Virus record (IMG/VR): IMGVR_UViG_3300041586_000139
Span: 1 to 50,676 of that record
Source: a virus
Length of the DNA stretch: 50,676 bases
Strand: one strand, 5' to 3'
The position numbers were made by a program, and so were the translations under genes. This document shows positions 1 to 50,676 of this stretch, one piece after another; positions within the stretch are counted from its first letter, which is position 1; every line of letters begins with the position of its first letter. The notes under the pieces are model-generated. The model worked only from the letters and a program-made list of their open reading frames with translations, was not told where the DNA came from and ran no database searches.

Positions 1-146
1 TACTGGATTAGTCGGTCAGCCTCATTCAGTCTTTCCGCATCGCAGAGACATTTCTCCTGCAAATCTAACTACAGCATTGGCAAACGGCTATACAAAAGTT
101 TTGGTTGCTTATAGCGGCTATTACTACGAATACGAGGGTGACCAAT
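1..146. repeat. Terminal overlap (left copy) showing circular closure
   Basis: Bases 1-146 match 50531-50676. The first 126 positions are identical. The only differences are at 127, 130 and 133 (C/A/C here, T/G/T at the right end). All three fall in third codon positions of the same reading frame and keep Tyr-Glu-Tyr. This is seen directly. The inference is a circular genome, or a circularly permuted one, assembled from a population with strain variation. A true terminal repeat is a less likely alternative because of the mismatches. Confidence 0.9.
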
Positions 147-205
147 GGTGGAAAAAACACCCTCATGATTGGGAAGATCCTATAGCAGTAAAAAATATAG
201 AATAG
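2..205 (+). CDS. 3' part of a small hypothetical protein that spans the genome junction
   Basis: An open frame runs from base 2 to the TAG at 203-205, with no start inside this end. The right end of the window (from about 50523) carries the upstream part, so the joined product is about 70-80 residues. It is rich in aromatic residues (a Tyr-Ser-Gly-Tyr-Tyr-Tyr-Glu-Tyr stretch, then Trp-Trp) and ends in a charged tail. I do not recognise a family. The silent differences between the two copies of the overlap argue that this frame is really translated. A hairpin lies directly after it. Confidence 0.7.
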   Translation, partial: TGLVGQPHSVFPHRRDISPANLTTALANGYTKVLVAYSGYYYEYEGDQWWKKHPHDWEDPIAVKNIE

Positions 206-229
206 AGCGCCTTGTTTGCAACTCAATAA

Positions 230-266
230 AAAGGCGATCGCTATTTACTAGATAGGGATCGCCTTT
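230..266 (+). terminator. HIP1-containing hairpin terminator
   Basis: Inverted repeat with arms AAAGGCGATC and GATCGCCTTT and a partly paired interior (CTAT/ATAG). It lies between the junction-spanning gene and the clamp gene. The U-tract is short, so read-through into the clamp gene is possible. Confidence 0.55.
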
Positions 267-298
267 CAAATTCATTCATTAAGTAAGGAAATTCTATC

Positions 299-1486
299 AT
301 GATTATCAAAGAAGCAATCAACACCGCCGCCAAATTTGCCAGCACCCGCACAGGTCACGCAGTACTAGCTTGCATAGCTAGCAGGAACGGAGTGATCACC
401 GCGTCAGACTTGCAGAATTTCGTAGAGATCAAGGTCACACCAAGAACGCCAAATTTTGTAGTACCCGCGAAGATCCTGAAGGACACGATCAAGGGACTAG
501 AAAAATTTGAGATCACCGCCGAATCGGTGCAAGGAATTACGATCACCCACAAACGCGGAAAGCAGGAGCTAAACGGATACGACCTAGACGATTACCCAGA
601 AACACCCAAGGCGCAAGGCGAGAAGTTTTATATTTGGGAATCTAGACTATTTACAGCATTTACGGCTGTTAATCCTGTGGTAGAAAAAAACCACAGCAGC
701 CGACTTTTAAGGGGTATTAACCTCAAGTCGGACGGACTCAAGATGACTCTATCAGCTGCCGATAACTACAAGGCAGCAAGAAGAGGTTTCAGCGTACCCG
801 ATGGCACGCCAACACTAAACATCACGATCCCGCTAACTTGGTTCTCATTGCTGAAGGCAAAGAGCGATCGCGAAATCTGTATCTATGTAGATCATGCCAA
901 CATCGTCATGGAAATCGGTGATATTAGAATCACTTCGCGATTGATCGAAGGAGAATATCCAAATTTTCCAGACGCTCCAAACAACGGCAGTATTATCAGC
1001 GCCGAAAACAGGGTGGCGATGATCCGCAATCTGGAAATTGCGAAGGCAATGGGATCGGAAAAAGTCGAGTTGTCACTGAAAGGAAACAAGTTGATTATGT
1101 CTGCATTTACAACGCAGATCGATCGCGTAAGTTACGAAATTGCGATCCGCAATCCATCAGATTTATATTATTTTGCCCCCGCAATTATCTCAGAGATTTA
1201 TATGTATACCAGCCTAAGCTATTACGCAGAGCATCCCAAATCATCATATTTGCGCTGGGATATTCAAACCCCCGAATACATCAATAACGCGATGGAATTT
1301 TGCACACCCGCAGTAGTCCAATCCGAGCAGTCGCAAATCTGCGGAATTGTCGAACTTATCGCAACGCTCAAATGCTGCGATAAAGATCGCGATGTGTCGA
1401 TAGATTTATCAAAGATGATCGCGATCGGCTCAGTAGGGAAAGAACCGACAATTTTAATGGCACACTTAAAAAACGCGATCGCGTAA
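299..1486 (+). CDS. dnaN: DNA polymerase III beta subunit-like sliding clamp
   Basis: A 395-residue protein of typical beta-clamp length. A recognisable stretch is the LLRGINLKSDG...LSAADNYKAARR segment of the middle domain (about residues 137-162), followed by ITSRLIEGEYPNFPDA at about 210-225, the hallmark of the second/third clamp domain boundary. The expected role is a dimeric ring on DNA that tethers the replicative polymerase. The usual C-terminal Pro-Met-Arg end is replaced by a longer tail ending in Asn-Ala-Ile-Ala, where the last codons form a HIP1 site. AAGGAA eight bases before ATG 299 supports the start. With no phage polymerase visible, it probably recruits the host polymerase III. 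Confidence 0.88.
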   Translation: MIIKEAINTAAKFASTRTGHAVLACIASRNGVITASDLQNFVEIKVTPRTPNFVVPAKILKDTIKGLEKFEITAESVQGITITHKRGKQELNGYDLDDYPETPKAQGEKFYIWESRLFTAFTAVNPVVEKNHSSRLLRGINLKSDGLKMTLSAADNYKAARRGFSVPDGTPTLNITIPLTWFSLLKAKSDREICIYVDHANIVMEIGDIRITSRLIEGEYPNFPDAPNNGSIISAENRVAMIRNLEIAKAMGSEKVELSLKGNKLIMSAFTTQIDRVSYEIAIRNPSDLYYFAPAIISEIYMYTSLSYYAEHPKSSYLRWDIQTPEYINNAMEFCTPAVVQSEQSQICGIVELIATLKCCDKDRDVSIDLSKMIAIGSVGKEPTILMAHLKNAIA

Positions 1487-1506
1487 AGCACAGATCGCCG
1501 CCCAGT

Positions 1507-1552
1507 AAAAAGACCATCCTTAAAAACGAAAGTTTAGGGATGGTCTTTTTTT
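1507..1552 (+). terminator. Strong intrinsic terminator after the clamp gene
   Basis: Arms AAAAAGACCATCC and GGATGGTCTTTTT (one extra base) close a 17-19 base loop and end in a run of T. It lies 20 bases after the clamp stop codon. The A-run on the other side would allow termination on the opposite strand too. Confidence 0.85.
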
Positions 1553-1640
1553 ATAAAAAAATTTTTCTTTTTTTTGCCTCTTAGCACGACTCAAATTGTA
1601 GCTTCGTACTAATCAACCAGCCGATTTATTAACCTGTGAT

Positions 1641-1712
1641 TTTCTCGCAAATATTTCTCAGTCGCTTGTATATGTATAGTCTTGTGTGTTTGGGGGATAC
1701 CCCCATGTAATT
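1641..1712 (+). repeat. Copy 1 of the four-copy ~75-bp intergenic element
   Basis: Shares an ordered set of blocks with copies at 15661, 25631 and 39397: AAATATTTCTC, then GCTTGTATATGTATAG, then TGTTTGGGGGATACCCC. The GGGGGATACCCCC part can form a tight hairpin. It occupies the gap of over 300 bases between the clamp terminator and the gene at 1821, where I see no coding frame. Confidence 0.85.
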
Positions 1713-1820
1713 TTGCGCCTTACGCGACAATCAGGTGCGCGATGCTTGGATATTATAGAAATTATCTTCCCCCGCCCCTACGTCCTACAACTTATCTATC
1801 AATTCATTTAAGGAGTAACC

Positions 1821-1979
1821 ATGTTCAAAGTTAACGATCGCGTGCGTATCATCGGTATATTTTCGCGCAAGCATGGCACTGTTATAGCTGTGCCGCGTCG
1901 CGCTGTGTTCGAGATTAAATTAGACAGTGGTGTACTGGAAACTTATCCACTGCATTACCTATGCCCTGCTACTGCATAG
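1821..1979 (+). CDS. Small basic protein, 52 aa, unknown
   Basis: ATG 1821 is preceded by AAGGAG (1810-1815), the best ribosome-binding site in this part of the window, and the frame closes with TAG at 1977-1979. The sequence opens MFKVNDRVRIIG and continues with alternating hydrophobic and basic residues, which fits a small SH3-like (KOW/Tudor-type) beta barrel of the kind often found as a phage accessory protein. That fold is a guess from the pattern. A terminator follows 22 bases later, so the gene is monocistronic and may be driven from the repeat element upstream. Confidence 0.75.
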   Translation: MFKVNDRVRIIGIFSRKHGTVIAVPRRAVFEIKLDSGVLETYPLHYLCPATA

Positions 1980-2000
1980 CACTAGATATATATGCGTTTG

Positions 2001-2028
2001 AAGCCGTCAGCTATTGACGGCTTTTTTT
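2001..2028 (+). terminator. Intrinsic terminator
   Basis: Stem AAGCCGTCA / TGACGGCTT with a five-base loop, then seven T. It separates the 52-aa gene from the replication operon promoter. Confidence 0.9.
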
Positions 2029-2034
2029 ATTTTC

Positions 2035-2065
2035 TTGACAAAGGATCAATAAAGACGTAGTCTTT
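2035..2065 (+). promoter_or_regulatory. Sigma70-type promoter with overlapping operator palindrome
   Basis: TTGACA at 2035-2040 is followed after 17 bases by TAGTCT (2058-2063). The perfect palindrome AAAGAC-GTA-GTCTTT (2051-2065) covers the -10 element. The first downstream gene (2091) encodes a ribbon-helix-helix protein, so autoregulation of the replication operon is a natural inference. Confidence 0.7.
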
Positions 2066-2090
2066 AAAAGTACCAAACAAAAAAAAACAC

Positions 2091-2246
2091 ATGGAACACA
2101 AGCGAGTTTTGATTAATGTAGTTATCCCCTCAAAGCTTCGGGATGACGCTAAAGAGGCGGCGATCGCGTTAGACACCGATTTATCTAAGGTGATTCGCCA
2201 AGCGCTAAAAGAGCTTATCAAGAAAGCTCAAAAGGTATCGACATGA
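2091..2246 (+). CDS. Ribbon-helix-helix DNA-binding protein (putative operon repressor), 51 aa
   Basis: The 51-residue product has the Arc/CopG layout: a short N-terminal beta strand (KRVLINVVIPSKL), then a helix (RDDAKEAAIALDT), then DLSKVIRQALKELIKKAQ as the second helix. Such proteins bind DNA as dimers through the strand. It is the first gene after a promoter whose -10 box lies inside a palindrome, suggesting it represses its own operon. Its TGA overlaps the next start codon (ATGA at 2243). Confidence 0.78.
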   Translation: MEHKRVLINVVIPSKLRDDAKEAAIALDTDLSKVIRQALKELIKKAQKVST

Positions 2247-2479
2247 TCCCAATCGAACTCAGGAAACAGTTAGCCGCTAAAGGCTACTTCAGTTCACTCG
2301 CTACGATCATTATCTGCCAGTGCAACCGATGCTCTAGCGGTAAGCAATGCGATCTATGCAATCGCAAAACGCCAGCTTGTCAGGTTGATATTTGCGGTAA
2401 CGGGAGAATATTCTGTCCAAGTTGCGCGCCACACGTTGAGCAATTCATTTTTAAGAAGCAAGAGGCGATCGCGTTATGA
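2243..2479 (+). CDS. Small Cys-rich (zinc-binding) protein, 78 aa
   Basis: The central part contains CQCNRCSSGKQC, CNRKTPAC and CPSC motifs (about residues 26-60), pointing to one or two zinc knuckles. It overlaps the preceding RHH gene and the following replication gene by four bases each (ATGA), so the three are translationally coupled. Position directly before the initiator-like gene suggests a replication accessory or regulatory role. The last codons again form a HIP1 site. No family name can be given. Confidence 0.7.
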   Translation: MIPIELRKQLAAKGYFSSLATIIICQCNRCSSGKQCDLCNRKTPACQVDICGNGRIFCPSCAPHVEQFIFKKQEAIAL

Positions 2480-3498
2480 CAATGGAATGGTTCAAACTTC
2501 ACCACGAAATCGCGGACGACATCAAAATCAGGCGATTCTCACCACAAGAAAAGTGGGCATGGATTGTCTTGCTATGCCTAGCCAATAAGTCGTCAGAGCG
2601 TGGAATTATATTCGCTGATGATGACGACATCGCCGACTATTGCGAGTTCAACACTAAGCAAGATTGGCTTTACTACCGCGATAAATTAATTGCCAAAGGA
2701 ATGCTTGAAAAAAGCGTGTCTGGAAACCTCTTAATTTTGAATTGGGAAAAGCGACAGTCGCGAAAACCAAGTGATGATCCTCAGCGAGTTAAAGAGCGTG
2801 TTGCAAAGTCAAGAGCAAATAAGAAAACTCAATCTACAAGCGAGTTTCAAGAAGATGTAACGCGTTGTATCGCGTTACAAAGCCCTTGTATCGCGTATGT
2901 AACGCCCCAGACTAGATTAGATGAGATTAGATCAGAAGAGATTAGATCAGAAGAGATCCACACAAATATTAATTTGCGCGAAAGTGAAAATGATTTTTGT
3001 GAGTTTTCAGGATTTGAAGACAAAAAAAAAGAAAGCCTTGAAAATTCTTCTCCTGAAGAAAAAAAAGAACCTGATGCTGTAGCTAACAATCCAGAAACTC
3101 AAGAAACCCCACCCCCTACCCCCGCCCCTTTGCGCCGCGCCAAAATCTCTGACATTGAAAAGTTTGAGCAAAAGTGGCAAGCCGAAAATAATTTGGTTGA
3201 CTGCAAAAAACTCTCTAGGAATCCTGACTTTAAGAAGTTTGTCTTAGGACGCTTGCAAAAACTACCATCAGCAAAAAAAGGTGATTGGAATCCAGATATT
3301 GCGGACGCGGGAAAGTATATCGCAGCAGGACAATTTGATTTCAGACGTAGAGGCGAAATTGAGTTGATCCATGAAGCATTCACCGAGTATCAGCGATCGC
3401 AGCTAGAAGTAACACAGCCCACAGCCTCAAGCGATCGTCAACCAATGCCAGAAAGATCGGCAGTCCCCGCAAACCTTAAAAACTTGATAAAGAAATGA
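2476..3498 (+). CDS. Replication initiator-like protein (phage replisome organiser type)
   Basis: The 340-residue product begins MEWFKLHHEIADDIKIRRFS and continues with a winged-helix-like N-terminal domain (about residues 1-95), as in phage replication organisers of the DnaD/lambda O kind. A low-complexity charged linker follows, including the tandem DEIRSEEIRSEEI run at about 152-166, which is common in such phage proteins, and a Pro-rich stretch at about 210-218. The C-terminal part (about 220-290) is conserved-looking and could be the helicase-loading part. It overlaps the helicase gene by four bases. The family assignment is by architecture and neighbourhood, not by a catalytic motif. 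Confidence 0.7.
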   Translation: MTMEWFKLHHEIADDIKIRRFSPQEKWAWIVLLCLANKSSERGIIFADDDDIADYCEFNTKQDWLYYRDKLIAKGMLEKSVSGNLLILNWEKRQSRKPSDDPQRVKERVAKSRANKKTQSTSEFQEDVTRCIALQSPCIAYVTPQTRLDEIRSEEIRSEEIHTNINLRESENDFCEFSGFEDKKKESLENSSPEEKKEPDAVANNPETQETPPPTPAPLRRAKISDIEKFEQKWQAENNLVDCKKLSRNPDFKKFVLGRLQKLPSAKKGDWNPDIADAGKYIAAGQFDFRRRGEIELIHEAFTEYQRSQLEVTQPTASSDRQPMPERSAVPANLKNLIKK

Positions 3499-4859
3499 TG
3501 CAAACAATCGACTCAGAACAGCAACAAGCCGAAAACTTACGATCATTGAACGCGGAGAAATCGATCATCGCCTCACTTTTTGGCTATCAGGGCATTGCTA
3601 ACGACCTTAGCCTTATCCTTACAGGTAAAATGTTTTACAACAGCATTCACGGTCAAATCTTCGACAAGTGTGTAGCCCTTGAAAAACAAGGCGAAGTCGT
3701 CAACACTGAGTTAGTCGCTCATTCGATTTGGCTAGATCGCGAAATGAAAGGCATTTCATTTTCCACAATCGACCACAGCGTCACAATCATAGAGATTGTG
3801 AAAAGTTTTCTGCCAAGCCCGAATTTTATTGAATACGCTGAAATCATTCGCGATAAATACAAAGCTCGTGAATATCGCAGTCTATGCCAGCAAGCAATTA
3901 ATAGATTTGGCGAACAAAGTTTTGCCGAGGCTAAAGACTGGTTTGAGCGATCGCTTGCAGAATTGCAAGTTACAGGAGCGAGTGAGCATACTCGCAAAAT
4001 GTCCGATGTGATGCTTGAAGAGTTTCATAATCTGGCAGCTATCAACCAAAGCCAAGGCGAAGAAGCCACGCTGATTTTGCCGACAGGCTTCAAGTGGCTT
4101 GATGAAAAGCTGGGCGGTGGGATGCCTAGTGAAAGGCTGATTACAATTTTGGGAGCAACAGGCATGGGTAAAACTACCTTGCTGCTTGAGATTTTGGTCA
4201 GTTGCGCTTACACATATCGCCAGCCAACATTATTCTTTTCCCTTGAAATGGGATCTAATAGCCAAGCTCAAAAGCTGTTTTCCAAACACGCAAAAATCTC
4301 TACGCAACATCTGCAAGCGGGGCGAATTTCGGAAGCCCAATGGCAAGCAATATATCAAACTTCTGTTGATTATCAACCAGTGCCATTAGAGATTAATGCT
4401 CGTGTTCGCACCATAGAAGAAATTGTCTCTATCTCAAGAGCTTTTTACGCTAAACATGGCAGTATCGGCGCGATCGCCGTGGACTTCCTAACACTGGTCA
4501 AAGCGTCTGGCAAGGGCGATGATCGCCATACGCCTAACCATGTTTTGCAGGAACTCAATCAACTCAAAAAAGAGCTAAACACCCGCGTTTATGTTCTTTG
4601 CCAAATTGGCAGAGCCGTCAAAGATCGCCAAGATAAGCGACCAAAGATTGAGGATGCTAAGGAAACTGGCATGGTTGAGGAATTGAGTGACATCGTTCTA
4701 AGCTGCTATCGCGATGAGTATTACTTCCCAGATTCGCGTGACAGAGGCATTATGGAGCTTTGTATGCTCAAGTCTCGGTACACAAGTTTGGAAACTTTTA
4801 AGTTGATTTTCGATGGCGCAACCTCTTCCATTTGCGACCTAAAAAACTATGCCGTTTAA
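3495..4859 (+). CDS. dnaB: DnaB-like replicative DNA helicase
   Basis: A 454-residue protein with both DnaB parts. The N-terminal helical domain (about 12-100) has the EKSIIASLFG...FYNSIHGQIFDKC pattern. The RecA-like motor has Walker A GATGMGKTT at about 219-227, Walker B-type IGAIAVDFLTLV at about 325-336, and the downstream LCQIGRAVKDRQDKRPKIEDAKETG...LSDIVLSCYRDEYY region typical of DnaB. It unwinds DNA at the fork and is probably loaded by the protein encoded just before. The start is ATG 3495, or ATG 3498, both overlapping the previous stop. It overlaps the next gene by 11 bases. Confidence 0.93.
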   Translation: MMQTIDSEQQQAENLRSLNAEKSIIASLFGYQGIANDLSLILTGKMFYNSIHGQIFDKCVALEKQGEVVNTELVAHSIWLDREMKGISFSTIDHSVTIIEIVKSFLPSPNFIEYAEIIRDKYKAREYRSLCQQAINRFGEQSFAEAKDWFERSLAELQVTGASEHTRKMSDVMLEEFHNLAAINQSQGEEATLILPTGFKWLDEKLGGGMPSERLITILGATGMGKTTLLLEILVSCAYTYRQPTLFFSLEMGSNSQAQKLFSKHAKISTQHLQAGRISEAQWQAIYQTSVDYQPVPLEINARVRTIEEIVSISRAFYAKHGSIGAIAVDFLTLVKASGKGDDRHTPNHVLQELNQLKKELNTRVYVLCQIGRAVKDRQDKRPKIEDAKETGMVEELSDIVLSCYRDEYYFPDSRDRGIMELCMLKSRYTSLETFKLIFDGATSSICDLKNYAV

Positions 4860-5226
4860 CAAATCGGTTAATCGCAGATTGCGGTATCTCAGTAATCCGC
4901 TCCCCCCCGCTTTCAGTCTTATTGATATCCCAAAATGTGAGCTAATCAATAAGACCTGTCCTGAATGCGATTATCCGATCGCATGGGACAAGCAAAATGC
5001 AGGGATATTTGTTAACTGCTCTATGTGCTTCCATTTGCATCCATGTAGTAAGGTGATCGCTTGCATGGCTACTATTGCAGATATCAAGCTACTAAAAGTT
5101 GACAAGTCGAAGCTTGAGACAGCCCTTGAGTATTGCCGAGGTCGAGACAAAATCCATTACGTTAGTTGGGAAAGTCTCCCAATTGACGATCTAAAAACTT
5201 TACTTGGGAAGATGCAAAATGATTAA
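4849..5226 (+). CDS. Hypothetical protein with a zinc ribbon, 125 aa
   Basis: The start overlaps the helicase end. A Cys pattern CPECDYPI...CSMC at about residues 37-58 looks like a zinc ribbon, of the kind found in primase or transcription-like proteins. Placement directly after DnaB makes a replication accessory role plausible, but no primase catalytic motif is visible. The C-terminal third is an unassigned helical segment. Confidence 0.65.
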   Translation: MPFNKSVNRRLRYLSNPLPPAFSLIDIPKCELINKTCPECDYPIAWDKQNAGIFVNCSMCFHLHPCSKVIACMATIADIKLLKVDKSKLETALEYCRGRDKIHYVSWESLPIDDLKTLLGKMQND

Positions 5227-5452
5227 CTGCCCACCCGCCGAACGTGCCGCGATCGTCCTTAGCTACGATCGCCATATTGCTTTCATCATGGAGAGTTTGC
5301 GATCGCGCTTAGAGGTCGCAAGACGCGCCACAAATCCAAAGCAGATAATTCTGTTGCAGACATTTCAAGGCTGCGAGAAGCGGCAGCTATCAGGAATCCT
5401 AAACGAGCGCCTAGCGCTTTGCAAACAATTGTATAAAGGTAAAACGCGATGA
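5219..5452 (+). CDS. Hypothetical helical protein, 77 aa
   Basis: ATG 5219 overlaps the stop of the preceding gene, which I prefer to the upstream in-frame start at 5204. The product is predicted largely helical, basic in the middle, with no known motif. It belongs to the coupled replication operon, with an ATGA-type overlap to the next gene (5449). Confidence 0.6.
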   Translation: MINCPPAERAAIVLSYDRHIAFIMESLRSRLEVARRATNPKQIILLQTFQGCEKRQLSGILNERLALCKQLYKGKTR

Positions 5453-5847
5453 TTCTCTCATTTGGTTGGACGCATGATTTCTTGCCCCCGAAAGGATGCA
5501 AAGATACCACCCGCAGACTATGGAAAGAGAGCTTTTTGCTTTCATGGCAAAAAGCCTATGACACAGATCCCTTGCGATGGCACGATGCTGTAGATAAGCA
5601 GCTTTGCTTCAAAGGAAAGTACATCGGGAGGCTCAGATTATTAGAGCGTCCTTTCAAGCAACATCTGAGGGATATGCCCTCAGAGGACGTTTTGAGAGAA
5701 GGCGGTATGGTCAATTCTGTTGATGAATTTATCAACAGATACTTCCAAGGCAATCGCGAATTATGCCCCGCCGTTGTCAGGTTTGAGTACAAGGCTTTGG
5801 TAGCTCCAAAGCCAATTCAGTTAAATTTATTGGAGTCGGTAGCATGA
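5449..5847 (+). CDS. Conserved-looking hypothetical protein, possible ASCH/PUA-like fold, 132 aa
   Basis: The product begins ILSFGWTHDFLPPKGCKDTTRR. The lysine-then-threonine-arginine arrangement near the N-terminus, followed by KYIGRLRLLERPF and a C-terminal beta-rich part ending VVRFEYK, resembles ASCH-like domains, which bind RNA or modified nucleotides. That reading is tentative. It overlaps both neighbours by four bases. Its 3' end contains the first copy of a 24-bp repeat (5826-5849) that recurs at 6335. Confidence 0.62.
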   Translation: MILSFGWTHDFLPPKGCKDTTRRLWKESFLLSWQKAYDTDPLRWHDAVDKQLCFKGKYIGRLRLLERPFKQHLRDMPSEDVLREGGMVNSVDEFINRYFQGNRELCPAVVRFEYKALVAPKPIQLNLLESVA

Positions 5848-5849
5848 AA
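5826..5849 (+). repeat. 24-bp direct repeat, copy 1
   Basis: Identical to 6335-6358. It contains the ribosome-binding site GGAG and the start codon of the 5844 gene. The second copy is fused to a broken methyltransferase start, so the pair probably marks a deletion or duplication by homologous recombination. Confidence 0.85.
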
Positions 5850-6260
5850 CTGCAAATTATTAGATTAAATCCAAGTTCAGACCCGTTCTACCCCGAAAAA
5901 GATTCGGACACGTTTCATTTGGAGGAAAAAGACAAATGGACGCTGAAGCTTCAGAACGACTATTTAGACGAGGTTCTGTTTGAACAAGGTTCTTTTGACT
6001 TGTTAGCCATAAACAAGCTCATGTTCGCGAGTTCTGATAATGTCGTCAAGTATAAAGACTTTTGGATTGGGTGCGAATATTCAAAAGGCAGTTTGATTGC
6101 GATTAGAATTATGGACATTTTCACTAAAGCTTGCTGGAAATTCCCTTGTGACATGGAAGGGATCCAACCTTTCTTTGGTCGCACCGATTTTAGCAAGGCG
6201 ATCGCGTGGATGAGGATAGTGATCGACAATATCCCTACTGGCTTGGAAGTATCAACATGA
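5844..6260 (+). CDS. Hypothetical protein, 138 aa
   Basis: It starts at ATG 5844 inside the end of the preceding gene and ends in TGA 6258-6260, which overlaps the start of the methyltransferase remnant. Mixed alpha/beta composition with an acidic N-terminal third; no motif recognised. It is the last intact gene of the replication operon. Confidence 0.6.
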   Translation: MKLQIIRLNPSSDPFYPEKDSDTFHLEEKDKWTLKLQNDYLDEVLFEQGSFDLLAINKLMFASSDNVVKYKDFWIGCEYSKGSLIAIRIMDIFTKACWKFPCDMEGIQPFFGRTDFSKAIAWMRIVIDNIPTGLEVST

Positions 6261-6370
6261 ATAAAACAATCACTACGCTCTTTAGCTGTATCGAAGGAGT
6301 CGGTGACGGAGCTAGGAGAGCAGGGCTAGAACATTTTATTGGAGTCGGTAGCATGAAAAATAATCCGTAA
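6257..6370 (+). pseudogene. N-terminal remnant of a cytosine-5 DNA methyltransferase
   Basis: A 37-codon frame starts at ATG 6257 (overlapping the previous stop). Its first 28 residues, TTLFSCIEGVGDGARRAGLE, match motif I of C5-methyltransferases (consensus LFSGxGGxxxGxxxAG, the S-adenosylmethionine site). The frame then runs into the second copy of the 24-bp repeat (6335-6358) and stops at 6370. Motifs IV, VI and VIII are absent. An intact C5-methyltransferase is present elsewhere (9363-10142), so this is a broken relic, removed by recombination at the repeat or left after replacement. Confidence 0.7.
6335..6358 (+). repeat. 24-bp direct repeat, copy 2
   Basis: Exact second copy of 5826-5849, located where the methyltransferase remnant loses its homology. 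In copy 1 it leads into the gene at 5844; here the frame ends a few codons later. Confidence 0.85.
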
Positions 6371-6378
6371 ATTAAGCA

Positions 6379-6406
6379 TTGACATACACATGATTAGGTG
6401 TATAAT
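6379..6406 (+). promoter_or_regulatory. Consensus sigma70 promoter with an inverted repeat in the spacer
   Basis: TTGACA (6379-6384) and TATAAT (6401-6406) are both perfect consensus, with 16-bp spacing. ATACAC-8-GTGTAT lies across the spacer (6384-6403) and could bind a repressor. It would drive the 6497 gene and possibly the modification island beyond. It is the clearest promoter in the window. Confidence 0.85.
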
Positions 6407-6496
6407 AGTGTGTATGTTTAGCAAGCAAAGATATCGCGAAGTTACTAAGCGATCGCACTAATTCAAAAACATAAATAACTCAAAAGGAGAAACACA

Positions 6497-6778
6497 ATGT
6501 ATTTAGAAACAAAACTTTATAACTACCACAGAGATTTAGTGGGCGATGCAGCTCAGAACACGCACCCGATCGCATTCGAGATCGACGGGAAGCGCATTGA
6601 ATGCGGTATAGACTACAGGGAGTTAGCCTATGAAGCAAAAAAGAACGGCTCTTTCTGGGTTCTTCCCGATGATCGAATTGAATTTAAAATCGTCTCGAAA
6701 TTTGTTAGCGACTGTAGTGCCATCGGTAGTAAAATCCGATGGCGAATCCCAAGAAATGCGATCGCCATCTATTGCTAG
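6497..6778 (+). CDS. Hypothetical protein, 93 aa
   Basis: ATG 6497 follows AAGGAG (6483-6488) and a consensus promoter about 90 bases upstream, so expression looks strong. The product is a small beta-rich protein with a basic C-terminus (SKIRWRIPRNAIAIYC) and no known motif. An IS200/IS605-type palindrome begins one base after its stop, so its original 3' neighbour has been displaced. Confidence 0.7.
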   Translation: MYLETKLYNYHRDLVGDAAQNTHPIAFEIDGKRIECGIDYRELAYEAKKNGSFWVLPDDRIEFKIVSKFVSDCSAIGSKIRWRIPRNAIAIYC

Positions 6779-6820
6779 TTGACATCCTCCCCGTCCGTTA
6801 TATAACGGACGGGGATTCCT
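6779..6820 (+). mobile_element. Isolated IS200/IS605-family end palindrome
   Basis: The perfect 26-bp palindrome at 6789-6814 (core CCCCGTCCGTTA / TAACGGACGGGG), flanked by TTGACATCCT and ATTCCTTC, is the well-known subterminal hairpin of IS200/IS605-group elements in cyanobacteria. No transposase or TnpB adjoins it, so it is a solo end or a non-autonomous palindromic relic. TTGACATGCTC at 6839 partly repeats the TTGACATCCTC at 6779, which could mark the insertion site. Confidence 0.75.
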
Positions 6821-6843
6821 TCTTACACTCAGGCTTATTTGAC

Positions 6844-7392
6844 ATGCTCTCATACGGTAAAGTTCCACCAATTCTCAAAAGCATAAACGACAGAGATGAC
6901 AGCCCTTTTCAAAATCTCTTAGATTCGGACTATAACAGGACAGGAAATAAAATAGTATGTTTTACAACTATCGAACAATCAATGAGACATATTGAAGTTA
7001 TGTTTCCCTTTTTAGAAGATGATGAGGATTCTCTAATTGAATTTTTCCTGAATATCTGGCAAGCTGTTAAGTTGACTTATCCTTCGCTTTGGGGGCAAGA
7101 AAACATCTTTATGGAGAAAGTTAATATCAATGCTTTGAATGAATTTATCAGCGATCGCCTTGTAAAGGCTTGGGAGTTTGGACTTATCGACGATATTTTT
7201 GATACTACATCTGTAAGAAGACAAGTTTGCGACATTCTCAAACAAATTCCTTCTGAGTTTTGGCAGAGAAAATGGTCGATTACTATTCAAGATAATGCAA
7301 ATGTTCGGAAGTTGATCATTAAAGACATGGAAAAGCAGATCCAAAACTATAAGCTCGGCAAGCAATGGTTTAAGGGCTTGGCTTGTCATTAA
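6844..7392 (+). pseudogene. C-terminal fragment of a DGQHR-domain (DndB-like) protein
   Basis: The frame is open back to 6739 only because it happens to read through the IS end and the previous gene. The protein-like part begins near ATG 6844 (182 residues). It has the C-terminal features of DGQHR/DndB-type proteins: LIEFFLNIWQAVKLTYPSLW, then VNINALNEFISDRL. The N-terminal half with the DGQHR motif itself is missing. DndB-like proteins are linked to phosphorothioate modification and defence. A shortened but expressed form cannot be excluded, since the frame has no internal stop. Confidence 0.55.
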
Positions 7393-7399
7393 AAATAAT

Positions 7400-7435
7400 A
7401 AAAAAAGCGATCGCATCTTAGTAAGATGCGATCGC
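7400..7435 (-). terminator. HIP1 palindrome with an A-run on the plus side
   Basis: GCGATCGCATCTTA-G-TAAGATGCGATCGC (7407-7435) is a perfect stem. The run of A at 7400-7406 becomes a T-tract only when read on the minus strand, so it would stop minus-strand transcripts best. For plus-strand RNA it is a strong hairpin without a U-tract. Confidence 0.6.
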
Positions 7436-7468
7436 CTATCACTCCAGCAAATCTACAAACCAAAAAAG

Positions 7469-7648
7469 ATGAGTATTAATGACGTGAAAAAGAAAAAAGT
7501 ACGTGTTGATTTCCTTCTCTCTGAGTTACGGAAGCAGAAGTTAATTACTTACAGCGAACAGGCTGAAATGAGCATGACAGAAGTGATTGAGTTTTTGATT
7601 GACACACTAAAAATTAAAAGGAGAAAACGCGATGCAGACAGTGAGTAA
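7469..7648 (+). CDS. Small RHH-like protein preceding the adenine methyltransferase, 59 aa
   Basis: ATG 7469 opens a 59-residue frame: basic start (DVKKKKVRVDFLLSELRKQK), then EQAEMSMTEVIEFLIDTLKIKRRKR, consistent with a ribbon-helix-helix or similar small DNA-binding fold. It overlaps the methyltransferase start by 17 bases, so the two are coupled, and the AAGGAG of the methyltransferase lies inside it. A regulator of the methylase is a reasonable guess. Confidence 0.65.
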   Translation: MSINDVKKKKVRVDFLLSELRKQKLITYSEQAEMSMTEVIEFLIDTLKIKRRKRDADSE

Positions 7649-8435
7649 ACCACTTGAACCGCCGCTAAAATGGGCGGGAGGCAAACGGCTTTTAGTACCT
7701 ACACTAAAGCCGTACTATGACAAGTTTCGCCACTGTCGGTTAGTAGAGCCATTCTGCGGCGGTTTGGCTGTCGCGCTAGGTTTACAGCCAGAAAGGGCGT
7801 TGCTGAATGACGTAAACCCGCATCTTATAAACCTATATTCGTGTATACAAAAAGGCTTAACATTAGATTTTCCAACAGTAAACACAAAAGAAGCTTACTT
7901 GCATTTTCGCAGTGAGTTCAATCGAGATTGTAGCTATATGCCAAGGGAGAGAAAGGCTGCTCTCTTCTATTACCTTAATCAGTCTGGATTTAACGGACTT
8001 TGCAGATTTAATAAAGATGGCGGGTTTAATGTTCCCTTTGGCAACCGTGTAAAACTAAAGTTAGACCATGATTTTACCGCTTTGGAAAATCAGTTCTCCC
8101 TGTGGAGATTTGCTAATTTAGATTTTGAAAATCTGAATACAACCGACAATGATTTTATCTATGCCGACCCACCCTATGACACACAATTTACGCACTACTC
8201 GCAAGGCGGTTTTGACTGGCAAGACCAAATCAGATGCGCTAAGTGGCTAGCCGACAAGCGATGCCCTGTAATCGCATCGAATCAAGCGACAGATAGGATT
8301 ATCAAATTGTACTCAGAGCTTGGCTTTGAGATTCAATTCGTTGACGCGAGACGATCTATCTCATGCAATGGCGATCGCGCCAAAGCGAAGGAAATTTTAG
8401 CTTTTAAAAATTTGGATATGGAGAATATCGCGTAA
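7632..8435 (+). CDS. dam: Orphan DNA adenine methyltransferase (Dam family)
   Basis: A 267-residue protein with the full Dam-class layout: LKWAGGKRLLVP near residues 13-24 (AdoMet motif I with Trp-Ala-Gly-Gly-Lys), VEPFCGGLAVAL at about 40-51, and catalytic DPPY at about 179-182. It transfers a methyl group to N6 of adenine, most likely in GATC. No partner restriction enzyme is adjacent. GATC lies inside HIP1 (GCGATCGC), which is very common in this genome, so methylation could protect it from host restriction. AAGGAG at 7619-7624 supports the start. Confidence 0.92.
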   Translation: MQTVSKPLEPPLKWAGGKRLLVPTLKPYYDKFRHCRLVEPFCGGLAVALGLQPERALLNDVNPHLINLYSCIQKGLTLDFPTVNTKEAYLHFRSEFNRDCSYMPRERKAALFYYLNQSGFNGLCRFNKDGGFNVPFGNRVKLKLDHDFTALENQFSLWRFANLDFENLNTTDNDFIYADPPYDTQFTHYSQGGFDWQDQIRCAKWLADKRCPVIASNQATDRIIKLYSELGFEIQFVDARRSISCNGDRAKAKEILAFKNLDMENIA

Positions 8436-8629
8436 TGAAAAATCACTTTTCGAGACTGCTTAAAAAGATCGAGTTTGATTTAAAGTTTGGAGACTATCAG
8501 ATCCGCGTTTCGCCTTGGATCGACTACTACGAGCCAACATTCCAGTTTAAACCTTTCGATAGCCATTCTGGATATCCGTATATCTACATCGCGATTAGAC
8601 ACTTCATGTTTACCAATTCGATCTTTTAA
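8435..8629 (+). CDS. Hypothetical protein, 64 aa
   Basis: The start overlaps the stop of the adenine methyltransferase (TAATG). The product is rich in aromatic residues and basic at its N-terminus (MKNHFSRLLKKIEFDLKFG). No family recognised. Coupled expression with the methylase is the only clue to its job. Confidence 0.55.
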   Translation: MKNHFSRLLKKIEFDLKFGDYQIRVSPWIDYYEPTFQFKPFDSHSGYPYIYIAIRHFMFTNSIF

Positions 8630-8642
8630 TAAAAAGGAAATA

Positions 8643-8906
8643 ATGAATAACGACTGCTACTCAAGCATCTTTTCATCCCTCACAGCTAGCGAGGTGTCCG
8701 CTATGAGTGCAATTTGCGCTTATAGCGGGGGATTGCATCAGCACAAAACTAATAAGCGGTTTCAGTCGCTTATTAGTCGAGGCTTGGTCTATACGCAGTC
8801 AGTGAATAATGGGCGCGGTATTCGATATAAAGCCCATGATCCTGTTTTATTTGGGTTCAAAGATTGGTTCAAAAATTGGGTCAACAGAGGGTCGATCGCA
8901 TCATGA
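8643..8906 (+). CDS. Putative winged-helix protein, 87 aa
   Basis: The frame is open much further upstream, but ATG 8643 follows AAAAGGA at 8632 and gives a compact protein. SLTASEVSAMSAICAYSGG, then KRFQSLISRGLVYTQ and a GRGIRYKAHDPV wing look like a small winged-helix DNA-binding domain (MarR-like in pattern). This is inferred from helix spacing only. Confidence 0.6.
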   Translation: MNNDCYSSIFSSLTASEVSAMSAICAYSGGLHQHKTNKRFQSLISRGLVYTQSVNNGRGIRYKAHDPVLFGFKDWFKNWVNRGSIAS

Positions 8907-8931
8907 AAAGTTGTTTGGAGAAAATGTTTTT

Positions 8932-9189
8932 ATGAATTACTTTGTCCGCCGAATTTATCCCGATCGCACTATCCAAGATGAGCCATGCCGAAATTTAGAC
9001 TCAGCCAAAAGCCTTGTCTCCCGACTTAAAGACCTCAATGATGGCAGTAAATATACCATCGTTGATGAAGATGGAAGACCACTTCCATTGATCGACCTAA
9101 TCATGCTCGATCTCAATCGCCCTAGCAATATAGCCAAGGTGGACGCACTACGCGATGCCAACAAAAAGAAAACCAAGCCTTGTAAGTAA
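8932..9189 (+). CDS. Hypothetical protein, 85 aa
   Basis: ATG 8932 with GGAG upstream (8917-8920) is preferred to the longer frame opening at 8809. The product has a beta strand-turn pattern (YTIVDEDGRPLPLIDL) in its middle and a Lys-rich end (ANKKKTKPCK). It overlaps the next gene by 35 bases. Function unknown. Confidence 0.6.
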   Translation: MNYFVRRIYPDRTIQDEPCRNLDSAKSLVSRLKDLNDGSKYTIVDEDGRPLPLIDLIMLDLNRPSNIAKVDALRDANKKKTKPCK

Positions 9190-9361
9190 ACATGTCGTTA
9201 AGTATAAATACTATCTAATGGAAAGATATCCACACCGAGATTGGAATGCATTTGTCGAGAGTTTGCGGGATTCGTATCCCGAAATGTATCGCGCTTATAC
9301 AGCCATGCCCAAGGTTGTTTTTGAAGTTATTCCCATCAACAAAAAAAAGTATAAAAAATGA
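9155..9361 (+). CDS. Small basic protein, 68 aa
   Basis: Starts at ATG 9155 within the preceding gene and ends one base before the cytosine methyltransferase. The product is very basic, with Lys-rich ends and an amphipathic middle (WNAFVESLRDSYPEMYRAY). It may be an accessory of the methyltransferase, with which it forms a coupled pair; no motif identifies it. Confidence 0.55.
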   Translation: MPTKRKPSLVSKHVVKYKYYLMERYPHRDWNAFVESLRDSYPEMYRAYTAMPKVVFEVIPINKKKYKK

Positions 9362-9362
9362 A

Positions 9363-10142
9363 ATGCAGCACATTACCCACTTTGATGGATTTGGCGGAAT
9401 CGGAGCCTTTAGCGAAGCCTTGCGAAGAACAGGTAAGGGGACGACTGTCGCCTATTGCGATATCTGCGAACACGCGAATCAAGTCTACAATCGGCACTTC
9501 CCAAATATACCTATTTACCCTGACATCAGAGAATACCACCCACCCCAAGGCGTTGACCTCTATACCTTTGGCTTCCCATGCACAGGCACAAGTCAAGCAG
9601 GAAGTAAGCGAGGGCTTGACCACGAGGAGTCTAACTTGTGGTTTGAAGGTCTCAGAATTATCCGAGAAGGATCACCAAGATTTGTCGTCATCGAAAATCC
9701 CACAGGACTGCTCGAAGTCGGTCGCGGAATGGGAACTATCTTACAAGGCTTATCCGAAAGCGGGTACGATGCGGAATGGCAAACTATCAGCGCTTCCACA
9801 TTTGGAAGCCCCCAAAAACGCGAAAGGGTTTTTATCGTTGCCCACCCTCACGACAGGGCTTGGATCAGGGCGCAATGCTGGGGCGACCAAGTGCGAGCAG
9901 CTATTGAGAAGCAAAAAGATTGTGCCAGATACCCAAAGTTTGAGTCCTCAGATGATGGCTATATTGTTCGGGTTCCCACCGAATTGGGCGATGTGCCTGT
10001 TGGCATCCCAAAAAAAGCCAAAGGGAGGAACGACATCAGGAAACTCTTTGGACGCACCATCGATCTAAATTGCGCCGCGATCGCGATCGAGCGAGTCTTG
10101 TATCTTGATAATTTCATCAGTTCGCATCGATGCATTTCATAA
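9363..10142 (+). CDS. dcm: Orphan DNA (cytosine-5) methyltransferase
   Basis: ATG 9363 gives 259 residues; the longer frame to 9246 lies over the previous gene. Motif I is HFDGFGGIGAFSEALRRTG (residues 5-23), motif IV is GFPCTGTSQ with the catalytic Cys at about 73, motif VI is VIENPTGLL (about 110, ENP instead of ENV), and motif VIII is QKRERVF (about 150). It methylates C5 of cytosine in an unknown target. It is short for the family, so the target-recognition region between motifs VIII and IX is small. No restriction enzyme is adjacent. Confidence 0.92.
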   Translation: MQHITHFDGFGGIGAFSEALRRTGKGTTVAYCDICEHANQVYNRHFPNIPIYPDIREYHPPQGVDLYTFGFPCTGTSQAGSKRGLDHEESNLWFEGLRIIREGSPRFVVIENPTGLLEVGRGMGTILQGLSESGYDAEWQTISASTFGSPQKRERVFIVAHPHDRAWIRAQCWGDQVRAAIEKQKDCARYPKFESSDDGYIVRVPTELGDVPVGIPKKAKGRNDIRKLFGRTIDLNCAAIAIERVLYLDNFISSHRCIS

Positions 10143-10165
10143 AGCTTTAGCGTTGGGAGCGCCAA

Positions 10166-10732
10166 TTATTCACGATCTTTCATATTCAAAGCGGCAAGGA
10201 TATCGTGAATGCGTCCTTCCGTTTTATCTTGCCTTGTATTTAATTGAGTAAGTTGCTCGATTAAATCTTTTAATGATGCTTGCTGTGAATAGTTGATATC
10301 GTGATCTTGGCTAGCAGTTTCAAACACTTTGGATAAAGCCAACATCGTAATAGTTTTAAGGGTTTCAGAGCTATCTTTTGCAGTTGTCAAGTAAAAATCT
10401 GCTAGCTCTTTAGCTTGTTCTAATTTTGCTTTTTCCGCATTTAATTCAATATCAGATTGAGATTTTACTATATCAGATTGGTTCTTTCGATTTGTCAATA
10501 TGGTATCGCCAAACTTTTCTCCAAACGTTTTTATGGCGATCCATAATGCGCCACTGCCTAGCAACCCAGCTATTATGACTGAATTTATATCGCTTTGATC
10601 TAAGGAAACCGAAGGCTTTGGCGCGGCTGGGGTAATCGGCTTTCCCTCGCCGACTGTTTGCGCGATCGCATTCCCATCAAATGGGGGGATTGTCGTGACT
10701 AATGGAGGTTGAGATCTCGTTAGGAAGATCAT
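10166..10732 (-). CDS. Single-pass membrane protein with coiled coil, 188 aa
   Basis: The N-terminal 45 residues are Pro-rich. One hydrophobic segment follows (NSVIIAGLLGSGALWIAI, about 50-67), then a long charged coiled-coil-like region. It lies at the end of the virion operon, three bases after the 172-aa-frame gene, where phages often keep lysis or tail-tip genes. It could be a holin- or spanin-like protein. Neither is proven. Confidence 0.65.
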   Translation of the reverse strand: MIFLTRSQPPLVTTIPPFDGNAIAQTVGEGKPITPAAPKPSVSLDQSDINSVIIAGLLGSGALWIAIKTFGEKFGDTILTNRKNQSDIVKSQSDIELNAEKAKLEQAKELADFYLTTAKDSSETLKTITMLALSKVFETASQDHDINYSQQASLKDLIEQLTQLNTRQDKTEGRIHDILAALNMKDRE

Positions 10733-10734
10733 AG

Positions 10735-11214
10735 CTAGCTCAAGTTGAATTCAATAATGGCAGCGTCACAAATTGCGATCTGCTCTGGTGTGAGAAAGTT
10801 TTCGAGAATGCCATAAGCCGCAGCAAAAGCTGTTTTTGAGAAAGGCTCATTCCAAAAACAACCCTCTAAAATATTACGAGATTCCGTGAGCGCTGCGCTT
10901 GCTGTGGCAGGGTTAACTGCCATCGCGGTAGTTGCTGCATATACTCCGTAGAGTGCGTTGTTCTCAGTACCAGTTAGCCCGTATAATTTGCTCCTGAATC
11001 CCATAGGGTTAGCCTGTGGGATAATTGGCGGTGCTACAGGCACAGGTATTGCATTGCCAGCCGATAACCATTCAGTTAAAGCAGCTTGAACTTCAGCCCT
11101 GTAAGGCTCGCTTAAAGAACTCAATTCAGGCACACCGTTTAAGCGTGGAACCCATGTAGTAGTGCCATTTAGCTCAAACAAGAAGTTGTTGTCAGTTGAT
11201 AGTGTTAGATTCAT
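10735..11214 (-). CDS. Putative tail-fibre accessory protein, 159 aa
   Basis: The frame opens at 11253, but ATG 11214 has a clear AGGAG nine bases before it, so I use that start (MNLTLSTDNN). The product has a beta-rich N-terminus and an Ala-rich helical C-terminal half. Position right after the DUF285-repeat fibre suggests a fibre chaperone or accessory; there is no recognisable motif. Confidence 0.6.
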   Translation of the reverse strand: MNLTLSTDNNFLFELNGTTTWVPRLNGVPELSSLSEPYRAEVQAALTEWLSAGNAIPVPVAPPIIPQANPMGFRSKLYGLTGTENNALYGVYAATTAMAVNPATASAALTESRNILEGCFWNEPFSKTAFAAAYGILENFLTPEQIAICDAAIIEFNLS

Positions 11215-11225
11215 TATGTTTTCTC

Positions 11226-12320
11226 CTAATATCCAGTTACAGTTACAATCCAACCACGCGCCCTTAATGCATCAACGGCAGTCCTACCACTAGCGGATGG
11301 TGTTGAGCCATCTACTCTAAGAGTCCCATTAGAGCGATTAGCAGTGTTGATGGAGATAATTATATTGTCCACTGATGTTTGAGTTAAATTAGTGCAACCT
11401 TGCCAAGCAGATGTATAGTTTGTTGCTAAACAAGTGTCGAACATATTGGCTGGAAATGATGTTAACCCAGTGCAACTATACCAAGTACTAGAAAAATTAG
11501 TACCAGCAGCAGTATTAATTAATGGAAATGATGTTAACCCAGTGCAACTATACCAAGTACTAGAAAAATTAGTACCAGCAGCAGTATTAATTAATGGAAA
11601 TGATGTTAACCCAGTGCAACTATACCAAGCATAACTAAAATTAGTACCAGCAGCAGTGTTAATTAATGGAAATGATGTTAACCCAGTACAAGTAAACCAA
11701 GCATAACTAAAATTAGTACCAGCAGCAGTGTTAATTAATGGGAATGATGTTAACCCAGTGCAACTACGCCAAGCATAACTAAAATTAGTACCAGCAGCAG
11801 TGTTAATTAATGGAAATAATGTTAACCTAACGCAAGTAAACCAAGCATAACTAAAATCAGTACCAGCAGCAGTGTTAATTAATGGAAATGATGTTAACCT
11901 AGTGCAACCATGCCAAGCATAACTAAAATTAGTAACTAAAGCAAAATTATCTAAGGAAGTGGAAGGCAAAGCCGTTAGAAGAGAATTAAAAAAAGCAAAG
12001 TTGGCAGAGCTAAATTTGCTCACTCCCCAGCTAGAAATACTTGCAATAGGGGCAACTATACTTTGATTATTAAATCCTGTAAAAACACCTTGTATGGTGA
12101 TTGCATAAACGCCTGTACCAGCATAATTTTTAGTTACACTTGCACTTCCTGTATGCGTTGTTGAAGTGCCATCACCCCAATCCACCGTGAAGTTATTAGT
12201 TCCTGCTTGCACATCAAATGCAAAAGTAGAGATACTTCTTGTGGTTAATATTAAACCCACCACCCTCGTTGGCAATATTTGAATGTCTCTCTTAACATTC
12301 CGCTTCATTGATACTGGCAT
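11226..12320 (-). CDS. DUF285 (BspA-like) repeat tail-fibre protein, probable receptor binding
   Basis: A 364-residue protein. The N-terminal third contains a PKD-like beta sandwich (FTVDWGDGTSTTHTGSASVT, about 45-65). Residues about 130-290 hold seven to eight tandem units of 24 residues, each close to FSYAWxSCTGLTSFPLI followed by NTAAGTN. This is the pattern of DUF285 / BspA-like leucine-rich repeats, common in surface adhesins. A virion fibre that recognises the host envelope is the likely role. The near-identical DNA of the units (72 bp) would allow copy number to change by recombination. Confidence 0.82.
   Translation of the reverse strand: MPVSMKRNVKRDIQILPTRVVGLILTTRSISTFAFDVQAGTNNFTVDWGDGTSTTHTGSASVTKNYAGTGVYAITIQGVFTGFNNQSIVAPIASISSWGVSKFSSANFAFFNSLLTALPSTSLDNFALVTNFSYAWHGCTRLTSFPLINTAAGTDFSYAWFTCVRLTLFPLINTAAGTNFSYAWRSCTGLTSFPLINTAAGTNFSYAWFTCTGLTSFPLINTAAGTNFSYAWYSCTGLTSFPLINTAAGTNFSSTWYSCTGLTSFPLINTAAGTNFSSTWYSCTGLTSFPANMFDTCLATNYTSAWQGCTNLTQTSVDNIIISINTANRSNGTLRVDGSTPSASGRTAVDALRARGWIVTVTGY
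11457..11930 (-). repeat. Tandem 72-bp coding repeats in the fibre gene
   Basis: Six to seven near-identical 72-bp units, each coding one 24-residue DUF285 repeat. Adjacent units at 11457-11600 are almost identical; those toward 11930 are more diverged. Single-base changes are mostly in the codons before the CTG(L) core. Confidence 0.85.
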
Positions 12321-12321
12321 A

Positions 12322-13653
12322 TTAGCTCACACTGCTCCACATATTAATTGAAGCGCCAACGCCAACTATGGACTGCACAACTAAATGCACTCCAGTGTTG
12401 CCCTGAACTTGATATCTCAGCCTAGTTCTATTTGAAGTACCAACTGAGAGATTTAGTGTAGAGACAATATCTGATTGCACATAAATATCAGTAGAGTTCA
12501 AGAAAAATGGCACAACAACAATCACTGGCAAAACAGGGCTTGCAGTCAGTGTTACTTCTACATCAATATCAACAAACTGTTTACCCACACAAGAAATAGG
12601 TGTAGCTGGCATCACAAACGAGAAAGGAATTATATCTGTACTAGCAGCCCTTTGTGTTCCTACAACCCTACACTCAACCACACCAGCAGTAGCGCCAGTA
12701 GTTGTTTTTATGCAGTTAGTAGTAGCAGTAGCAGCAGCAGTAATAATCACGCCACTTGTAACCTCAGCAGCAGTTACGCGCCCTAAATATAGGGGGTCAG
12801 CTACAGTACTAAGAAAAATGTCAAAGTCTAAACCGTTAGGGGTGATTGGGATTCTAATTACTCCAGAAGCTGTAGCAACAATTCCATTACCAGCAGGGAT
12901 CACAGGCAAAGAACGCCCAAAAGCATTAACGGCTGTTACTCTCACCTGATGAGCAACCGCCGTTAAAGAACCACCAGCAGCCGTTGTAAGTATACCAACT
13001 GTGGGTGTAGCAATATCAGGTGCAGTGATTGAGGTGCGATAGACTGATGATACAGATGTAACTGCACCCAACATAAATGCAGCATCATTTGCAGGGGTTA
13101 TTGATAAGCTAGCTGCGGATACTTTTGAGCCTAAACTAGCAGGTAAAAGAGCATTAAGCGCCGACTGCAAAGTAGATGTAGCCGCTAATGTTGGGAGTGA
13201 TACTGTACCTGTGATATTTGTTAAGTTCCAAGTACCAGACTGAGTTGCAGCAAAGATTGTATTAGTTATACTGCCAATTGCATTAGCACCTGTAGACAAA
13301 GCGCCAATGGTTACAGCTACAGGCGAAGATCTCAATTCTGAGTTTGTTAGCCCACCGCCACCGCCACCACCACCGCCACCACTACCAACTGTTATTTTTT
13401 GTGCGTAAGAATCGCCATATACGATCCGCAAAACATCTGTATCTGCCTGAAGGGAAGTGTCAAAAAACAGTGTCAAGACATTATTGACTAGGCTAGCCGA
13501 ACCCTTAGCTACGTCCAACGGATCGTAAATTACGATATTGCGAGTTACGTTTACGATTTCGCCAATATCTTGTAACAAAACAGAAGAATGGTCGGAAAAT
13601 GTAATTGTTCGCGCCGTTCTATTAAAAGCATAATTTCTAAGTAAACTCGCCAT
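12322..13653 (-). CDS. Large virion/tail protein with polyglycine linker, 443 aa
   Basis: The N-terminal 95 residues form a compact domain (NYAFNRTARTITFSDHSSV...), then ten consecutive Gly (about 92-101) act as a hinge. A long Ser/Thr/Ala/Val beta-rich region follows, with a fibronectin-like segment (AVAHQVRVTAVNAFGRSLPV, about 245-264). This is the layout of tail-fibre or appendage proteins: a particle-binding N-terminus, a flexible linker and a distal beta structure. Its position between the 55-aa gene and the DUF285 fibre fits. No enzyme motif. Confidence 0.7.
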   Translation of the reverse strand: MASLLRNYAFNRTARTITFSDHSSVLLQDIGEIVNVTRNIVIYDPLDVAKGSASLVNNVLTLFFDTSLQADTDVLRIVYGDSYAQKITVGSGGGGGGGGGGLTNSELRSSPVAVTIGALSTGANAIGSITNTIFAATQSGTWNLTNITGTVSLPTLAATSTLQSALNALLPASLGSKVSAASLSITPANDAAFMLGAVTSVSSVYRTSITAPDIATPTVGILTTAAGGSLTAVAHQVRVTAVNAFGRSLPVIPAGNGIVATASGVIRIPITPNGLDFDIFLSTVADPLYLGRVTAAEVTSGVIITAAATATTNCIKTTTGATAGVVECRVVGTQRAASTDIIPFSFVMPATPISCVGKQFVDIDVEVTLTASPVLPVIVVVPFFLNSTDIYVQSDIVSTLNLSVGTSNRTRLRYQVQGNTGVHLVVQSIVGVGASINMWSSVS

Positions 13654-13655
13654 TA

Positions 13656-13823
13656 TTAGCTACCTCTCTTTTGCGTAGATTTTTTGGGAGGAGATTCAAC
13701 AATTTTCTCAACGGGAATTTCTACAGGTTTAGCCCAAATCTTGTGAAGATTTGAATCAAAATCTTTTTCATTTATGATCACGCCATCAGGCAAGCCACTT
13801 CTTTCTATACGAACAGTTTGCAT
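13656..13823 (-). CDS. Small virion-region protein, 55 aa
   Basis: ATG at 13823 gives MQTVRIERSGLPDGVIIN and a Lys/Ser-rich tail; the stop lies two bases before the next start at 13653. Below the usual length threshold, but frame, spacing and codon use match the neighbours. Function unknown. Confidence 0.65.
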   Translation of the reverse strand: MQTVRIERSGLPDGVIINEKDFDSNLHKIWAKPVEIPVEKIVESPPKKSTQKRGS

Positions 13824-13845
13824 AGTTTATCCAAATAAATAGCAT

Positions 13846-13873
13846 GGAGCCTCAGCGATCGCGCCAAGGCTCC
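13846..13873 (-). terminator. Hairpin between structural genes
   Basis: GGAGCCT / AGGCTCC stem with a HIP1 site in the loop. No U-tract, so it may attenuate or stabilise the transcript rather than end it. Confidence 0.4.
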
Positions 13874-13882
13874 AAATTTGTA

Positions 13883-14263
13883 TTAAGTAATTGTCATGGT
13901 ATTAGGCGAGGCATTTTGAATCCACCACTTACCTTGAATAGATCGGCACCCAACAACAGCGCCGATCCTGTTTGCGGCAGTTGTAAACGCAACAGAGGCG
14001 ATGGCAAGGTTGTTAAATCCACCCATCGTTAACGATGCGTTAGGATAACCCGCAACAAGGGGAGGCAAGATAGTTAAGTTTTGATCCGTTTGCAAATGAA
14101 TAATAAAGTGCATATTATCAGCAGGAGAGCCAAGGACAGGAAGTCGTAAAGTCGTAGCAGCAGCAGCAGCGACTGTAATAAAGCCCTCGTCAACAGGGAG
14201 AAGCTGAATAGTACCACCTGCATTTTTTGAAATCGCAGGTTCTAGGAAAACGCCAAGTCCCAT
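13883..14263 (-). CDS. Probable capsid decoration or head-fibre protein, 126 aa
   Basis: An Ala/Thr/Gly-rich, beta-type protein (TVAAAAATTLRLPVLG, IGAVVGCRSIQGKWWIQNA) encoded immediately downstream of the coat gene in the transcription direction. Small beta-rich proteins at this position are commonly decoration or stabilising proteins. No Cys/His or catalytic motif. Assignment is by position and composition. Confidence 0.6.
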   Translation of the reverse strand: MGLGVFLEPAISKNAGGTIQLLPVDEGFITVAAAAATTLRLPVLGSPADNMHFIIHLQTDQNLTILPPLVAGYPNASLTMGGFNNLAIASVAFTTAANRIGAVVGCRSIQGKWWIQNASPNTMTIT

Positions 14264-14299
14264 AATTTTTAATCTCTTAGTAATAGTTTAGACAAAAGG

Positions 14300-14324
14300 A
14301 ACTACTCGAAAAATTCGAGTAGTT
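14300..14324 (-). terminator. Terminator after the coat gene
   Basis: Perfect AACTACTCGAA / TTCGAGTAGTT stem with a three-base loop, followed on the minus strand by CCTTTTGT. It lies six bases beyond the coat stop codon. Partial termination here would give coat protein higher output than downstream genes. Confidence 0.75.
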
Positions 14325-14329
14325 CAGGC

Positions 14330-15499
14330 TTATTCAGTTGCGCCAAATACACGAACCAGTAGCTCTGGGCGAGGGATGGCGAATCCGTAGCGAATCGAGT
14401 AATCAAACATAGTTTGCTTGTTCTGACGCGATACTTCCAAGTTAAGGACAATACCTGAATTCATATCAGGGACTTGCATCATCATTGTGTCAGGAGTCAA
14501 AACTGCGTTGTCGGGACGACTTGCAAAGGCGATCGCCTCACGACCAAACGCAAGCGAGTTATAAGTAAAGCCAGTCGCGGAGGCAGCCCCACGGATTGTG
14601 ACAACTGCCGAAGCAGCAGGGCTTGACCGTAAAGGCGGTTGAATTACCCAGCTTGTAGTCGTAGAAACACCAGCAATGACATACTCTTGCGAGTCACCAG
14701 CGATAGTAAACAATGTGCCGATAGTGGGTGCGAGTGATCCAGCAGTGACAGCAAGTGTAGTACTGCCGATCGCTTGACCCGCGCCGTTGACAACATAAAG
14801 ACCGGGGGCAGCAGTACCATTACCATGCCTAGCAGCTTCTTCAAGATAACCGTTATACGCGAATCGAAAACCTGCAACGGTGTTCATAATTTCACCAGTT
14901 CGCATCGTATCAATCGCGTCAGGTCCACGTCTTTGCATTTCATTCAATGCTGGAAGAATGGCAGCCGAGCCGTCAGCGTCAGAATCTAAAAGCATGAACC
15001 GATCCATAAGATCCGCGCCAGCCCGATTTAATCGTCTACGGGCAAGCCCCGCAACACCCAAATCGCTTGAGAAAGGAACTGTCCCCGGTGTTCCGACCGC
15101 TTGATATGCCGCACGATATGCCGCGCCTAAAACATCTTTAACAACAGTCCGACCTAACGAGTTAATCGCCGCTTGGTTTTGCGCCCCAAGGAGACCATTC
15201 GCAATACTGTTTTGTTCATCATCAGATACAGCAAAAGCTTTGTGTTTCCAACGGTCTAGCGTAATTGTGGCGCTAGTTGGTAACATCGACTCACCAGTAA
15301 CAGGCGCAGAGCTAGGTGTTACGTCTTCAGCGTCATTAAAACGCGAAGGAATAGGGATGACGACCGACTTCATGGGGAGCATGATGTCATTGTCCATACG
15401 CATTACAAACTGTAAAAAGTTTAAGCGTTTTTCCAATGACCTCAGTGCTAAGCCATAGCCACGGACGAGCAAAGCCTGATCAATAATATTATTTGACAT
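14330..15499 (-). CDS. Major capsid protein (P22 coat-like)
   Basis: A 389-residue protein preceded by a scaffold gene. The N-terminal region RWKHKAFAVSDDEQ...NSLGRTVVKDVLGA and the closing SIRYGFAIPRPELLVRVFG match P22-type HK97-fold coat proteins. Residues about 225-305 form an inserted beta domain (VVNGAGQAIG...LFTIAGDSQEYVIAG...VVTIRGA) that recurs in the 639-aa protein at 25747-27666. Such insertions are usually displayed on the capsid surface. It ends at a strong hairpin terminator and begins about 160 bases downstream of repeat copy 2. Confidence 0.85.
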   Translation of the reverse strand: MSNNIIDQALLVRGYGLALRSLEKRLNFLQFVMRMDNDIMLPMKSVVIPIPSRFNDAEDVTPSSAPVTGESMLPTSATITLDRWKHKAFAVSDDEQNSIANGLLGAQNQAAINSLGRTVVKDVLGAAYRAAYQAVGTPGTVPFSSDLGVAGLARRRLNRAGADLMDRFMLLDSDADGSAAILPALNEMQRRGPDAIDTMRTGEIMNTVAGFRFAYNGYLEEAARHGNGTAAPGLYVVNGAGQAIGSTTLAVTAGSLAPTIGTLFTIAGDSQEYVIAGVSTTTSWVIQPPLRSSPAASAVVTIRGAASATGFTYNSLAFGREAIAFASRPDNAVLTPDTMMMQVPDMNSGIVLNLEVSRQNKQTMFDYSIRYGFAIPRPELLVRVFGATE

Positions 15500-15660
15500 G
15501 CGAGTAATTCTGCAAAAAGTTTTGTAGCGTACTTTTTGCTCTCAGTTCGCATCGCGCTAGTTTTCATAAGTCAGGGCATCGCGCCATTGACCTATTAAAA
15601 CAAGAAAGCCTTTGTTATTTTTATAATACTAGATTTTTAAGATTGTGATCACCAATCATT

Positions 15661-15735
15661 TTCCCCAAAATATTTCTCACTCGCTTGTATATATATAGCC
15701 ATGAGTGTTTGGGGGATACCCCCTATGTTTTTCTA
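15661..15735 (+). repeat. Copy 2 of the four-copy ~75-bp intergenic element
   Basis: Contains AAAATATTTCTCACTCGC, TTGTATATATATAG and TGTTTGGGGGATACCCC, then CTATGTTTTTCT. It has the same orientation as the other copies although both flanking genes are on the minus strand. Read on the minus strand, it would sit upstream of the coat gene and could carry a promoter. The gap 15500-15850 holds this and a 48-bp palindrome, nothing coding. Confidence 0.85.
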
Positions 15736-15799
15736 CTTTGGTTACTTAGTCAGCCCCCTCTAACTTTCTATTAAGTAATAATTTTTTTTCGACCTGTTC

Positions 15800-15847
15800 A
15801 ACAAAATAGGCGATCGCAATATTAATATTGCGATCGCCTATTTTGTT
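15800..15847. terminator. Perfect 48-bp HIP1-containing palindrome
   Basis: Two 24-base arms with no loop (half-site AACAAAATAGGCGATCGC then AATATT) are exact reverse complements. As RNA it forms a strong hairpin ending in TATTTTGTT, a bidirectional terminator-like structure. It lies between the scaffold/31-aa genes and the coat gene, so it would limit read-through from the upstream minus-strand transcript. Confidence 0.75.
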
Positions 15848-15850
15848 AAG

Positions 15851-15946
15851 TTATTTCTTCTTCTTCACAGTTTTCGAGGGGTCGTCAAAATAAGAAAACC
15901 CGATTGCAATCAGGTAAAAAACCAGTAAAGGAATCTCACCTAGCAT
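15851..15946 (-). CDS. 31-aa membrane microprotein
   Basis: ATG at 15946 lies three bases after the scaffold stop; the frame closes just before the 48-bp palindrome. The peptide has one transmembrane segment (IPLLVFYLIAIGFSYF) and a Lys-rich end (KTVKKKK). Size, charge and tight spacing suggest a real, coupled gene, possibly a holin-like or membrane-targeting peptide. There is no strong ribosome-binding site. Confidence 0.5.
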   Translation of the reverse strand: MLGEIPLLVFYLIAIGFSYFDDPSKTVKKKK

Positions 15947-15949
15947 AAG

Positions 15950-16714
15950 CTACTTGCCGTCTTTAATAACGAACTCGCCTTTCTCAATACGATCTCGATT
16001 TGCAAAAAATTGCTCAGGTGTAATCTGATTCGCGACAGGCAGTTCAAGACTTGCGCCCTGTTGCTGCTGTACAAAATTATTGCCACTGGCTAGATTGCGT
16101 GAGCCGCCCCCAGTTTTTTGCGTAGCGGGAGGCTTGAATTTCGATGGATACCGAGACTTGAAATATGCGACTAGATCATTGAGCGATGTGACCTCTCCAG
16201 ATTCAGTAAGCGCCGCGACCTCTCCAGATTCAGTGAGCGTCAAATGATTGGCAGCCATCGAGTGTAGAAGCTCTAAATCTTCGCTAGAGTTAGCAAGCAA
16301 CGGTGAAAAAAGTTGCGTAAACGTACTATCAATCAGATTGATAGCACGAGCATTTTCTTGAGCCTGTTGATATTGAGCCGCAGTCTGTAACCTCTGGTCA
16401 CGTTCAGCAAGTGCCGCGTCACGTTCAGCAAGTGCAGCATTAGCTTGATCAATGATCGATTGACTTCGTTCCGCGATCTGCTGTTCGTACTGTTCTTTGA
16501 GAGTCATTTGCGAAGCGGCAAGAGCAGATTCATTCGCAGCAATCTGTTGCTTTAAAAGCGCATTAGTATCTTCCAATGATTTACGCGCAGCGCGTTCCGA
16601 CTTAAGAGCCTTTTCCCCACCTTCACCAAATTCTGGCAATGGCGCAGGAGCAGGAATAGTAGGAGTAGGGATAGAAGCAATAGGAGTCGCAACGAAATCT
16701 TCTGTTGGAGGCAT
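15950..16714 (-). CDS. Capsid scaffolding protein
   Basis: A 254-residue protein with a Pro-rich N-terminus (about 1-30), a long acidic/Ala/Gln/Glu coiled coil (about 35-130, with AERDAALAERDQ repeats), a middle helical part and a basic or mixed C-terminus. This composition and its place directly before the coat gene are typical of phage scaffolds. Two short LTESGEV repeats occur near 155-170. The basic C-terminal tail would contact the coat, as in P22; that part is inference. Confidence 0.8.
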   Translation of the reverse strand: MPPTEDFVATPIASIPTPTIPAPAPLPEFGEGGEKALKSERAARKSLEDTNALLKQQIAANESALAASQMTLKEQYEQQIAERSQSIIDQANAALAERDAALAERDQRLQTAAQYQQAQENARAINLIDSTFTQLFSPLLANSSEDLELLHSMAANHLTLTESGEVAALTESGEVTSLNDLVAYFKSRYPSKFKPPATQKTGGGSRNLASGNNFVQQQQGASLELPVANQITPEQFFANRDRIEKGEFVIKDGK

Positions 16715-16718
16715 AAAT

Positions 16719-18842
16719 TTAAAAAGCTAGTGATCTTCCAAACTGGTTACTGCGATTATACCCAACATCGTCGCGGGTCGCGCTAAATTGGAGGTCTTTC
16801 AAGCGTGTGTTGCTAAAAACCGCAGCAGTATCAGCTTCAAGTTTGCGATTACGGAATACAGTATCATCCCGAATTTGTGCAGTTTGTGCTTGAAGTAACT
16901 GCATACGATAGGCAGACTCTTCCGTAGATCGGGCAACCTCTGAATTGATTTGGGTAGATCGTAAAGCAAAGTCAGCCTTACGATCTTCACCCGCTAGCCT
17001 AAACTCTTCACCACGCGCAAATCGATCAGCATTTTTGTTAGCTTGCTCCACATTAAAACGAGCCATAGCGGCAGAACGTTCATTCTGTAAATCAAGGCGC
17101 TGGTCTGAGTAAGCACGTTCGGCATTACCAATATCGTTATTCATTTTAATCGCAGCATTTTGACGATCAGCATAATCAAAGTTCGCGTCATTCTGCCTCT
17201 TCCAATTATCAAAATTCGCCTTGTCGCCAGCCCTCTTATTAAGCTCACCCTGACTAACGCCGTATGTACCAGCTTTAACCTGTGCAGTCGCAACCTCAGT
17301 TACATCAATCGTCTTGCGATTAAAAGTATTCATACGCTCTTGCGTTGCAAACTTGGTTGTAGACTCAAACTGATTATCAGCAGATTGTTTTACGTTCTTG
17401 TCCATTGCAGCTTTAAAATCAGCGAATGTTCTAACATTCGATGCCTGAAGTTGTTTCGTGTTTTGGTCAAGCCCGACTTCGCGAGTGACGCGATTTTTAT
17501 CAAGCCCGACTTCAACATCGCCAGCGTTTTTGTTAAAACCAACCGCCGTATTTGCGTCAGTCGCATATCTGCGATCGCGAGATTGGTTTGCGTAGTTTTG
17601 CAAATCGGTCAGTGATTTTATATCTTGACCACGCATATCAGTTTGCTGTTTTACAAGCGTAGCTTCACGATCAGATAGCAGCTTTTCACCTTTGCCATAA
17701 TCAGAAGGTCTGCTGCTGTTAATTATCGTCTTACCGCTAGAAGAGTTGTTATTAACTTTTGATGGAGTTGCCATGTTTCTTGTCTCAGTTGTAGATGTAC
17801 TTTGAGTATTTTTTTCGCCAAATAAATCAAGAGCGCGATCGCTCACCCAACCCGCCAAACCAGAACCAGTTACACCACCAACTACGCCACCAACTACGCC
17901 ACCAACTACGCCACCGACACCAGTGCCGAGGACAGGTACAACAGATCCAACAGATGCACCAAATGTTGCGCCAAGAGTTGCGCCTTTAGCTGCGCCAGCT
18001 AACCCGCCAGCAGTAGATGAAAGTGCATTAGCTGAAGCCCTTAGATTGCTGTCACCAGCATTTCTGCTATCAGCAAAATCGGTAACGCCGCCATAAACGA
18101 GAGCCGCAACACCTAGCCCTTTAGCCATTGAACCGCCAAGGACTTTAGCTGTCTGCGAAGCTGTATAAGCAGGAGTTGCCCCCACTGTTGCGCCAGCTTT
18201 AGTTAAGTCCTGAAACCCTTTCAGACCAACAGCAGATCCCGCCAAGCCCGAAAGTCCAACACCTGTTGTCAAACGATCAACATTCTCTTTACCTAACGCG
18301 CCGTCATAGGCATACAAAGGATTCGTAACAGTTCGGTTAAATACTGTCGCAGTATCGCGCCCAACTAGCTCAGAGCCTTGACCCTCACGGTTTAAGCGAA
18401 ATATGCCGCCACGATTATACTCAGCCTCTTTCCATTGACTATACGCATCTTGGCTAAGTGTTTGCGATTGATTGCCGCCATTTTTTTTGACTTGCTCAAC
18501 ATAATCGCCATAGCTTCTAGGAACTTTACCTTGACTAGGAAGGATTAAGCCCACAGTGCTATCCCAAGCTTGATCCTCTAGTCCGTAGCTATCTCCAAAA
18601 GTAGGCTTCTTACTTTCGCGATCGCGTCCTTTTAAAGCATTATTGGTAGCATATTGCAAAGCCGCAGTAGTCAGGAGACTTCCGCCAAATGCTGTCGATG
18701 GTTTAATGCCAGCAGAAACGCCAGCATTATAAGTGGAAATACCCGCAGGAGATTGGCTAAAATTCCACTTAAAGTATTGACCCATGGCAGAGCCAAGTCC
18801 ACCAGTAGATCCATCTAAAAAATTGTCAAACTTAGGAGCCAT
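16719..18842 (-). CDS. Putative internal virion (ejection) protein, 707 aa
   Basis: Residues about 170-340 are Gly/Ala/Val-rich with membrane-active character, including a GGVVGGVVGGVVGG run near 310-325 coded by four 12-bp repeats. The rest (about 390-690) is a long, charged, Asn/Gln/Arg-rich coiled coil (DRQNAAIKMNNDIGNAERAY, RSTEESAYRMQLLQAQTAQI). A hydrophobic glycine-rich block plus long coiled coil, next to the scaffold and a 1928-aa protein, resembles podovirus proteins ejected with the genome. AAGGAAG lies 15 bases before the ATG. Confidence 0.65.
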   Translation of the reverse strand: MAPKFDNFLDGSTGGLGSAMGQYFKWNFSQSPAGISTYNAGVSAGIKPSTAFGGSLLTTAALQYATNNALKGRDRESKKPTFGDSYGLEDQAWDSTVGLILPSQGKVPRSYGDYVEQVKKNGGNQSQTLSQDAYSQWKEAEYNRGGIFRLNREGQGSELVGRDTATVFNRTVTNPLYAYDGALGKENVDRLTTGVGLSGLAGSAVGLKGFQDLTKAGATVGATPAYTASQTAKVLGGSMAKGLGVAALVYGGVTDFADSRNAGDSNLRASANALSSTAGGLAGAAKGATLGATFGASVGSVVPVLGTGVGGVVGGVVGGVVGGVTGSGLAGWVSDRALDLFGEKNTQSTSTTETRNMATPSKVNNNSSSGKTIINSSRPSDYGKGEKLLSDREATLVKQQTDMRGQDIKSLTDLQNYANQSRDRRYATDANTAVGFNKNAGDVEVGLDKNRVTREVGLDQNTKQLQASNVRTFADFKAAMDKNVKQSADNQFESTTKFATQERMNTFNRKTIDVTEVATAQVKAGTYGVSQGELNKRAGDKANFDNWKRQNDANFDYADRQNAAIKMNNDIGNAERAYSDQRLDLQNERSAAMARFNVEQANKNADRFARGEEFRLAGEDRKADFALRSTQINSEVARSTEESAYRMQLLQAQTAQIRDDTVFRNRKLEADTAAVFSNTRLKDLQFSATRDDVGYNRSNQFGRSLAF

Positions 18843-18998
18843 ATGAACTTACTCAACTTCCTTAAAAATTATCTTAGCGTGTTTACTTTTCTTATTGGCT
18901 ATTCGCTTGGGTACGCACGTTTAATGAATGTCGATGGTCATTACCAAATCCTGTTTTTAATTGTGGTTACAGGAGGTTTCTACCTCATCTACAAATAA
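18843..18998 (+). CDS. Two-TM small protein on the opposite strand, 51 aa
   Basis: This plus-strand frame exactly fills the 156-base gap between two minus-strand virion genes (ATG one base after the neighbour, TAA one base before the other). It encodes two hydrophobic helices (YLSVFTFLIGYSLGY and ILFLIVVTGGFYLIY). AGGAG lies at 18834-18838. A holin-like role is possible. A plus-strand promoter is not evident, so it could be fortuitous. Confidence 0.4.
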   Translation: MNLLNFLKNYLSVFTFLIGYSLGYARLMNVDGHYQILFLIVVTGGFYLIYK

Positions 18999-21900
18999 CT
19001 ATCTTAAACCAGCGCCAAGCTTCAACGCCGACTGCGTTTTACCGCCGCCGACTTTGGCAGATTGACGCATTTGAGCGAGTGTTCTACCGCCAGTCAGCGA
19101 CTTAAATACGCCATCAACTTGCGAATCGCTTAATTGCTGATTGGCTTTTAGTCCAAGGGACTTGCGTTCGGCACTTAGCGATCGCGATAGTTCGGCGCTG
19201 GTAACAGGCGCTTTCGTGCGTTCGGCGTTGATACTGCCAGAGTATTCAGAAGCATTAACTTTAGCTTTAGGCTTGCCAATGTTCTTCAAACGACCAGCCA
19301 TGTAATCACTGATTTGCTCATTGCGATAACCAAGTTTGTCTAAAGCTTCGGTAAGTTTAGGATCAAACTTACCAGTACGAGGCACTTCATAGCCATATTC
19401 ATTAGCTAAGTTTTGAAGTGCAAGGATGCGATATTCAGTTGGGGTATAAGGACGTTGACGCATTATGCCCTCAGTTACACCGTTGCCGAGTTCACGATAA
19501 GAGATTGATTTATTGCGTAAACCATCGCGTGAAGCGTCACGGCTAATGTCGCGTTCAGACATATATCTCGCGTTGTCGATTGACTCTTTGTTGGCTAGGT
19601 TTGCGATCGCACGCGCAGCAGGACGGTAATCTAAATTGCTTTGAACTTGCGCAGATAGCGAATTACCGTAAGCAGCAAACAAATTATCGTCATTCGCGAA
19701 TGGCTTAAATGTCTCACTCTCTTTGGTTATATCAAGTCCAAGCTTGGATAAATCCTTAGAGTATTTTTGCTCCTTAGCTTCATCGCGACCTGTTACTTGA
19801 TCGATCGCCTTATCAGCACCGACCACGGCAGCAATACCGCCACCAATTTGCAAAGCAGTTCGCAGATATGCATTCGGTACAAATTTAGCAGCAAGTTGAG
19901 ATCCACCTAGTGCAGTAACAGCGTAACCAGCCCCCACTGATAGCCCTGCTCTAGTGGCAGCAGTTTGCGCGTTTTCACCACGGTTAGCAGAATCCGCGAG
20001 AACTTGGGCTGCTTGCGCGGTATCCATTAGTATACCTAAGCCACTCAAACTGCTTGTGCGCTTAGACTTCATGCCAGCGTCAATCATTGACTGCGAAGGT
20101 GTAACAATTTGACCGTCAGGCAATTGTCGGGAGGAAACGCGAGTTGATAGCTCCTTGGATTGCGATTGCATTTGCTTCAAAGTTTGTGGTTGCGCGATCG
20201 CCAATCCCTTACTTTGAGGTCTAGTTTCCGCGATCGCCGCAGTTACTTTAGCCAAATCAGGAGCTTCCCCAGTAGCACGCTGTTTCGCAATTCCTGCTTT
20301 AACTCTTGACTCAGAAGCCCCCGATGAAGTCGCAACTTTTTGCACTTCCGACTCAGCGATAAATGTACTTTGCGTAGGTTGACGCTTGCCAAAACCACCA
20401 GATGATTGCTTGGCTGATAGTTTCGCATCGCTTAATGTACCCGCGAAGTCATAAGTATTTTTTGCCGAAGATACATAATCAGCTTTTCTAGGCATTGGCA
20501 CAGACGGATCGCCAGCCTTATTCCATGCTTTAACATCGGCAAAATACTTTTTATTCTCTACCGATTTCTGTTGTGCAATTCTATTTTGCGCTTCTTGATA
20601 CCGAGGTGTTTTGATCTCAGCAGTTTCTTTATAAAGCATCTCGTTAGCTTTTTTGTAATCGCTAAGAGTCATGCCAGACAAAGCGGCAGCCCCTTCAGGT
20701 GTTAGCTTATCAATATATTTGCGAGACACTTTACCTTGCCTATAAGCGTTTTTATCAGGCAATTGACCATCCCCATAGGTATTGTCAAGGTAAGCTCTTG
20801 TCGCATCATTGTTTGCGCGTCTAGTTTTTTGCTCAGGAGTTTGTAACTCAGGACGTTCAAAAAGCGTTGATGGTTTAGTAGTTTCGACAGATTTCGCGAC
20901 AGGTGCAATCTCATCCGCACCGCCGAATTTACGTTGAAATTCTTCTTTCGAGATTGGGCGATCTTCCATTGGCTCAACCGCATTGCGTTGAGGTTGCGCC
21001 AAGGCTCCTAAAGATTTAGCCCTCATCGCAGCAAGTTCAACCTCAGGTACTTGATAAGCGCCAGCAATATCGTTAAGACGAGTTTGGCTTTTTCGCAGAT
21101 CCTTACTTATTTGACCAGCTTCCGTGCCAAGCACTTCAAAAGTTGGCTTAACTCCTTTAGCGAAATCCTTAGTAGCAATAGTCGAGGGATCTTTACCCGC
21201 AGCAATCCAATCATCAAGAAATTTTTTCTGCGTAGAAGATAAGTTAGGATCGCTAACCGATGGAATCGCAGGTACATTTGACTTGACGAGAGTTACTTGA
21301 GCAGGTATGCCAGCCTCCATCACAGCATTAATCATGTGCTGCGTTCCCTTAGAACCATCAACAGAAAAATAAACGCCTTTAACATCTTTGCCAAATGCCC
21401 CCGTCTCTGCAATTTGCTTGGCAGCAACAGGAACTTCATAATCACGCACAACGAATCTAAAATTGCCTAAGTCAGCACGATCAGCAGGCATGACGCGGAA
21501 GGGAATACCATTGTCAATCGCAAATTTCTTGGCAGTTGCATCTGCTCCCTTAGCATCACCAAGGACAAAATAAGGTGTTTTGTCACCAGCGATCGCATCA
21601 GCCAAACCTTTCTTAACAATCTCAGGCGCATCAACCAAATTGCGAGAACCACCAATTGCGTAAACAGCGCCTGATTCAGAGCTAGCAGCAATATTGAATA
21701 AGCTAGCCGCCGATCCTTTGGCTGTCGGAGTACCCAACATTACACCCGCAAACTCTCTAGCTGTTGGTATGCGTAATTCAGTATTTGCTTTGAAATTAGA
21801 TAATGCACCAGCCGTAAATGATCCAGTTAGTCCACCGACACCAGCCGCCGCGCTTTGTTGCTCTTCATTCAGACCCGCCGCTTTTGCAAGTTGCTTAAAT

Positions 21901-24785
21901 GCGATCGCGCCAACTGTGCCGCCAGCAAATCCCCTTAAAGCAGGGCGTAACGCAGGAACAGATCCGAAGCCTAAGTCTCCGTACTTACGCATATTCATGC
22001 GACCAATCGCAGCGTCATCAACTTGACGAATCGATAGATCGGGCAACTGAAATTTGCGATCACCCTCGTATTGAACAATATTGCCTTTACCAGTAACCAA
22101 TGATCTACCAACCATAGACTCATCGATTTTTGGTAATACAGGAGAAATCGCATCAGTCAAAGTTGCTCGAACGCGATCGCTAAAATCAGGCTTAGCTTTG
22201 CTTGCGCGATTACCCGCAACATTCAAAGTTTCAATCTGATTGCTTTGAATAAAGTCGCGAAGTTCGTTAGGCGAAGGATTAATAATTAACGGCTTTTTAC
22301 CAACCTCAGCAATCGTGAGCTTAGTCCCCCGACTGTTAACATCATCAGAAAAAATAGCAGTCCCATCGGAACCTTTTGCATTTTGCCTTGTTCTTTGCGC
22401 GTACTCAGCAGAAACATTCCCAAACGACTTAGTTTCAGTTAGCCCAAAATCATCGCGTAACGATAAATCTTGACCAAGCTCATTAATAAATCGTGGAGGC
22501 GCAAAACCACCCGTGCCAAGTCCTAAGCTCTTGGCAACTTCTAAGCCAACCTTGTCAGCACCAGTTTGACCGCCAGAAATTATCTTTTTCAATGGGAATC
22601 TTCCGTTATCAGGCGGGTCAAACAAACCCATTTGCACGGTAGAGATCGCGCCCGACTGCGAATTAAACCACTTAGGCGTTTTTCTAGCACGCGCCGCAAA
22701 ATTAGCCAACTGCTCATTGTTGGGCATTAAATCAAGGACATTTCCAACGCTTTGTTCGGTCATGGGAAATGGCAGCCCAACCGATCGCCCAAATTGCGAA
22801 AGCGCTTGATAAGTAAAATCTTTGACAGCCGCACCGATGCCTTTACCAGATGGTTTCATCCCTGCTATGCCGCGTTCACTAATCGCTTCATAGTTACCCA
22901 TCCAAGAATCAGTTGCCATCCTAGCAGCAGGAACAGCGCCAACCTTATAAGGCGCTGGAGTCAGCATATCTGTGGCGAGTACAGCCGCCTCACTAAGCGC
23001 TGGTTTAACGTCATATTGCTTGAGGTTATTCATCCGCATATTATTGCGACCTTCAGCAGTCATAAACATTCCTGATTCAGGCGTAGCGGCAACATTCAAT
23101 AAGCTAGCCGCCGATCCTTTGGCTGTCGGAGCGCCCATCATTACACCCGCAAACTCTCTAGCTGTTGGTATGCGTAATTCAGTATTTGCTTTGAAATTAG
23201 ATAATGCACCAGCCGTGAATGATCCAGTTAGTCCACCAACACCAGCCGCCGCGCTTTGTTGCTCTTCATTCAGACCCACAGCTTTTGCAAGTTGCTTAAA
23301 TGCGATCGCACCAACTGTGCCGCCAGCAAATCCCATTAAAGCAGGGCGTAACGCAGGAGCAGATGCAAAGCCATAGTCTTTATTGCCAGTGTATTTAAGT
23401 TTTTGAAGCGTCTCAAATGGCACTTTAACTTGTTCGCCGCCAACATTTAGCTTCACGCCTTGTCTGCCAACACTTTCAACCGTGCCGACATTGCCCGTCT
23501 TAGGCAAGATATATTCTTGACCAAGGCGTGCAGTCGCAGGGAGTCCAGAATCAGGTACTTTAAGCGTTCCTGTCAGTTCATTAACTTTTGCATTCGTGTA
23601 AGCATCAAATGCCCTCGTATCACCATCGAGCCTTATTCCCTCAGATTTTGCTTGCTTCTTCAAATCGCTAAGTGTTGGAAATGGTTTAGCTTGATCTACC
23701 CCCTTCAAACTATCTGGATATTCGATCGCCGCAGCCTGATAACTTTCATAGCGAAGTTTTGCGCGGTCATAGATTGTTCGATCGCTAGCACTGCCAGACA
23801 AGGAATTATTCTCGCGTTGCATAAAAAACTGGTCATTTTTTGGCACAGCTTTAAATGTTGCCTGCGGTTGCAATGGTTCACCAACTGCGTTAGCCCAGCC
23901 GCCAGTATCTGTCGCAGGATTTAATCTCTGCGAAGCGTCAGGTGTCATCGCCATTTGCTTGCCGGCTTGCATCGAATCAGGAGGTAGCGATCGCGATTGT
24001 AAGTCAGCATTAATTAATCGCGCCGATTCTAATAACTCTGGGTTAGAGGCAAGCCCTTTCCTAATCGCGTCATCGTTCAGCGCAAGCTTAAACTCGCGTT
24101 GAGAAATATCATTGGTTATGCCAAATGTTTTATACGCCTGTTCAAGAGGAGTCGCGATCGCGGGTTGCTTGGCTAGTCTGCGTTGTTCAGCTTGCAATTC
24201 TTTGTATGAAAGCGGAGCTTTATATGCTTCTTCTGGCTTATTGAATGCAAGGTATCTCGCGTCAGGATCGTTCTGTAATCCATACATCCGAACGCCAGTA
24301 TTGCCGCGTGATGGAATTGGATCAAACTGCTTCGTAATTGTTTCAACTTCACCAGTTTGAGGGTTACGTTGCATACCCACAGTCAAGTTACCAGCCGCCA
24401 TTTCTTTCGCGACCATGCTTGCGATTTTGGGATCGTCAAATCGCGTATGAATTTCTGGCAGTTTAGTAAATTCGTTGTTTAGCCCAACATCACTAGCATT
24501 AGCAAATTTCTCTGATGTTGTCATGCGATCACCAACATTCACGCGACCTTTGCGGTCAGGCGAATATTGTCCAACATCAGGCTTGACGATAACTGGCTCA
24601 CCGCCCATCATCTGTAAATATTCAAACAGCTTGTCGCTTGTCAGCTTAGGCGGTTTGCGACCTGTTGATGCCGAGCCGTCTTTAATCTTTTTGTCAGCCA
24701 TTTTAGTAGTTTCTATAGGATAAACAGCGCCAATCTCATTAGGATTATCGATCTTGTAGCCAGTGCCACGCTCTAAATCTCGCAT
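18999..24785 (-). CDS. 1928-aa virion protein carrying two SLOG-type domains and a duplicated hydrophobic module
   Basis: Start ATG 24785 or the in-frame ATG at residue 29 (MADKKIKDG); neither has a good ribosome-binding site. Residues about 470-570 and 938-1038 are two copies of a 95-residue hydrophobic Ala/Gly-rich module (FAGGTVGAIAFKQLAKA...). Between them, about 738-865, IISGGQTGADKVGLEVAKSLG...DGTAIFS...GNRASK matches the MoCo-carrier-like SLOG family. After the second module, about 1042-1165, AIGGSRNL...FVLGDAKGADATAKKFA matches DUF2493-type SLOG. The C-terminal third is charged and helical, with a membrane-like segment near 1590-1650. Genome-ejection protein is the structural guess; the SLOG domains bind nucleotide-like ligands in known families. 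Confidence 0.75.
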   Translation of the reverse strand: MRDLERGTGYKIDNPNEIGAVYPIETTKMADKKIKDGSASTGRKPPKLTSDKLFEYLQMMGGEPVIVKPDVGQYSPDRKGRVNVGDRMTTSEKFANASDVGLNNEFTKLPEIHTRFDDPKIASMVAKEMAAGNLTVGMQRNPQTGEVETITKQFDPIPSRGNTGVRMYGLQNDPDARYLAFNKPEEAYKAPLSYKELQAEQRRLAKQPAIATPLEQAYKTFGITNDISQREFKLALNDDAIRKGLASNPELLESARLINADLQSRSLPPDSMQAGKQMAMTPDASQRLNPATDTGGWANAVGEPLQPQATFKAVPKNDQFFMQRENNSLSGSASDRTIYDRAKLRYESYQAAAIEYPDSLKGVDQAKPFPTLSDLKKQAKSEGIRLDGDTRAFDAYTNAKVNELTGTLKVPDSGLPATARLGQEYILPKTGNVGTVESVGRQGVKLNVGGEQVKVPFETLQKLKYTGNKDYGFASAPALRPALMGFAGGTVGAIAFKQLAKAVGLNEEQQSAAAGVGGLTGSFTAGALSNFKANTELRIPTAREFAGVMMGAPTAKGSAASLLNVAATPESGMFMTAEGRNNMRMNNLKQYDVKPALSEAAVLATDMLTPAPYKVGAVPAARMATDSWMGNYEAISERGIAGMKPSGKGIGAAVKDFTYQALSQFGRSVGLPFPMTEQSVGNVLDLMPNNEQLANFAARARKTPKWFNSQSGAISTVQMGLFDPPDNGRFPLKKIISGGQTGADKVGLEVAKSLGLGTGGFAPPRFINELGQDLSLRDDFGLTETKSFGNVSAEYAQRTRQNAKGSDGTAIFSDDVNSRGTKLTIAEVGKKPLIINPSPNELRDFIQSNQIETLNVAGNRASKAKPDFSDRVRATLTDAISPVLPKIDESMVGRSLVTGKGNIVQYEGDRKFQLPDLSIRQVDDAAIGRMNMRKYGDLGFGSVPALRPALRGFAGGTVGAIAFKQLAKAAGLNEEQQSAAAGVGGLTGSFTAGALSNFKANTELRIPTAREFAGVMLGTPTAKGSAASLFNIAASSESGAVYAIGGSRNLVDAPEIVKKGLADAIAGDKTPYFVLGDAKGADATAKKFAIDNGIPFRVMPADRADLGNFRFVVRDYEVPVAAKQIAETGAFGKDVKGVYFSVDGSKGTQHMINAVMEAGIPAQVTLVKSNVPAIPSVSDPNLSSTQKKFLDDWIAAGKDPSTIATKDFAKGVKPTFEVLGTEAGQISKDLRKSQTRLNDIAGAYQVPEVELAAMRAKSLGALAQPQRNAVEPMEDRPISKEEFQRKFGGADEIAPVAKSVETTKPSTLFERPELQTPEQKTRRANNDATRAYLDNTYGDGQLPDKNAYRQGKVSRKYIDKLTPEGAAALSGMTLSDYKKANEMLYKETAEIKTPRYQEAQNRIAQQKSVENKKYFADVKAWNKAGDPSVPMPRKADYVSSAKNTYDFAGTLSDAKLSAKQSSGGFGKRQPTQSTFIAESEVQKVATSSGASESRVKAGIAKQRATGEAPDLAKVTAAIAETRPQSKGLAIAQPQTLKQMQSQSKELSTRVSSRQLPDGQIVTPSQSMIDAGMKSKRTSSLSGLGILMDTAQAAQVLADSANRGENAQTAATRAGLSVGAGYAVTALGGSQLAAKFVPNAYLRTALQIGGGIAAVVGADKAIDQVTGRDEAKEQKYSKDLSKLGLDITKESETFKPFANDDNLFAAYGNSLSAQVQSNLDYRPAARAIANLANKESIDNARYMSERDISRDASRDGLRNKSISYRELGNGVTEGIMRQRPYTPTEYRILALQNLANEYGYEVPRTGKFDPKLTEALDKLGYRNEQISDYMAGRLKNIGKPKAKVNASEYSGSINAERTKAPVTSAELSRSLSAERKSLGLKANQQLSDSQVDGVFKSLTGGRTLAQMRQSAKVGGGKTQSALKLGAGLR
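21685..21985 (-). repeat. Internal duplication copy B in the 1928-aa gene
   Basis: About 290 bp, nearly identical to 23075-23375, encoding the 95-residue hydrophobic module LRPALRGFAGG...FNIAASSESG. Only about nine residue differences between the copies are visible, mostly conservative. Confidence 0.85.
23075..23375 (-). repeat. Internal duplication copy A in the 1928-aa gene
   Basis: Partner of the 21685-21985 copy, encoding LRPALMGFAGG...LNVAATPESG. The two copies bracket the first SLOG domain, and copy B precedes the second SLOG domain, so the unit module-plus-SLOG seems to have been duplicated and then diverged in the SLOG part. Confidence 0.85.
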
Positions 24786-24803
24786 CTGACTAAACTTAGT
24801 AGA

Positions 24804-24893
24804 TCAGCGTATTTGAGCAGGGTTAACAGCTTGCTCGATCAAAGTAGGAGTAAGTCCAACCAATCCGCCAATCGCCTTTCTCTTAAAAGCCAT
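24804..24893 (-). CDS. Possible 29-aa microprotein
   Basis: ATG 24893 to TGA 24804 encodes MAFKRKAIGGLVGLTP... with a basic start and a weakly hydrophobic middle. GGAGAGGGTAGG upstream could serve as ribosome-binding site. It fills most of the gap between two virion genes. Short length keeps confidence low. Confidence 0.4.
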   Translation of the reverse strand: MAFKRKAIGGLVGLTPTLIEQAVNPAQIR

Positions 24894-24897
24894 AATC

Positions 24898-25278
24898 CTA
24901 CCCTCTCCTTACATTTGCGCCACTTGACCCGCGACCACGCGAAAAAATATCCGCGTCTTTCGTGCAATTTATGATTACTTCGAGTTGAGCGACAGTATTG
25001 CGACCCGCCGCTATCAGCATATTTACTCGTTGCTGCGAGTCAGTAACAGTACCCGGCGATCGCAATTGCCCAAACATTTGCTCACACGCTTTTAAATCTT
25101 TCTGCGTTTGCTTGATAGACTTTATCAAATCGCGTATTTGGTTCTCTTTCCACTCAGTCAGCGTAGGCTGTAATGCGAGTGCTTGGTTTATCTTAATCTT
25201 CACAGCGTTAAGGTGATCCAGCGAGGGGAGTCCCAAAAATAATGTGATATCTGCGATTTCTGGATCAGTTAGTGCCAT
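24898..25278 (-). CDS. Hypothetical helical virion-region protein, 126 aa
   Basis: Starts MALTDPEIADITLFLGLPSLDHLNAVKIKI; largely alpha-helical with a coiled-coil-like middle (IRDLIKSIKQTQKDLKACEQMF) and a Gly/Arg-rich end. It is three bases after the 25282 gene's stop, so co-transcribed. Size and composition would fit a head-tail joining or tail assembly protein; no motif decides. Confidence 0.6.
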   Translation of the reverse strand: MALTDPEIADITLFLGLPSLDHLNAVKIKINQALALQPTLTEWKENQIRDLIKSIKQTQKDLKACEQMFGQLRSPGTVTDSQQRVNMLIAAGRNTVAQLEVIINCTKDADIFSRGRGSSGANVRRG

Positions 25279-25281
25279 GTT

Positions 25282-25449
25282 CTAAGCTCCTGCTAAATAA
25301 AGTGAGATCCAAGTCGCGATCGCAATAGGTATCAGCGACAGGAAAAACCCTAAGTCCAAATCATTGCTTGTAGCCCATCGGCGGTCAAATAGCCACAAGC
25401 CCCAAATTAGGTACGCGCCTGATAGTAAGATTGCAGCATTGATTTGCAT
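25282..25449 (-). CDS. Two-TM membrane protein, holin candidate, 55 aa
   Basis: I use ATG 25449 (MQINAAILLSGAYLIWGLWLF). The upstream in-frame ATG 25512 would run into the tRNA-like gene on the other strand. Two transmembrane segments (about 4-20 and 33-52, FFLSLIPIAIATWISLYLAG) are separated by a charged turn (DRRWATSNDLDL), a class II holin-like layout. The endolysin gene is far away, so this remains a candidate only. Confidence 0.6.
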   Translation of the reverse strand: MQINAAILLSGAYLIWGLWLFDRRWATSNDLDLGFFLSLIPIAIATWISLYLAGA

Positions 25450-25489
25450 ATTTGTTTGCGAATTATTCTCTTTATGATAGGGTATTAGT

Positions 25490-25562
25490 GCGAGAAGAGT
25501 GACACGGTTCATCTCAGGCTCATAATCTGAAGACAGCAGGGTTCGACTCCCTGCATCTCGCT
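25490..25562 (+). tRNA. tRNA-Met (anticodon CAU)-like gene
   Basis: Cloverleaf parts visible: acceptor GCGAGA / TCTCGC with an A-A mismatch next to it, D-stem GTGA/TCAT with GG in its loop, anticodon stem TCAGG/TCTGA around the loop CTCATAA (U33, CAU, A37), and T-arm CAGGG-TTCGACT-CCCTG with a perfect TTCRANY loop. CCA is not encoded. Position 8 is G rather than U and there is one extra pair or unpaired base between acceptor and T-stem. It lies on the plus strand inside a minus-strand operon and is followed by a terminator. Confidence 0.65.
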
Positions 25563-25576
25563 TTTTTTACCACAGC

Positions 25577-25613
25577 AAAAAAACGATCGCCTGTTATAGA
25601 GATCGCTTTTTTG
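25577..25613 (+). terminator. Terminator after the tRNA-like gene
   Basis: AAAAAA-CGATC / GATCGCTTTTTT stem with one bulged base and a T-run on either strand. It fits termination of the tRNA transcript and could act in both directions. Confidence 0.7.
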
Positions 25614-25630
25614 TTAGCCTTGCGTTTTTG

Positions 25631-25703
25631 GCAAAATATTTCTCAGTCGCTTGTATATGTATAAGGGTTTGTGTTTGGGGGATACCCCCTATGTTTTTCT
25701 TGG
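25631..25703 (+). repeat. Copy 3 of the four-copy ~75-bp intergenic element
   Basis: Contains AAAATATTTCTCAGTCGC, TTGTATATGTATA and TGTTTGGGGGATACCCCC then TATGTTTTTCTTGG. Plus orientation, between the tRNA terminator and a converging minus-strand gene end. It is followed by a GC-rich hairpin. Confidence 0.88.
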
Positions 25704-25712
25704 CTATGCCAA

Positions 25713-25729
25713 GCGGCGCGATGCGCCGC
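25713..25729. terminator. GC-rich hairpin
   Basis: GCGGCGC-GAT-GCGCCGC, 18 bases beyond the stop of the 639-aa gene on the minus strand. There is no T-run; a similar hairpin occurs at 48874. Confidence 0.5.
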
Positions 25730-25746
25730 CCTTATATATACATAAA

Positions 25747-27666
25747 TTAATTTGCCGCGACAGTCAGGGCATAAGCTCCACTCACAGTTCCTGTTACTCT
25801 TAACGATTGCCCCGCGTCAGCAACGCTTCGTATGCACACACCAATCCTTGTGAACGAGGCAAGCGGTTCAAAGTATTCGTACACTGGTTCGCTAGCTGGA
25901 CTCGTATAGGTATAATCACCTGTCGCTAAATTACCCTGAACATGCGTGGACTTTCTCACAGTAGAAGTCTTACCACCTTGATTAGTGGTCAAACCCGCAG
26001 CCGTAATTGTCGTGCGATTGTCGTCTCTGACTAGAGACGCGCCACGAATTGTAATCACCGCATTGTCAGCCACTGCCCTTTGCAATGGTGGAGTTATCAG
26101 CCAATTGGTAATAGTTGCACCCGCACCAACTTGATAAATCTGTGTATCAGGTCGCAACTGAATAACTGCGTTATCTGCCGCCGCCACAACTAGCGGAGGA
26201 CTAATCGGAAAACTGGTAGCTGTCGCACCAGAGCCTATGGTGTAAACAGTTTGATCACTACCAATCGTCATGGTAGTTCCTGCTAACGGACTGCCAGAGC
26301 CAGTGTCAACAACTAATGTCGATACCCCGATCGCCTGTAGTCCATTGACTAGGAACGAGTTAGGCATTGCGATCGCGTCAGCAATTGTAAAGATGACTCC
26401 CAATGCGGGAGCGATCGCACCTGTATCAACAGCAAGATTAACTGAGTCTCTAGGCTGTGCAAGATTTACTAAGTAAGCGCCCGGCACTGAAGTCACAGGA
26501 TCAACACTCGCAACGCGGCGATCGTTAATCGTCTCAGGCGTTGAGAAATTAGGAGGCGCTTGATCTGTCCAGACTTCTGTTGCATCACTTGGCACTCCCG
26601 ATGGCGGTGTTTGTGCCGCAGGTTTTTGAAAGCTGTCGTTATTATTTGCGATCGCGCGTTTACCCCACTTACCCGCAGTGCCAGAGCTATTTGTAACCCC
26701 AACCGCAATCATGGCAGTGACAGCCGAAGTCTTTAACTTATTACCTGTCGCGTTGTCATAAGCGATGCTTGCGCGTATATATTCGATCGCAAGTCCTAGT
26801 GGCGAAGCAGATGCACCCGCGCCAACCGCAAAGTTATCCCCTGCGATTCGAGTCGGAATCATACCCGCAGCCACATGGCTAATCGTGGACTCAATCTCAA
26901 TATTAAAGTTGCCACAGTTAACGCCCTGTGTGCGACCACGCCACAGCCAACCATCAAACTCAAATGTTTGTGGGTTAGTTATCGTGTTCCAAATTTGCCC
27001 CTTAGCCACATTCTTAGGCTTTGTGTCAGAAGTTATCGGCGCAACTTTTAATATGCAGTCTTCATAGTTAAAGGCAGGAAGACTAATTACAGGCGTGACG
27101 GCAGGACTCATCATTGATGCTAACCAACCAGCGATCGCAGTCGGATTCCAAATTTGCTCAGCTAACGGTTTCAGCGTCAGCCCAATAATATTGCTTAATC
27201 GCTTAATCTCTAGCGATGCCTCCATGAAATTAATCATGTATAAATTGCCGTGTGGCATTCTCAATGCTTGGTTGTAAATTCTATCTTCCATTGCTAAAAG
27301 GCGATCGCATGATTGATCAACAATCGCAGTAACTGGGTTGATCAACCTGATAACTGCATTGTCAGCAGCAGTCGCGACCAAGGCAGGAGATATTCGCCAA
27401 GTTGTAAGTGTCGGAACAAGTCCAATCGTGTAGACGGTGGGAGCATTACCAATCGTGAAGGTAGATCCCTCGGCAGGAATGATCGCCCCAATTTTTACAG
27501 CCAATGAAGTCGCAGCGATATTCTGCAGACCATTGACTGCAAAAGCATAGCTATCTGCGATCGCGTTTGTTACTTGCGACTGCACTAGAGCTAGGTCATC
27601 AGCATCGGACTGATAACCCATCCATCTTTGCAGTAGCGAAATCTTTGTGGCGGTAGTTGTAGGCAT
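25747..27666 (-). CDS. Virion protein with nested copies of the coat-protein beta domain, 639 aa
   Basis: Residues about 40-110 contain AVNGLQNIAATSLAVKIG...FTIGNAPTVYTIG...ADNAVIRL, a beta unit also found in the coat protein. Near 395-545 a second unit begins (VNLAVDTGAIAPALGVIFTIA), is interrupted by a complete third unit (FLVNGLQAIGVSTLVVDTG...ADNAVIQL), and then resumes (IYQVGAGATITNWLITPPLQ...AVITIRGASL). The N-terminal 170 residues include a helical part (AIVDQSCDRLLAMEDRIYNQ). Likely a tail or capsid appendage component; the exact position in the particle is unknown. Confidence 0.7.
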   Translation of the reverse strand: MPTTTATKISLLQRWMGYQSDADDLALVQSQVTNAIADSYAFAVNGLQNIAATSLAVKIGAIIPAEGSTFTIGNAPTVYTIGLVPTLTTWRISPALVATAADNAVIRLINPVTAIVDQSCDRLLAMEDRIYNQALRMPHGNLYMINFMEASLEIKRLSNIIGLTLKPLAEQIWNPTAIAGWLASMMSPAVTPVISLPAFNYEDCILKVAPITSDTKPKNVAKGQIWNTITNPQTFEFDGWLWRGRTQGVNCGNFNIEIESTISHVAAGMIPTRIAGDNFAVGAGASASPLGLAIEYIRASIAYDNATGNKLKTSAVTAMIAVGVTNSSGTAGKWGKRAIANNNDSFQKPAAQTPPSGVPSDATEVWTDQAPPNFSTPETINDRRVASVDPVTSVPGAYLVNLAQPRDSVNLAVDTGAIAPALGVIFTIADAIAMPNSFLVNGLQAIGVSTLVVDTGSGSPLAGTTMTIGSDQTVYTIGSGATATSFPISPPLVVAAADNAVIQLRPDTQIYQVGAGATITNWLITPPLQRAVADNAVITIRGASLVRDDNRTTITAAGLTTNQGGKTSTVRKSTHVQGNLATGDYTYTSPASEPVYEYFEPLASFTRIGVCIRSVADAGQSLRVTGTVSGAYALTVAAN

Positions 27667-27733
27667 AATTTATTTTAGGTTAGCTTGCGATCGCGCTAGT
27701 GAGAGTTTTAGGGATTCGGTTATGGGCATAAGT

Positions 27734-29665
27734 TTATGGTGGGCATTGGGGGATATGGTTTATTGTGTATCCATCAGAACTTTCTGCTAAGTAAACTAAT
27801 TCAATACCTAAAGCATCAACAATTTTGTAATGGTTTGTACCTGGGCATCCTTGGGGTATTCTATTGTCAATAACAGCACTAACAGGGAATTGCGCCGCAG
27901 ATATATTGCCACTTGCAAGAATAACATTAGCTCTTGAAGGTGTATGGCAAAAGCCGGGTGGTTGTGCACTGTAGCCAGCAATTGTTGTAGCAGTCCAAGC
28001 GTAGTTCAACGCCGCTTGACACGCCGATTGACTCGCATAAACACCGTTCGCATCCTGTACGCAAACACCGTCAACGCACTTCCATTTAGGAGCAGGGAGA
28101 GCGCAAGCCGCTTGACATTCAGCTTGAGTCGCGTAAGCACCATTCGCATCCTGTACGCAAGCACCATCAACGCATTTCCATTTACGATTAAAATCACAGC
28201 CCAAATCAGGCGGGGGAGTTGTGCTAAATTCGCAATGCAAGTAAAGCTCTAAACCACTAGATAAAAGGACACTCCCATGAGATCCGTAGCCAACAGGAGG
28301 TATCATCTCTGGTGACCATCGGCATTCAGGTGATGGAGGGCTACAGCCAGGTGGAAACGGAGGCGGCGCAGGTTTGCGCGGAGGCTCTTCGCATGATGGA
28401 ACATAAATCGCTTCCTCTACAAACTCGCAAACTTCCGCGCATTCCTTTTTGTCAGGGCGCAAATACTCAATAGTTTTCAGACCAGTTCTCTTTTTAACGA
28501 TCGCGTTAAAGCCAGCGTTAGAGTTAAATCCATCACCCGATCCAGTATCTACGCAAGTAGGCAAATCAAGCGGCAGTGGTGAGCAATCACGCTGTTTCGT
28601 TGACGAACATTCTTTAGGAGGTGGATCTTCAGGGAACGGGCAATCTAACGCAGCATCAAATTGCAATACTTTTAAAATCTCGCAACTTCCATCAGGCAAT
28701 GTTTTCCCTGTTTGATGAAAGCTTACATAATATTGACCTTCGCATCTACTCCCATCGCCATCTTCAAAAAACCGCTCTTCACATGGCGGTAAATCATCAA
28801 ATTCCCCATCATCATTTCTATCCCCGCAATCAACTAACTCGATCTCTGCTTCTAAGTTATCGCCAAAGTTACCCGATGCGATTGACGATATAGCGATCGC
28901 GTATATGCCCTCAGAAAAATTCTCAAGGCTAACTTCACGCGATGAAGTTCTAAATTCTGGTTCAAACGAAAACTCTACATCAGTCGCCAAGCCTACGACT
29001 GTCGCGTTATTGAATCCCATTGACGTTGATCGCTCTAATGTCAGCGTCACTTCACCGCCAGCGCAAGCCTGATATCTGGTTTGCGCGAATTGTATCCTAG
29101 ATATCTCGAATGTTTGAAATGCGGGGATGCCCTCATTAGTAGATGGAGTCCTCTGAGTCCTAGGCGTAAGTGGTTCAACATAGCAATCAGTCTCACAGCC
29201 TAGTATTAGCTTAGGCTTGGGTAAGCCCAATTCATCATTAGAATCACCGCAAGGACAGCCGCAATCAGTTTTAGGATATCGCTCACGCTTTGCTTTGTAG
29301 ATTCTATTTATCGGTAGGTTTGGATCAAGCTCCTGATTCTCGATCGCGATCGCAAAACAATGAATACATCTATTTACAAGTTTCGTATTGTTGGGGTTGG
29401 AACTCCAGTCAGCCCTCACCCATCGTGAGGGCGCTGTGCTAATTAATTTCGCTTCACTAATGTTATTGAAATCAGGGCAATCGCAGACATAATCAAAAGC
29501 TTGACGGCGCGTAGTCGTCCAAAATCCGCTAGTACTGCGATCGCTAGGGAAAAAGTAGTTACCCGCAAAGTCCTGTATAGCAGTTGCAGCGAGTAACTGT
29601 GCTTTCTCGTATCTCTCTTGAAGATCCGTATAACCCCAAGCTCCATCAGATAGCGGTTTAGACAT
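27734..29665 (-). CDS. Cys-rich virion protein with a SWIM-like zinc site and tandem CW repeats, 643 aa
   Basis: The N-terminal part has YVCDCPDF (about 61-68) and NRCIHCFAIAI (about 98-108), the CxC...CxH layout of SWIM zinc fingers. The middle has many Cys pairs and a Pro-rich stretch (PRKPAPPPFPPGCSPPSPEC). Residues about 490-555 carry two near-perfect units KWKCVDGxCVQDANGxYAxQ, each with four Cys. Such modules suggest disulfide- or metal-stabilised tail-tip structures. It overlaps the 29658 gene by eight bases. Possible tail hub or fibre; no enzyme motif. Confidence 0.65.
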   Translation of the reverse strand: MSKPLSDGAWGYTDLQERYEKAQLLAATAIQDFAGNYFFPSDRSTSGFWTTTRRQAFDYVCDCPDFNNISEAKLISTAPSRWVRADWSSNPNNTKLVNRCIHCFAIAIENQELDPNLPINRIYKAKRERYPKTDCGCPCGDSNDELGLPKPKLILGCETDCYVEPLTPRTQRTPSTNEGIPAFQTFEISRIQFAQTRYQACAGGEVTLTLERSTSMGFNNATVVGLATDVEFSFEPEFRTSSREVSLENFSEGIYAIAISSIASGNFGDNLEAEIELVDCGDRNDDGEFDDLPPCEERFFEDGDGSRCEGQYYVSFHQTGKTLPDGSCEILKVLQFDAALDCPFPEDPPPKECSSTKQRDCSPLPLDLPTCVDTGSGDGFNSNAGFNAIVKKRTGLKTIEYLRPDKKECAEVCEFVEEAIYVPSCEEPPRKPAPPPFPPGCSPPSPECRWSPEMIPPVGYGSHGSVLLSSGLELYLHCEFSTTPPPDLGCDFNRKWKCVDGACVQDANGAYATQAECQAACALPAPKWKCVDGVCVQDANGVYASQSACQAALNYAWTATTIAGYSAQPPGFCHTPSRANVILASGNISAAQFPVSAVIDNRIPQGCPGTNHYKIVDALGIELVYLAESSDGYTINHIPQCPP

Positions 29666-30002
29666 AAGCTAATCCCTGAGATAAGCGCATCATGAGGCTT
29701 GCCATAAGCACGTCAATTTCCGTGTATGACGGCAAAGCTTGGAATGTTTCTTCATTACCATTGATACTGACGATCGCCACTGGCTCAGAGCGCTTGGCAT
29801 TATCCCAAATAATGATTGTAGTCAGTTGACCATGCTCATATCCTGCTTCAGATTGAATAATATCGTCAGCTTTAAAGTAAGCCGACTCAACCTCTTTCTG
29901 TGCATTTTTCATTCGAGGAATTTGGATTACGCGATCGCCCAAAGCAATTTCTTCACTGCGATCTGCTGATTCCCATTTAAGCTCAAACCGAAATGTTCTC
30001 AT
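29658..30002 (-). CDS. Hypothetical head-tail region protein, 114 aa
   Basis: Beta-rich with a conserved-looking opening (MRTFRFELKWESADRSEEIALGD). Overlaps both neighbours, so it is coupled. Size and place between terminase and tail genes suit a head-tail connector or tail completion protein; not shown by motif. Confidence 0.58.
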   Translation of the reverse strand: MRTFRFELKWESADRSEEIALGDRVIQIPRMKNAQKEVESAYFKADDIIQSEAGYEHGQLTTIIIWDNAKRSEPVAIVSINGNEETFQALPSYTEIDVLMASLMMRLSQGLAYV

Positions 30003-30454
30003 TCAGTTTTCTCCCTGATTGCTATTAGAAGCTTGCATAGCGCCATCGCTAAATTCTCATCAGTCGCCGATTTAATTGATACCGAAATTGAGGAGCGAGG
30101 GAACGCGCTTGTGTGCCAATACTTATGACCCTCATAAGTAGATCGATGAATACTTACCTCTAGCCCGAACTCATCGTAAATACCCAAAATCGCATCAACA
30201 CTGCGATCGTACCGAGATATAAAATAACCTTTCGCTCCATCTTTTTTAGTGCCGACATAAGTATTGCCAGTTGCGTCTAAATGCCACAGCTTAACGTTGC
30301 CCCAACCAGCAAGCGCCGCCACTCGCAAGAACACTTCATCCTTGATGAACACGGGAGAACTAGGAAACGTTATCTCTGTGTCCAAATCCTGATCATCGTC
30401 ATCAATGATCCCTAGCTCATCAGGAGCAAAATCTAAACCGCCAACTTTAATCAT
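29999..30454 (-). CDS. Hypothetical protein, 151 aa
   Basis: Although the frame is open to 30472, ATG 30454 overlaps the stop of the small upstream gene (ATGATTAA), so I use MIKVGGLDFAPDE. The product has an acidic segment (IIDDDDQDLDTE) and a beta-rich core with several Trp/Tyr. It overlaps the next gene by four bases. A virion connector role is inferred from context only. Confidence 0.6.
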   Translation of the reverse strand: MIKVGGLDFAPDELGIIDDDDQDLDTEITFPSSPVFIKDEVFLRVAALAGWGNVKLWHLDATGNTYVGTKKDGAKGYFISRYDRSVDAILGIYDEFGLEVSIHRSTYEGHKYWHTSAFPRSSISVSIKSATDENLAMALCKLLIAIREKTE

Positions 30455-30578
30455 TTCTATATAACCTTGCAATTAGTGGGGATAAACCTTTGTCACTCAA
30501 TGCTTTGAGACTGAGTTCGCGATCGCGTTTAGTTGTGTAATCGCGTGGTGGGACTAAAGGGCGTTCTTTGTTAGCCAT
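30447..30578 (-). CDS. Small basic protein, 43 aa
   Basis: ATG 30578 to TAA 30447, product MANKERPLVPPRDYTTKRDR..., overlapping the next start by eight bases. It is the first gene of the head-tail transcript after the inserted TnpB element, whose left end begins about a dozen bases upstream of its ATG. The element has therefore separated it from the terminase gene and probably from its original promoter and ribosome-binding site. Confidence 0.55.
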   Translation of the reverse strand: MANKERPLVPPRDYTTKRDRELSLKALSDKGLSPLIARLYRND

Positions 30579-30589
30579 TTACTGGTTCC

Positions 30590-31934
30590 CGCAAGTTTTA
30601 TTTATAAAATAACACGACAGATTGAAAACTCAGTGTCTTCAGACCTGAGATGAAAATCGGACGAGCGAATTTATTCGCTTTAGTCTTTTCTTATTACAGG
30701 TATGGTATCATAAGAATATGTTAGTACTAGAGTTTAAAACCTACGGCAAAGCTGCTCAGTTCAGCGCAATAGATGAAGCAATCCGAACGACTCAGTTCAT
30801 TCGGAATAAAGCTATTCGCTTGTGGATGGACGGGCAAGCCAAGTCTTGTTTTGACTTAAACAAATACACTGCTATTTTGGCTAAAGAATTTGACTTTGCA
30901 AATAAGTTAAATTCAATGGCTAGGCAATCCGCAGCAGAAAGAGCATGGGCTAGTGTCTCGCGGTTCTACGACAATTGTAAAAAGAAGGTAACTGGTAAAA
31001 AAGGTTATCCAACTTTTCAAAAAGATTGTCGCAGTGTTGAGTATAAGACCTCTGGATGGAAACTTGCAAAAGACCGCAAATCTATAAAGTTCACAGATAA
31101 ATGCGGTATTGGCAAGCTTAAATTAAAAGGTACTCGCGACTTAAACTTCTATCAGATTGAGCAAATTAAGCGTATTCGCATTGTTAAACGTGCGGATGGC
31201 TATTATGCTCAATTTTGCGTAGATGTTGACCGTAAAGAGGTGTTAGAGCCTAGTCGGAAAACACTTGGGTTAGATGTTGGCTTAAACCATTTCTATACCG
31301 ATTCCGATGGTCAAACAGTCGAGAATCCTAGATACCTTAGAAAATCTGAGCGCAAACTAAAAAAGCTACAGCGCAAAGTTTCTAAGCGTAAAAAAGGATC
31401 TGCTAATCGTCGCAAAGCGGTTAAACGGTTAGCAAGAAAACATTTGCAAGTCAGTAGACAGCGTAAAGATTTTGCAGTGAAGACTGCAAGATGCGTAGTT
31501 CGGTCTAACGACCTGATTGCCTACGAAGATTTGCAAGTGCGGAATATGGTTAAGAATCATAAGTTAGCCAAGAGTATCAGTGATGCAAGCTGGTCAATGT
31601 TTCGGCTATGGGTTGAGTATTTTGGCAAGGTATTTGGTAAGGTCACTGTTGCAGTACCGCCTCACTATACGAGCCAAAATTGTTCTACCTGCGGAACATT
31701 AGTTAAAAAGACTCTGAGTACCAGAACGCATCAATGCAGTCATTGTGGAACGGTATTGGATAGAGATCACAATGCTGCACTGAATATCTTGGCTCTTGGT
31801 TTGAGTAGGGTAGGGCATACCCAAATTAACGCCTGTGGAGAGTTCGACCTCTGCCAAGTAGATGTAAGTCTATCTGGTAAGTTGTCTCGCTGAATCAGGA
31901 ATCTCAGTCGCTTCAGCGCTGAGAGTGTCAATGT
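30590..31934 (+). mobile_element. TnpB-only IS200/IS605 (IS1341-type) element
   Basis: A single tnpB gene is flanked by subterminal hairpins: CTCAG(TGTCTTCAGA)CCTGAG near 30628-30650 on the left and CTCAG(TCGCTTCAG)CGCTGAG near 31905-31923 on the right, the latter followed by AGTGTCAA. No TnpA is present, so movement needs a transposase in trans. The right end touches the terminase 3' end. Exact boundaries are estimated; TTTAC at 30578-30582 (or TTAC) may be the left target motif. The segment downstream of tnpB would encode the guide RNA. Confidence 0.75.
30718..31893 (+). CDS. tnpB: RNA-guided nuclease TnpB
   Basis: The 391-residue protein has all RuvC residues of an active TnpB: Asp in LGLDVGLNHF (about 183), Glu in IAYEDLQVRNM (about 268) and Asp in LDRDHNAALNI (about 347). 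The zinc ribbon CSTCG / CSHCG is at about 322-343. Length and motif order are normal and there is no frameshift, so it appears functional. TnpB cuts DNA at sites matching the guide RNA made from its element's 3' end, adjacent to a short target motif, which favours element retention. Confidence 0.93.
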   Translation: MLVLEFKTYGKAAQFSAIDEAIRTTQFIRNKAIRLWMDGQAKSCFDLNKYTAILAKEFDFANKLNSMARQSAAERAWASVSRFYDNCKKKVTGKKGYPTFQKDCRSVEYKTSGWKLAKDRKSIKFTDKCGIGKLKLKGTRDLNFYQIEQIKRIRIVKRADGYYAQFCVDVDRKEVLEPSRKTLGLDVGLNHFYTDSDGQTVENPRYLRKSERKLKKLQRKVSKRKKGSANRRKAVKRLARKHLQVSRQRKDFAVKTARCVVRSNDLIAYEDLQVRNMVKNHKLAKSISDASWSMFRLWVEYFGKVFGKVTVAVPPHYTSQNCSTCGTLVKKTLSTRTHQCSHCGTVLDRDHNAALNILALGLSRVGHTQINACGEFDLCQVDVSLSGKLSR

Positions 31935-31937
31935 ATA

Positions 31938-33332
31938 TCAATGCTTGAAACTACCCATGCTTACGGGCGCATAATTAGCTAAATAGTTATAGGCGTAGCT
32001 AGCTGCGTCAACCATATCGTCATGGTCAACTTGATCTGGAAATCCTTGCAACTGGTTTAAAAACATTGAGTTCCAGCGATCGTTTTTTAGCAACTTGACA
32101 CGACCTTGTTCAGCCGCCGCAGATAATCCCTTAGAGCGCTCAATTTTGTCACCCCATGCAAGTATGCCCCCTGCGTTGAATCCTGTTAGACTACGGACTC
32201 GCATGGCGCTATCCCGAATAGGAGCAGAGCCTCCACGTTCCTGCTCCCAACGAGTTGACACCATGCGTCCGTCCATGTTTGCCGCGCCAACAATTTTGCG
32301 CTCGATCGCGTCAGGTGTCATCACATCGTTAGTCACATCACTGATGTAATAGATCGCAGTTTTCTCATCATCACCAATTCGCGTCATCTTCACCGATGCT
32401 GATGGATCGCTATAAGTTTGCACTGTCGCAGCCAAATCCCAAAATCTAACCGAGCGTTTTGGATCGGGGCGATAGTCGCTAGGGATTTTGTCGATTACTT
32501 CAAACCATTCAGCGCGAAATAATAAGCCAGCACTTTCCACAATATTCCAATTGCCACCACGCCCTCTTATGCCTAAAAACCTTTCGCGATCAACTGCATT
32601 TTGAGCTTGAAGCGAGGACAAATATTCTGGATTCTCTTTCAATAATGTTGGGTTATCCCAAATATCGCTGACTATGAAAGTTATCGACTTAGGCGGTTGA
32701 TCATTCGCATCACGCCAATCCTTGTCTACCCAAAGAAACTGAGCATTACTATCTTCATCATTAACAACCGTAAAATACCTAATCGCCCCATTCTTCTCTA
32801 AGTCGACGTAGCCGTCAGGCGCTAACCACCAATCAACAACCCCTCTCAGCCAACTCTTTGCGTCAGGATTAATAGTCGCCAAGATTTGCGGTTTCACGCC
32901 ACAGGTTGACCGACCGCAGCCAAGGATTTTCAGAAACTGTGTTTGCGTAAATTCTTCTAACTGGTCAAAGTTAAACATAGAAACTTCCGACCCTTGCCAG
33001 TCAGTCCAAGAATCGGTGCTAGATAAGTGCCAAAACTTTATAGTTGCGCCGCTAGGAAATTCCCACTTGCGTTCAGAGCGATTAGGATGCCCCCCAAGCT
33101 TAGGATATAGCTCCATAGATTTATCCCAAAGCCCACCCGAAGCCCTTATTTTTGGCAGCGATCTCCTAAAAGTTACCGCGTGATAGCCTTGCCTTGCAAT
33201 GTGCCGAAGTGGTGCAATCCTGATAGTCCAAGATTTACCCCCGCCCTTCGATCCACCGAGCAAGATTATATCTGCTGAAGATCGAAGGGCTAGCTCCTGT
33301 TTAGCATGAGGTTTAATCTCTGTTTTTGTCAT
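31938..33332 (-). CDS. terL: Terminase large subunit
   Basis: ATG 33332 (MTKTEIKPHAKQ) is preferred to the upstream TTG. Walker A is LLGGSKGGGKSW (about 24-35), Walker B FNFDQLEEF (about 119-127), and nuclease-domain acids appear in VRFWDLAAT (about 304) and DHDDMVDAASYAY near the C-terminus. It packages DNA into the prohead, with the ATPase driving translocation and the RNase H-fold nuclease cutting concatemers. The TnpB element's right end abuts its stop codon. The gene follows the endolysin in the same direction. Confidence 0.93.
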   Translation of the reverse strand: MTKTEIKPHAKQELALRSSADIILLGGSKGGGKSWTIRIAPLRHIARQGYHAVTFRRSLPKIRASGGLWDKSMELYPKLGGHPNRSERKWEFPSGATIKFWHLSSTDSWTDWQGSEVSMFNFDQLEEFTQTQFLKILGCGRSTCGVKPQILATINPDAKSWLRGVVDWWLAPDGYVDLEKNGAIRYFTVVNDEDSNAQFLWVDKDWRDANDQPPKSITFIVSDIWDNPTLLKENPEYLSSLQAQNAVDRERFLGIRGRGGNWNIVESAGLLFRAEWFEVIDKIPSDYRPDPKRSVRFWDLAATVQTYSDPSASVKMTRIGDDEKTAIYYISDVTNDVMTPDAIERKIVGAANMDGRMVSTRWEQERGGSAPIRDSAMRVRSLTGFNAGGILAWGDKIERSKGLSAAAEQGRVKLLKNDRWNSMFLNQLQGFPDQVDHDDMVDAASYAYNYLANYAPVSMGSFKH

Positions 33333-33374
33333 AGCAATAAAGTAGCAGATTAATCGCAAGGATTAAAGTCTCAT

Positions 33375-34148
33375 TTACATCAGCATAAGCACAGCCTTAG
33401 CGCTCTCCAAGTAATCAATGCGATCAGCTAAACCGTTCGTACCGCCATTGATTATCCGAGTAATTCTGTTGACATCATCTCGATCAGCGATCGCATTGAG
33501 TTTATGTTTATCCCAGAACCACCCCGCGCTAAGGCAAGCTAAATCAAAATCTTCCAGTCTTTCAGGGTTAGAGATTAAATCAATCCCTAAAGCCTCGCCA
33601 CATTCGCGGACATTGGCGCGTCCTGTGACTTGGATCAATCCGCGACCACGGAATCTAGCCCCGTCACCCGCTTGCGTATTCCCTAAATCAGTACGCCATT
33701 CATAATCCTCGCCCGATGCATATTCTCGATTAGTATTAAAACCGTCGCTCTCATGGGCAGTCTGCGCGAGAAAATGGGCGATCCTCAAAGGCGTATTGAT
33801 CTCATAGCGTTGCATTGTCGAATTGAGGTATGGGAGTAACTTGGCTACGCGATCGAGATCGGCGAAAATAGCAATGCGTTTTAGCTGGTCGAAAGTAATC
33901 AAATCAGGCAAGATCAACTTGCCATCTTCAAACACTTCAACATGGGGCGAGAATCCGTACCACTTGCCAAGGTAGCTGTCTTGCATTGAGAAAAAGCTGA
34001 AGTTGTTACCTAACGCATCGTAGGTAATTGCATAAATCTCAGTCCCTGCTGCGATCGATTGCTTTTGATCATCGGGTAATGTGGACGAATCGACTGGATA
34101 CCGTTTTAGGACAGTATTAACTATAGCTTTGATTAAATATTTACTCAC
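33375..34148 (-). CDS. Endolysin, GH19 chitinase-like muramidase
   Basis: The C-terminal two thirds form a GH19 fold: IAHFLAQTAHESDGF (about 122-136, catalytic Glu), GARFRGRGLIQVTGRANVRECGEALG (about 161-186) and WFWDKHKLNAIADRDDVNRITRIINGG. It degrades peptidoglycan at the end of infection. The N-terminal 85 residues are a separate beta-rich part (EIYAITYDALGNNFSFF) that may bind the cell wall. No signal peptide is seen, so export needs a holin. It precedes the terminase gene in the same operon. Confidence 0.88.
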   Translation of the reverse strand: MSKYLIKAIVNTVLKRYPVDSSTLPDDQKQSIAAGTEIYAITYDALGNNFSFFSMQDSYLGKWYGFSPHVEVFEDGKLILPDLITFDQLKRIAIFADLDRVAKLLPYLNSTMQRYEINTPLRIAHFLAQTAHESDGFNTNREYASGEDYEWRTDLGNTQAGDGARFRGRGLIQVTGRANVRECGEALGIDLISNPERLEDFDLACLSAGWFWDKHKLNAIADRDDVNRITRIINGGTNGLADRIDYLESAKAVLMLM

Positions 34149-34191
34149 TTGACAAAGCCCTTAAAAATATTAAACAGATTTTGAGCTTTCT

Positions 34192-34377
34192 TCAAAAGCA
34201 TAACCCAAACACTTTGTTCGTATTGTACTCAATAGGTTTAGACATTTCAAATGTAATAACCCCAAATCTAGATTCGATACGATCTTGATAGCACGCTTCC
34301 CGCCTCTGGGAAGCGTTAAGATCCCAATTATTCCCAGAGTTTTCGCACGAAGCTTTAGCCCTATAAATAACTAGCAA
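34192..34377 (-). CDS. Uncertain small ORF upstream of the endolysin, 61 aa
   Basis: The frame needs a TTG start at 34377, inside a terminator repeat. It contains two Cys and many charged residues (SCENSGNNWDLNASQRREAC). It could be a leftover or a lysis-cassette gene; there is no ribosome-binding site. The rest of the 34149-34491 gap holds a HIP1 terminator repeat. Confidence 0.25.
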   Translation of the reverse strand: MLVIYRAKASCENSGNNWDLNASQRREACYQDRIESRFGVITFEMSKPIEYNTNKVFGLCF

Positions 34378-34445
34378 AAAGCGATCGCAACAACCCGCGA
34401 TCGCTTTTTGATTGCCATATCAGGCGCGTTATCCTGCTTCCTTTA
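34371..34445. repeat. Direct repeat with HIP1 terminator, copy 1
   Basis: The segment containing GCAAAAAGCGATCGC...CCCGCGATCGCTTTTTGATTGC and then ATCAGGCGCGTTATCCTGCTTC is repeated at 35388-35462 with only a few differences. The stem AAAAAGCGATCGC / GCGATCGCTTTTT is a bidirectional terminator. Confidence 0.88.
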
Positions 34446-34491
34446 GTCTCTGGACTTTCTGTTGAATCCTGTCTGGGGTTCTGGGATCGCG

Positions 34492-35313
34492 TTACTCACC
34501 CAACCAACGCTGTCTAGGGCTGTCTTCGATAACGTGTTGCAACTCAGGAATCCATTCACGTTTTAGCTCAGGGGACTCTTTCAAATACTGAATAGTCTCA
34601 AAAGCCTCTTCTGGCATTTTGGCAAGATGCAAGTTCAAAGCCTTATAGTCAGGCGCACCAGATTTAGCCATAAATCCGAGCTTCTTGCAGAGTTCCGTCT
34701 TATTGATTGTGGAGCCATCGTTAATCACAACTCCATTAGAAACAAGTCGATCGCGAGTCTCTACAACCTTCACTTCTGAATAGCCAAGTACCTTCTGTTG
34801 CTGATGCTCTGGAAGTGCAGTAGAAATATAGTGGCGAAACTGGATAAGTTGTAAATCAGATTGTGATGTTTGAGCGATCGCAACTTCCTTTTGCGCTTCA
34901 AGTTTTGCAAGCTCAATTTTGAGCATCATCATTTCAACATCACTAGCAACTTGAGGCGCGATTTTCTGCGCAAGTTTCCACTTATTCTCAGCGTCAATGA
35001 AATAGTCTCGGATAGCTTCTCCTTGTGGGGTGTCAACCATCAAGCAAATGTGCTTAAATCCATCAACCGACAAGAGGATCAATTCGCTAGAACGCCCACG
35101 CTGTCCATTTTTCATGATTTGAGATGAAAAATGCTTATTGACTTTCAAGCCCTTCAAGCCACTCTGTTTTGCGTTGGCTTTGTTAGAATAACCAGCGATT
35201 TGCCAAGCTGCGTCAAAAGGCACAGGAAACTCTACCCCATTCAATTCGGCTTTAGCCCATGAATCAAGCAAGTCGGAAGTGTCGGAATTAATCGGTACAA
35301 TATTCATAGTCAT
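34492..35313 (-). CDS. BRO/antirepressor-like phage regulatory protein, 273 aa
   Basis: The N-terminal region (about 20-110) has NGVEFPVPFDAAWQIAGYSNKANAK...FKHICLMVDTPQGEAIRDYFIDAENKW, similar in pattern to BRO/Ant-type phage antirepressors. A short helix (MMMLKIELAKLEAQKEVAIAQT) links to a C-terminal domain with VVETRDRLVSNGVVINDG...KKLGFMAKSG, a helix-turn-helix-like part. Such proteins relieve repression or control lysis/lysogeny choices. It is enclosed by a pair of ~75-bp direct repeats, like a movable cassette. Confidence 0.65.
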   Translation of the reverse strand: MTMNIVPINSDTSDLLDSWAKAELNGVEFPVPFDAAWQIAGYSNKANAKQSGLKGLKVNKHFSSQIMKNGQRGRSSELILLSVDGFKHICLMVDTPQGEAIRDYFIDAENKWKLAQKIAPQVASDVEMMMLKIELAKLEAQKEVAIAQTSQSDLQLIQFRHYISTALPEHQQQKVLGYSEVKVVETRDRLVSNGVVINDGSTINKTELCKKLGFMAKSGAPDYKALNLHLAKMPEEAFETIQYLKESPELKREWIPELQHVIEDSPRQRWLGE

Positions 35314-35387
35314 ATAGCCTATTAGTCAGGTTTGTGATTAGCCATCGATCGCCCGATCGGTGCAACAATATTTTAGCATTTTACTAG

Positions 35388-35462
35388 ATAGCAAAAAGCG
35401 ATCGCAACAACCCGCGATCGCTTTTTGATTGCAACATCAGGCGCGTTATCCTGCTTCGTTCA
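35388..35462. repeat. Direct repeat with HIP1 terminator, copy 2
   Basis: Second copy of 34371-34445, same orientation, 1017 bases apart. The regulatory gene lies between the copies. The 35314-35525 gap otherwise shows an inverted CGATCGGGCGATCG motif just upstream of the regulator and no coding frame. Confidence 0.88.
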
Positions 35463-35525
35463 GTCGATAGACTTAAAGCGTTTGTCTTTAGCAATTAGCG
35501 TTTATTCTAGCGCCATCTAACAGCA

Positions 35526-35906
35526 TTAATCTTCTATGCCCTTTAGGATCGCATTTACCCATCGTTTCGCAGGATTGCCGCCCCAAAGTAGCCACGCAAC
35601 GTAACCCGCGCTTGGATTTGATTCTTGCCCCCAGTAACCACGCGAGTCGCTACCCTTAGCTTGAGAGTCGATCGCGTGACGAGCAAAGTAGCTTTTCATG
35701 CGTTTAATGGTATCAAATGATACTTTGCCCTTGACCAAATCCCTAGCACGAGCCACGCCTGAGCCTATACCTTGCTCACTCGCTTGCTGAATACTTAGAC
35801 CACCACGCCCAAATTTTTCGCGTAGCTCCAAGCCTTTAGCCGCCGCTTTGCGAGCATCGTCAGGAACGCTAAAGCTAGTTTTGCGTAGTTCGGTTAGTGT
35901 CTTCAT
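35526..35906 (-). CDS. Conserved phage protein of unknown function, 126 aa
   Basis: The segment DTIKRMKSYFARHAIDSQAKG...PSAGYVAWLLWGGNPAKRWV is a pattern I know from phage proteins near portal or terminase genes, with an N-terminal QQASEQGIGSGVARARDLVKGK helix region. Its role is not established. It is encoded between the antirepressor cassette and dut, followed upstream by a 109-base gap. Confidence 0.65.
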   Translation of the reverse strand: MKTLTELRKTSFSVPDDARKAAAKGLELREKFGRGGLSIQQASEQGIGSGVARARDLVKGKVSFDTIKRMKSYFARHAIDSQAKGSDSRGYWGQESNPSAGYVAWLLWGGNPAKRWVNAILKGIED

Positions 35907-36015
35907 AATGCGAATGTCGTCAATAGATTGGTTATCACGCGATTTGTTACAGGGTATACGCTTTAGCTTTATCGAGTAGTCAATAAACGCGGAATTATAT
36001 AGGGGCGATTCTCAA

Positions 36016-36453
36016 TTAGCTAACTCCTGTGCTGCCAAAACCGCAGTCGCCGCGTTCACTGTCGTCCAACTCATCAGCCTCAAAGAGTTCGACAGTGTAG
36101 AACGGCATAAATACTAACTGAGCAATGCGATCGCCTTCCTTAACCACGAAGTGGGAACTCCCATGATTAATCAAAATCACCTCAATCTCGCCACGATAAT
36201 TTGAGTCAATTGTGCCGGGGGAATTTAAAACAGTAACTTGATTATTGATCGCCAAACCCGAACGTGGACGCACATCAATCATTGCGTAATCTGGTAATTC
36301 GACTGAGATGCCAGTGGGTATCTTCCTAGTTCCACCAGTAGGAATTACGCAGGAAATGGTAGAACTTACGTCCATGCCAGCATCACAGCGATGCTTGTAG
36401 CTTGGAATCTTTGCGTTTTCGCGGAGTTTTTTTACTTTTATTACTATTGTCAT
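36016..36453 (-). CDS. dut: dUTP diphosphatase
   Basis: All five trimeric dUTPase motifs are present in 145 residues: DAGMDV, RPRSGLA, GTIDSNYRGEI (catalytic Asp, Tyr), GDRIAQLV and the C-terminal RGDCGFGSTG loop. It hydrolyses dUTP to dUMP and diphosphate, keeping uracil out of phage DNA. Its 5' end overlaps the HNH gene by about 70 bases in another frame. Confidence 0.95.
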   Translation of the reverse strand: MTIVIKVKKLRENAKIPSYKHRCDAGMDVSSTISCVIPTGGTRKIPTGISVELPDYAMIDVRPRSGLAINNQVTVLNSPGTIDSNYRGEIEVILINHGSSHFVVKEGDRIAQLVFMPFYTVELFEADELDDSERGDCGFGSTGVS

Positions 36454-36895
36454 TTTTACGCGCAGGGATTTCTTTAATTATTGCATTACCAAGCGGGTCT
36501 AAATGTCCGCGATCAATCAAACCTTGCGGCACATCACCCCATTCTTTTAGCCAAGGCTTACTTGGATACCACTCACGCCGATGTAATCGCGAATGATCAG
36601 AGCGGCATAAAACAAATAGATTCTCGTAAGTGCAATCATGCTTTGCACCCCAGACTAGGTGATGGACATCTAGCGAGAAAGCGGTCTTATCGCACCCGCA
36701 TATCTCGCAAGTTGGGTGTAACGTCCGCATAAAATTTTGCGTGTTTGGCTTTTTCTCCTTCCACAAGAATTTAGGATACTCACCTATCTGTACGCCAAGT
36801 TTGAGGAATATCTTAAATACCGACAAGGGGAACTTAGGCGCTATCAAGTTGTAGCGTTTTTCTAATGGTGATAATTCTAGTTTTTTACGTGCCAT
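36383..36895 (-). CDS. HNH endonuclease
   Basis: A 170-residue protein. CEICGCDKTAFSLDVHHLVWG (about 62-82) and LFVLCRSDHSRLH (about 93-105) give the zinc pair and His-rich HNH core; the C-terminus is very basic. HNH nucleases beside terminase genes often take part in genome packaging and cutting of cos ends, which fits the small terminase gene four bases upstream. A homing endonuclease is the alternative. Confidence 0.87.
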   Translation of the reverse strand: MARKKLELSPLEKRYNLIAPKFPLSVFKIFLKLGVQIGEYPKFLWKEKKPNTQNFMRTLHPTCEICGCDKTAFSLDVHHLVWGAKHDCTYENLFVLCRSDHSRLHRREWYPSKPWLKEWGDVPQGLIDRGHLDPLGNAIIKEIPARKNDNSNKSKKTPRKRKDSKLQASL

Positions 36896-36898
36896 TTT

Positions 36899-37294
36899 CT
36901 AGATATCAATAATTTGCGCTGTGGCTGAATCTCTCCCATTGTCAGGCAAGTAAATCACCACTGAATCTTCTTGCGCCAATTCCACAGTTTTCTCAGTTGA
37001 CCATCCGCCCCTAGTTTTTAAGTAAAAGATTATTGCTCCCAAGTCACCAGCTTGCGCGAGATTGTAGAGCATTTCAGAAATTTCAATTACAGCATTAAGC
37101 TTCGCCAATTGGTAAATCTTGCAGACATCATCGCGTTTAATCCAACTACTAATCGTTGTGTCACTCACCCCTAAAAGCATCGCGATCTGATGCAAGGAAC
37201 AGCCAGCGCGTGAAGCTCTGCAAATAATTTCAATTCGCGTAGGTGTAAGATTAAACCTAGAGGCATTTTTACCAGTTTTAATAGGTGTGGTCAT
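36899..37294 (-). CDS. terS: Terminase small subunit-like protein
   Basis: From ATG 37294, 131 residues (a GTG at 37327 would add 11). An HTH segment TPTRIEIICRASRAGCSLHQIAMLLGVSDTTISSWIKRDD (about 17-55) binds DNA; GDLGAIIFYLKTRGGWS (about 93-109) is the usual small-terminase signature. It recognises the packaging site. Its start codon overlaps that of the divergent portal gene (shared CATG at 37292-37295). Confidence 0.78.
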   Translation of the reverse strand: MTTPIKTGKNASRFNLTPTRIEIICRASRAGCSLHQIAMLLGVSDTTISSWIKRDDVCKIYQLAKLNAVIEISEMLYNLAQAGDLGAIIFYLKTRGGWSTEKTVELAQEDSVVIYLPDNGRDSATAQIIDI

Positions 37295-39317
37295 GGCGCA
37301 AAGAATCTCTTCATCGGTTAGTTTCACTGAAAATGCACAAAGGAAAAAGCTACCAAGTTATCAGAACATCGCATACCAAGCACAATCGCCAGTTTGGAAA
37401 AGATTAAAGGCGATCGCTGATGGCTCATGGCTTGAGTATAACCAAGATGGCACAGTAAAATACTGTAAAGATGCCGAAAAGTACTTGATAAAGTTCGAGG
37501 GTGAGTCTATTGACGATTATACAAATCGTTTAGCCCAAACGCCTTATGACAATAAGTACGGGCAGACCTTAGAAGAATTTACCACGCTCTCATTTAGTGG
37601 CGGGATTGAGAAAATAAAGCTACCCTTTGCGCTTTGGCATACGCAAGAAGAAACCGAAGAGTCAGGCTTTGCTCCGCTTTGGGACAATATTGATGGTCAT
37701 CAGATCAATGGCGATACGTTCCTGTTCGGGGCGTATCGATCAGCTTTGCGCGATGGTCATATGTTTATCGCTGTCGATTATGCAAATATTCAACCAGCCA
37801 CCACGCTTGCAGAGTATCAAGAAGCCGCCGACAAACGCCGCCCTTACTGGATTGCGATCGAGGCAGAGGATGTTGTCAATTGGCGAGAAGTTCAGATTGA
37901 CGGTCGCAGTACTTTAGTTCAAGTTACCGTCAGAGAAACAGCGATCGCGCCCGATCCTGATGCTGATTTTGGGGAAATAGAGGTTGAGAACTATCGCGTT
38001 TACAATCTACAAGGCGAGTTCGAGAATGACGTAATGATCAAAGCCTATGTACATTACAGGTTATTTAAGCCAAAAATTGACGCAAACCCTAATGATTCTA
38101 CGCCCAGAGAATTTAAGCCCGATGCCACCGAGTTCGTGGTTATCGAAGAGGGTGATATCTCGATCGCGGAAATTCCTATTTACATGGTTCATCTTGGCAC
38201 TTTCACAAAATGGGGTGAGTCAAAGCCCTCGTTAAAAGCGATCGCAGAAATGAATCTGCTCTTATATTGCGATGAGTCCGACTATAACTACACCCATCAT
38301 TTATGTAACGTGCCTGTACTAACAGTCGGCAGTCAAAACGGCGAGATTATCGAGGACATAGTTTTGTCAGCAGGGAAAACTTTACCAGCAGACATAAATG
38401 CTAATTGGCTAACTTTGCCAACGGCTTCGTTATCATTTTCGCGCACAAAAATCCTAGACCTTGAAACTAAAATCGGTTTCTTGAAAGCAGATTATTTACG
38501 CAAGCCAGCCGATCGCCAAACTGCGTTCACGACTAGCGCCCAACTCGCAACTTTAGATTCTAATTTAGAGCTTGCTGCAAGGAATTTTTGCGACTGCATT
38601 AAAAATGTTTTGAGGGCAACCGCCGAGTTTTTAAGCGAATCCTATCACGGATATATTTTGCTGAATCCCCAAGTCAACCAAAGACAAGGTGATCCCAATT
38701 TGTACGCATTTTTCAATCAATTGCGTGGCGATAGTATGATCTCCACATTCACACTCAGGAGCTTACTTAAAGAGTATTCGTTTCTGCCTGAATCCTTCAA
38801 TGTAGAAGCAGAAAGTGAGCGTATTGCAATAGAAAATGAAGCAGCAGCGTCAGGACGTGCGCCGTTTAGTCCTAATCCCGACTTAATGAAACAAGTCGCT
38901 GATTTGGCTTTAAAAGATGTACTCGATAAGCGTACATCTTTAGAAATCCTGTTCAGCGCGGGATGCTTACCAATGAATGTCACCGTTGACGATGTTCTTG
39001 AAAGGTCAGGCGATACTATCAACCTCGAAGTTTTGGGATCGTATTTAAGTCAGCCAGCCTCAGAAGACGCAATGCAGGGTATCGGTAAATCTCTAGCAAT
39101 CGATCCAAATCGGTTGATGGCAGCATACGCAAAATCTGTGGCAGCTAACGATCCTAACTCAGGCATATTGTGGGATGCGCTGACAAAGTACCTTAGCTCA
39201 ACGCGAAAGATGAATGCACCAACCGATAAAGCGAAGCCCACACTAGATAGTGTATTTAGTGGCGATCTTGCTCCACGCGGAGCTAAGGACGATCCGAATA
39301 GTAGGAGCGATGGTTAA
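37293..39317 (+). CDS. Portal protein (DUF4055-like)
   Basis: ATG 37293 with AGGTG upstream gives 674 residues. The pattern PVWKRLKAIADGS...DDYTNRLAQTPYDNKYGQTLEEFTTLSFSG, then DGHQINGDTFLFGAYRSALRDGHMFIAVDY and LLLYCDESDYNYTHHLCNVPVLTVG is that of DUF4055-type portals. Residues 380-460 (SFSRTKILDLETKIGFLKADY) and the helical C-terminal barrel region complete it. The dodecameric portal is the DNA entry/exit pore. It is the only clear virion gene on the plus strand. Confidence 0.85.
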   Translation: MAQRISSSVSFTENAQRKKLPSYQNIAYQAQSPVWKRLKAIADGSWLEYNQDGTVKYCKDAEKYLIKFEGESIDDYTNRLAQTPYDNKYGQTLEEFTTLSFSGGIEKIKLPFALWHTQEETEESGFAPLWDNIDGHQINGDTFLFGAYRSALRDGHMFIAVDYANIQPATTLAEYQEAADKRRPYWIAIEAEDVVNWREVQIDGRSTLVQVTVRETAIAPDPDADFGEIEVENYRVYNLQGEFENDVMIKAYVHYRLFKPKIDANPNDSTPREFKPDATEFVVIEEGDISIAEIPIYMVHLGTFTKWGESKPSLKAIAEMNLLLYCDESDYNYTHHLCNVPVLTVGSQNGEIIEDIVLSAGKTLPADINANWLTLPTASLSFSRTKILDLETKIGFLKADYLRKPADRQTAFTTSAQLATLDSNLELAARNFCDCIKNVLRATAEFLSESYHGYILLNPQVNQRQGDPNLYAFFNQLRGDSMISTFTLRSLLKEYSFLPESFNVEAESERIAIENEAAASGRAPFSPNPDLMKQVADLALKDVLDKRTSLEILFSAGCLPMNVTVDDVLERSGDTINLEVLGSYLSQPASEDAMQGIGKSLAIDPNRLMAAYAKSVAANDPNSGILWDALTKYLSSTRKMNAPTDKAKPTLDSVFSGDLAPRGAKDDPNSRSDG

Positions 39318-39321
39318 CAAA

Positions 39322-39350
39322 AAAGGCAATCGCACCCCACGATCGCCTTT
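39322..39350 (+). terminator. Terminator after the portal gene
   Basis: AAAGGCAATCG / CGATCGCCTTT stem with one mismatch, five bases after the portal stop codon, ending in CCTTTAAATTT. Confidence 0.7.
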
Positions 39351-39396
39351 AAATTTGCATGAAATAACCTTGCGTATATCCTAGTCCTTTTTGCCT

Positions 39397-39470
39397 CAAA
39401 TATTTTCGCGTTGCTTGTATATGTATAGCGTTGCGTGTTTGGGGGATGCCCCTATCATTTTCTTGGCTAT
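39397..39470 (+). repeat. Copy 4 of the four-copy ~75-bp intergenic element
   Basis: AAATATTTTCGCGTTGC, TTGTATATGTATAG, TGTTTGGGGGATGCCCC and a TTTTCTTGGCTAT tail (shared with copy 3). The GGGGGAT(A/G)CCCC hairpin has a G for A change. Its end overlaps the next terminator stem. Confidence 0.85.
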
Positions 39471-39520
39471 ATTCTGGTGTCGTAATTGATTACGGTACCA
39501 GAATATAGCCAATTTTTTTT
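39463..39520 (+). terminator. Long hairpin terminator
   Basis: TTGGCTATATTCTGG pairs with CCAGAATATAGCCAA, with an inner CGTAAT/ATTACG stem, and is followed by eight T (39513-39520). It blocks plus-strand transcription from the portal and repeat copy 4 into the minus-strand nuclease gene. Confidence 0.88.
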
Positions 39521-39563
39521 CTAGCTCAAGCCCTAGCGGTAATCGCAGCGCTTAACAATGTTC

Positions 39564-39893
39564 TCATGTTTTCTCCTTAGCTTTGATTATCGTTTCAGCA
39601 ATCATACGATAGATCACTTCGTCCTCGATGGTGTTCGTGCATAGATGAAACACACGCCAGCCTAGCGATGAAGCGAGATTAATCTTTTCGTACTCAGTGG
39701 CTAACCCACTACCTCTTGAATGTCTGCCATCCGTCCATATGCCGCCATTGATCTCGATCGCCACTTTAGCCAAAGGGCAAGCAAAGTCGAACCGAAATCT
39801 GCGAGGACTAGCAAAGCGATACTCAGAATGTAAGTCGATCGCAGGATAGTAGGCAATCCACAGATCCGCGAATGTATTCTCAAGTTTGGACAC
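39564..39893 (-). CDS. PD-(D/E)XK-type endonuclease (Vsr/DUF559-like)
   Basis: In 109 residues, RFRFDFACPLAKVAIEINGGIW (about 33-54; catalytic Asp and Glu-x-Asn in the D-ExK arrangement), then DGRHSRGSGLATEYEKINLASSLGWRVFHL is the pattern of small Vsr/DUF559-like nucleases common in phages. They act in recombination, resolution or DNA processing. It is the last gene of the 44.9-39.6 kb membrane operon, 42 bases after the 64-aa gene. Confidence 0.78.
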   Translation of the reverse strand: MSKLENTFADLWIAYYPAIDLHSEYRFASPRRFRFDFACPLAKVAIEINGGIWTDGRHSRGSGLATEYEKINLASSLGWRVFHLCTNTIEDEVIYRMIAETIIKAKEKT

Positions 39894-39935
39894 ATCAACT
39901 CTTTTTAATACTCATCAGGTTTAATGTATTCCTCT

Positions 39936-40130
39936 TTAATATTTACGTTTTTTTACTGGGACATAGCCGCCAATTGTGCCGTCAGCACGAGTTTCATAAT
40001 GTTCAATTGGGCGATCATAATTGGTCACCTTTGTGATCAATTCAGGGTTGGCGACCTGTTCCAGTAAGGCAATCATCTGCTTACGCTGTTTTTTAGTCAT
40101 TTTATTAGTCGTAATTTCTTTGGTGTCCAT
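39936..40130 (-). CDS. Hypothetical basic protein, 64 aa
   Basis: ATG 40130 (MDTKEITTNKMTKKQRKQ) is preferred to the longer frame. Its core, KKQRKQMIALLEQVANPELI...ADGTIGGY, resembles the remnant frame just upstream (LRSLLELIVNPAQV...PDGTLGR), so the two look like tandem paralogues. Function unknown; basic C-terminus. Confidence 0.6.
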   Translation of the reverse strand: MDTKEITTNKMTKKQRKQMIALLEQVANPELITKVTNYDRPIEHYETRADGTIGGYVPVKKRKY

Positions 40131-40328
40131 GCCGCGATTTTGAAGCTTTGAGATACTGTTCGGAACGTCCAAGAGTGCCGTCAGGCATCTCAATGCAATT
40201 AACCACTTCGAGCTTGTTAGGGCAGAACCTAACCTGTGCGGGATTCACAATTAGCTCTAGCAGTGATCTCAATTCGCTTTTGGTCTTTTTGGAAATTGAC
40301 GTTACTGCTCGTCCTCGTATTTCTGAAT
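40105..40328 (-). pseudogene. Open frame without start codon, paralogue of the next gene
   Basis: The frame is open from about 40334 to TAA 40105 and encodes SKKTKSELRSLLELIVNPAQ... with similarity to the 39936-40130 protein, but there is no ATG or GTG near its beginning (a TTG is possible at about 40267). It overlaps the tail of the 55-aa membrane gene in another frame. It may be a frameshifted gene, a -1 frameshift extension of that gene, or a degraded duplicate. Confidence 0.45.
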
Positions 40329-40469
40329 CATAGTTGTTCTATAAAGACATCGCTCTAGTAATCGGCGCTGAAATCCTAGGCAATCGCGTTGAGATTCTGC
40401 TTCAAGATGTTGGAGCAAAAGCCAAGTGAAACGAGCGAAAATTAGCATTAAAAAAAGTGCGATGATCAT
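40302..40469 (-). CDS. Small single-TM protein, 55 aa
   Basis: ATG 40469 overlaps the stop of the M23/transglycosylase gene (ATGA). The product begins MIIALFLMLIFARFTWLLL, one membrane helix, followed by a charged cytoplasmic-type tail with two Cys. Translational coupling suggests it is a partner of the hydrolase or the ATPase. Confidence 0.65.
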   Translation of the reverse strand: MIIALFLMLIFARFTWLLLQHLEAESQRDCLGFQRRLLERCLYRTTMIQKYEDEQ

Positions 40470-41626
40470 TGTTTTTTAAACCTTTCCAATACTGTTTTTG
40501 TGTAATCTTGAATACTTGGATAATCGCCAGCGCCGTATGTTTGCGGATTAGTATTATCGTAAAGTTCAGACCTACCTGAATACCAAATAGAAGCAGCTTT
40601 GCGAATCTGAGTGTCCTCATCACTCGATGTTTTAGCAGTTTCTTGGAGAGCTTCATCTAATTTGCAATCAATGACCTGAATCTGTTTTGCTTTATTAGCT
40701 AAAAATTCAGCCTCGGTCAGTTCTTTCCCAAGACATTGTTTTGTCCAACTTTTTATATTCTCTGGCATGACTTGACCATAGCCAAGAGCGTTCGAGTGTG
40801 GGTTAACTGCGGACGGATCATGATTTGATTCTTGACCAGCGATCGCATTGCGTAATCTTTCTACGATTGGTTTTGTTGATACCTTTTGAGGTTCTTTCCC
40901 TTCCAAGCTCCATCGGACAATCCCAGTAGTCGGATGTTGCCATTCCGATTTAAAGTTGAGCTTTGCCCAGTCGCCAACAACGCGAATACCAAAGTGTAAA
41001 TGAGCGCCAGTAGAATCGCCAGTATTGCCAGTTTCTGCAAACTTCGCACCAACATCACGCCTACCGCCATCGCAGGATTTTAAGTGCCAATAAACTAATT
41101 CCACATCAGGAAAATCAGGGACTTTAACATAGGCTGCTATGCCCTCGGCGTTTCTTCCCGTCAGATTGTGATCGCACCATATATCTGCATAGCCCGTAAA
41201 AGCCTTATTGCCTTCAGTGCGTCCGACTACATATAGCGGAGTCCCTTCAGGCGTTGCAAGATCGATCCCGTTATGGTGTTTTTTTACGCCGCTGAGAGGA
41301 TGGACGCGATCGCCAAACCCAGATGTGACTTCGTATCCTAATATTTTATCGCCCTCTTTAACAGGTTTGGTAAAGTCTGCATCAGTTTTATAGTTAAGTA
41401 CTGCGATCGCTTTTTGACTATCAGTATTTGGTAATCCAAGCGATCTCCATGTTGCTTTTACAACAAAATTTAGGGGGGATAAAAAGATAAATAAAGGGAT
41501 TAATCCAAGGGAATAAGTAAGGCTAGCGATCGCCCAGCCCCTATAGTTTGCTTTGCGGTTTTCGTGAAATTGGTGTTGATATTCCTTTGTGCAACTGGTT
41601 AGGGGCGGTTGTACTACTAAAGTCAT
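40466..41626 (-). CDS. Membrane-anchored M23 peptidase - lytic transglycosylase fusion, 386 aa
   Basis: A membrane helix at about 33-52 (YSLGLIPLFIFLSPLNF) anchors the protein. The M23 domain follows: GFGDRVHPLSGVKKHHNGIDLA (about 99-120, His and Asp zinc ligands) and GNTGDSTGAHLHFGI (about 197-211). The C-terminal part from about 262 has a soluble-transglycosylase core, AGQESNHDPSAVNPHSNALGYGQVMPENI (catalytic Glu). Such two-enzyme proteins locally open peptidoglycan in conjugation or phage entry machines (VirB1-like). It starts 85 bases inside the preceding gene. Confidence 0.87.
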   Translation of the reverse strand: MTLVVQPPLTSCTKEYQHQFHENRKANYRGWAIASLTYSLGLIPLFIFLSPLNFVVKATWRSLGLPNTDSQKAIAVLNYKTDADFTKPVKEGDKILGYEVTSGFGDRVHPLSGVKKHHNGIDLATPEGTPLYVVGRTEGNKAFTGYADIWCDHNLTGRNAEGIAAYVKVPDFPDVELVYWHLKSCDGGRRDVGAKFAETGNTGDSTGAHLHFGIRVVGDWAKLNFKSEWQHPTTGIVRWSLEGKEPQKVSTKPIVERLRNAIAGQESNHDPSAVNPHSNALGYGQVMPENIKSWTKQCLGKELTEAEFLANKAKQIQVIDCKLDEALQETAKTSSDEDTQIRKAASIWYSGRSELYDNTNPQTYGAGDYPSIQDYTKTVLERFKKQ

Positions 41627-41978
41627 AATCTAAAACTTTATCCAAACTAATATCTAATTTCTTACCGTTCGCAGTGAAATATCGGAGCGTTTTATGAGTT
41701 GTCTCACAAAAAGAATTACCCGCAATTACTGTCACTTCTCTCAATGTTTTGGCAGTTTTCAAAGCCCTAATTTGCTCTAAATCTAATGGCTTTGTCTGCG
41801 CTGGTTTCGTGAGACAGCCCTCGGTATTGCCATCAATAATCTTTGCGAATTGCGAATCCTTCGGGATGAAATTTAAAGGATTATGGAACGCTAGATAATC
41901 CTTCTCGACCATGTTGGATATAAAAAAACTGGTTGCAACTATTGGCAGCGCAACCAGTAAAACAGTAATAAGCTTCAT
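41541..41978 (-). CDS. Exported or membrane-anchored protein, 145 aa
   Basis: The N-terminus MKLITVLLVALPIVATSFFIS is a signal-anchor; the rest is soluble with two Cys (about 55 and 90) that could form a disulfide outside the cytoplasm. Overlaps both neighbours. No family recognised. Confidence 0.65.
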   Translation of the reverse strand: MKLITVLLVALPIVATSFFISNMVEKDYLAFHNPLNFIPKDSQFAKIIDGNTEGCLTKPAQTKPLDLEQIRALKTAKTLREVTVIAGNSFCETTHKTLRYFTANGKKLDISLDKVLDYDFSSTTAPNQLHKGISTPISRKPQSKL

Positions 41979-42454
41979 TAGTTGGAAGTGAAAACGACTT
42001 TAGCTTTTGGCATTAAATCGCTGCCAGTCGTGCGATCGCTTGCAGACTCATTCTCTTTAACTTGGCGGTTTTGAACAGCATCGAAGGTTGAACCAGTCAA
42101 ACCTCTAGCGCCGACAACAGTGTTATTAACAAGAGCGTTAAGCTCACCGCCAGCCTGTTTGTCTGTAAGGGTTGTAGGATTATTCCTGAGCAAAGCAACT
42201 GGCGTTGTAACAACAATCGGATATATTACAAAACGGATTACAAGGCAAAACAGGGTAAAACTAAACGGATAAAGCCAAGCGACTTTTAAAGTGGCTTTAA
42301 ACAAAATCCAAATAGAAAATCGCGTATTTGTATCAATGGCATATACAGGGCGATCGCTGCTAGTGCCAATGTCTAAAACGCCATCGCGATCAGTGTCTAA
42401 ATCTCTCATGCCAGTGGGGCGGATTCCTTCGTGGCGAATCATTTGTGAACTCAT
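41978..42454 (-). CDS. Membrane protein with two hydrophobic segments, 158 aa
   Basis: A soluble N-terminus with an Asp-rich DLDTDRDGVLDIG motif (calcium-loop-like, dockerin type), then hydrophobic stretches at about 47-85 (FSIWILFKATLKVAWLYPFSFTLFCLVIRFVIYPIVV) and a Ser/Thr/Asn-rich tail. The stop is one base from the next start. Function unknown; part of the membrane operon. Confidence 0.62.
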   Translation of the reverse strand: MSSQMIRHEGIRPTGMRDLDTDRDGVLDIGTSSDRPVYAIDTNTRFSIWILFKATLKVAWLYPFSFTLFCLVIRFVIYPIVVTTPVALLRNNPTTLTDKQAGGELNALVNNTVVGARGLTGSTFDAVQNRQVKENESASDRTTGSDLMPKAKVVFTSN

Positions 42455-43518
42455 GCTAATCTCCTTAGTGGTATTACGTTTGAATTGTCGAAGAGGCTGT
42501 CAAGTTCATCTTGAGCATCTTCAGTTTGTTGCCTTAAATCAGGCACGGATACGTTTATCGGGGCGTTTGGGTTGCGTTGCAGATAAAGATTACCCCTGCC
42601 TGATGGAATTGTTTTGCCAGTCGAGCTTGGTTTTCCAATTAGCTCTAGTTTTGCCATGCCTAAATCCCTGTTTTTACCCATACCTGATTTCTTGGTAAGG
42701 TTGCCAAGAGTATCGCCATGAGTGACAAAAATGACGTGGATACGAACTTTACGAATATCGGATAATGCACTGCTAAAGAACTCGTCAGAGTTCTGACATT
42801 TATCGTTCCACTGAGTAAACTCTTCGCAAATTATCGTAATAGGTTGCGGAGAGAAGTCTTTGATTTTGGAATATTGAGTATATCGACTATCAATAAGCTG
42901 CTGAAAATCAACTAACGCTTGATCGATCGCTTTATAATCCCTTCCATCACCAGTCACTTCTAATCCCTCCCAAGCGCCATATTTGCGCTGAGGATCTAGC
43001 ACGATAACCTCATGCCCTAATTCTTGCCTAGCCTTGACTTCGGCTTCTACAAAGGTAGTTTTGCCACTGCCCTGCTCTCCATAGATTAAGAGGCAATTAA
43101 CTTCATGCAATCCATTAATCCATCCGTGAGGATCTTGATTGCGATCGCTTAAATCAGGAGTATAACTTTGCTGCTTTTGAGTCTGTGGAACCACTGAGCG
43201 ATTAACAACTGTATTGCTATTATTGAACACTACAGGGGCTAACGGCTGTGCTAATGGCTGTGTGATTAATGGCTTATCGCTAAGCTCTTTAATCATCATT
43301 CCAAAAGCCCCGACCGCCATGAGTCCGACAATACTCATTAGCCCAGTATTGTTATAGGAACGAGCGTTGAGGCTTAGAGCTTGACGATTGATTGCGTACT
43401 TTTCCAAAGCAACCCCTAACTCCTCCCGATTTTGTATCAGATAAGGCATAGGACTAGCCAAAGCAGCCAAAGCGATGCAACTAGAGATAAAACTAAAAGC
43501 ATAGGGTAGAGCTTTCAT
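42451..43518 (-). CDS. Membrane-bound P-loop ATPase (FtsK/HerA/VirD4-like)
   Basis: Hydrophobic segments at about 4-25 and 58-80 anchor the protein. Walker A is LIYGEQGSGKTTF (about 142-154), Walker B-like ITIICEEFTQWN (about 226-237, with EE), and HVIFVTHGDTLGNL (about 258-271) is a third motor motif. The domain order, TM-TM-motor, matches DNA-pumping or coupling ATPases of secretion and conjugation. It is encoded between coiled-coil and membrane proteins, so it is the likely engine of this operon. Which substrate it moves is unknown. Confidence 0.8.
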   Translation of the reverse strand: MKALPYAFSFISSCIALAALASPMPYLIQNREELGVALEKYAINRQALSLNARSYNNTGLMSIVGLMAVGAFGMMIKELSDKPLITQPLAQPLAPVVFNNSNTVVNRSVVPQTQKQQSYTPDLSDRNQDPHGWINGLHEVNCLLIYGEQGSGKTTFVEAEVKARQELGHEVIVLDPQRKYGAWEGLEVTGDGRDYKAIDQALVDFQQLIDSRYTQYSKIKDFSPQPITIICEEFTQWNDKCQNSDEFFSSALSDIRKVRIHVIFVTHGDTLGNLTKKSGMGKNRDLGMAKLELIGKPSSTGKTIPSGRGNLYLQRNPNAPINVSVPDLRQQTEDAQDELDSLFDNSNVIPLRRLA

Positions 43519-44171
43519 TTTGTTAACTCCGCAGCGATCGCGTTATCACTTTGCTTCAGGATATTGACTCTAATCTCCAGTTCTTTGATGATCGCCGCAC
43601 TCGTAATATTTGGGGTGAAGACAACGCTAGGAGCGCCATCTAAAGCAATACGAGCCGCTTTAATATCAAATAACGATTGATTCGCCGACTCCCATTTGCG
43701 AGACAGCACAGCATCTTTATATCTGGCTTCCTTTTCAGGAATGAATTTTGATATAAAACAGGCTTCTCGATACTGACTGCGAAAACAAGAGCTATTTTTG
43801 TCGGCAACTTGACGTTTCGCTTCAGTTAAAATTTCTTGGCTACGCTCGACTAACATCGCCTGTATGGTTTGAGTGATTTTGATATCAGTTGCTATCCTGA
43901 TATCAGCCAAGCTGTCTTTTGTCCCTTCCAGAATCACTTTATCAATTGCTTCCAAGTTTGGAGCGTTGCTTTGCATTGGCGCAACATTAACGGGCTTATC
44001 GACTATGGCAGTGCTACGCATGGCGACCGCGCCAATGATTAGTAAGGTCAAGCCACCGCCGATCACGCCTAGAGAACGAGGACTCACCCAGCCAAAATTA
44101 TTACCCTGATAGGTTGTCATCGCCATCGGCGCTATTGTTTGATCGCTAATGTTTGGCTGGATGTCCATCAT
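43515..44171 (-). CDS. Single-TM protein with external coiled-coil domain, 218 aa
   Basis: One membrane helix (SLGVIGGGLTLLIIGAVAM, about 33-51) follows a soluble N-terminus; beyond it lies a helical, charged region with two Cys (about 133 and 141). The layout suggests an inner-membrane platform or stalk protein for the neighbouring ATPase, with which it overlaps by four bases. Confidence 0.62.
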   Translation of the reverse strand: MMDIQPNISDQTIAPMAMTTYQGNNFGWVSPRSLGVIGGGLTLLIIGAVAMRSTAIVDKPVNVAPMQSNAPNLEAIDKVILEGTKDSLADIRIATDIKITQTIQAMLVERSQEILTEAKRQVADKNSSCFRSQYREACFISKFIPEKEARYKDAVLSRKWESANQSLFDIKAARIALDGAPSVVFTPNITSAAIIKELEIRVNILKQSDNAIAAELTK

Positions 44172-44176
44172 GTCGT

Positions 44177-44608
44177 TTAAGCTCCCGTCAGTTGTCGCGG
44201 TGTATTCAGAGCCATCGATAGGAAATTCTGATCGAGAGTAGTCCGATCCATCAAATCCGCCAGCCCAACCGTGTCCGTGCTGGGCATCCCATCTAAAAAA
44301 CGGCTGTACAAACCTACTGCATCGCGAGTAATGTCTGAAGATTGCTCGACCAGCTTAAAGGCTGTCAAGCCTGCCGATGCTTTCTTGATTCTCGCCACAG
44401 CCGCATCAGAGACTTGATGCGCTGCTTCGATGTCCGACAGTTGAAGTTGCTTTTGCGCGTCTTGAAGACGAACACTCATGTCGCTAGATTGTTCGGGTGT
44501 TGCAGGAACTGAGCGATCAGTTCCGCGTTTGTTGCTTTGCACTTCTACTTTTTCAGTAGAAGCTGCTCCGTCTGCCATTGCTTTCTTTTGTGCTTCAGTC
44601 AGTGCCAT
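44177..44608 (-). CDS. Hypothetical soluble helical protein, 143 aa
   Basis: Ala/Asp/Ser-rich, mostly helical (VRLQDAQKQLQLSDIEAAHQ), no membrane segment. It overlaps the 98-aa gene by 14 bases and lies five bases before the next start. Role in the operon unknown. Confidence 0.55.
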   Translation of the reverse strand: MALTEAQKKAMADGAASTEKVEVQSNKRGTDRSVPATPEQSSDMSVRLQDAQKQLQLSDIEAAHQVSDAAVARIKKASAGLTAFKLVEQSSDITRDAVGLYSRFLDGMPSTDTVGLADLMDRTTLDQNFLSMALNTPRQLTGA

Positions 44609-44891
44609 TCAAAATCTCCATTATTCTTGTGTAATTTCTTCTTCCTGCTTCGCGAGTATTACCTCGCGCTTTCAATGCTTTTCCTGCTCCAAAACAGGCT
44701 ATTAATTCAGCGTCACTCTTATAAAACGGAGATCTCTTTTTCATCTTGCTAGCCCAGCCCTTAAAAGTCCCGTATGAAACATTAAAAAACTGTGCCCACT
44801 CATTTAAGGATCTTTGCTCATCTCCCATTCTTTTTTTTGATTGGCTTATGGGCTGGTCAATGGCTGTCTCATGAGACGGCTCATCAGCCAT
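44595..44891 (-). CDS. Putative HTH-containing first gene of the membrane operon, 98 aa
   Basis: Contains SLNEWAQFFNVSYGTFKGWASKMKKRS, an HTH-like stretch (about 28-55), and a basic C-terminal half. It begins just after a divergent promoter region shared with the RHH gene at 44975. A regulator or DNA-targeting component is plausible. Confidence 0.58.
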   Translation of the reverse strand: MADEPSHETAIDQPISQSKKRMGDEQRSLNEWAQFFNVSYGTFKGWASKMKKRSPFYKSDAELIACFGAGKALKARGNTREAGRRNYTRIMEILNGTD

Positions 44892-44974
44892 TACAAAAAA
44901 GCATACAGCCTGTAATAGTTATCTGTCAATACAAAACGTATGTTATTTTGTAATCAGTTTATTAATTACCCTGT
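44892..44974. promoter_or_regulatory. Divergent promoter region of the membrane operon and RHH gene
   Basis: On the minus strand TTGACA is followed after 17-19 bases by TGTATG/TATGCT just before the 98-aa gene. The repeated motifs TTACA/TGTAAT and CATAC/GTATG occur on both sides and could be operator sites for the RHH protein encoded at 44975. Assignments are by eye. Confidence 0.55.
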
Positions 44975-45172
44975 ATGCCACAAGCAAAGCCTCGTTCCAT
45001 AAGATTTGATGAAAATGTTGATGTTGCCATTGAGCGAGAATCACAAGGGCGGAAAATGGCGTTTTCCGCCCTTGTGAACGAATATTGCTCTGAAAGGGTT
45101 ATTGCTAAGGAGCCGACTATATATGAGAGGTTGGAAAATCTTGAAGCGCGACTTGAGAAATTAGAAAGCTAA
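44975..45172 (+). CDS. RHH/CopG-like regulator, 65 aa
   Basis: Begins PRSIRFDENVDVAIERESQGRKMAFSALVNEYCSERV, the strand-helix-helix order of CopG/Arc proteins, then a short coiled coil (ENLEARLEKLES). It is divergent from the membrane operon and ends at a strong terminator, so it probably controls that operon (and itself). The start has no clear ribosome-binding site. Confidence 0.72.
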   Translation: MPQAKPRSIRFDENVDVAIERESQGRKMAFSALVNEYCSERVIAKEPTIYERLENLEARLEKLES

Positions 45173-45207
45173 AAAAGCCCGATCCAAAATTGGATCGGGC
45201 TTTTTAT
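45172..45207. terminator. Bidirectional terminator
   Basis: AAAAAGCCCGATCC-AAAATT-GGATCGGGCTTTTT stem-loop with A and T runs on both sides, between converging genes at 44975 (+) and 45207 (-). Confidence 0.9.
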
Positions 45208-45623
45208 TAAGCAGTTTTAATCTTTGCCCATCGTTCGGAGGTATAAAAAGTCTGCCGACTGAACCAATTAAAAGCATCTTTGCAGCCTTTCTCGCTGTTG
45301 CACTTTTCACAGCATGGAACCAAGTTCGTAGGCATATCTGCAAACTCACGATGTATCTGCGATCGCGGTATTACATGGTCAATTGTTAAAAACTTTGGGT
45401 GCGGTCTTATCCCGCAATAGGCGCAGCAATTATCCCACAGGGCTTTGCGCTCATCTCTCATTTCTCGTATCGCATGACGTGGGGATAGTGCTTCTAGTCC
45501 GCTTTGCATGAGTTTTCTTTTTAGTTTAGCAGCCCTCGGCGGTGTTGCGAGATTAACGTATTGCGATTCTAGCGGCATCAAAAACAAATACTTTCCTTTA
45601 TTGACTCCCGTTGGTCGATTCAA
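45207..45623 (-). CDS. HNH endonuclease
   Basis: A 138-residue protein with CAYCGIRPHPKFLTIDHVIPRSQ (about 69-91; zinc Cys pair and the His of HNH) and NLVPCCEKCNSEKG (about 101-114). The N-terminus is basic. It could be a homing-type or host-DNA-degrading nuclease. It lies between a terminator and a large inverted repeat, with no operon partner. Confidence 0.87.
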   Translation of the reverse strand: MNRPTGVNKGKYLFLMPLESQYVNLATPPRAAKLKRKLMQSGLEALSPRHAIREMRDERKALWDNCCAYCGIRPHPKFLTIDHVIPRSQIHREFADMPTNLVPCCEKCNSEKGCKDAFNWFSRQTFYTSERWAKIKTA

Positions 45624-45677
45624 GATTTACTGACGCTAAAGCCGCTAGGGCTTCTATATTGATGCGCTAGACGCGCA

Positions 45678-45792
45678 GTTTATTTTTGGCACGTAGTGAA
45701 TTTTAACAAGATAGTCAAGTGTCGTTTCACTCTTCGCTACGCTACGCACTTGACTATCTTGTTAAATTCTCTACAGTGTGCCAAAAATAAAC
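45678..45792. repeat. Nested inverted repeat (115 bp, cruciform/hairpin candidate)
   Basis: Outer arms GTTTATTTTTGGCAC (45678) and GTGCCAAAAATAAAC (45778) are exact complements. Inner arms TTTAACAAGATAGTCAAGTG (45702) and its complement (45747) are also exact, around a 25-base loop rich in CTTCGCTACG. The region has no coding frame. It could be a non-autonomous element, an origin structure or a structured RNA. Confidence 0.88.
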
Positions 45793-45815
45793 CCCTTAAA
45801 GATTGATTTGCGCTT

Positions 45816-45833
45816 ACTAGCCGCGCGGCTAGT
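45816..45833. repeat. 18-bp perfect palindrome
   Basis: ACTAGCCGCGCGGCTAGT, over the 3' end of the 45829 gene. Could be a binding site or the stem of a weak terminator. Confidence 0.75.
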
Positions 45834-46125
45834 GTGAGAGTGTATGGGGCTGGGGGAGCGTTGTCAACTTATTCCCTGCGCTCCCAAGTTCCCTAAGACA
45901 ATACTCTTGTTTGGATAGAACTTCACACGCGATCGCCAACTTTTCAACCAGTGGGGACGATCGCGCTAATTTTTCGGCGACTGCGGCACGGATAAAATCC
46001 GCACGCCGATCCCCCAAAGTGATCAAAGCTTTATAAACATCTTCACTATATCTAGTAGATATCGGCAGAGCAGCCAAGCGATCGCCATCGCTTGCGAACC
46101 TACCACGCACCCGAACAACTGCCAT
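45829..46125 (-). CDS. Putative DNA-binding (RHH-like) protein, 98 aa
   Basis: ATG 46125 (MAVVRVRGRFASDGDR) is preferred to the upstream start. TRYSEDVYKALITLGDRRADFIRAAVAEKLAR (about 25-56) fits the strand-helix-helix of RHH proteins. It is divergent from the 46327 gene across a region with a repeated GTATACGCG motif, a probable operator for it. Confidence 0.65.
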   Translation of the reverse strand: MAVVRVRGRFASDGDRLAALPISTRYSEDVYKALITLGDRRADFIRAAVAEKLARSSPLVEKLAIACEVLSKQEYCLRELGSAGNKLTTLPQPHTLSH

Positions 46126-46167
46126 ATATTTGCACCTAAATAAATCAACTGCCTTACAGCCTATCAC

Positions 46168-46326
46168 AGCCGCGTATACGCGATGATAAGTTTAGCTTAT
46201 CTGTTTAGGCTTTTTAGATCCGATACGCTCATCTAAAAAGCTTGCTATAGCCATGTATACGCGGTATTATAAAGAAGTGAAAGAGGTTAAGCAAAAAGCC
46301 AAACAAAAAAACCAAGGAAAAACGCA
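46168..46326. promoter_or_regulatory. Divergent control region with stacked palindromes
   Basis: CGCGTATACGCG (46171-46182), GATAAG-TTTAG-CTTATC (46184-46200) and CTTTTTAGAT...ATCTAAAAAG (46210-46240) follow one another. The plus-strand promoter is TTGCTA (46242-46247), 17-bp spacer, TATTAT (46265-46270), with a second GTATACGCG at 46255-46263 inside the spacer. Transcription diverges here, so this is also a candidate origin of replication. Confidence 0.65.
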
Positions 46327-46515
46327 ATGAAAACCTTAAAACAACTCTTTTATTTTTACCGATTCAAAAACAGGGGGCGGATCACCTCAGGCGGTGGAAT
46401 TTCAGAAAAAGACTTCGAGATTCTCTGTTCACTATATAGTCGCTATTTGCGCGAAGGTTTCACAATACGCCGAGCAACTTGCCTGTCAGTGATCGAGTTT
46501 TGCAAAACGCTCTAG
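46327..46515 (+). CDS. Hypothetical protein, 62 aa
   Basis: First gene of the early plus arm, behind the promoter at 46242-46270, with AAGGAA at 46313-46318. Basic and aromatic start (MKTLKQLFYFYRFKNRGR), then an amphipathic helix (EKDFEILCSLYSRYLREGF). Small early genes at this place in phages often counter host functions; nothing here proves it. Confidence 0.6.
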   Translation: MKTLKQLFYFYRFKNRGRITSGGGISEKDFEILCSLYSRYLREGFTIRRATCLSVIEFCKTL

Positions 46516-46549
46516 ACAACAGCTTCTCAATAAATTTAACCCCCCACCG

Positions 46550-46582
46550 CCTGATCGCCACCTCAGAGAAGGAGCGATCAGG
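46550..46582 (+). promoter_or_regulatory. Hairpin in the leader of the 46625 gene
   Basis: CCTGATCGC / GCGATCAGG with a loop containing GAGAAGGA. It lies 40 bases before the next gene and could stop, pause or regulate the transcript. Confidence 0.45.
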
Positions 46583-46624
46583 CATAGCCGAAAGGCGAAA
46601 CCCAGTAAATATAGGATAAAAACA

Positions 46625-46861
46625 ATGTTTCAAATGTTTAGCCGCAACAACGACATCAACGGCAACCCGTTTAGATTGATTCTGCTATATAGCGACAAAG
46701 CCGAGGTTATCGAAGCTTATGAAGCTAGATCGAGCTCGCCTAACATCTGCAATTTTTTATCGGAAAGGGGGTTTAAAAGACTCCCTTCGGCTCATATGCA
46801 GCCCAAGGATTACAACGAGATGAAAGCCGAGTTTAAAACTATTTTGCAGCACAGTCATTAA
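46625..46861 (+). CDS. Hypothetical protein, 78 aa
   Basis: ATG 46625, AGGAT upstream. Beta-alpha composition (FRLILLYSDKAEVIEAYEARS) without a known motif. The gene stands alone between two hairpin-containing spacers. Confidence 0.6.
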   Translation: MFQMFSRNNDINGNPFRLILLYSDKAEVIEAYEARSSSPNICNFLSERGFKRLPSAHMQPKDYNEMKAEFKTILQHSH

Positions 46862-46950
46862 CACCGTAGCCAGCAACAGCGAGACGATCGCGTATCTAAC
46901 CACGCGATCGCCTAACCAATCCAAATCAATCAATCAATCGAGATCCTACC

Positions 46951-47160
46951 ATGTACACACAAACCGAAATCGCAGCACACAAAGCCAATGGACAATTTGA
47001 GTGTTGCCAGAGCAAATCTGACGAATGTTTTAAAAGCTGTCAGTATTTGAATACTTGGATGAAGGCGCAAACGAACTTACCCGAAGAACCCGCGTGGTTC
47101 TACCCCATCATCGCAAGAATCACTTGTGAAAATGGCTTTACTTGTGGAAAACCGAGGTAA
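46951..47160 (+). CDS. Cys-rich small protein, 69 aa
   Basis: Six Cys (CCQSKSDECFKSCQ at about 18-31, and ITCENGFTCG near the end) suggest zinc binding. ATG 46951; no strong ribosome-binding site. Function unknown. Confidence 0.6.
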   Translation: MYTQTEIAAHKANGQFECCQSKSDECFKSCQYLNTWMKAQTNLPEEPAWFYPIIARITCENGFTCGKPR

Positions 47161-47271
47161 ACGGATCGGACGAAAGCATCGCAATCTCCGTTGAGATCCG
47201 CCGATCCGCCGCTTAAACCTCACGCGCTTATCAGGGAGTAGCGCCCCACCTTCTTTACCAAGTAAAAAACA

Positions 47272-47481
47272 ATGACACAAGCAAACCAAGAATTTTATAC
47301 TGCATTGATTCTGTATTCAATCAGAATCGCTCAAACCAGAGTAGACCAAGATCCAGAACTTCATGCTTTTAATCTAAAGCAATGGTACGGGATCGACATC
47401 GATCCAGACGCGATCGCCAACGAGCTTGAAGATTTGGCGGAAACAATCAACTCGGAAGATAGGGAGCTGTTGGCGGTATGA
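47272..47481 (+). CDS. Acidic small protein, 69 aa
   Basis: Acidic, helical (NELEDLAETINSEDRELLAV). DNA-mimic-like charge is a possibility for an early phage protein but is only a composition argument. The stop overlaps the next start (ATGA at 47478). Confidence 0.6.
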   Translation: MTQANQEFYTALILYSIRIAQTRVDQDPELHAFNLKQWYGIDIDPDAIANELEDLAETINSEDRELLAV

Positions 47482-47693
47482 TCAAACCTCATTTCCTAGA
47501 AAATTTCTACTGCCCAAAACTTGGCTACGGGAGAAGTGTAATCTGCGAATCTCTATATCACGGATTCGCCAAAGCTATCCCCCTGCCCTGCCCCCCCGCA
47601 GAACCTAGCGAGATTCAGCACGATCTCGAATACGCAAGAATAAGGCTGATCGAAGATCGGCAAGCAGACCGCTACACATACCATAATTTTTAG
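47478..47693 (+). CDS. Hypothetical protein, 71 aa
   Basis: Coupled to the previous gene by a four-base overlap. Pro/Cys-containing middle (IPLPCPPAEPSE) and a helical acidic/basic C-terminus. No recognised motif. Confidence 0.6.
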   Translation: MIKPHFLENFYCPKLGYGRSVICESLYHGFAKAIPLPCPPAEPSEIQHDLEYARIRLIEDRQADRYTYHNF

Positions 47694-47715
47694 GAGCTTA
47701 CGAGGTTCCTTACTA

Positions 47716-48228
47716 ATGCCAAATCAACCCGCCACCCTAAAAAGCGAAATCAGCACCTTGCAAGACTGCATCACTTCTACAAAAAAGGAGCTGATGATCA
47801 CCGAAGCCTCAGCCCTAAATTTTGATTTAGCGATTCTGGGAGATCGCTTAACCACAATGGCAGATCCCCTCATGCGCCACGGTTGGAGCGTAACTGCATA
47901 CATCGGATTTAGCACTAAGAAAAATGCTAATGCCATGGTTGAGCGATTCACAAAAAGCGCTTACGAATGCAAAAAAGCAGGTAAGCCAGCCCCATTTCTG
48001 TTCATGGAATTGAGAGATCCAAAGAGAGTATTTGATGGCAAATACGAGCTTAAGATTATCGATATTCACCAATCTTTAATCAATAAACTTTGTAAGGAGC
48101 TTGGTTATGCAATTAGAAATAATTGCCCTAAATCAGATATTCCCGATCCTCAAGAACCGCTAAGCGATCAAGAGAATGAAGACTTAAACGATTTAGTTGC
48201 TATCTCCCAAAAAGCAACAATTAACTAG
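47716..48228 (+). CDS. Hypothetical protein, 170 aa
   Basis: N-terminal helical part (SEISTLQDCITSTKKELMITEAS), then a mixed alpha/beta region and an acidic tail (DPQEPLSDQENEDLNDL). It is followed by two genes that look like nucleic-acid accessory proteins, so a recombination or replication role is possible. No motif. Confidence 0.6.
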   Translation: MPNQPATLKSEISTLQDCITSTKKELMITEASALNFDLAILGDRLTTMADPLMRHGWSVTAYIGFSTKKNANAMVERFTKSAYECKKAGKPAPFLFMELRDPKRVFDGKYELKIIDIHQSLINKLCKELGYAIRNNCPKSDIPDPQEPLSDQENEDLNDLVAISQKATIN

Positions 48229-48306
48229 ATAGGCGATCGCCATCCTCACAGTATTTTGGCGATCGCGTTGGCTCAAAAATCAGAGTCATTTACCAAGAGA
48301 AAACAA

Positions 48307-48861
48307 ATGCCAAAAGCTAAACAGCAAGAAATGATCGATTCCCCCGCAACAGATTTAATGGCTATTTACGAAGCCAGCCAGACCTCAGAGATTGTCCCCG
48401 CATCTCCAGCGCCCTTGCTAAATGACAAAGATCACGATACAGGTCTACTCGCAACTCCCATCAATGTCCCACCGATCAACCTAGCCAGCGTGCTAAACAC
48501 GTTGGACGAAATCGACAGCTACGAAGAGGGGATGTCGTTTACACCCAGATACAAGGAGTTCGAGGATGCAGACAAAAATGTTGCCCATCGCATCGTCTTT
48601 ATGGGTTTCAAGACGATCCAAAAAAACGACAAGGATGAAGTAAAAGAGATCAATTGCATTACTTGGCTGGAACGCAATGCAGACGGCTCAGTAGATGCAT
48701 ACATGAATGGTGGCGCAATCTTGCTAAGTGCTTTCGAGTACGCACTGCCAAGCGAGCCGTATCAAATCACCTTTTTGGGACGCAAAAAAACTGGTTCGGG
48801 ATTTAACATCAAAGATTTTAAGGTCGTTTCGTTGAGAGCCGCAAAGCCCCGAGCTAACTAA
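48307..48861 (+). CDS. Hypothetical protein, candidate ssDNA-binding-like, 184 aa
   Basis: ATG 48307 with AAGAGA upstream is preferred to the TTG at 48256. The N-terminal 60 residues are low-complexity; the C-terminal part (about 80-180, RIVFMGFKTIQKN...INCITWLERNADGSVDAYMNGGAILLSAF...YQITFLGRKKTG) is a beta-rich domain of OB-fold type. Phages that use host polymerase often bring their own binding protein, but this identity is not established. Confidence 0.6.
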   Translation: MPKAKQQEMIDSPATDLMAIYEASQTSEIVPASPAPLLNDKDHDTGLLATPINVPPINLASVLNTLDEIDSYEEGMSFTPRYKEFEDADKNVAHRIVFMGFKTIQKNDKDEVKEINCITWLERNADGSVDAYMNGGAILLSAFEYALPSEPYQITFLGRKKTGSGFNIKDFKVVSLRAAKPRAN

Positions 48862-48873
48862 TTTCTAATTCGT

Positions 48874-48892
48874 GGCGGCGCTATGCGCCGCC
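48874..48892 (+). terminator. GC-rich hairpin
   Basis: GGCGGCGC-TAT-GCGCCGCC, 12 bases after the stop of the 184-aa gene, followed by an A-rich stretch. A similar hairpin sits at 25713. Confidence 0.55.
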
Positions 48893-48926
48893 TTAACTAA
48901 AACAAAAAACAAGCGCGAGAAAACAA

Positions 48927-49115
48927 ATGACTCAATATAAAGTAAACGTGCCAGCAACGACAGAGCAAGACAGTTACTGGACAATCGTTACAGATTCGTT
49001 ACGACAAAGCAAGCGCCAAGACGCTTTGACTCGCTACAATATCGAACGCGATCACGATGAACAATCCCCACTGACTGAAATGCCGATCGGGACAACCTAT
49101 ACCCCAATCAAGTAA
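48927..49115 (+). CDS. Hypothetical protein, 62 aa
   Basis: Charged, no motif (MTQYKVNVPATTEQDSYWTI...). Its stop touches the next start (TAATG at 49115), so the two are coupled. Confidence 0.58.
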   Translation: MTQYKVNVPATTEQDSYWTIVTDSLRQSKRQDALTRYNIERDHDEQSPLTEMPIGTTYTPIK

Positions 49116-49762
49116 TGTACGAACCCAAACCAAATACAGGCAGCTTGTTTATTAATGGCAAAAAAAACGCGGAATCGCACCCCGACTTTAACGGCAAGCT
49201 ATTAGTTAGCCGCGCACTACTCACAGCGCTAATGGCAGAATCATCAGGCGATATTATGATCGAGCTTTCTGCATGGAAAAAAACCACAAAAGGTAATGAT
49301 ATTTGGCTATCGCTCTCTTGCAAGGAGCCTTATAAAAAAGATGCATTGGCACAACCGCCAACCCCACCGCAAACGCAAGAAGCCCCCGACTTTTGGGTAG
49401 ATGGTGGAAAATTCTGGACTCAGTTCTGCGGCGGTGTATCAAGGTGCGACAGCCCCGAAAAAATGGTTATGTTGGTAAATTGGGTGGAAGGCTTACCCAA
49501 GCCACAACCGCCACGATCTCAAGAAATCGCACAGGCGATCGCTGGACTTATCAAAAAGTTCGACGTACCGATCCCCGCCGAGCCTAGAGATTTATCTGGA
49601 TTGATTTCTAAGATCGATGTGGAAACGCAAAGGAGCGACCTATCCAAAGCCCAGCTTGCAATGATCTGCAAACAGAATTTTGGCAAGGGGTCAAGAGCCT
49701 TGCTATCAGAAGCCGAATTATGTGGATTGTTGGAAATCCTAAAAAATTGGGATGAGTTTTAA
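49115..49762 (+). CDS. Hypothetical protein, 215 aa
   Basis: An N-terminal beta-rich part (about 1-75, SLFINGKKNAESHPDFNGKLLVS...IMIELSAWKKTTKGNDIWLSLS) is joined by a Pro-rich linker (AQPPTPPQTQEAP) to a helical C-terminal part. The first part looks like a small nucleic-acid-binding beta fold. Coupled to the 48927 gene. No enzyme motif. Confidence 0.6.
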   Translation: MYEPKPNTGSLFINGKKNAESHPDFNGKLLVSRALLTALMAESSGDIMIELSAWKKTTKGNDIWLSLSCKEPYKKDALAQPPTPPQTQEAPDFWVDGGKFWTQFCGGVSRCDSPEKMVMLVNWVEGLPKPQPPRSQEIAQAIAGLIKKFDVPIPAEPRDLSGLISKIDVETQRSDLSKAQLAMICKQNFGKGSRALLSEAELCGLLEILKNWDEF

Positions 49763-49769
49763 GTATTGT

Positions 49770-49818
49770 AAAGTATTTTAATTAATGTATTGCTTTAATT
49801 AGAATACTTTGATAGTAT
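49770..49818 (+). promoter_or_regulatory. Promoter with inverted repeat
   Basis: TTGCTT (49790-49795), 17 bases, TAGTAT (49813-49818). An inverted repeat (AAAGTATTTTAATTAA at 49770 and TTAATTAGAATACTTT at 49795, one mismatch) straddles the -35 element, a likely operator. It serves the 49882 gene. Confidence 0.65.
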
Positions 49819-49881
49819 AGAGTTCAAGGGGTTAAGCGAGTCGCGAAGCCTCAAGTCAAAATCATTAAAAAGGAAAACATC

Positions 49882-50205
49882 ATGAAAGTACAAATCAAAA
49901 CTGGATCTGAGTGGCATTCCACGGAAACCAGATCGGCGATGATCAAAGTTAACGGTGAGCCAATCTACAAAGTGCTGAAAGCGCTCAATCAAAAATGGGT
50001 TGAAGTTGGCAGGAAGGGTACTCACGGCAAATGGTGTATCGCTGAATACGTGCTACCAGTTGGCGCGGTTGTCACTTTCGAGGCAAATGCAAATGGGCGC
50101 GTAAAAATCTCTGAGACTTTTACTGTAGGCGATATTGAAACCGTAGATCTTGAAGGTTATCAATACCAGTCCGAACCTTGCGGATGGATTGTAGAAATTG
50201 ACTAA
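49882..50205 (+). CDS. Hypothetical protein, 107 aa
   Basis: AAAAGGAAA (49868-49875) precedes ATG 49882. Beta-rich, compact (GSEWHSTETRSAMIKVNGEPIYKVLKALNQKWVEVG...VVTFEANANGRVKISETF). It has its own regulated promoter, so it may be an important early protein. No family recognised. Confidence 0.68.
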   Translation: MKVQIKTGSEWHSTETRSAMIKVNGEPIYKVLKALNQKWVEVGRKGTHGKWCIAEYVLPVGAVVTFEANANGRVKISETFTVGDIETVDLEGYQYQSEPCGWIVEID

Positions 50206-50404
50206 ATACACCAAGAACTCCAGAGGAGCGGGACGAAAACCCACCCCCGAACCTAACAAGGTGATGCAGAGCTTTTGGTGTGATCCCGCGATCGCGCAAA
50301 AGCTAAAAGATCCGAAGGCGATCGGGTTCCCGAACAAAGCAGCCTTAATCAATTTTGCTCTGAGAAGCTTTTTTGATGTCTACGAAAATCCAAACGATGA
50401 ATAA
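50198..50404 (+). CDS. Putative small DNA-binding protein, 68 aa
   Basis: Starts with TTG 50198, overlapping the previous stop by eight bases; no ATG is available. SRGAGRKPTPEPNKVMQSFWCDPAIAQKLKDPKAIGFPNKAALINFALRSFF has a basic arm and a helix-turn-helix or RHH-like tail. The start codon is uncertain. Confidence 0.55.
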   Translation: MTKYTKNSRGAGRKPTPEPNKVMQSFWCDPAIAQKLKDPKAIGFPNKAALINFALRSFFDVYENPNDE

Positions 50405-50493
50405 ATCCTCACGCTGACGGCGAACAGCTAACCCCTTTTAGGGATTGGTTCTAGCCAATAAAAGCTAAAACTCTTTAGGAGATTAAAAAAACA

Positions 50494-50676
50494 TGGACTA
50501 CAACGCAATGACAAAAACAATCTTGATTTCTACTGGATTAGTCGGTCAGCCTCATTCAGTCTTTCCGCATCGCAGAGACATTTCTCCTGCAAATCTAACT
50601 ACAGCATTGGCAAACGGCTATACAAAAGTTTTGGTTGCTTATAGCGGCTATTACTATGAGTATGAGGGTGACCAAT
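50494..50676 (+). CDS. 5' part of the junction-spanning small protein
   Basis: AGGAG (50478-50482) and ATG 50494 look like a proper start, but as I read the bases that frame closes within about eleven codons. The frame that continues across the junction to 205 is open from TTG 50523 (ISTGLVGQPHSVFPHRRD...). Either TTG is the start or one base is missing in the A-rich stretch at 50512-50520. The product is the same small aromatic-rich protein as at 2-205. Confidence 0.55.
50531..50676. repeat. Terminal overlap (right copy)
   Basis: Repeats 1-146 with three silent third-position differences (50657, 50660, 50663). Circular genome length is therefore about 50530 bp. Confidence 0.9.

Follow-up and report, generated by a model that had tools for sequence, protein, structure and literature searches.

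The question raised by this locus is what is achieved by a protein of more than 1900 residues that is encoded among the head genes of a phage and carries two different SLOG domains in a frame of two copies of a repeated sequence, and how such a gene may come to change its contents. The DNA analysed here, called the window throughout, is IMGVR_UViG_3300041586_000139, positions 1 to 50,676 (50,676 nucleotides). It was compared with a second viral contig of 54.8 kb, IMGVR_UViG_3300025889_000152, which is referred to as the sister and was located via its major capsid protein (MCP) in a scan of viral contigs.

The first-pass annotation had reported the open reading frame at 18999-24785 without giving its strand; the frame exists and is open on the minus strand, from 24785 down to 18999 (1928 codons), the plus strand being rich in stops. 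The alignment of the window protein with the large protein of the sister begins at window residue 29 (MADKKIKDG in the window, MANKKINTG in the sister), and since the sister ortholog starts at this position, M29 is the likelier start. The features of the gene and of its neighbours are collected in Table 1.

Table 1. Features of the large gene and neighbouring genes in the window (positions in nucleotides, residues numbered from the first codon of the open frame).
Feature	Positions	Strand	Remark
Whole gene, putative polyvalent type, 1928 aa	18999..24785	-	M29 start at 24701 probable (then 1900 aa)
Constant N-terminal part, aa 29-470	23376..24701	-	
Module copy 1, aa 471-572	23070..23375	-	Gly/Ala-rich, moderately hydrophobic
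Insert 1, N-terminal part, aa 573-730	22596..23069	-	Without recognised domain; non-homologous to sister
SLOG 1, cpYpsA (PF12694), aa 735-877	22155..22583	-	Family-invariant residues intact
Linker ahead of module copy 2, aa 884-937	21975..22136	-	Without significant similarity to sister
Module copy 2, aa 938-1039	21669..21974	-	95% nt identity to copy 1 over 94 codons
SLOG 2, predicted YspA/DUF2493 (YAcAr)-type, aa 1040-1172	21270..21668	-	Directly at module 3' edge
Insert 2, C-terminal part, aa 1173-1335	20781..21269	-	Variable; without assigned domain
Constant C-terminal part, aa 1336-1928	19002..20780	-	
Neighbour gene, 126 aa	24898..25278	-	Adjoins large gene in sister too, 46%
Neighbour gene, 707 aa, long Gly-rich hydrophobic stretch	16719..18842	-	52% to sister; weak tail-lysin/tape-measure PHROG matches
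Major capsid protein	14330..15499	-	phrog_283, E=6.6e-42; gene order as in sister

The first domain (SLOG 1) matches the Pfam family PF12694 with E=7.8e-24 and 84.5 bits against a curated cut-off of 26.2, and its sequence matches the solved structure 3imk, titled 'putative molybdenum carrier protein', with E=1e-10, in agreement with the earlier description of this domain as MoCo-carrier-like. All family-invariant residues (KKIISGGQ-G-D ... RT..N ... N.AG) are kept in SLOG 1 when it is aligned in a set of 43 sequences, relatives fetched from phages and bacteria, and the same alignment, when fed to AlphaFold, resulted in a model with a mean pLDDT of 93.8 and a pTM of 0.90. Foldseek led from this model to 3imk (E=1e-12, TM 0.81), and in VIA-align the two structures were superposed with Z=22.2 and an rmsd of 1.8 over 147 residues, the next row having Z=6.5. 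As modelled, SLOG 1 is a complete domain with a Rossmannoid fold as in 3imk. It shares this fold and the invariant residues with the cpYpsA family (PF12694; 3imk; standalone proteins such as that of Maribacter phage Colly_1), its closest relatives being found in phages, but the cpYpsA relatives examined are mostly standalone proteins of 130-215 aa, whereas SLOG 1 is internal to a 1900-aa protein.

The second domain (SLOG 2), which had been described as DUF2493-like, matches phrog_289 of PHROGs over aa 1034-1172 with E=2.3e-12, and the motifs GSR, AKGxD, RxYE and GSxG(S/T) are conserved in an alignment with standalone DUF2493-like bacterial proteins, so that description holds. Its match to PF10686 (YAcAr; aa 1044-1103, E=3e-4) scores 21-22.4 bits, under the Pfam cut-off of 28.2, and the domain is therefore labelled 'YspA-type' and not treated as a certified PF10686 member. 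Profiles and motifs together support its assignment as a YspA/DUF2493 (YAcAr)-type SLOG; the fold predicted from the single sequence is a poor model (pLDDT 44), no solved-structure relative was found by sequence search, and a pattern search of viral contigs found no relatives there. Two distinct SLOG domains in a duplicated frame, as first proposed, are accordingly present by Pfam, PHROGs and the nucleotide repeat described below. No match was obtained for the window protein in an NCBIfam scan, none to SIR2 or TIR in Pfam, NCBIfam and PADLOC scans, and the HExxH motif is absent from it.

The frame consists of a repeat of 309 nt with 93.5% nucleotide identity and abrupt ends (aa 470-572 and 937-1039), which bears out the earlier claim of a near-identical duplicated module. 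That each SLOG domain adjoins a module is exact for SLOG 2, which follows directly after copy 2; SLOG 1 is separated from copy 1 by about 160 aa and from copy 2 by about 60 aa. The modules, described as hydrophobic, are only moderately so and are rich in Gly and Ala. A membrane or spacer role for them would be a guess. An SH3/KOW-like repeated domain ahead of each module was considered and rejected, the similarity between the phages ahead of copy 2 being non-significant (270 of 2000 shuffles reach it).

The fullest clue to this gene is one that would be invisible without the second genome. The large protein of the sister has 1939 aa and the same two modules, and the two large genes are collinear, with an N part at 44% identity over aa 29-568 (module copy 1 falling inside this range), the two modules and a C part at 63% over aa 1581-1907. 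In the window, homology to the sister was not detectable by shuffle tests in the inserts, that is, between the modules and from module 2 to about aa 1335. The first insert of the sister matches 6dre with E=6e-4 over the regions of the YRG and E-VLYP motifs; the title of this record is PAAR repeat-containing protein, and we take 6dre to be the ADP-ribosyltransferase (ART) Tre1. The second contains HEMGH followed by ELEAN and has a weak Peptidase_M78 match, while PADLOC gave only a weak AbiEii match on the sister protein, around the first module. Weak scores taken with these motifs suggest that the sister slots hold an ADP-ribosyltransferase-like domain (slot 1) and a zincin-like HExxH metallopeptidase-like domain (slot 2), and the inserts of the two phages therefore appear to represent different fold families in the same slots. 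The sister was the sole further member of this family to emerge from scans of viral contigs with the MCP and with the module, C-terminal and N-terminal parts, and a genome scan with the C-terminal part added none, so that the case for insert exchange rests on one pair. The GC and GC3 of the inserts are like those of the rest of the window gene, which gives no support to a very recent import into the window.

SLOG 1-type domains also occur in other giant phage proteins. A search of viral contigs with SLOG 1 yielded 11 loci, and at four of these (L097, L098, L105 and L106) the domain lies within proteins of 2825 to more than 3756 aa, that of L097 also having a GNAT domain and those of L105 and L106 HExxH motifs. 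The SLOG domains of L097 and L098 are 70% identical, and nothing else in common between these two proteins is detectable. In a tree of the 43 domains, the window SLOG 1 falls in a phage clade (support 96/90) where embedded and standalone forms are mixed, and at least two changes between these forms are forced by well-supported branches. This pattern suggests that the SLOG domain is a mobile cargo of giant phage proteins; a single-sequence search found no second protein with both SLOG classes among the fetched loci.

PHROGs identified the terminase, portal and MCP genes of the window, and the sister has counterparts of all three as well as of the scaffold-like gene, the 707-aa and 126-aa neighbours and the large gene. 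In both phages the large gene has the terminase gene to one side and the scaffold/major-capsid genes to the other. The host is taken to be a cyanobacterium on account of the HIP1 palindrome GCGATCGC, which is known to be very frequent in the genomes of cyanobacteria (PMC4390886) and of which the window has 76 copies where 1.0 would be expected (about 70-fold); the sister has 175 copies and is about twice as dense in them. Within the sister large protein, residues 530-1185 (L011:6224-8207) have 0 HIP1 sites against 6.3 expected (P=0.002, a post hoc comparison, with near-equal gaps elsewhere), a gap that fits later acquisition of the sister inserts. A Dam-like methylase (7632-8435) and a C5-methylase-like protein (9246-10142) recognised by eye in the window bear on the question of HIP1 methylases. 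For a TnpB-family gene at 30718-31893 (+), the best matches in a plasmid collection were proteins of cyanobacteria, with 58-69% identity; it stands amid late genes of the opposite strand, and a counterpart in the sister was not seen.

Other features of the window were observed alongside. The portal gene (37287-39317, plus) runs against the direction of the remaining head genes and shares about 40 nt at its 5' end with the 5' end of a divergent 142-aa gene (36899-37327, minus), as is also the case in the sister (L013:2725-4785 minus, 4739-5146 plus). In the frame at 11226-12320 (minus), a 72-bp unit is tandemly repeated 6.7 times with 92% identity at 11451-11934, so that the product contains 24-aa repeats (NFSYAW..CTGLTSFPLINTAAGT); this product is possibly a tail-fibre or receptor-binding protein, the repeat number of which could vary. 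The block 40402-44891 (minus) is without a sister counterpart and is reminiscent of a transfer- or secretion-type module: one of its proteins combines an M23 peptidase with an SLT lysozyme and has a membrane segment, and another is a P-loop ATPase in which membrane segments are also present.

The term phage polyvalent protein is applied to giant proteins of many domains whose genes lie close to late genes and which are presumed to enter the host from the virion, by packaging and injection (Iyer et al. 2017, PMC5512222). The window protein resembles them in its size, in its multidomain build and in being encoded in the late/virion cluster of a phage of the terminase-portal kind. Such proteins combine at least two disparate activities in one polypeptide, as would the two SLOG families of the window and the ART-like and zincin-like domains of the sister, the latter pair being typical of the polyvalent repertoire. 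Zincin-like metallopeptidases occur in about 36% of polyvalent proteins and are not obligatory, so the window protein, which has none, may still be a member; the HExxH motif is found in the sister, L105 and L106. What differs here is the presence of two SLOG classes, two slots and a near-identical repeated module as frame. SLOG receives no mention in the main text of the founding paper on polyvalent proteins, which also states their paucity in cyanobacteria (PMC5512222).

We consider it reasonably probable, though well short of certain, that this is the gene of a polyvalent (multi-effector) protein in a tailed cyanobacterial phage, that the protein is probably carried in the head and leaves it by ejection along with the DNA, and that two exchangeable inserts framed by gene-converted modules supply it with SLOG effectors that bind or cleave a nucleotide-derived ligand. 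The gene would then read as a constant N part, a module, exchangeable insert 1, module copy 2, exchangeable insert 2 and a constant C part. Delivery with the virion is plausible because the gene lies where it does in both phages and the architecture is polyvalent, and the label 'virion protein' given to it earlier is one that we infer from gene position. Just after entry, the SLOG domains would most likely act on their ligand, candidates for which include ADP-ribose-type host signals, among others, and they may have a counter-defence role. Viral SLOG domains are mostly of the YpsA-like clade and have been predicted to act on or counter ADPr-derived signals (PMC9503650); unlike the window protein, those NAD/ADPr-processing proteins are typically standalone or sporadically fused to nucleic-acid enzymes (PMC9503650). 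The comparison with Thoeris ThsA drawn in the first-pass annotation is apt at the level of the SLOG superfamily but not below it: the ThsA SLOG is of the STALD family (PMC7272460), and a sensor of the ThsA type would be expected to be coupled to a SIR2 or TIR effector, while the window protein has cpYpsA and YspA/YAcAr domains and no such partner. The link to ThsA is weak for this reason of family.

The alternative that survives best concerns the ligand only, and can be reconciled with a polyvalent architecture. The SLOG domains may serve nucleotide or cofactor metabolism or DNA binding instead of defence signalling, for example nucleoside N-glycosidic hydrolysis or the binding of a molybdopterin-like cofactor, as would be in line with the title of 3imk, the nearest solved structure, with the similar names of cpYpsA relatives and with the presence of LOG hydrolases (PMC9503650) and DNA-binding DprA (PMC7824862) among SLOG proteins. 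We regard this as rather unlikely, given that the sister slots hold ART-like and zincin-like domains, which are typical early host-takeover effectors, and that a polyvalent context speaks for action at entry.

A tail tape-measure or tail-core protein with inserted enzymatic domains, delivered through the tail and not from the head, would also account for some of these features, and the P23-45 tape measure, which is fused to an RNA polymerase (PMC10770324), is a precedent. The gene is the largest of the phage and has Gly/Ala-rich hydrophobic segments, no other tape measure was identified, and the 707-aa neighbour has weak tape-measure/tail-lysin matches; no tape-measure PHROG, however, matches the large protein itself, and in both phages the gene lies between terminase and scaffold/MCP and not after the MCP with tail genes, which makes this explanation improbable.

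The history of the modules bears on how the inserts were replaced. In 4 out of 4 slots, counting both phages, the insert starts at the same 3' module edge. Over 94 codons the two copies are 95% identical at the nucleotide level in the window and 86.5% in the sister, and 62-66% between phages; at identical residues, third positions agree at 93% (window) and 74% (sister) within phages and at 46-59% between them. All parsimony-informative quartet sites pair the copies within genomes (70:0:0), with dS of 0.09 (window) and 0.50 (sister) within phages and 1.0-1.9 between them. These values point to concerted evolution of the module copies. Within-genome pairing is also predicted if the module was duplicated separately in the two phages and the inserts are the outcome of rapid divergence with no cassette exchange, but the ends of the duplication coincide in the two phages to within a few codons, its position with respect to the constant parts is also the same, and the inserts appear to be different fold families and not diverged copies; we give this account little credence. 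Gene conversion after an old duplication would be the simplest account, because both phages have module copies at the same places and with the same ends. Conversion within the gene may keep the two modules alike, the modules would place stretches of homologous DNA at the edges of the inserts and so allow these to be exchanged, and recombination may have caused the swap. A bolder proposal, which we find possible yet somewhat doubtful, is that the duplicated module serves not just as a spacer in the protein but also, at the DNA level, as a site of exchange, its copies being kept alike by gene conversion so that co-infecting phages can swap effector cassettes by homologous recombination. The likeness to polymorphic toxin systems (PMC3482391) is that of a constant carrier whose effector domains are exchanged by recombination; in those systems the C-terminal tip varies, whereas here there are two internal slots, each preceded by the same duplicated module.

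Very improbable, finally, is an ordinary non-virion protein expressed in the cell late in infection and not ejected: no signal or known packaging motif was identified in the protein, but its place inside the head gene cluster is conserved in the sister and its size and domain pattern match those of phage polyvalent proteins.

Polyvalent proteins as a kind were already known, as were the domains themselves; what is new in the polyvalent reading of this gene is that one such protein has two SLOG classes, that it has two slots whose cargoes are both fully replaced in the sister, and that the copies of a repeated module are homogenised within each gene. Effector domains would thus be wholly different inside fixed slots bordered by repeated, self-homogenised sequence, and how polyvalent proteins gain and change cargo becomes testable on a defined gene pair. 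SLOG would join the domains known from giant phage proteins, with at least five phages as examples, and such a protein would be placed in a cyanobacterial phage, where few have been reported. Should ADP-ribose-type signals be what the SLOG domains act on at entry, these domains would constitute a pre-loaded counter-defence, as opposed to one made after infection, and if the modules are indeed exchange sites, this would be an injected-effector gene with built-in slots, allowing for rapid change of anti-host weapons.

Follow-up and report, generated by a model that had tools for sequence, protein, structure and literature searches.

Which function would bring a membrane ATPase and a membrane-anchored cell-wall hydrolase together in a single run of phage genes? 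The window, meaning the whole stretch of 50,676 nt of DNA analysed here (positions 1–50,676 of IMGVR_UViG_3300041586_000139), comes from a cyanobacterial phage, and a real tailed one, as terminase, portal, major head protein and tail genes are all present on it. The original prediction had described the locus as a ten-gene operon and read it as a reduced DNA-transfer, superinfection-exclusion or plasmid-state transfer apparatus.

Extent and gene content of the cassette

As had been predicted, the overlapping HTH-like, helical, ATPase, membrane, exported, M23-transglycosylase (SLT) and 55-aa genes are found as ORFs on the minus strand, running from 44891 to 40302 and overlapping or abutting each other (Table 1). 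The overlap is 1–14 nt at most junctions, and 86 nt between the genes of the exported protein and the M23 hydrolase. The divergent RHH-like ORF was likewise confirmed beside the cassette, and the phage endolysin does lie outside of it. The ten genes do not hold together as one unit, since the PD-(D/E)XK nuclease gene gave no match and the small overlapping ORF pair no trustworthy similarity match in related phages, and both were rejected as cassette parts for this lack of conservation. The conserved core is five slots in fixed order, namely a bitopic membrane protein, a two-TM FtsK/HerA ATPase, a membrane protein, an exported protein carrying two cysteines, and an M23-plus-transglycosylase hydrolase anchored in the membrane.

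Table 1. Features of the cassette locus and its surroundings (positions in the window).
Feature	Position	Strand	Relatives and remarks
RHH-like 65-aa protein, divergent	44975–45172	+	Homologues 28% (G002) and 41% (G005) identical, in the same divergent place
HTH-like 98-aa protein, first cassette gene	44595–44891	-	Homologues 50–66% identical
Helical soluble 143-aa protein	44177–44608	-	Positional homologue in phage cassettes
Bitopic 218-aa protein, TM 33–51	43515–44171	-	43–63% in phage contigs, 23% in L038
FtsK/HerA-type 355-aa ATPase	42451–43518	-	Profile and fold matches
Membrane 158-aa protein, central hydrophobic stretch	41978–42454	-	30–57% in phage cassettes
Exported 145-aa protein	41541–41978	-	34–44% in phage cassettes
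Membrane-anchored 386-aa hydrolase, TM 32–50, M23 and SLT	40466–41626	-	Pfam
One-TM 55-aa protein, accessory	40302–40469	-	Overlaps hydrolase stop
Two overlapping small ORFs	39936–40272		
PD-(D/E)XK nuclease gene	39564–39893		phrog_503
Endolysin/chitinase-type lysin	33375–34148		Outside the cassette

Phage versions of the cassette add the HTH gene and the helical protein 5' of the core and the RHH gene in divergent orientation. Homologues of the HTH-like protein head the cassettes of three phage contigs (G002, G005 and G007), its match to HTH_28 being weak (E 0.07), while the helical protein shows weak sequence conservation among phage cassettes. The RHH-like protein, whose G005 homologue in turn matches G001 and G003, is without a Pfam match and probably acts as regulator of the cassette. 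Relatives also carry short ORFs of similar size 3' of the hydrolase, for which similarity to the 55-aa protein was undetectable.

Motor, wall hydrolase and partner proteins

The motor slot belongs to the FtsK/HerA superfamily and holds a RecA-type core of the FtsK/TcpA/EccC pump type. In the ATPase of the window, helices at about 3–21 and 58–80 (TM) are followed by a linker, the motor at about 130–330 and the C-terminal tail NVIPLRR, with intact Walker A (GEQGSGKT, 147–154) and Walker B (IICEE, 229–233) motifs. Profile searches matched the motor to FtsK (2e-6), HerA-type DUF87 (4e-4) and TcpA (7e-4), and fold searches to FtsK (2.6e-7), TcpA (3.7e-7) and EccC, with EssC also near; its relatives match FtsK_SpoIIIE and DUF87 above cut-off. 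Alignments were needed to find these relatives, a single sequence being insufficient and its scan returning nothing among viral or genome contigs. A viral fold search yielded FtsK-like phage proteins, Zot and A32-type packaging ATPases and no sharper name.

Between closely related phages the motor domain is swapped, with an identity of ~90% in the anchor and ~20% in the motor, and both the anchor and the C-terminal tail stay constant across the swap. Such exchange is expected for parts under conflict and, together with EccC and EssC among the nearest motor folds and the probable RHH-like regulator that the phage cassette carries for itself, would suit an EccC/EssC-like motor that either exports a protein or assembles a complex in the envelope to keep out rival phages or plasmids. 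We consider this unlikely, as the cassette shows no recurrent type of cargo gene, a wall hydrolase would be unusual in exclusion, and relaxases co-occur with the cassette.

The closest plasmid relatives of the motor are found on 36 cyanobacterial plasmids (~23–34% identity), and one distant cassette motor gave weak FtsK-type matches on Streptomyces plasmids. Related motor modules adjoin ParM/StbA, ParG and CyRepA1 genes on Nostocales plasmids, a ParM-like gene opens the clusters of O. acuminata and Nostoc C052, and ParM-like genes lie 5' of the SLT-M23 genes in L040 and L049. These neighbours are consistent with envelope-docked maintenance of a plasmid or prophage, in which the FtsK-like motor would clear or move DNA at the septum and the hydrolase would remodel the septal wall, serving inheritance and not transfer. 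Partition has no obvious need for a membrane-anchored wall hydrolase of two activities, however, and with relaxases co-occurring on a subset of replicons and phages keeping the cassette too, maintenance appears fairly unlikely.

In one large plasmid lineage (that of L168) Walker A is degenerate (NPRVGKG), which is hard to reconcile with a universal ATP-driven pump. Loss of the ATPase slot in L038 was considered and rejected, since a different protein of FtsK type, with a membrane part at its N terminus, occupies it.

The hydrolase scored 31.6 bits for M23 and 21.9 bits for SLT in Pfam, both above cut-off, and its catalytic motifs are present (H118, D122, H209 and H211 for M23; Glu266 for SLT, a glutamate invariant in eight sequences). 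The glycan-cutting domain is swapped between SLT, found in phages and most plasmids, GH108, found in O. acuminata, and a lysozyme-like part with an AEGT/AEGN motif, present in G287, G273 and G212 and encoded by a separate adjacent gene in both L. boryana and Nostoc C052. Judged from these domains, a predicted two-activity wall hydrolase is kept despite the differing glycan-cutting domains. Endolysins often carry M23 domains, and the SLT domain is related to those of minor tail proteins and of large proteins encoded beside tail-like genes in other phages, so that the hydrolase and the membrane proteins might aid lysis or genome delivery across the wall. We regard such a late lytic or virion role as quite improbable, and the cassette is unlike an endolysin operon that serves lysis alone and occurs only in phages: a separate endolysin is encoded elsewhere, the hydrolase is TM-anchored and overlaps motor-cassette genes, and the cassette also resides on relaxase plasmids on which no phage gene was recognised.

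Among the partner proteins, the bitopic one, for which the search gave no solved relative, has Cys129 and Cys138 as invariant residues of its soluble helical domain, and the 158-aa membrane protein shows a DxDxDG motif at its N terminus in phage members. Cys55 and Cys91 are invariant in the exported protein; a BamE-like fold was set aside here because of the poor quality of the model (mean pLDDT 53). Neither the membrane proteins nor the exported one gave a match to the scanned T4SS families.

Distribution and candidate function

Five to seven further phage contigs contain the cassette, and in cyanobacteria it occurs on many plasmids or on chromosomes. All full-length hydrolase loci examined (17/17, from 390 genomes) come with the cassette, a very strong pairing of ATPase and hydrolase genes without which the predicted system could not have been upheld. 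The exported protein occurs at 24 places in 14 of the 390 cyanobacterial genomes, and it lies directly 5' of the hydrolase in all 22 places that were checked. Profile comparisons of phage with plasmid slots gave E values of 9e-18, 6e-13 (bitopic protein, probability 98%) and 2e-6 (exported protein, 89%) and a weaker 4.5e-4 (158-aa membrane protein, 33%), as against 0.2 off slot. The recurrence of this gene order in phage contigs and cyanobacterial replicons exceeds chance. Megablast and tblastn against cultured phages returned no relative of the region or of the ATPase, just separate M23 and SLT domains, and the annotations consulted for cassette loci list just hypothetical proteins and hydrolases, with no system recognised there.

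Seven cassette contigs carry a relaxase and the others do not. TrwC relaxases share a contig with the cassette in G324:C3, G171:C25, G329:C320 and G359:C524, of which G329:C320 (50.9 kb) is probably circular because a gene is split across its ends, and MOBP-type relaxases accompany the cassette on G171:C7 and on the plasmids O. acuminata pOSCIL6304.02 and L. boryana p1. A search of the 15 phage records, some of them fragments, detected no TrwC relaxase. Neither a VirB10 (TrbI) match nor a TrwB-type coupling protein was detected on the four TrwC contigs or on pOSCIL6304.02, a complete circular plasmid that also gave no VirB4 family match. On L. boryana p1 a VirB10 (TrbI) match lies ~40 kb from the cassette, and TrwB-like proteins are encoded on the larger contigs G346:C111, G356:C18 and G171:C7, roughly 35–45 kb from it; as relaxases, moreover, occur only in a subset, mobilisation of cassette plasmids in trans is conceivable. 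Across 20 genomes or records the VirB4 model PF03135 matched nothing, and it seems to miss cyanobacterial VirB4, since TrbI matches occur elsewhere in several of the scanned genomes. The view that the host genomes are devoid of any T4SS, to which the VirB4 result had pointed, was rejected, VirB10 and TrwB matches being present on other contigs.

Co-occurrence of ATPase and hydrolase, the pump-type ATPase and the relaxases on a subset of plasmids favour DNA transfer over exclusion, so that the transfer part of the original prediction gains support, while the nuclease and the small pair fall outside the unit and phages are without a detected TrwC. The likeliest reading, to which we give about an even chance, is a compact, T4SS-independent DNA-export apparatus common to cyanobacterial plasmids and tailed cyanophages. 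The ATPase would form a membrane hexamer and pump DNA out of the cell, the bitopic and exported proteins would make up a periplasmic part that positions the hydrolase, and the latter would breach peptidoglycan by cutting two different kinds of bond. Plasmids with a relaxase may export their DNA in relaxase-bound or double-stranded form; in phages, either a prophage in a plasmid-like state or the phage genome might be passed into neighbouring cells, perhaps along the filament. Specificity for DNA or for partners would lie with the swappable motor, with anchor and C-terminal tail holding the docking constant.

DNA export is supported by the gene order and slot homology shared between phages and plasmids, the motor class, the two-activity hydrolase, the relaxases and the motor swap. 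Against it count the missing TrwC in the phage records, the absence of any recognisable outer-membrane channel, pilus or VirB4 with the cassette, the restriction of relaxases to a subset of cassette contigs, the degenerate Walker A of one plasmid lineage, the closest plasmid relatives of the motor, which adjoin partition and replication genes and showed no wall hydrolase in the annotated neighbourhoods, and the ability of FtsK-type motors such as EccC/EssC to move proteins too. That a non-T4SS machine of swappable FtsK/HerA motor, two membrane proteins, exported protein and dual hydrolase spreads the plasmids of multicellular cyanobacteria, and was co-opted by tailed phages for virion-free genome transfer, is conceivable but doubtful. 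Of 424 cyanobacterial plasmids, 88% were called immobile, without recognised transfer genes (PMC8600333), and a conserved export-type cassette could account for the movement of some of them. A phage with such a cassette would blur the boundary between phage and conjugative plasmid, and the motor and glycosidase swaps reveal interchangeable parts. The architecture is testable in the culturable Leptolyngbya boryana and Oscillatoria acuminata PCC 6304.

Comparison with known systems

Of the solved structures, that of the pCW3 coupling protein TcpA (6o1x) is one of the closest to the motor in fold, whereas sequence identity is just 12–15%. TcpA operates alongside a complete set of conjugation partners. 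The CyRepA1-linked ATPase modules of Nostocales plasmids share helical and TM proteins 5' of the ATPase and hold the closest plasmid relatives of the motor, but their ATPases are mostly ~470–620 aa long and adjoin replication and ParM genes, and the annotated neighbourhoods that were read show no wall hydrolase.

T4SS conjugation, including cyanobacterial MPF_C (PMC8600333), likewise employs an ATPase of the coupling-protein class, a relaxase, as on some cassette plasmids, and a VirB1-like hydrolase; it differs in that VirB4 and VirB10 went undetected on the small cassette plasmids and in that the cassette hydrolase fuses M23 with a glycosidase. FtsK/HerA pumps that work without a T4SS are known with TdtA (PMC5365140) and TraB (PMC12857230). 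Thermus TdtA of ICETh1 is a membrane ATPase of a mobile element needed for DNA donation, and its neighbours are a NurA nuclease and a pair of restriction and methylation genes; the part of the account considered here describes no comparable wall hydrolase or membrane partners (PMC5365140), and no NurA annotation adjoins the annotated plasmid cassettes. Both TdtA and TraB are set beside the cassette by description. Streptomyces TraB/Spd (PMC12857230) resembles it in combining a plasmid-borne FtsK-type membrane motor with small membrane proteins, without a T4SS and in filamentous hosts, whereas the cassette resides in diderm hosts and includes an exported protein and a dedicated wall hydrolase of two predicted activities.

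The window phage and its cassette

The window, an IMG/VR virus record of 50,676 bases, represents a tailed phage, as terminase, portal, major head protein, tail-associated lysin, DnaB helicase, sliding clamp and endolysin were all matched in it. Its host is probably a cyanobacterium, because the palindrome GCGATCGC, the HIP1 signature of cyanobacterial DNA, occurs in 76 copies versus 1.0 expected. Two DNA methyltransferase genes share the window with these palindromes, as do a TnpB-like gene and a lone tRNA gene (see table). The two in-frame TAG codons in a related terminase (L056) may mean that the gene is broken or that TAG is reassigned in the phage that carries it.

The genes listed in the original prediction are present on the minus strand from 44891 downward, with overlapping starts and stops in most. 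The proposed M23-transglycosylase fusion was borne out, since M23 and SLT both score above the Pfam cut-off in the 386-aa protein, whose hydrolase motifs are intact. The predicted operon was not confirmed as one ten-gene unit: no counterpart of its nuclease was found in related phages, and we describe the unit without it. The phage unit consists of a divergent RHH gene followed by genes for the HTH, 143-aa helical, 218-aa bitopic, ATPase, 158-aa membrane, 145-aa exported and hydrolase proteins.

Coordinates of features in the window and in the loci read (L)
Feature	Location	Remark
PD-(D/E)XK nuclease	39564-39893	phrog_503 match
DNA methyltransferase genes	7632-8435; 9246-10142
tRNA gene	25490-25562	anticodon CAT
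IS605-type TnpB-like gene	30718-31893	plus strand; adjoins terminase gene
Terminase, L056	G012:C1:21413-22756	50% identity to window's
ATPase genes of swapped-motor pair	L032:10001-11161; L029:3720-4814	motor domain replaced, phages closely related
ATPase with degenerate Walker A	L168:6537-7805	NPRVGKG; Walker B normal-looking
Cassette-like run, Nostoc C052 plasmid pC052_F	L113:7666-12071	ParM-like, membrane, exported, TM-M23, lysozyme-like genes; no P-loop ATPase seen
Viral hydrolase loci	L040:7880-10870; L049:7809-10870	ParM-like gene, coiled-coil TM protein, SLT-M23 hydrolase (domain order reversed); ATPase absent

Relatives in phages and cyanobacteria

The conserved co-occurrence on which the original prediction depended was found in phages and cyanobacteria alike. 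Alignment-based scans detected the same gene order in IMG/VR contigs 3300044912_000492, 3300037541_000705, 3300044707_000751 and 3300035438_001811, and also in 3300034061_006266, but cut at the contig end. The order is kept with a distant FtsK-type protein as motor in 3300031951_000374 and 3300008110_011177, while in 3300032292_001230 the exported protein and the hydrolase are kept, close to where a contig ends. In the cultured-phage collection neither the ATPase nor the region had a relative, and only separate hydrolase domains were matched. Matches to portal, terminase, head and tape-measure proteins identify contig 3300035438_001811 (G005) as a tailed phage. At a BLAST threshold of 1e-5, nothing in phage contigs G001-G005 matched the portal, head and terminase proteins of the window, while its cassette proteins share 34-63% identity with theirs; conservation is thus stronger in the cassette than in the virion genes.

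With the hydrolase as query, 390 cyanobacterial genomes were searched and 17 full-length loci examined. Every one of the 17 holds the cassette, in its usual or in a divergent form, and in one of them the ATPase ORF is broken into two; partial-coverage matches include cassette-free loci (L176, L180). The exported protein, used as a second and independent query, gave 24 places in 14 genomes; 18 adjoin hydrolase-search matches and four more, read in place, also sit before a hydrolase (22/24 covered). Comparing phage with plasmid slots, hhalign gave single-comparison E-values of 9e-18 (ATPase), 6e-13 (bitopic), 2e-6 (exported) and 4.5e-4 (158-aa slot, probability 33%); two off-slot pairs scored 0.20 and 0.24. 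The unrooted hydrolase tree sets the six phage sequences apart by a branch with full support, a split that a single exchange between phages and cellular elements could explain.

At least one copy (L196) lies within a 5.46-Mb contig, hence not all copies are plasmid-borne. Nostocales plasmids (L002-L013) carry a conserved run of small genes, a helical protein, a 2-TM protein and a 470-620-aa DUF87-type ATPase, mostly annotated as hypothetical and often adjoining ParM/ParG and CyRepA1 replication genes. All 36 plasmid records in which the nearest plasmid relatives of the motor were found belong to filamentous genera, and the cassette hosts that have names (Leptolyngbya, Oscillatoria, Nostoc, Tildeniella and Lyngbya) are filamentous as well. 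Spread of the cassette along filaments is no more than suggested by this, and the share of filamentous hosts in collections may itself account for the pattern.

Motor and wall hydrolase

For the ATPase, a profile search of solved structures ranked FtsK top, then HerA-type DUF87 proteins and the TcpA coupling protein. Its AlphaFold model, for which 29 sequences were used, has a mean pLDDT of 73.8 (~90 in the motor core) and shows membrane helices at the N-terminus together with a RecA-type core; Foldseek matched the model to EccC/EssC, FtsK and TcpA. As these folds move DNA or proteins, the fold alone leaves the cargo unsettled. Between phages G002 and G005, hydrolase (96%), exported (100%) and bitopic (88%) proteins are close in sequence, while the motors show ~14-27% identity per 40-column block, flanked by a conserved anchor (~90%) and by a final block that includes the NVIPLRR tail and is 90% identical. 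The L168-type NPRVGKG ATPase has orthologues in many plasmid and chromosomal cassette copies.

SLT is the glycan-cutting domain in phages and most plasmids, GH108 that of the O. acuminata hydrolase. Three genomes (G287, G273, G212) encode hydrolases with an AEGT-motif end, and L. boryana and Nostoc C052 have AEGN on a neighbouring exported protein; both parts are presumably lysozyme-like, to judge from known cyanobacterial proteins.

Possible link to DNA transfer

Relaxases share a contig with the cassette in seven cases. A 1153-aa TrwC relaxase (PF08751, 1e-84) is found on cassette contigs; on G329:C320 its gene is divided between the two ends of the contig, as expected of a circular plasmid of 50.9 kb. 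VirB10 and TrwB matches for the small-plasmid genomes fall on contigs other than the cassette's, and neither was found on the complete O. acuminata plasmid pOSCIL6304.02. On L. boryana plasmid p1 both are present, and ~40 kb separates them from the cassette. No genome scanned gave a match to the VirB4 model, which is probably insensitive here. Within these limits, the small relaxase plasmids have the cassette without recognised VirB10 or TrwB.

Literature searches returned no title or abstract describing the cassette, although absence there does not prove it undescribed. Beyond the observed gene content, order, homology, motor class and intact window hydrolase motifs, we infer a hexameric motor, its direction of pumping, its cargo and the use the phage would make of the cassette. 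Three findings count against DNA export: TrwC relaxase was sought and not found in the phages, one plasmid lineage has a degenerate Walker A, and the motor's nearest relatives on plasmids lie among partition genes. DNA export is the best fit to a gene set that brings together, on mobile DNA, a motor of the pump class, proteins of the envelope and a wall hydrolase with two activities.
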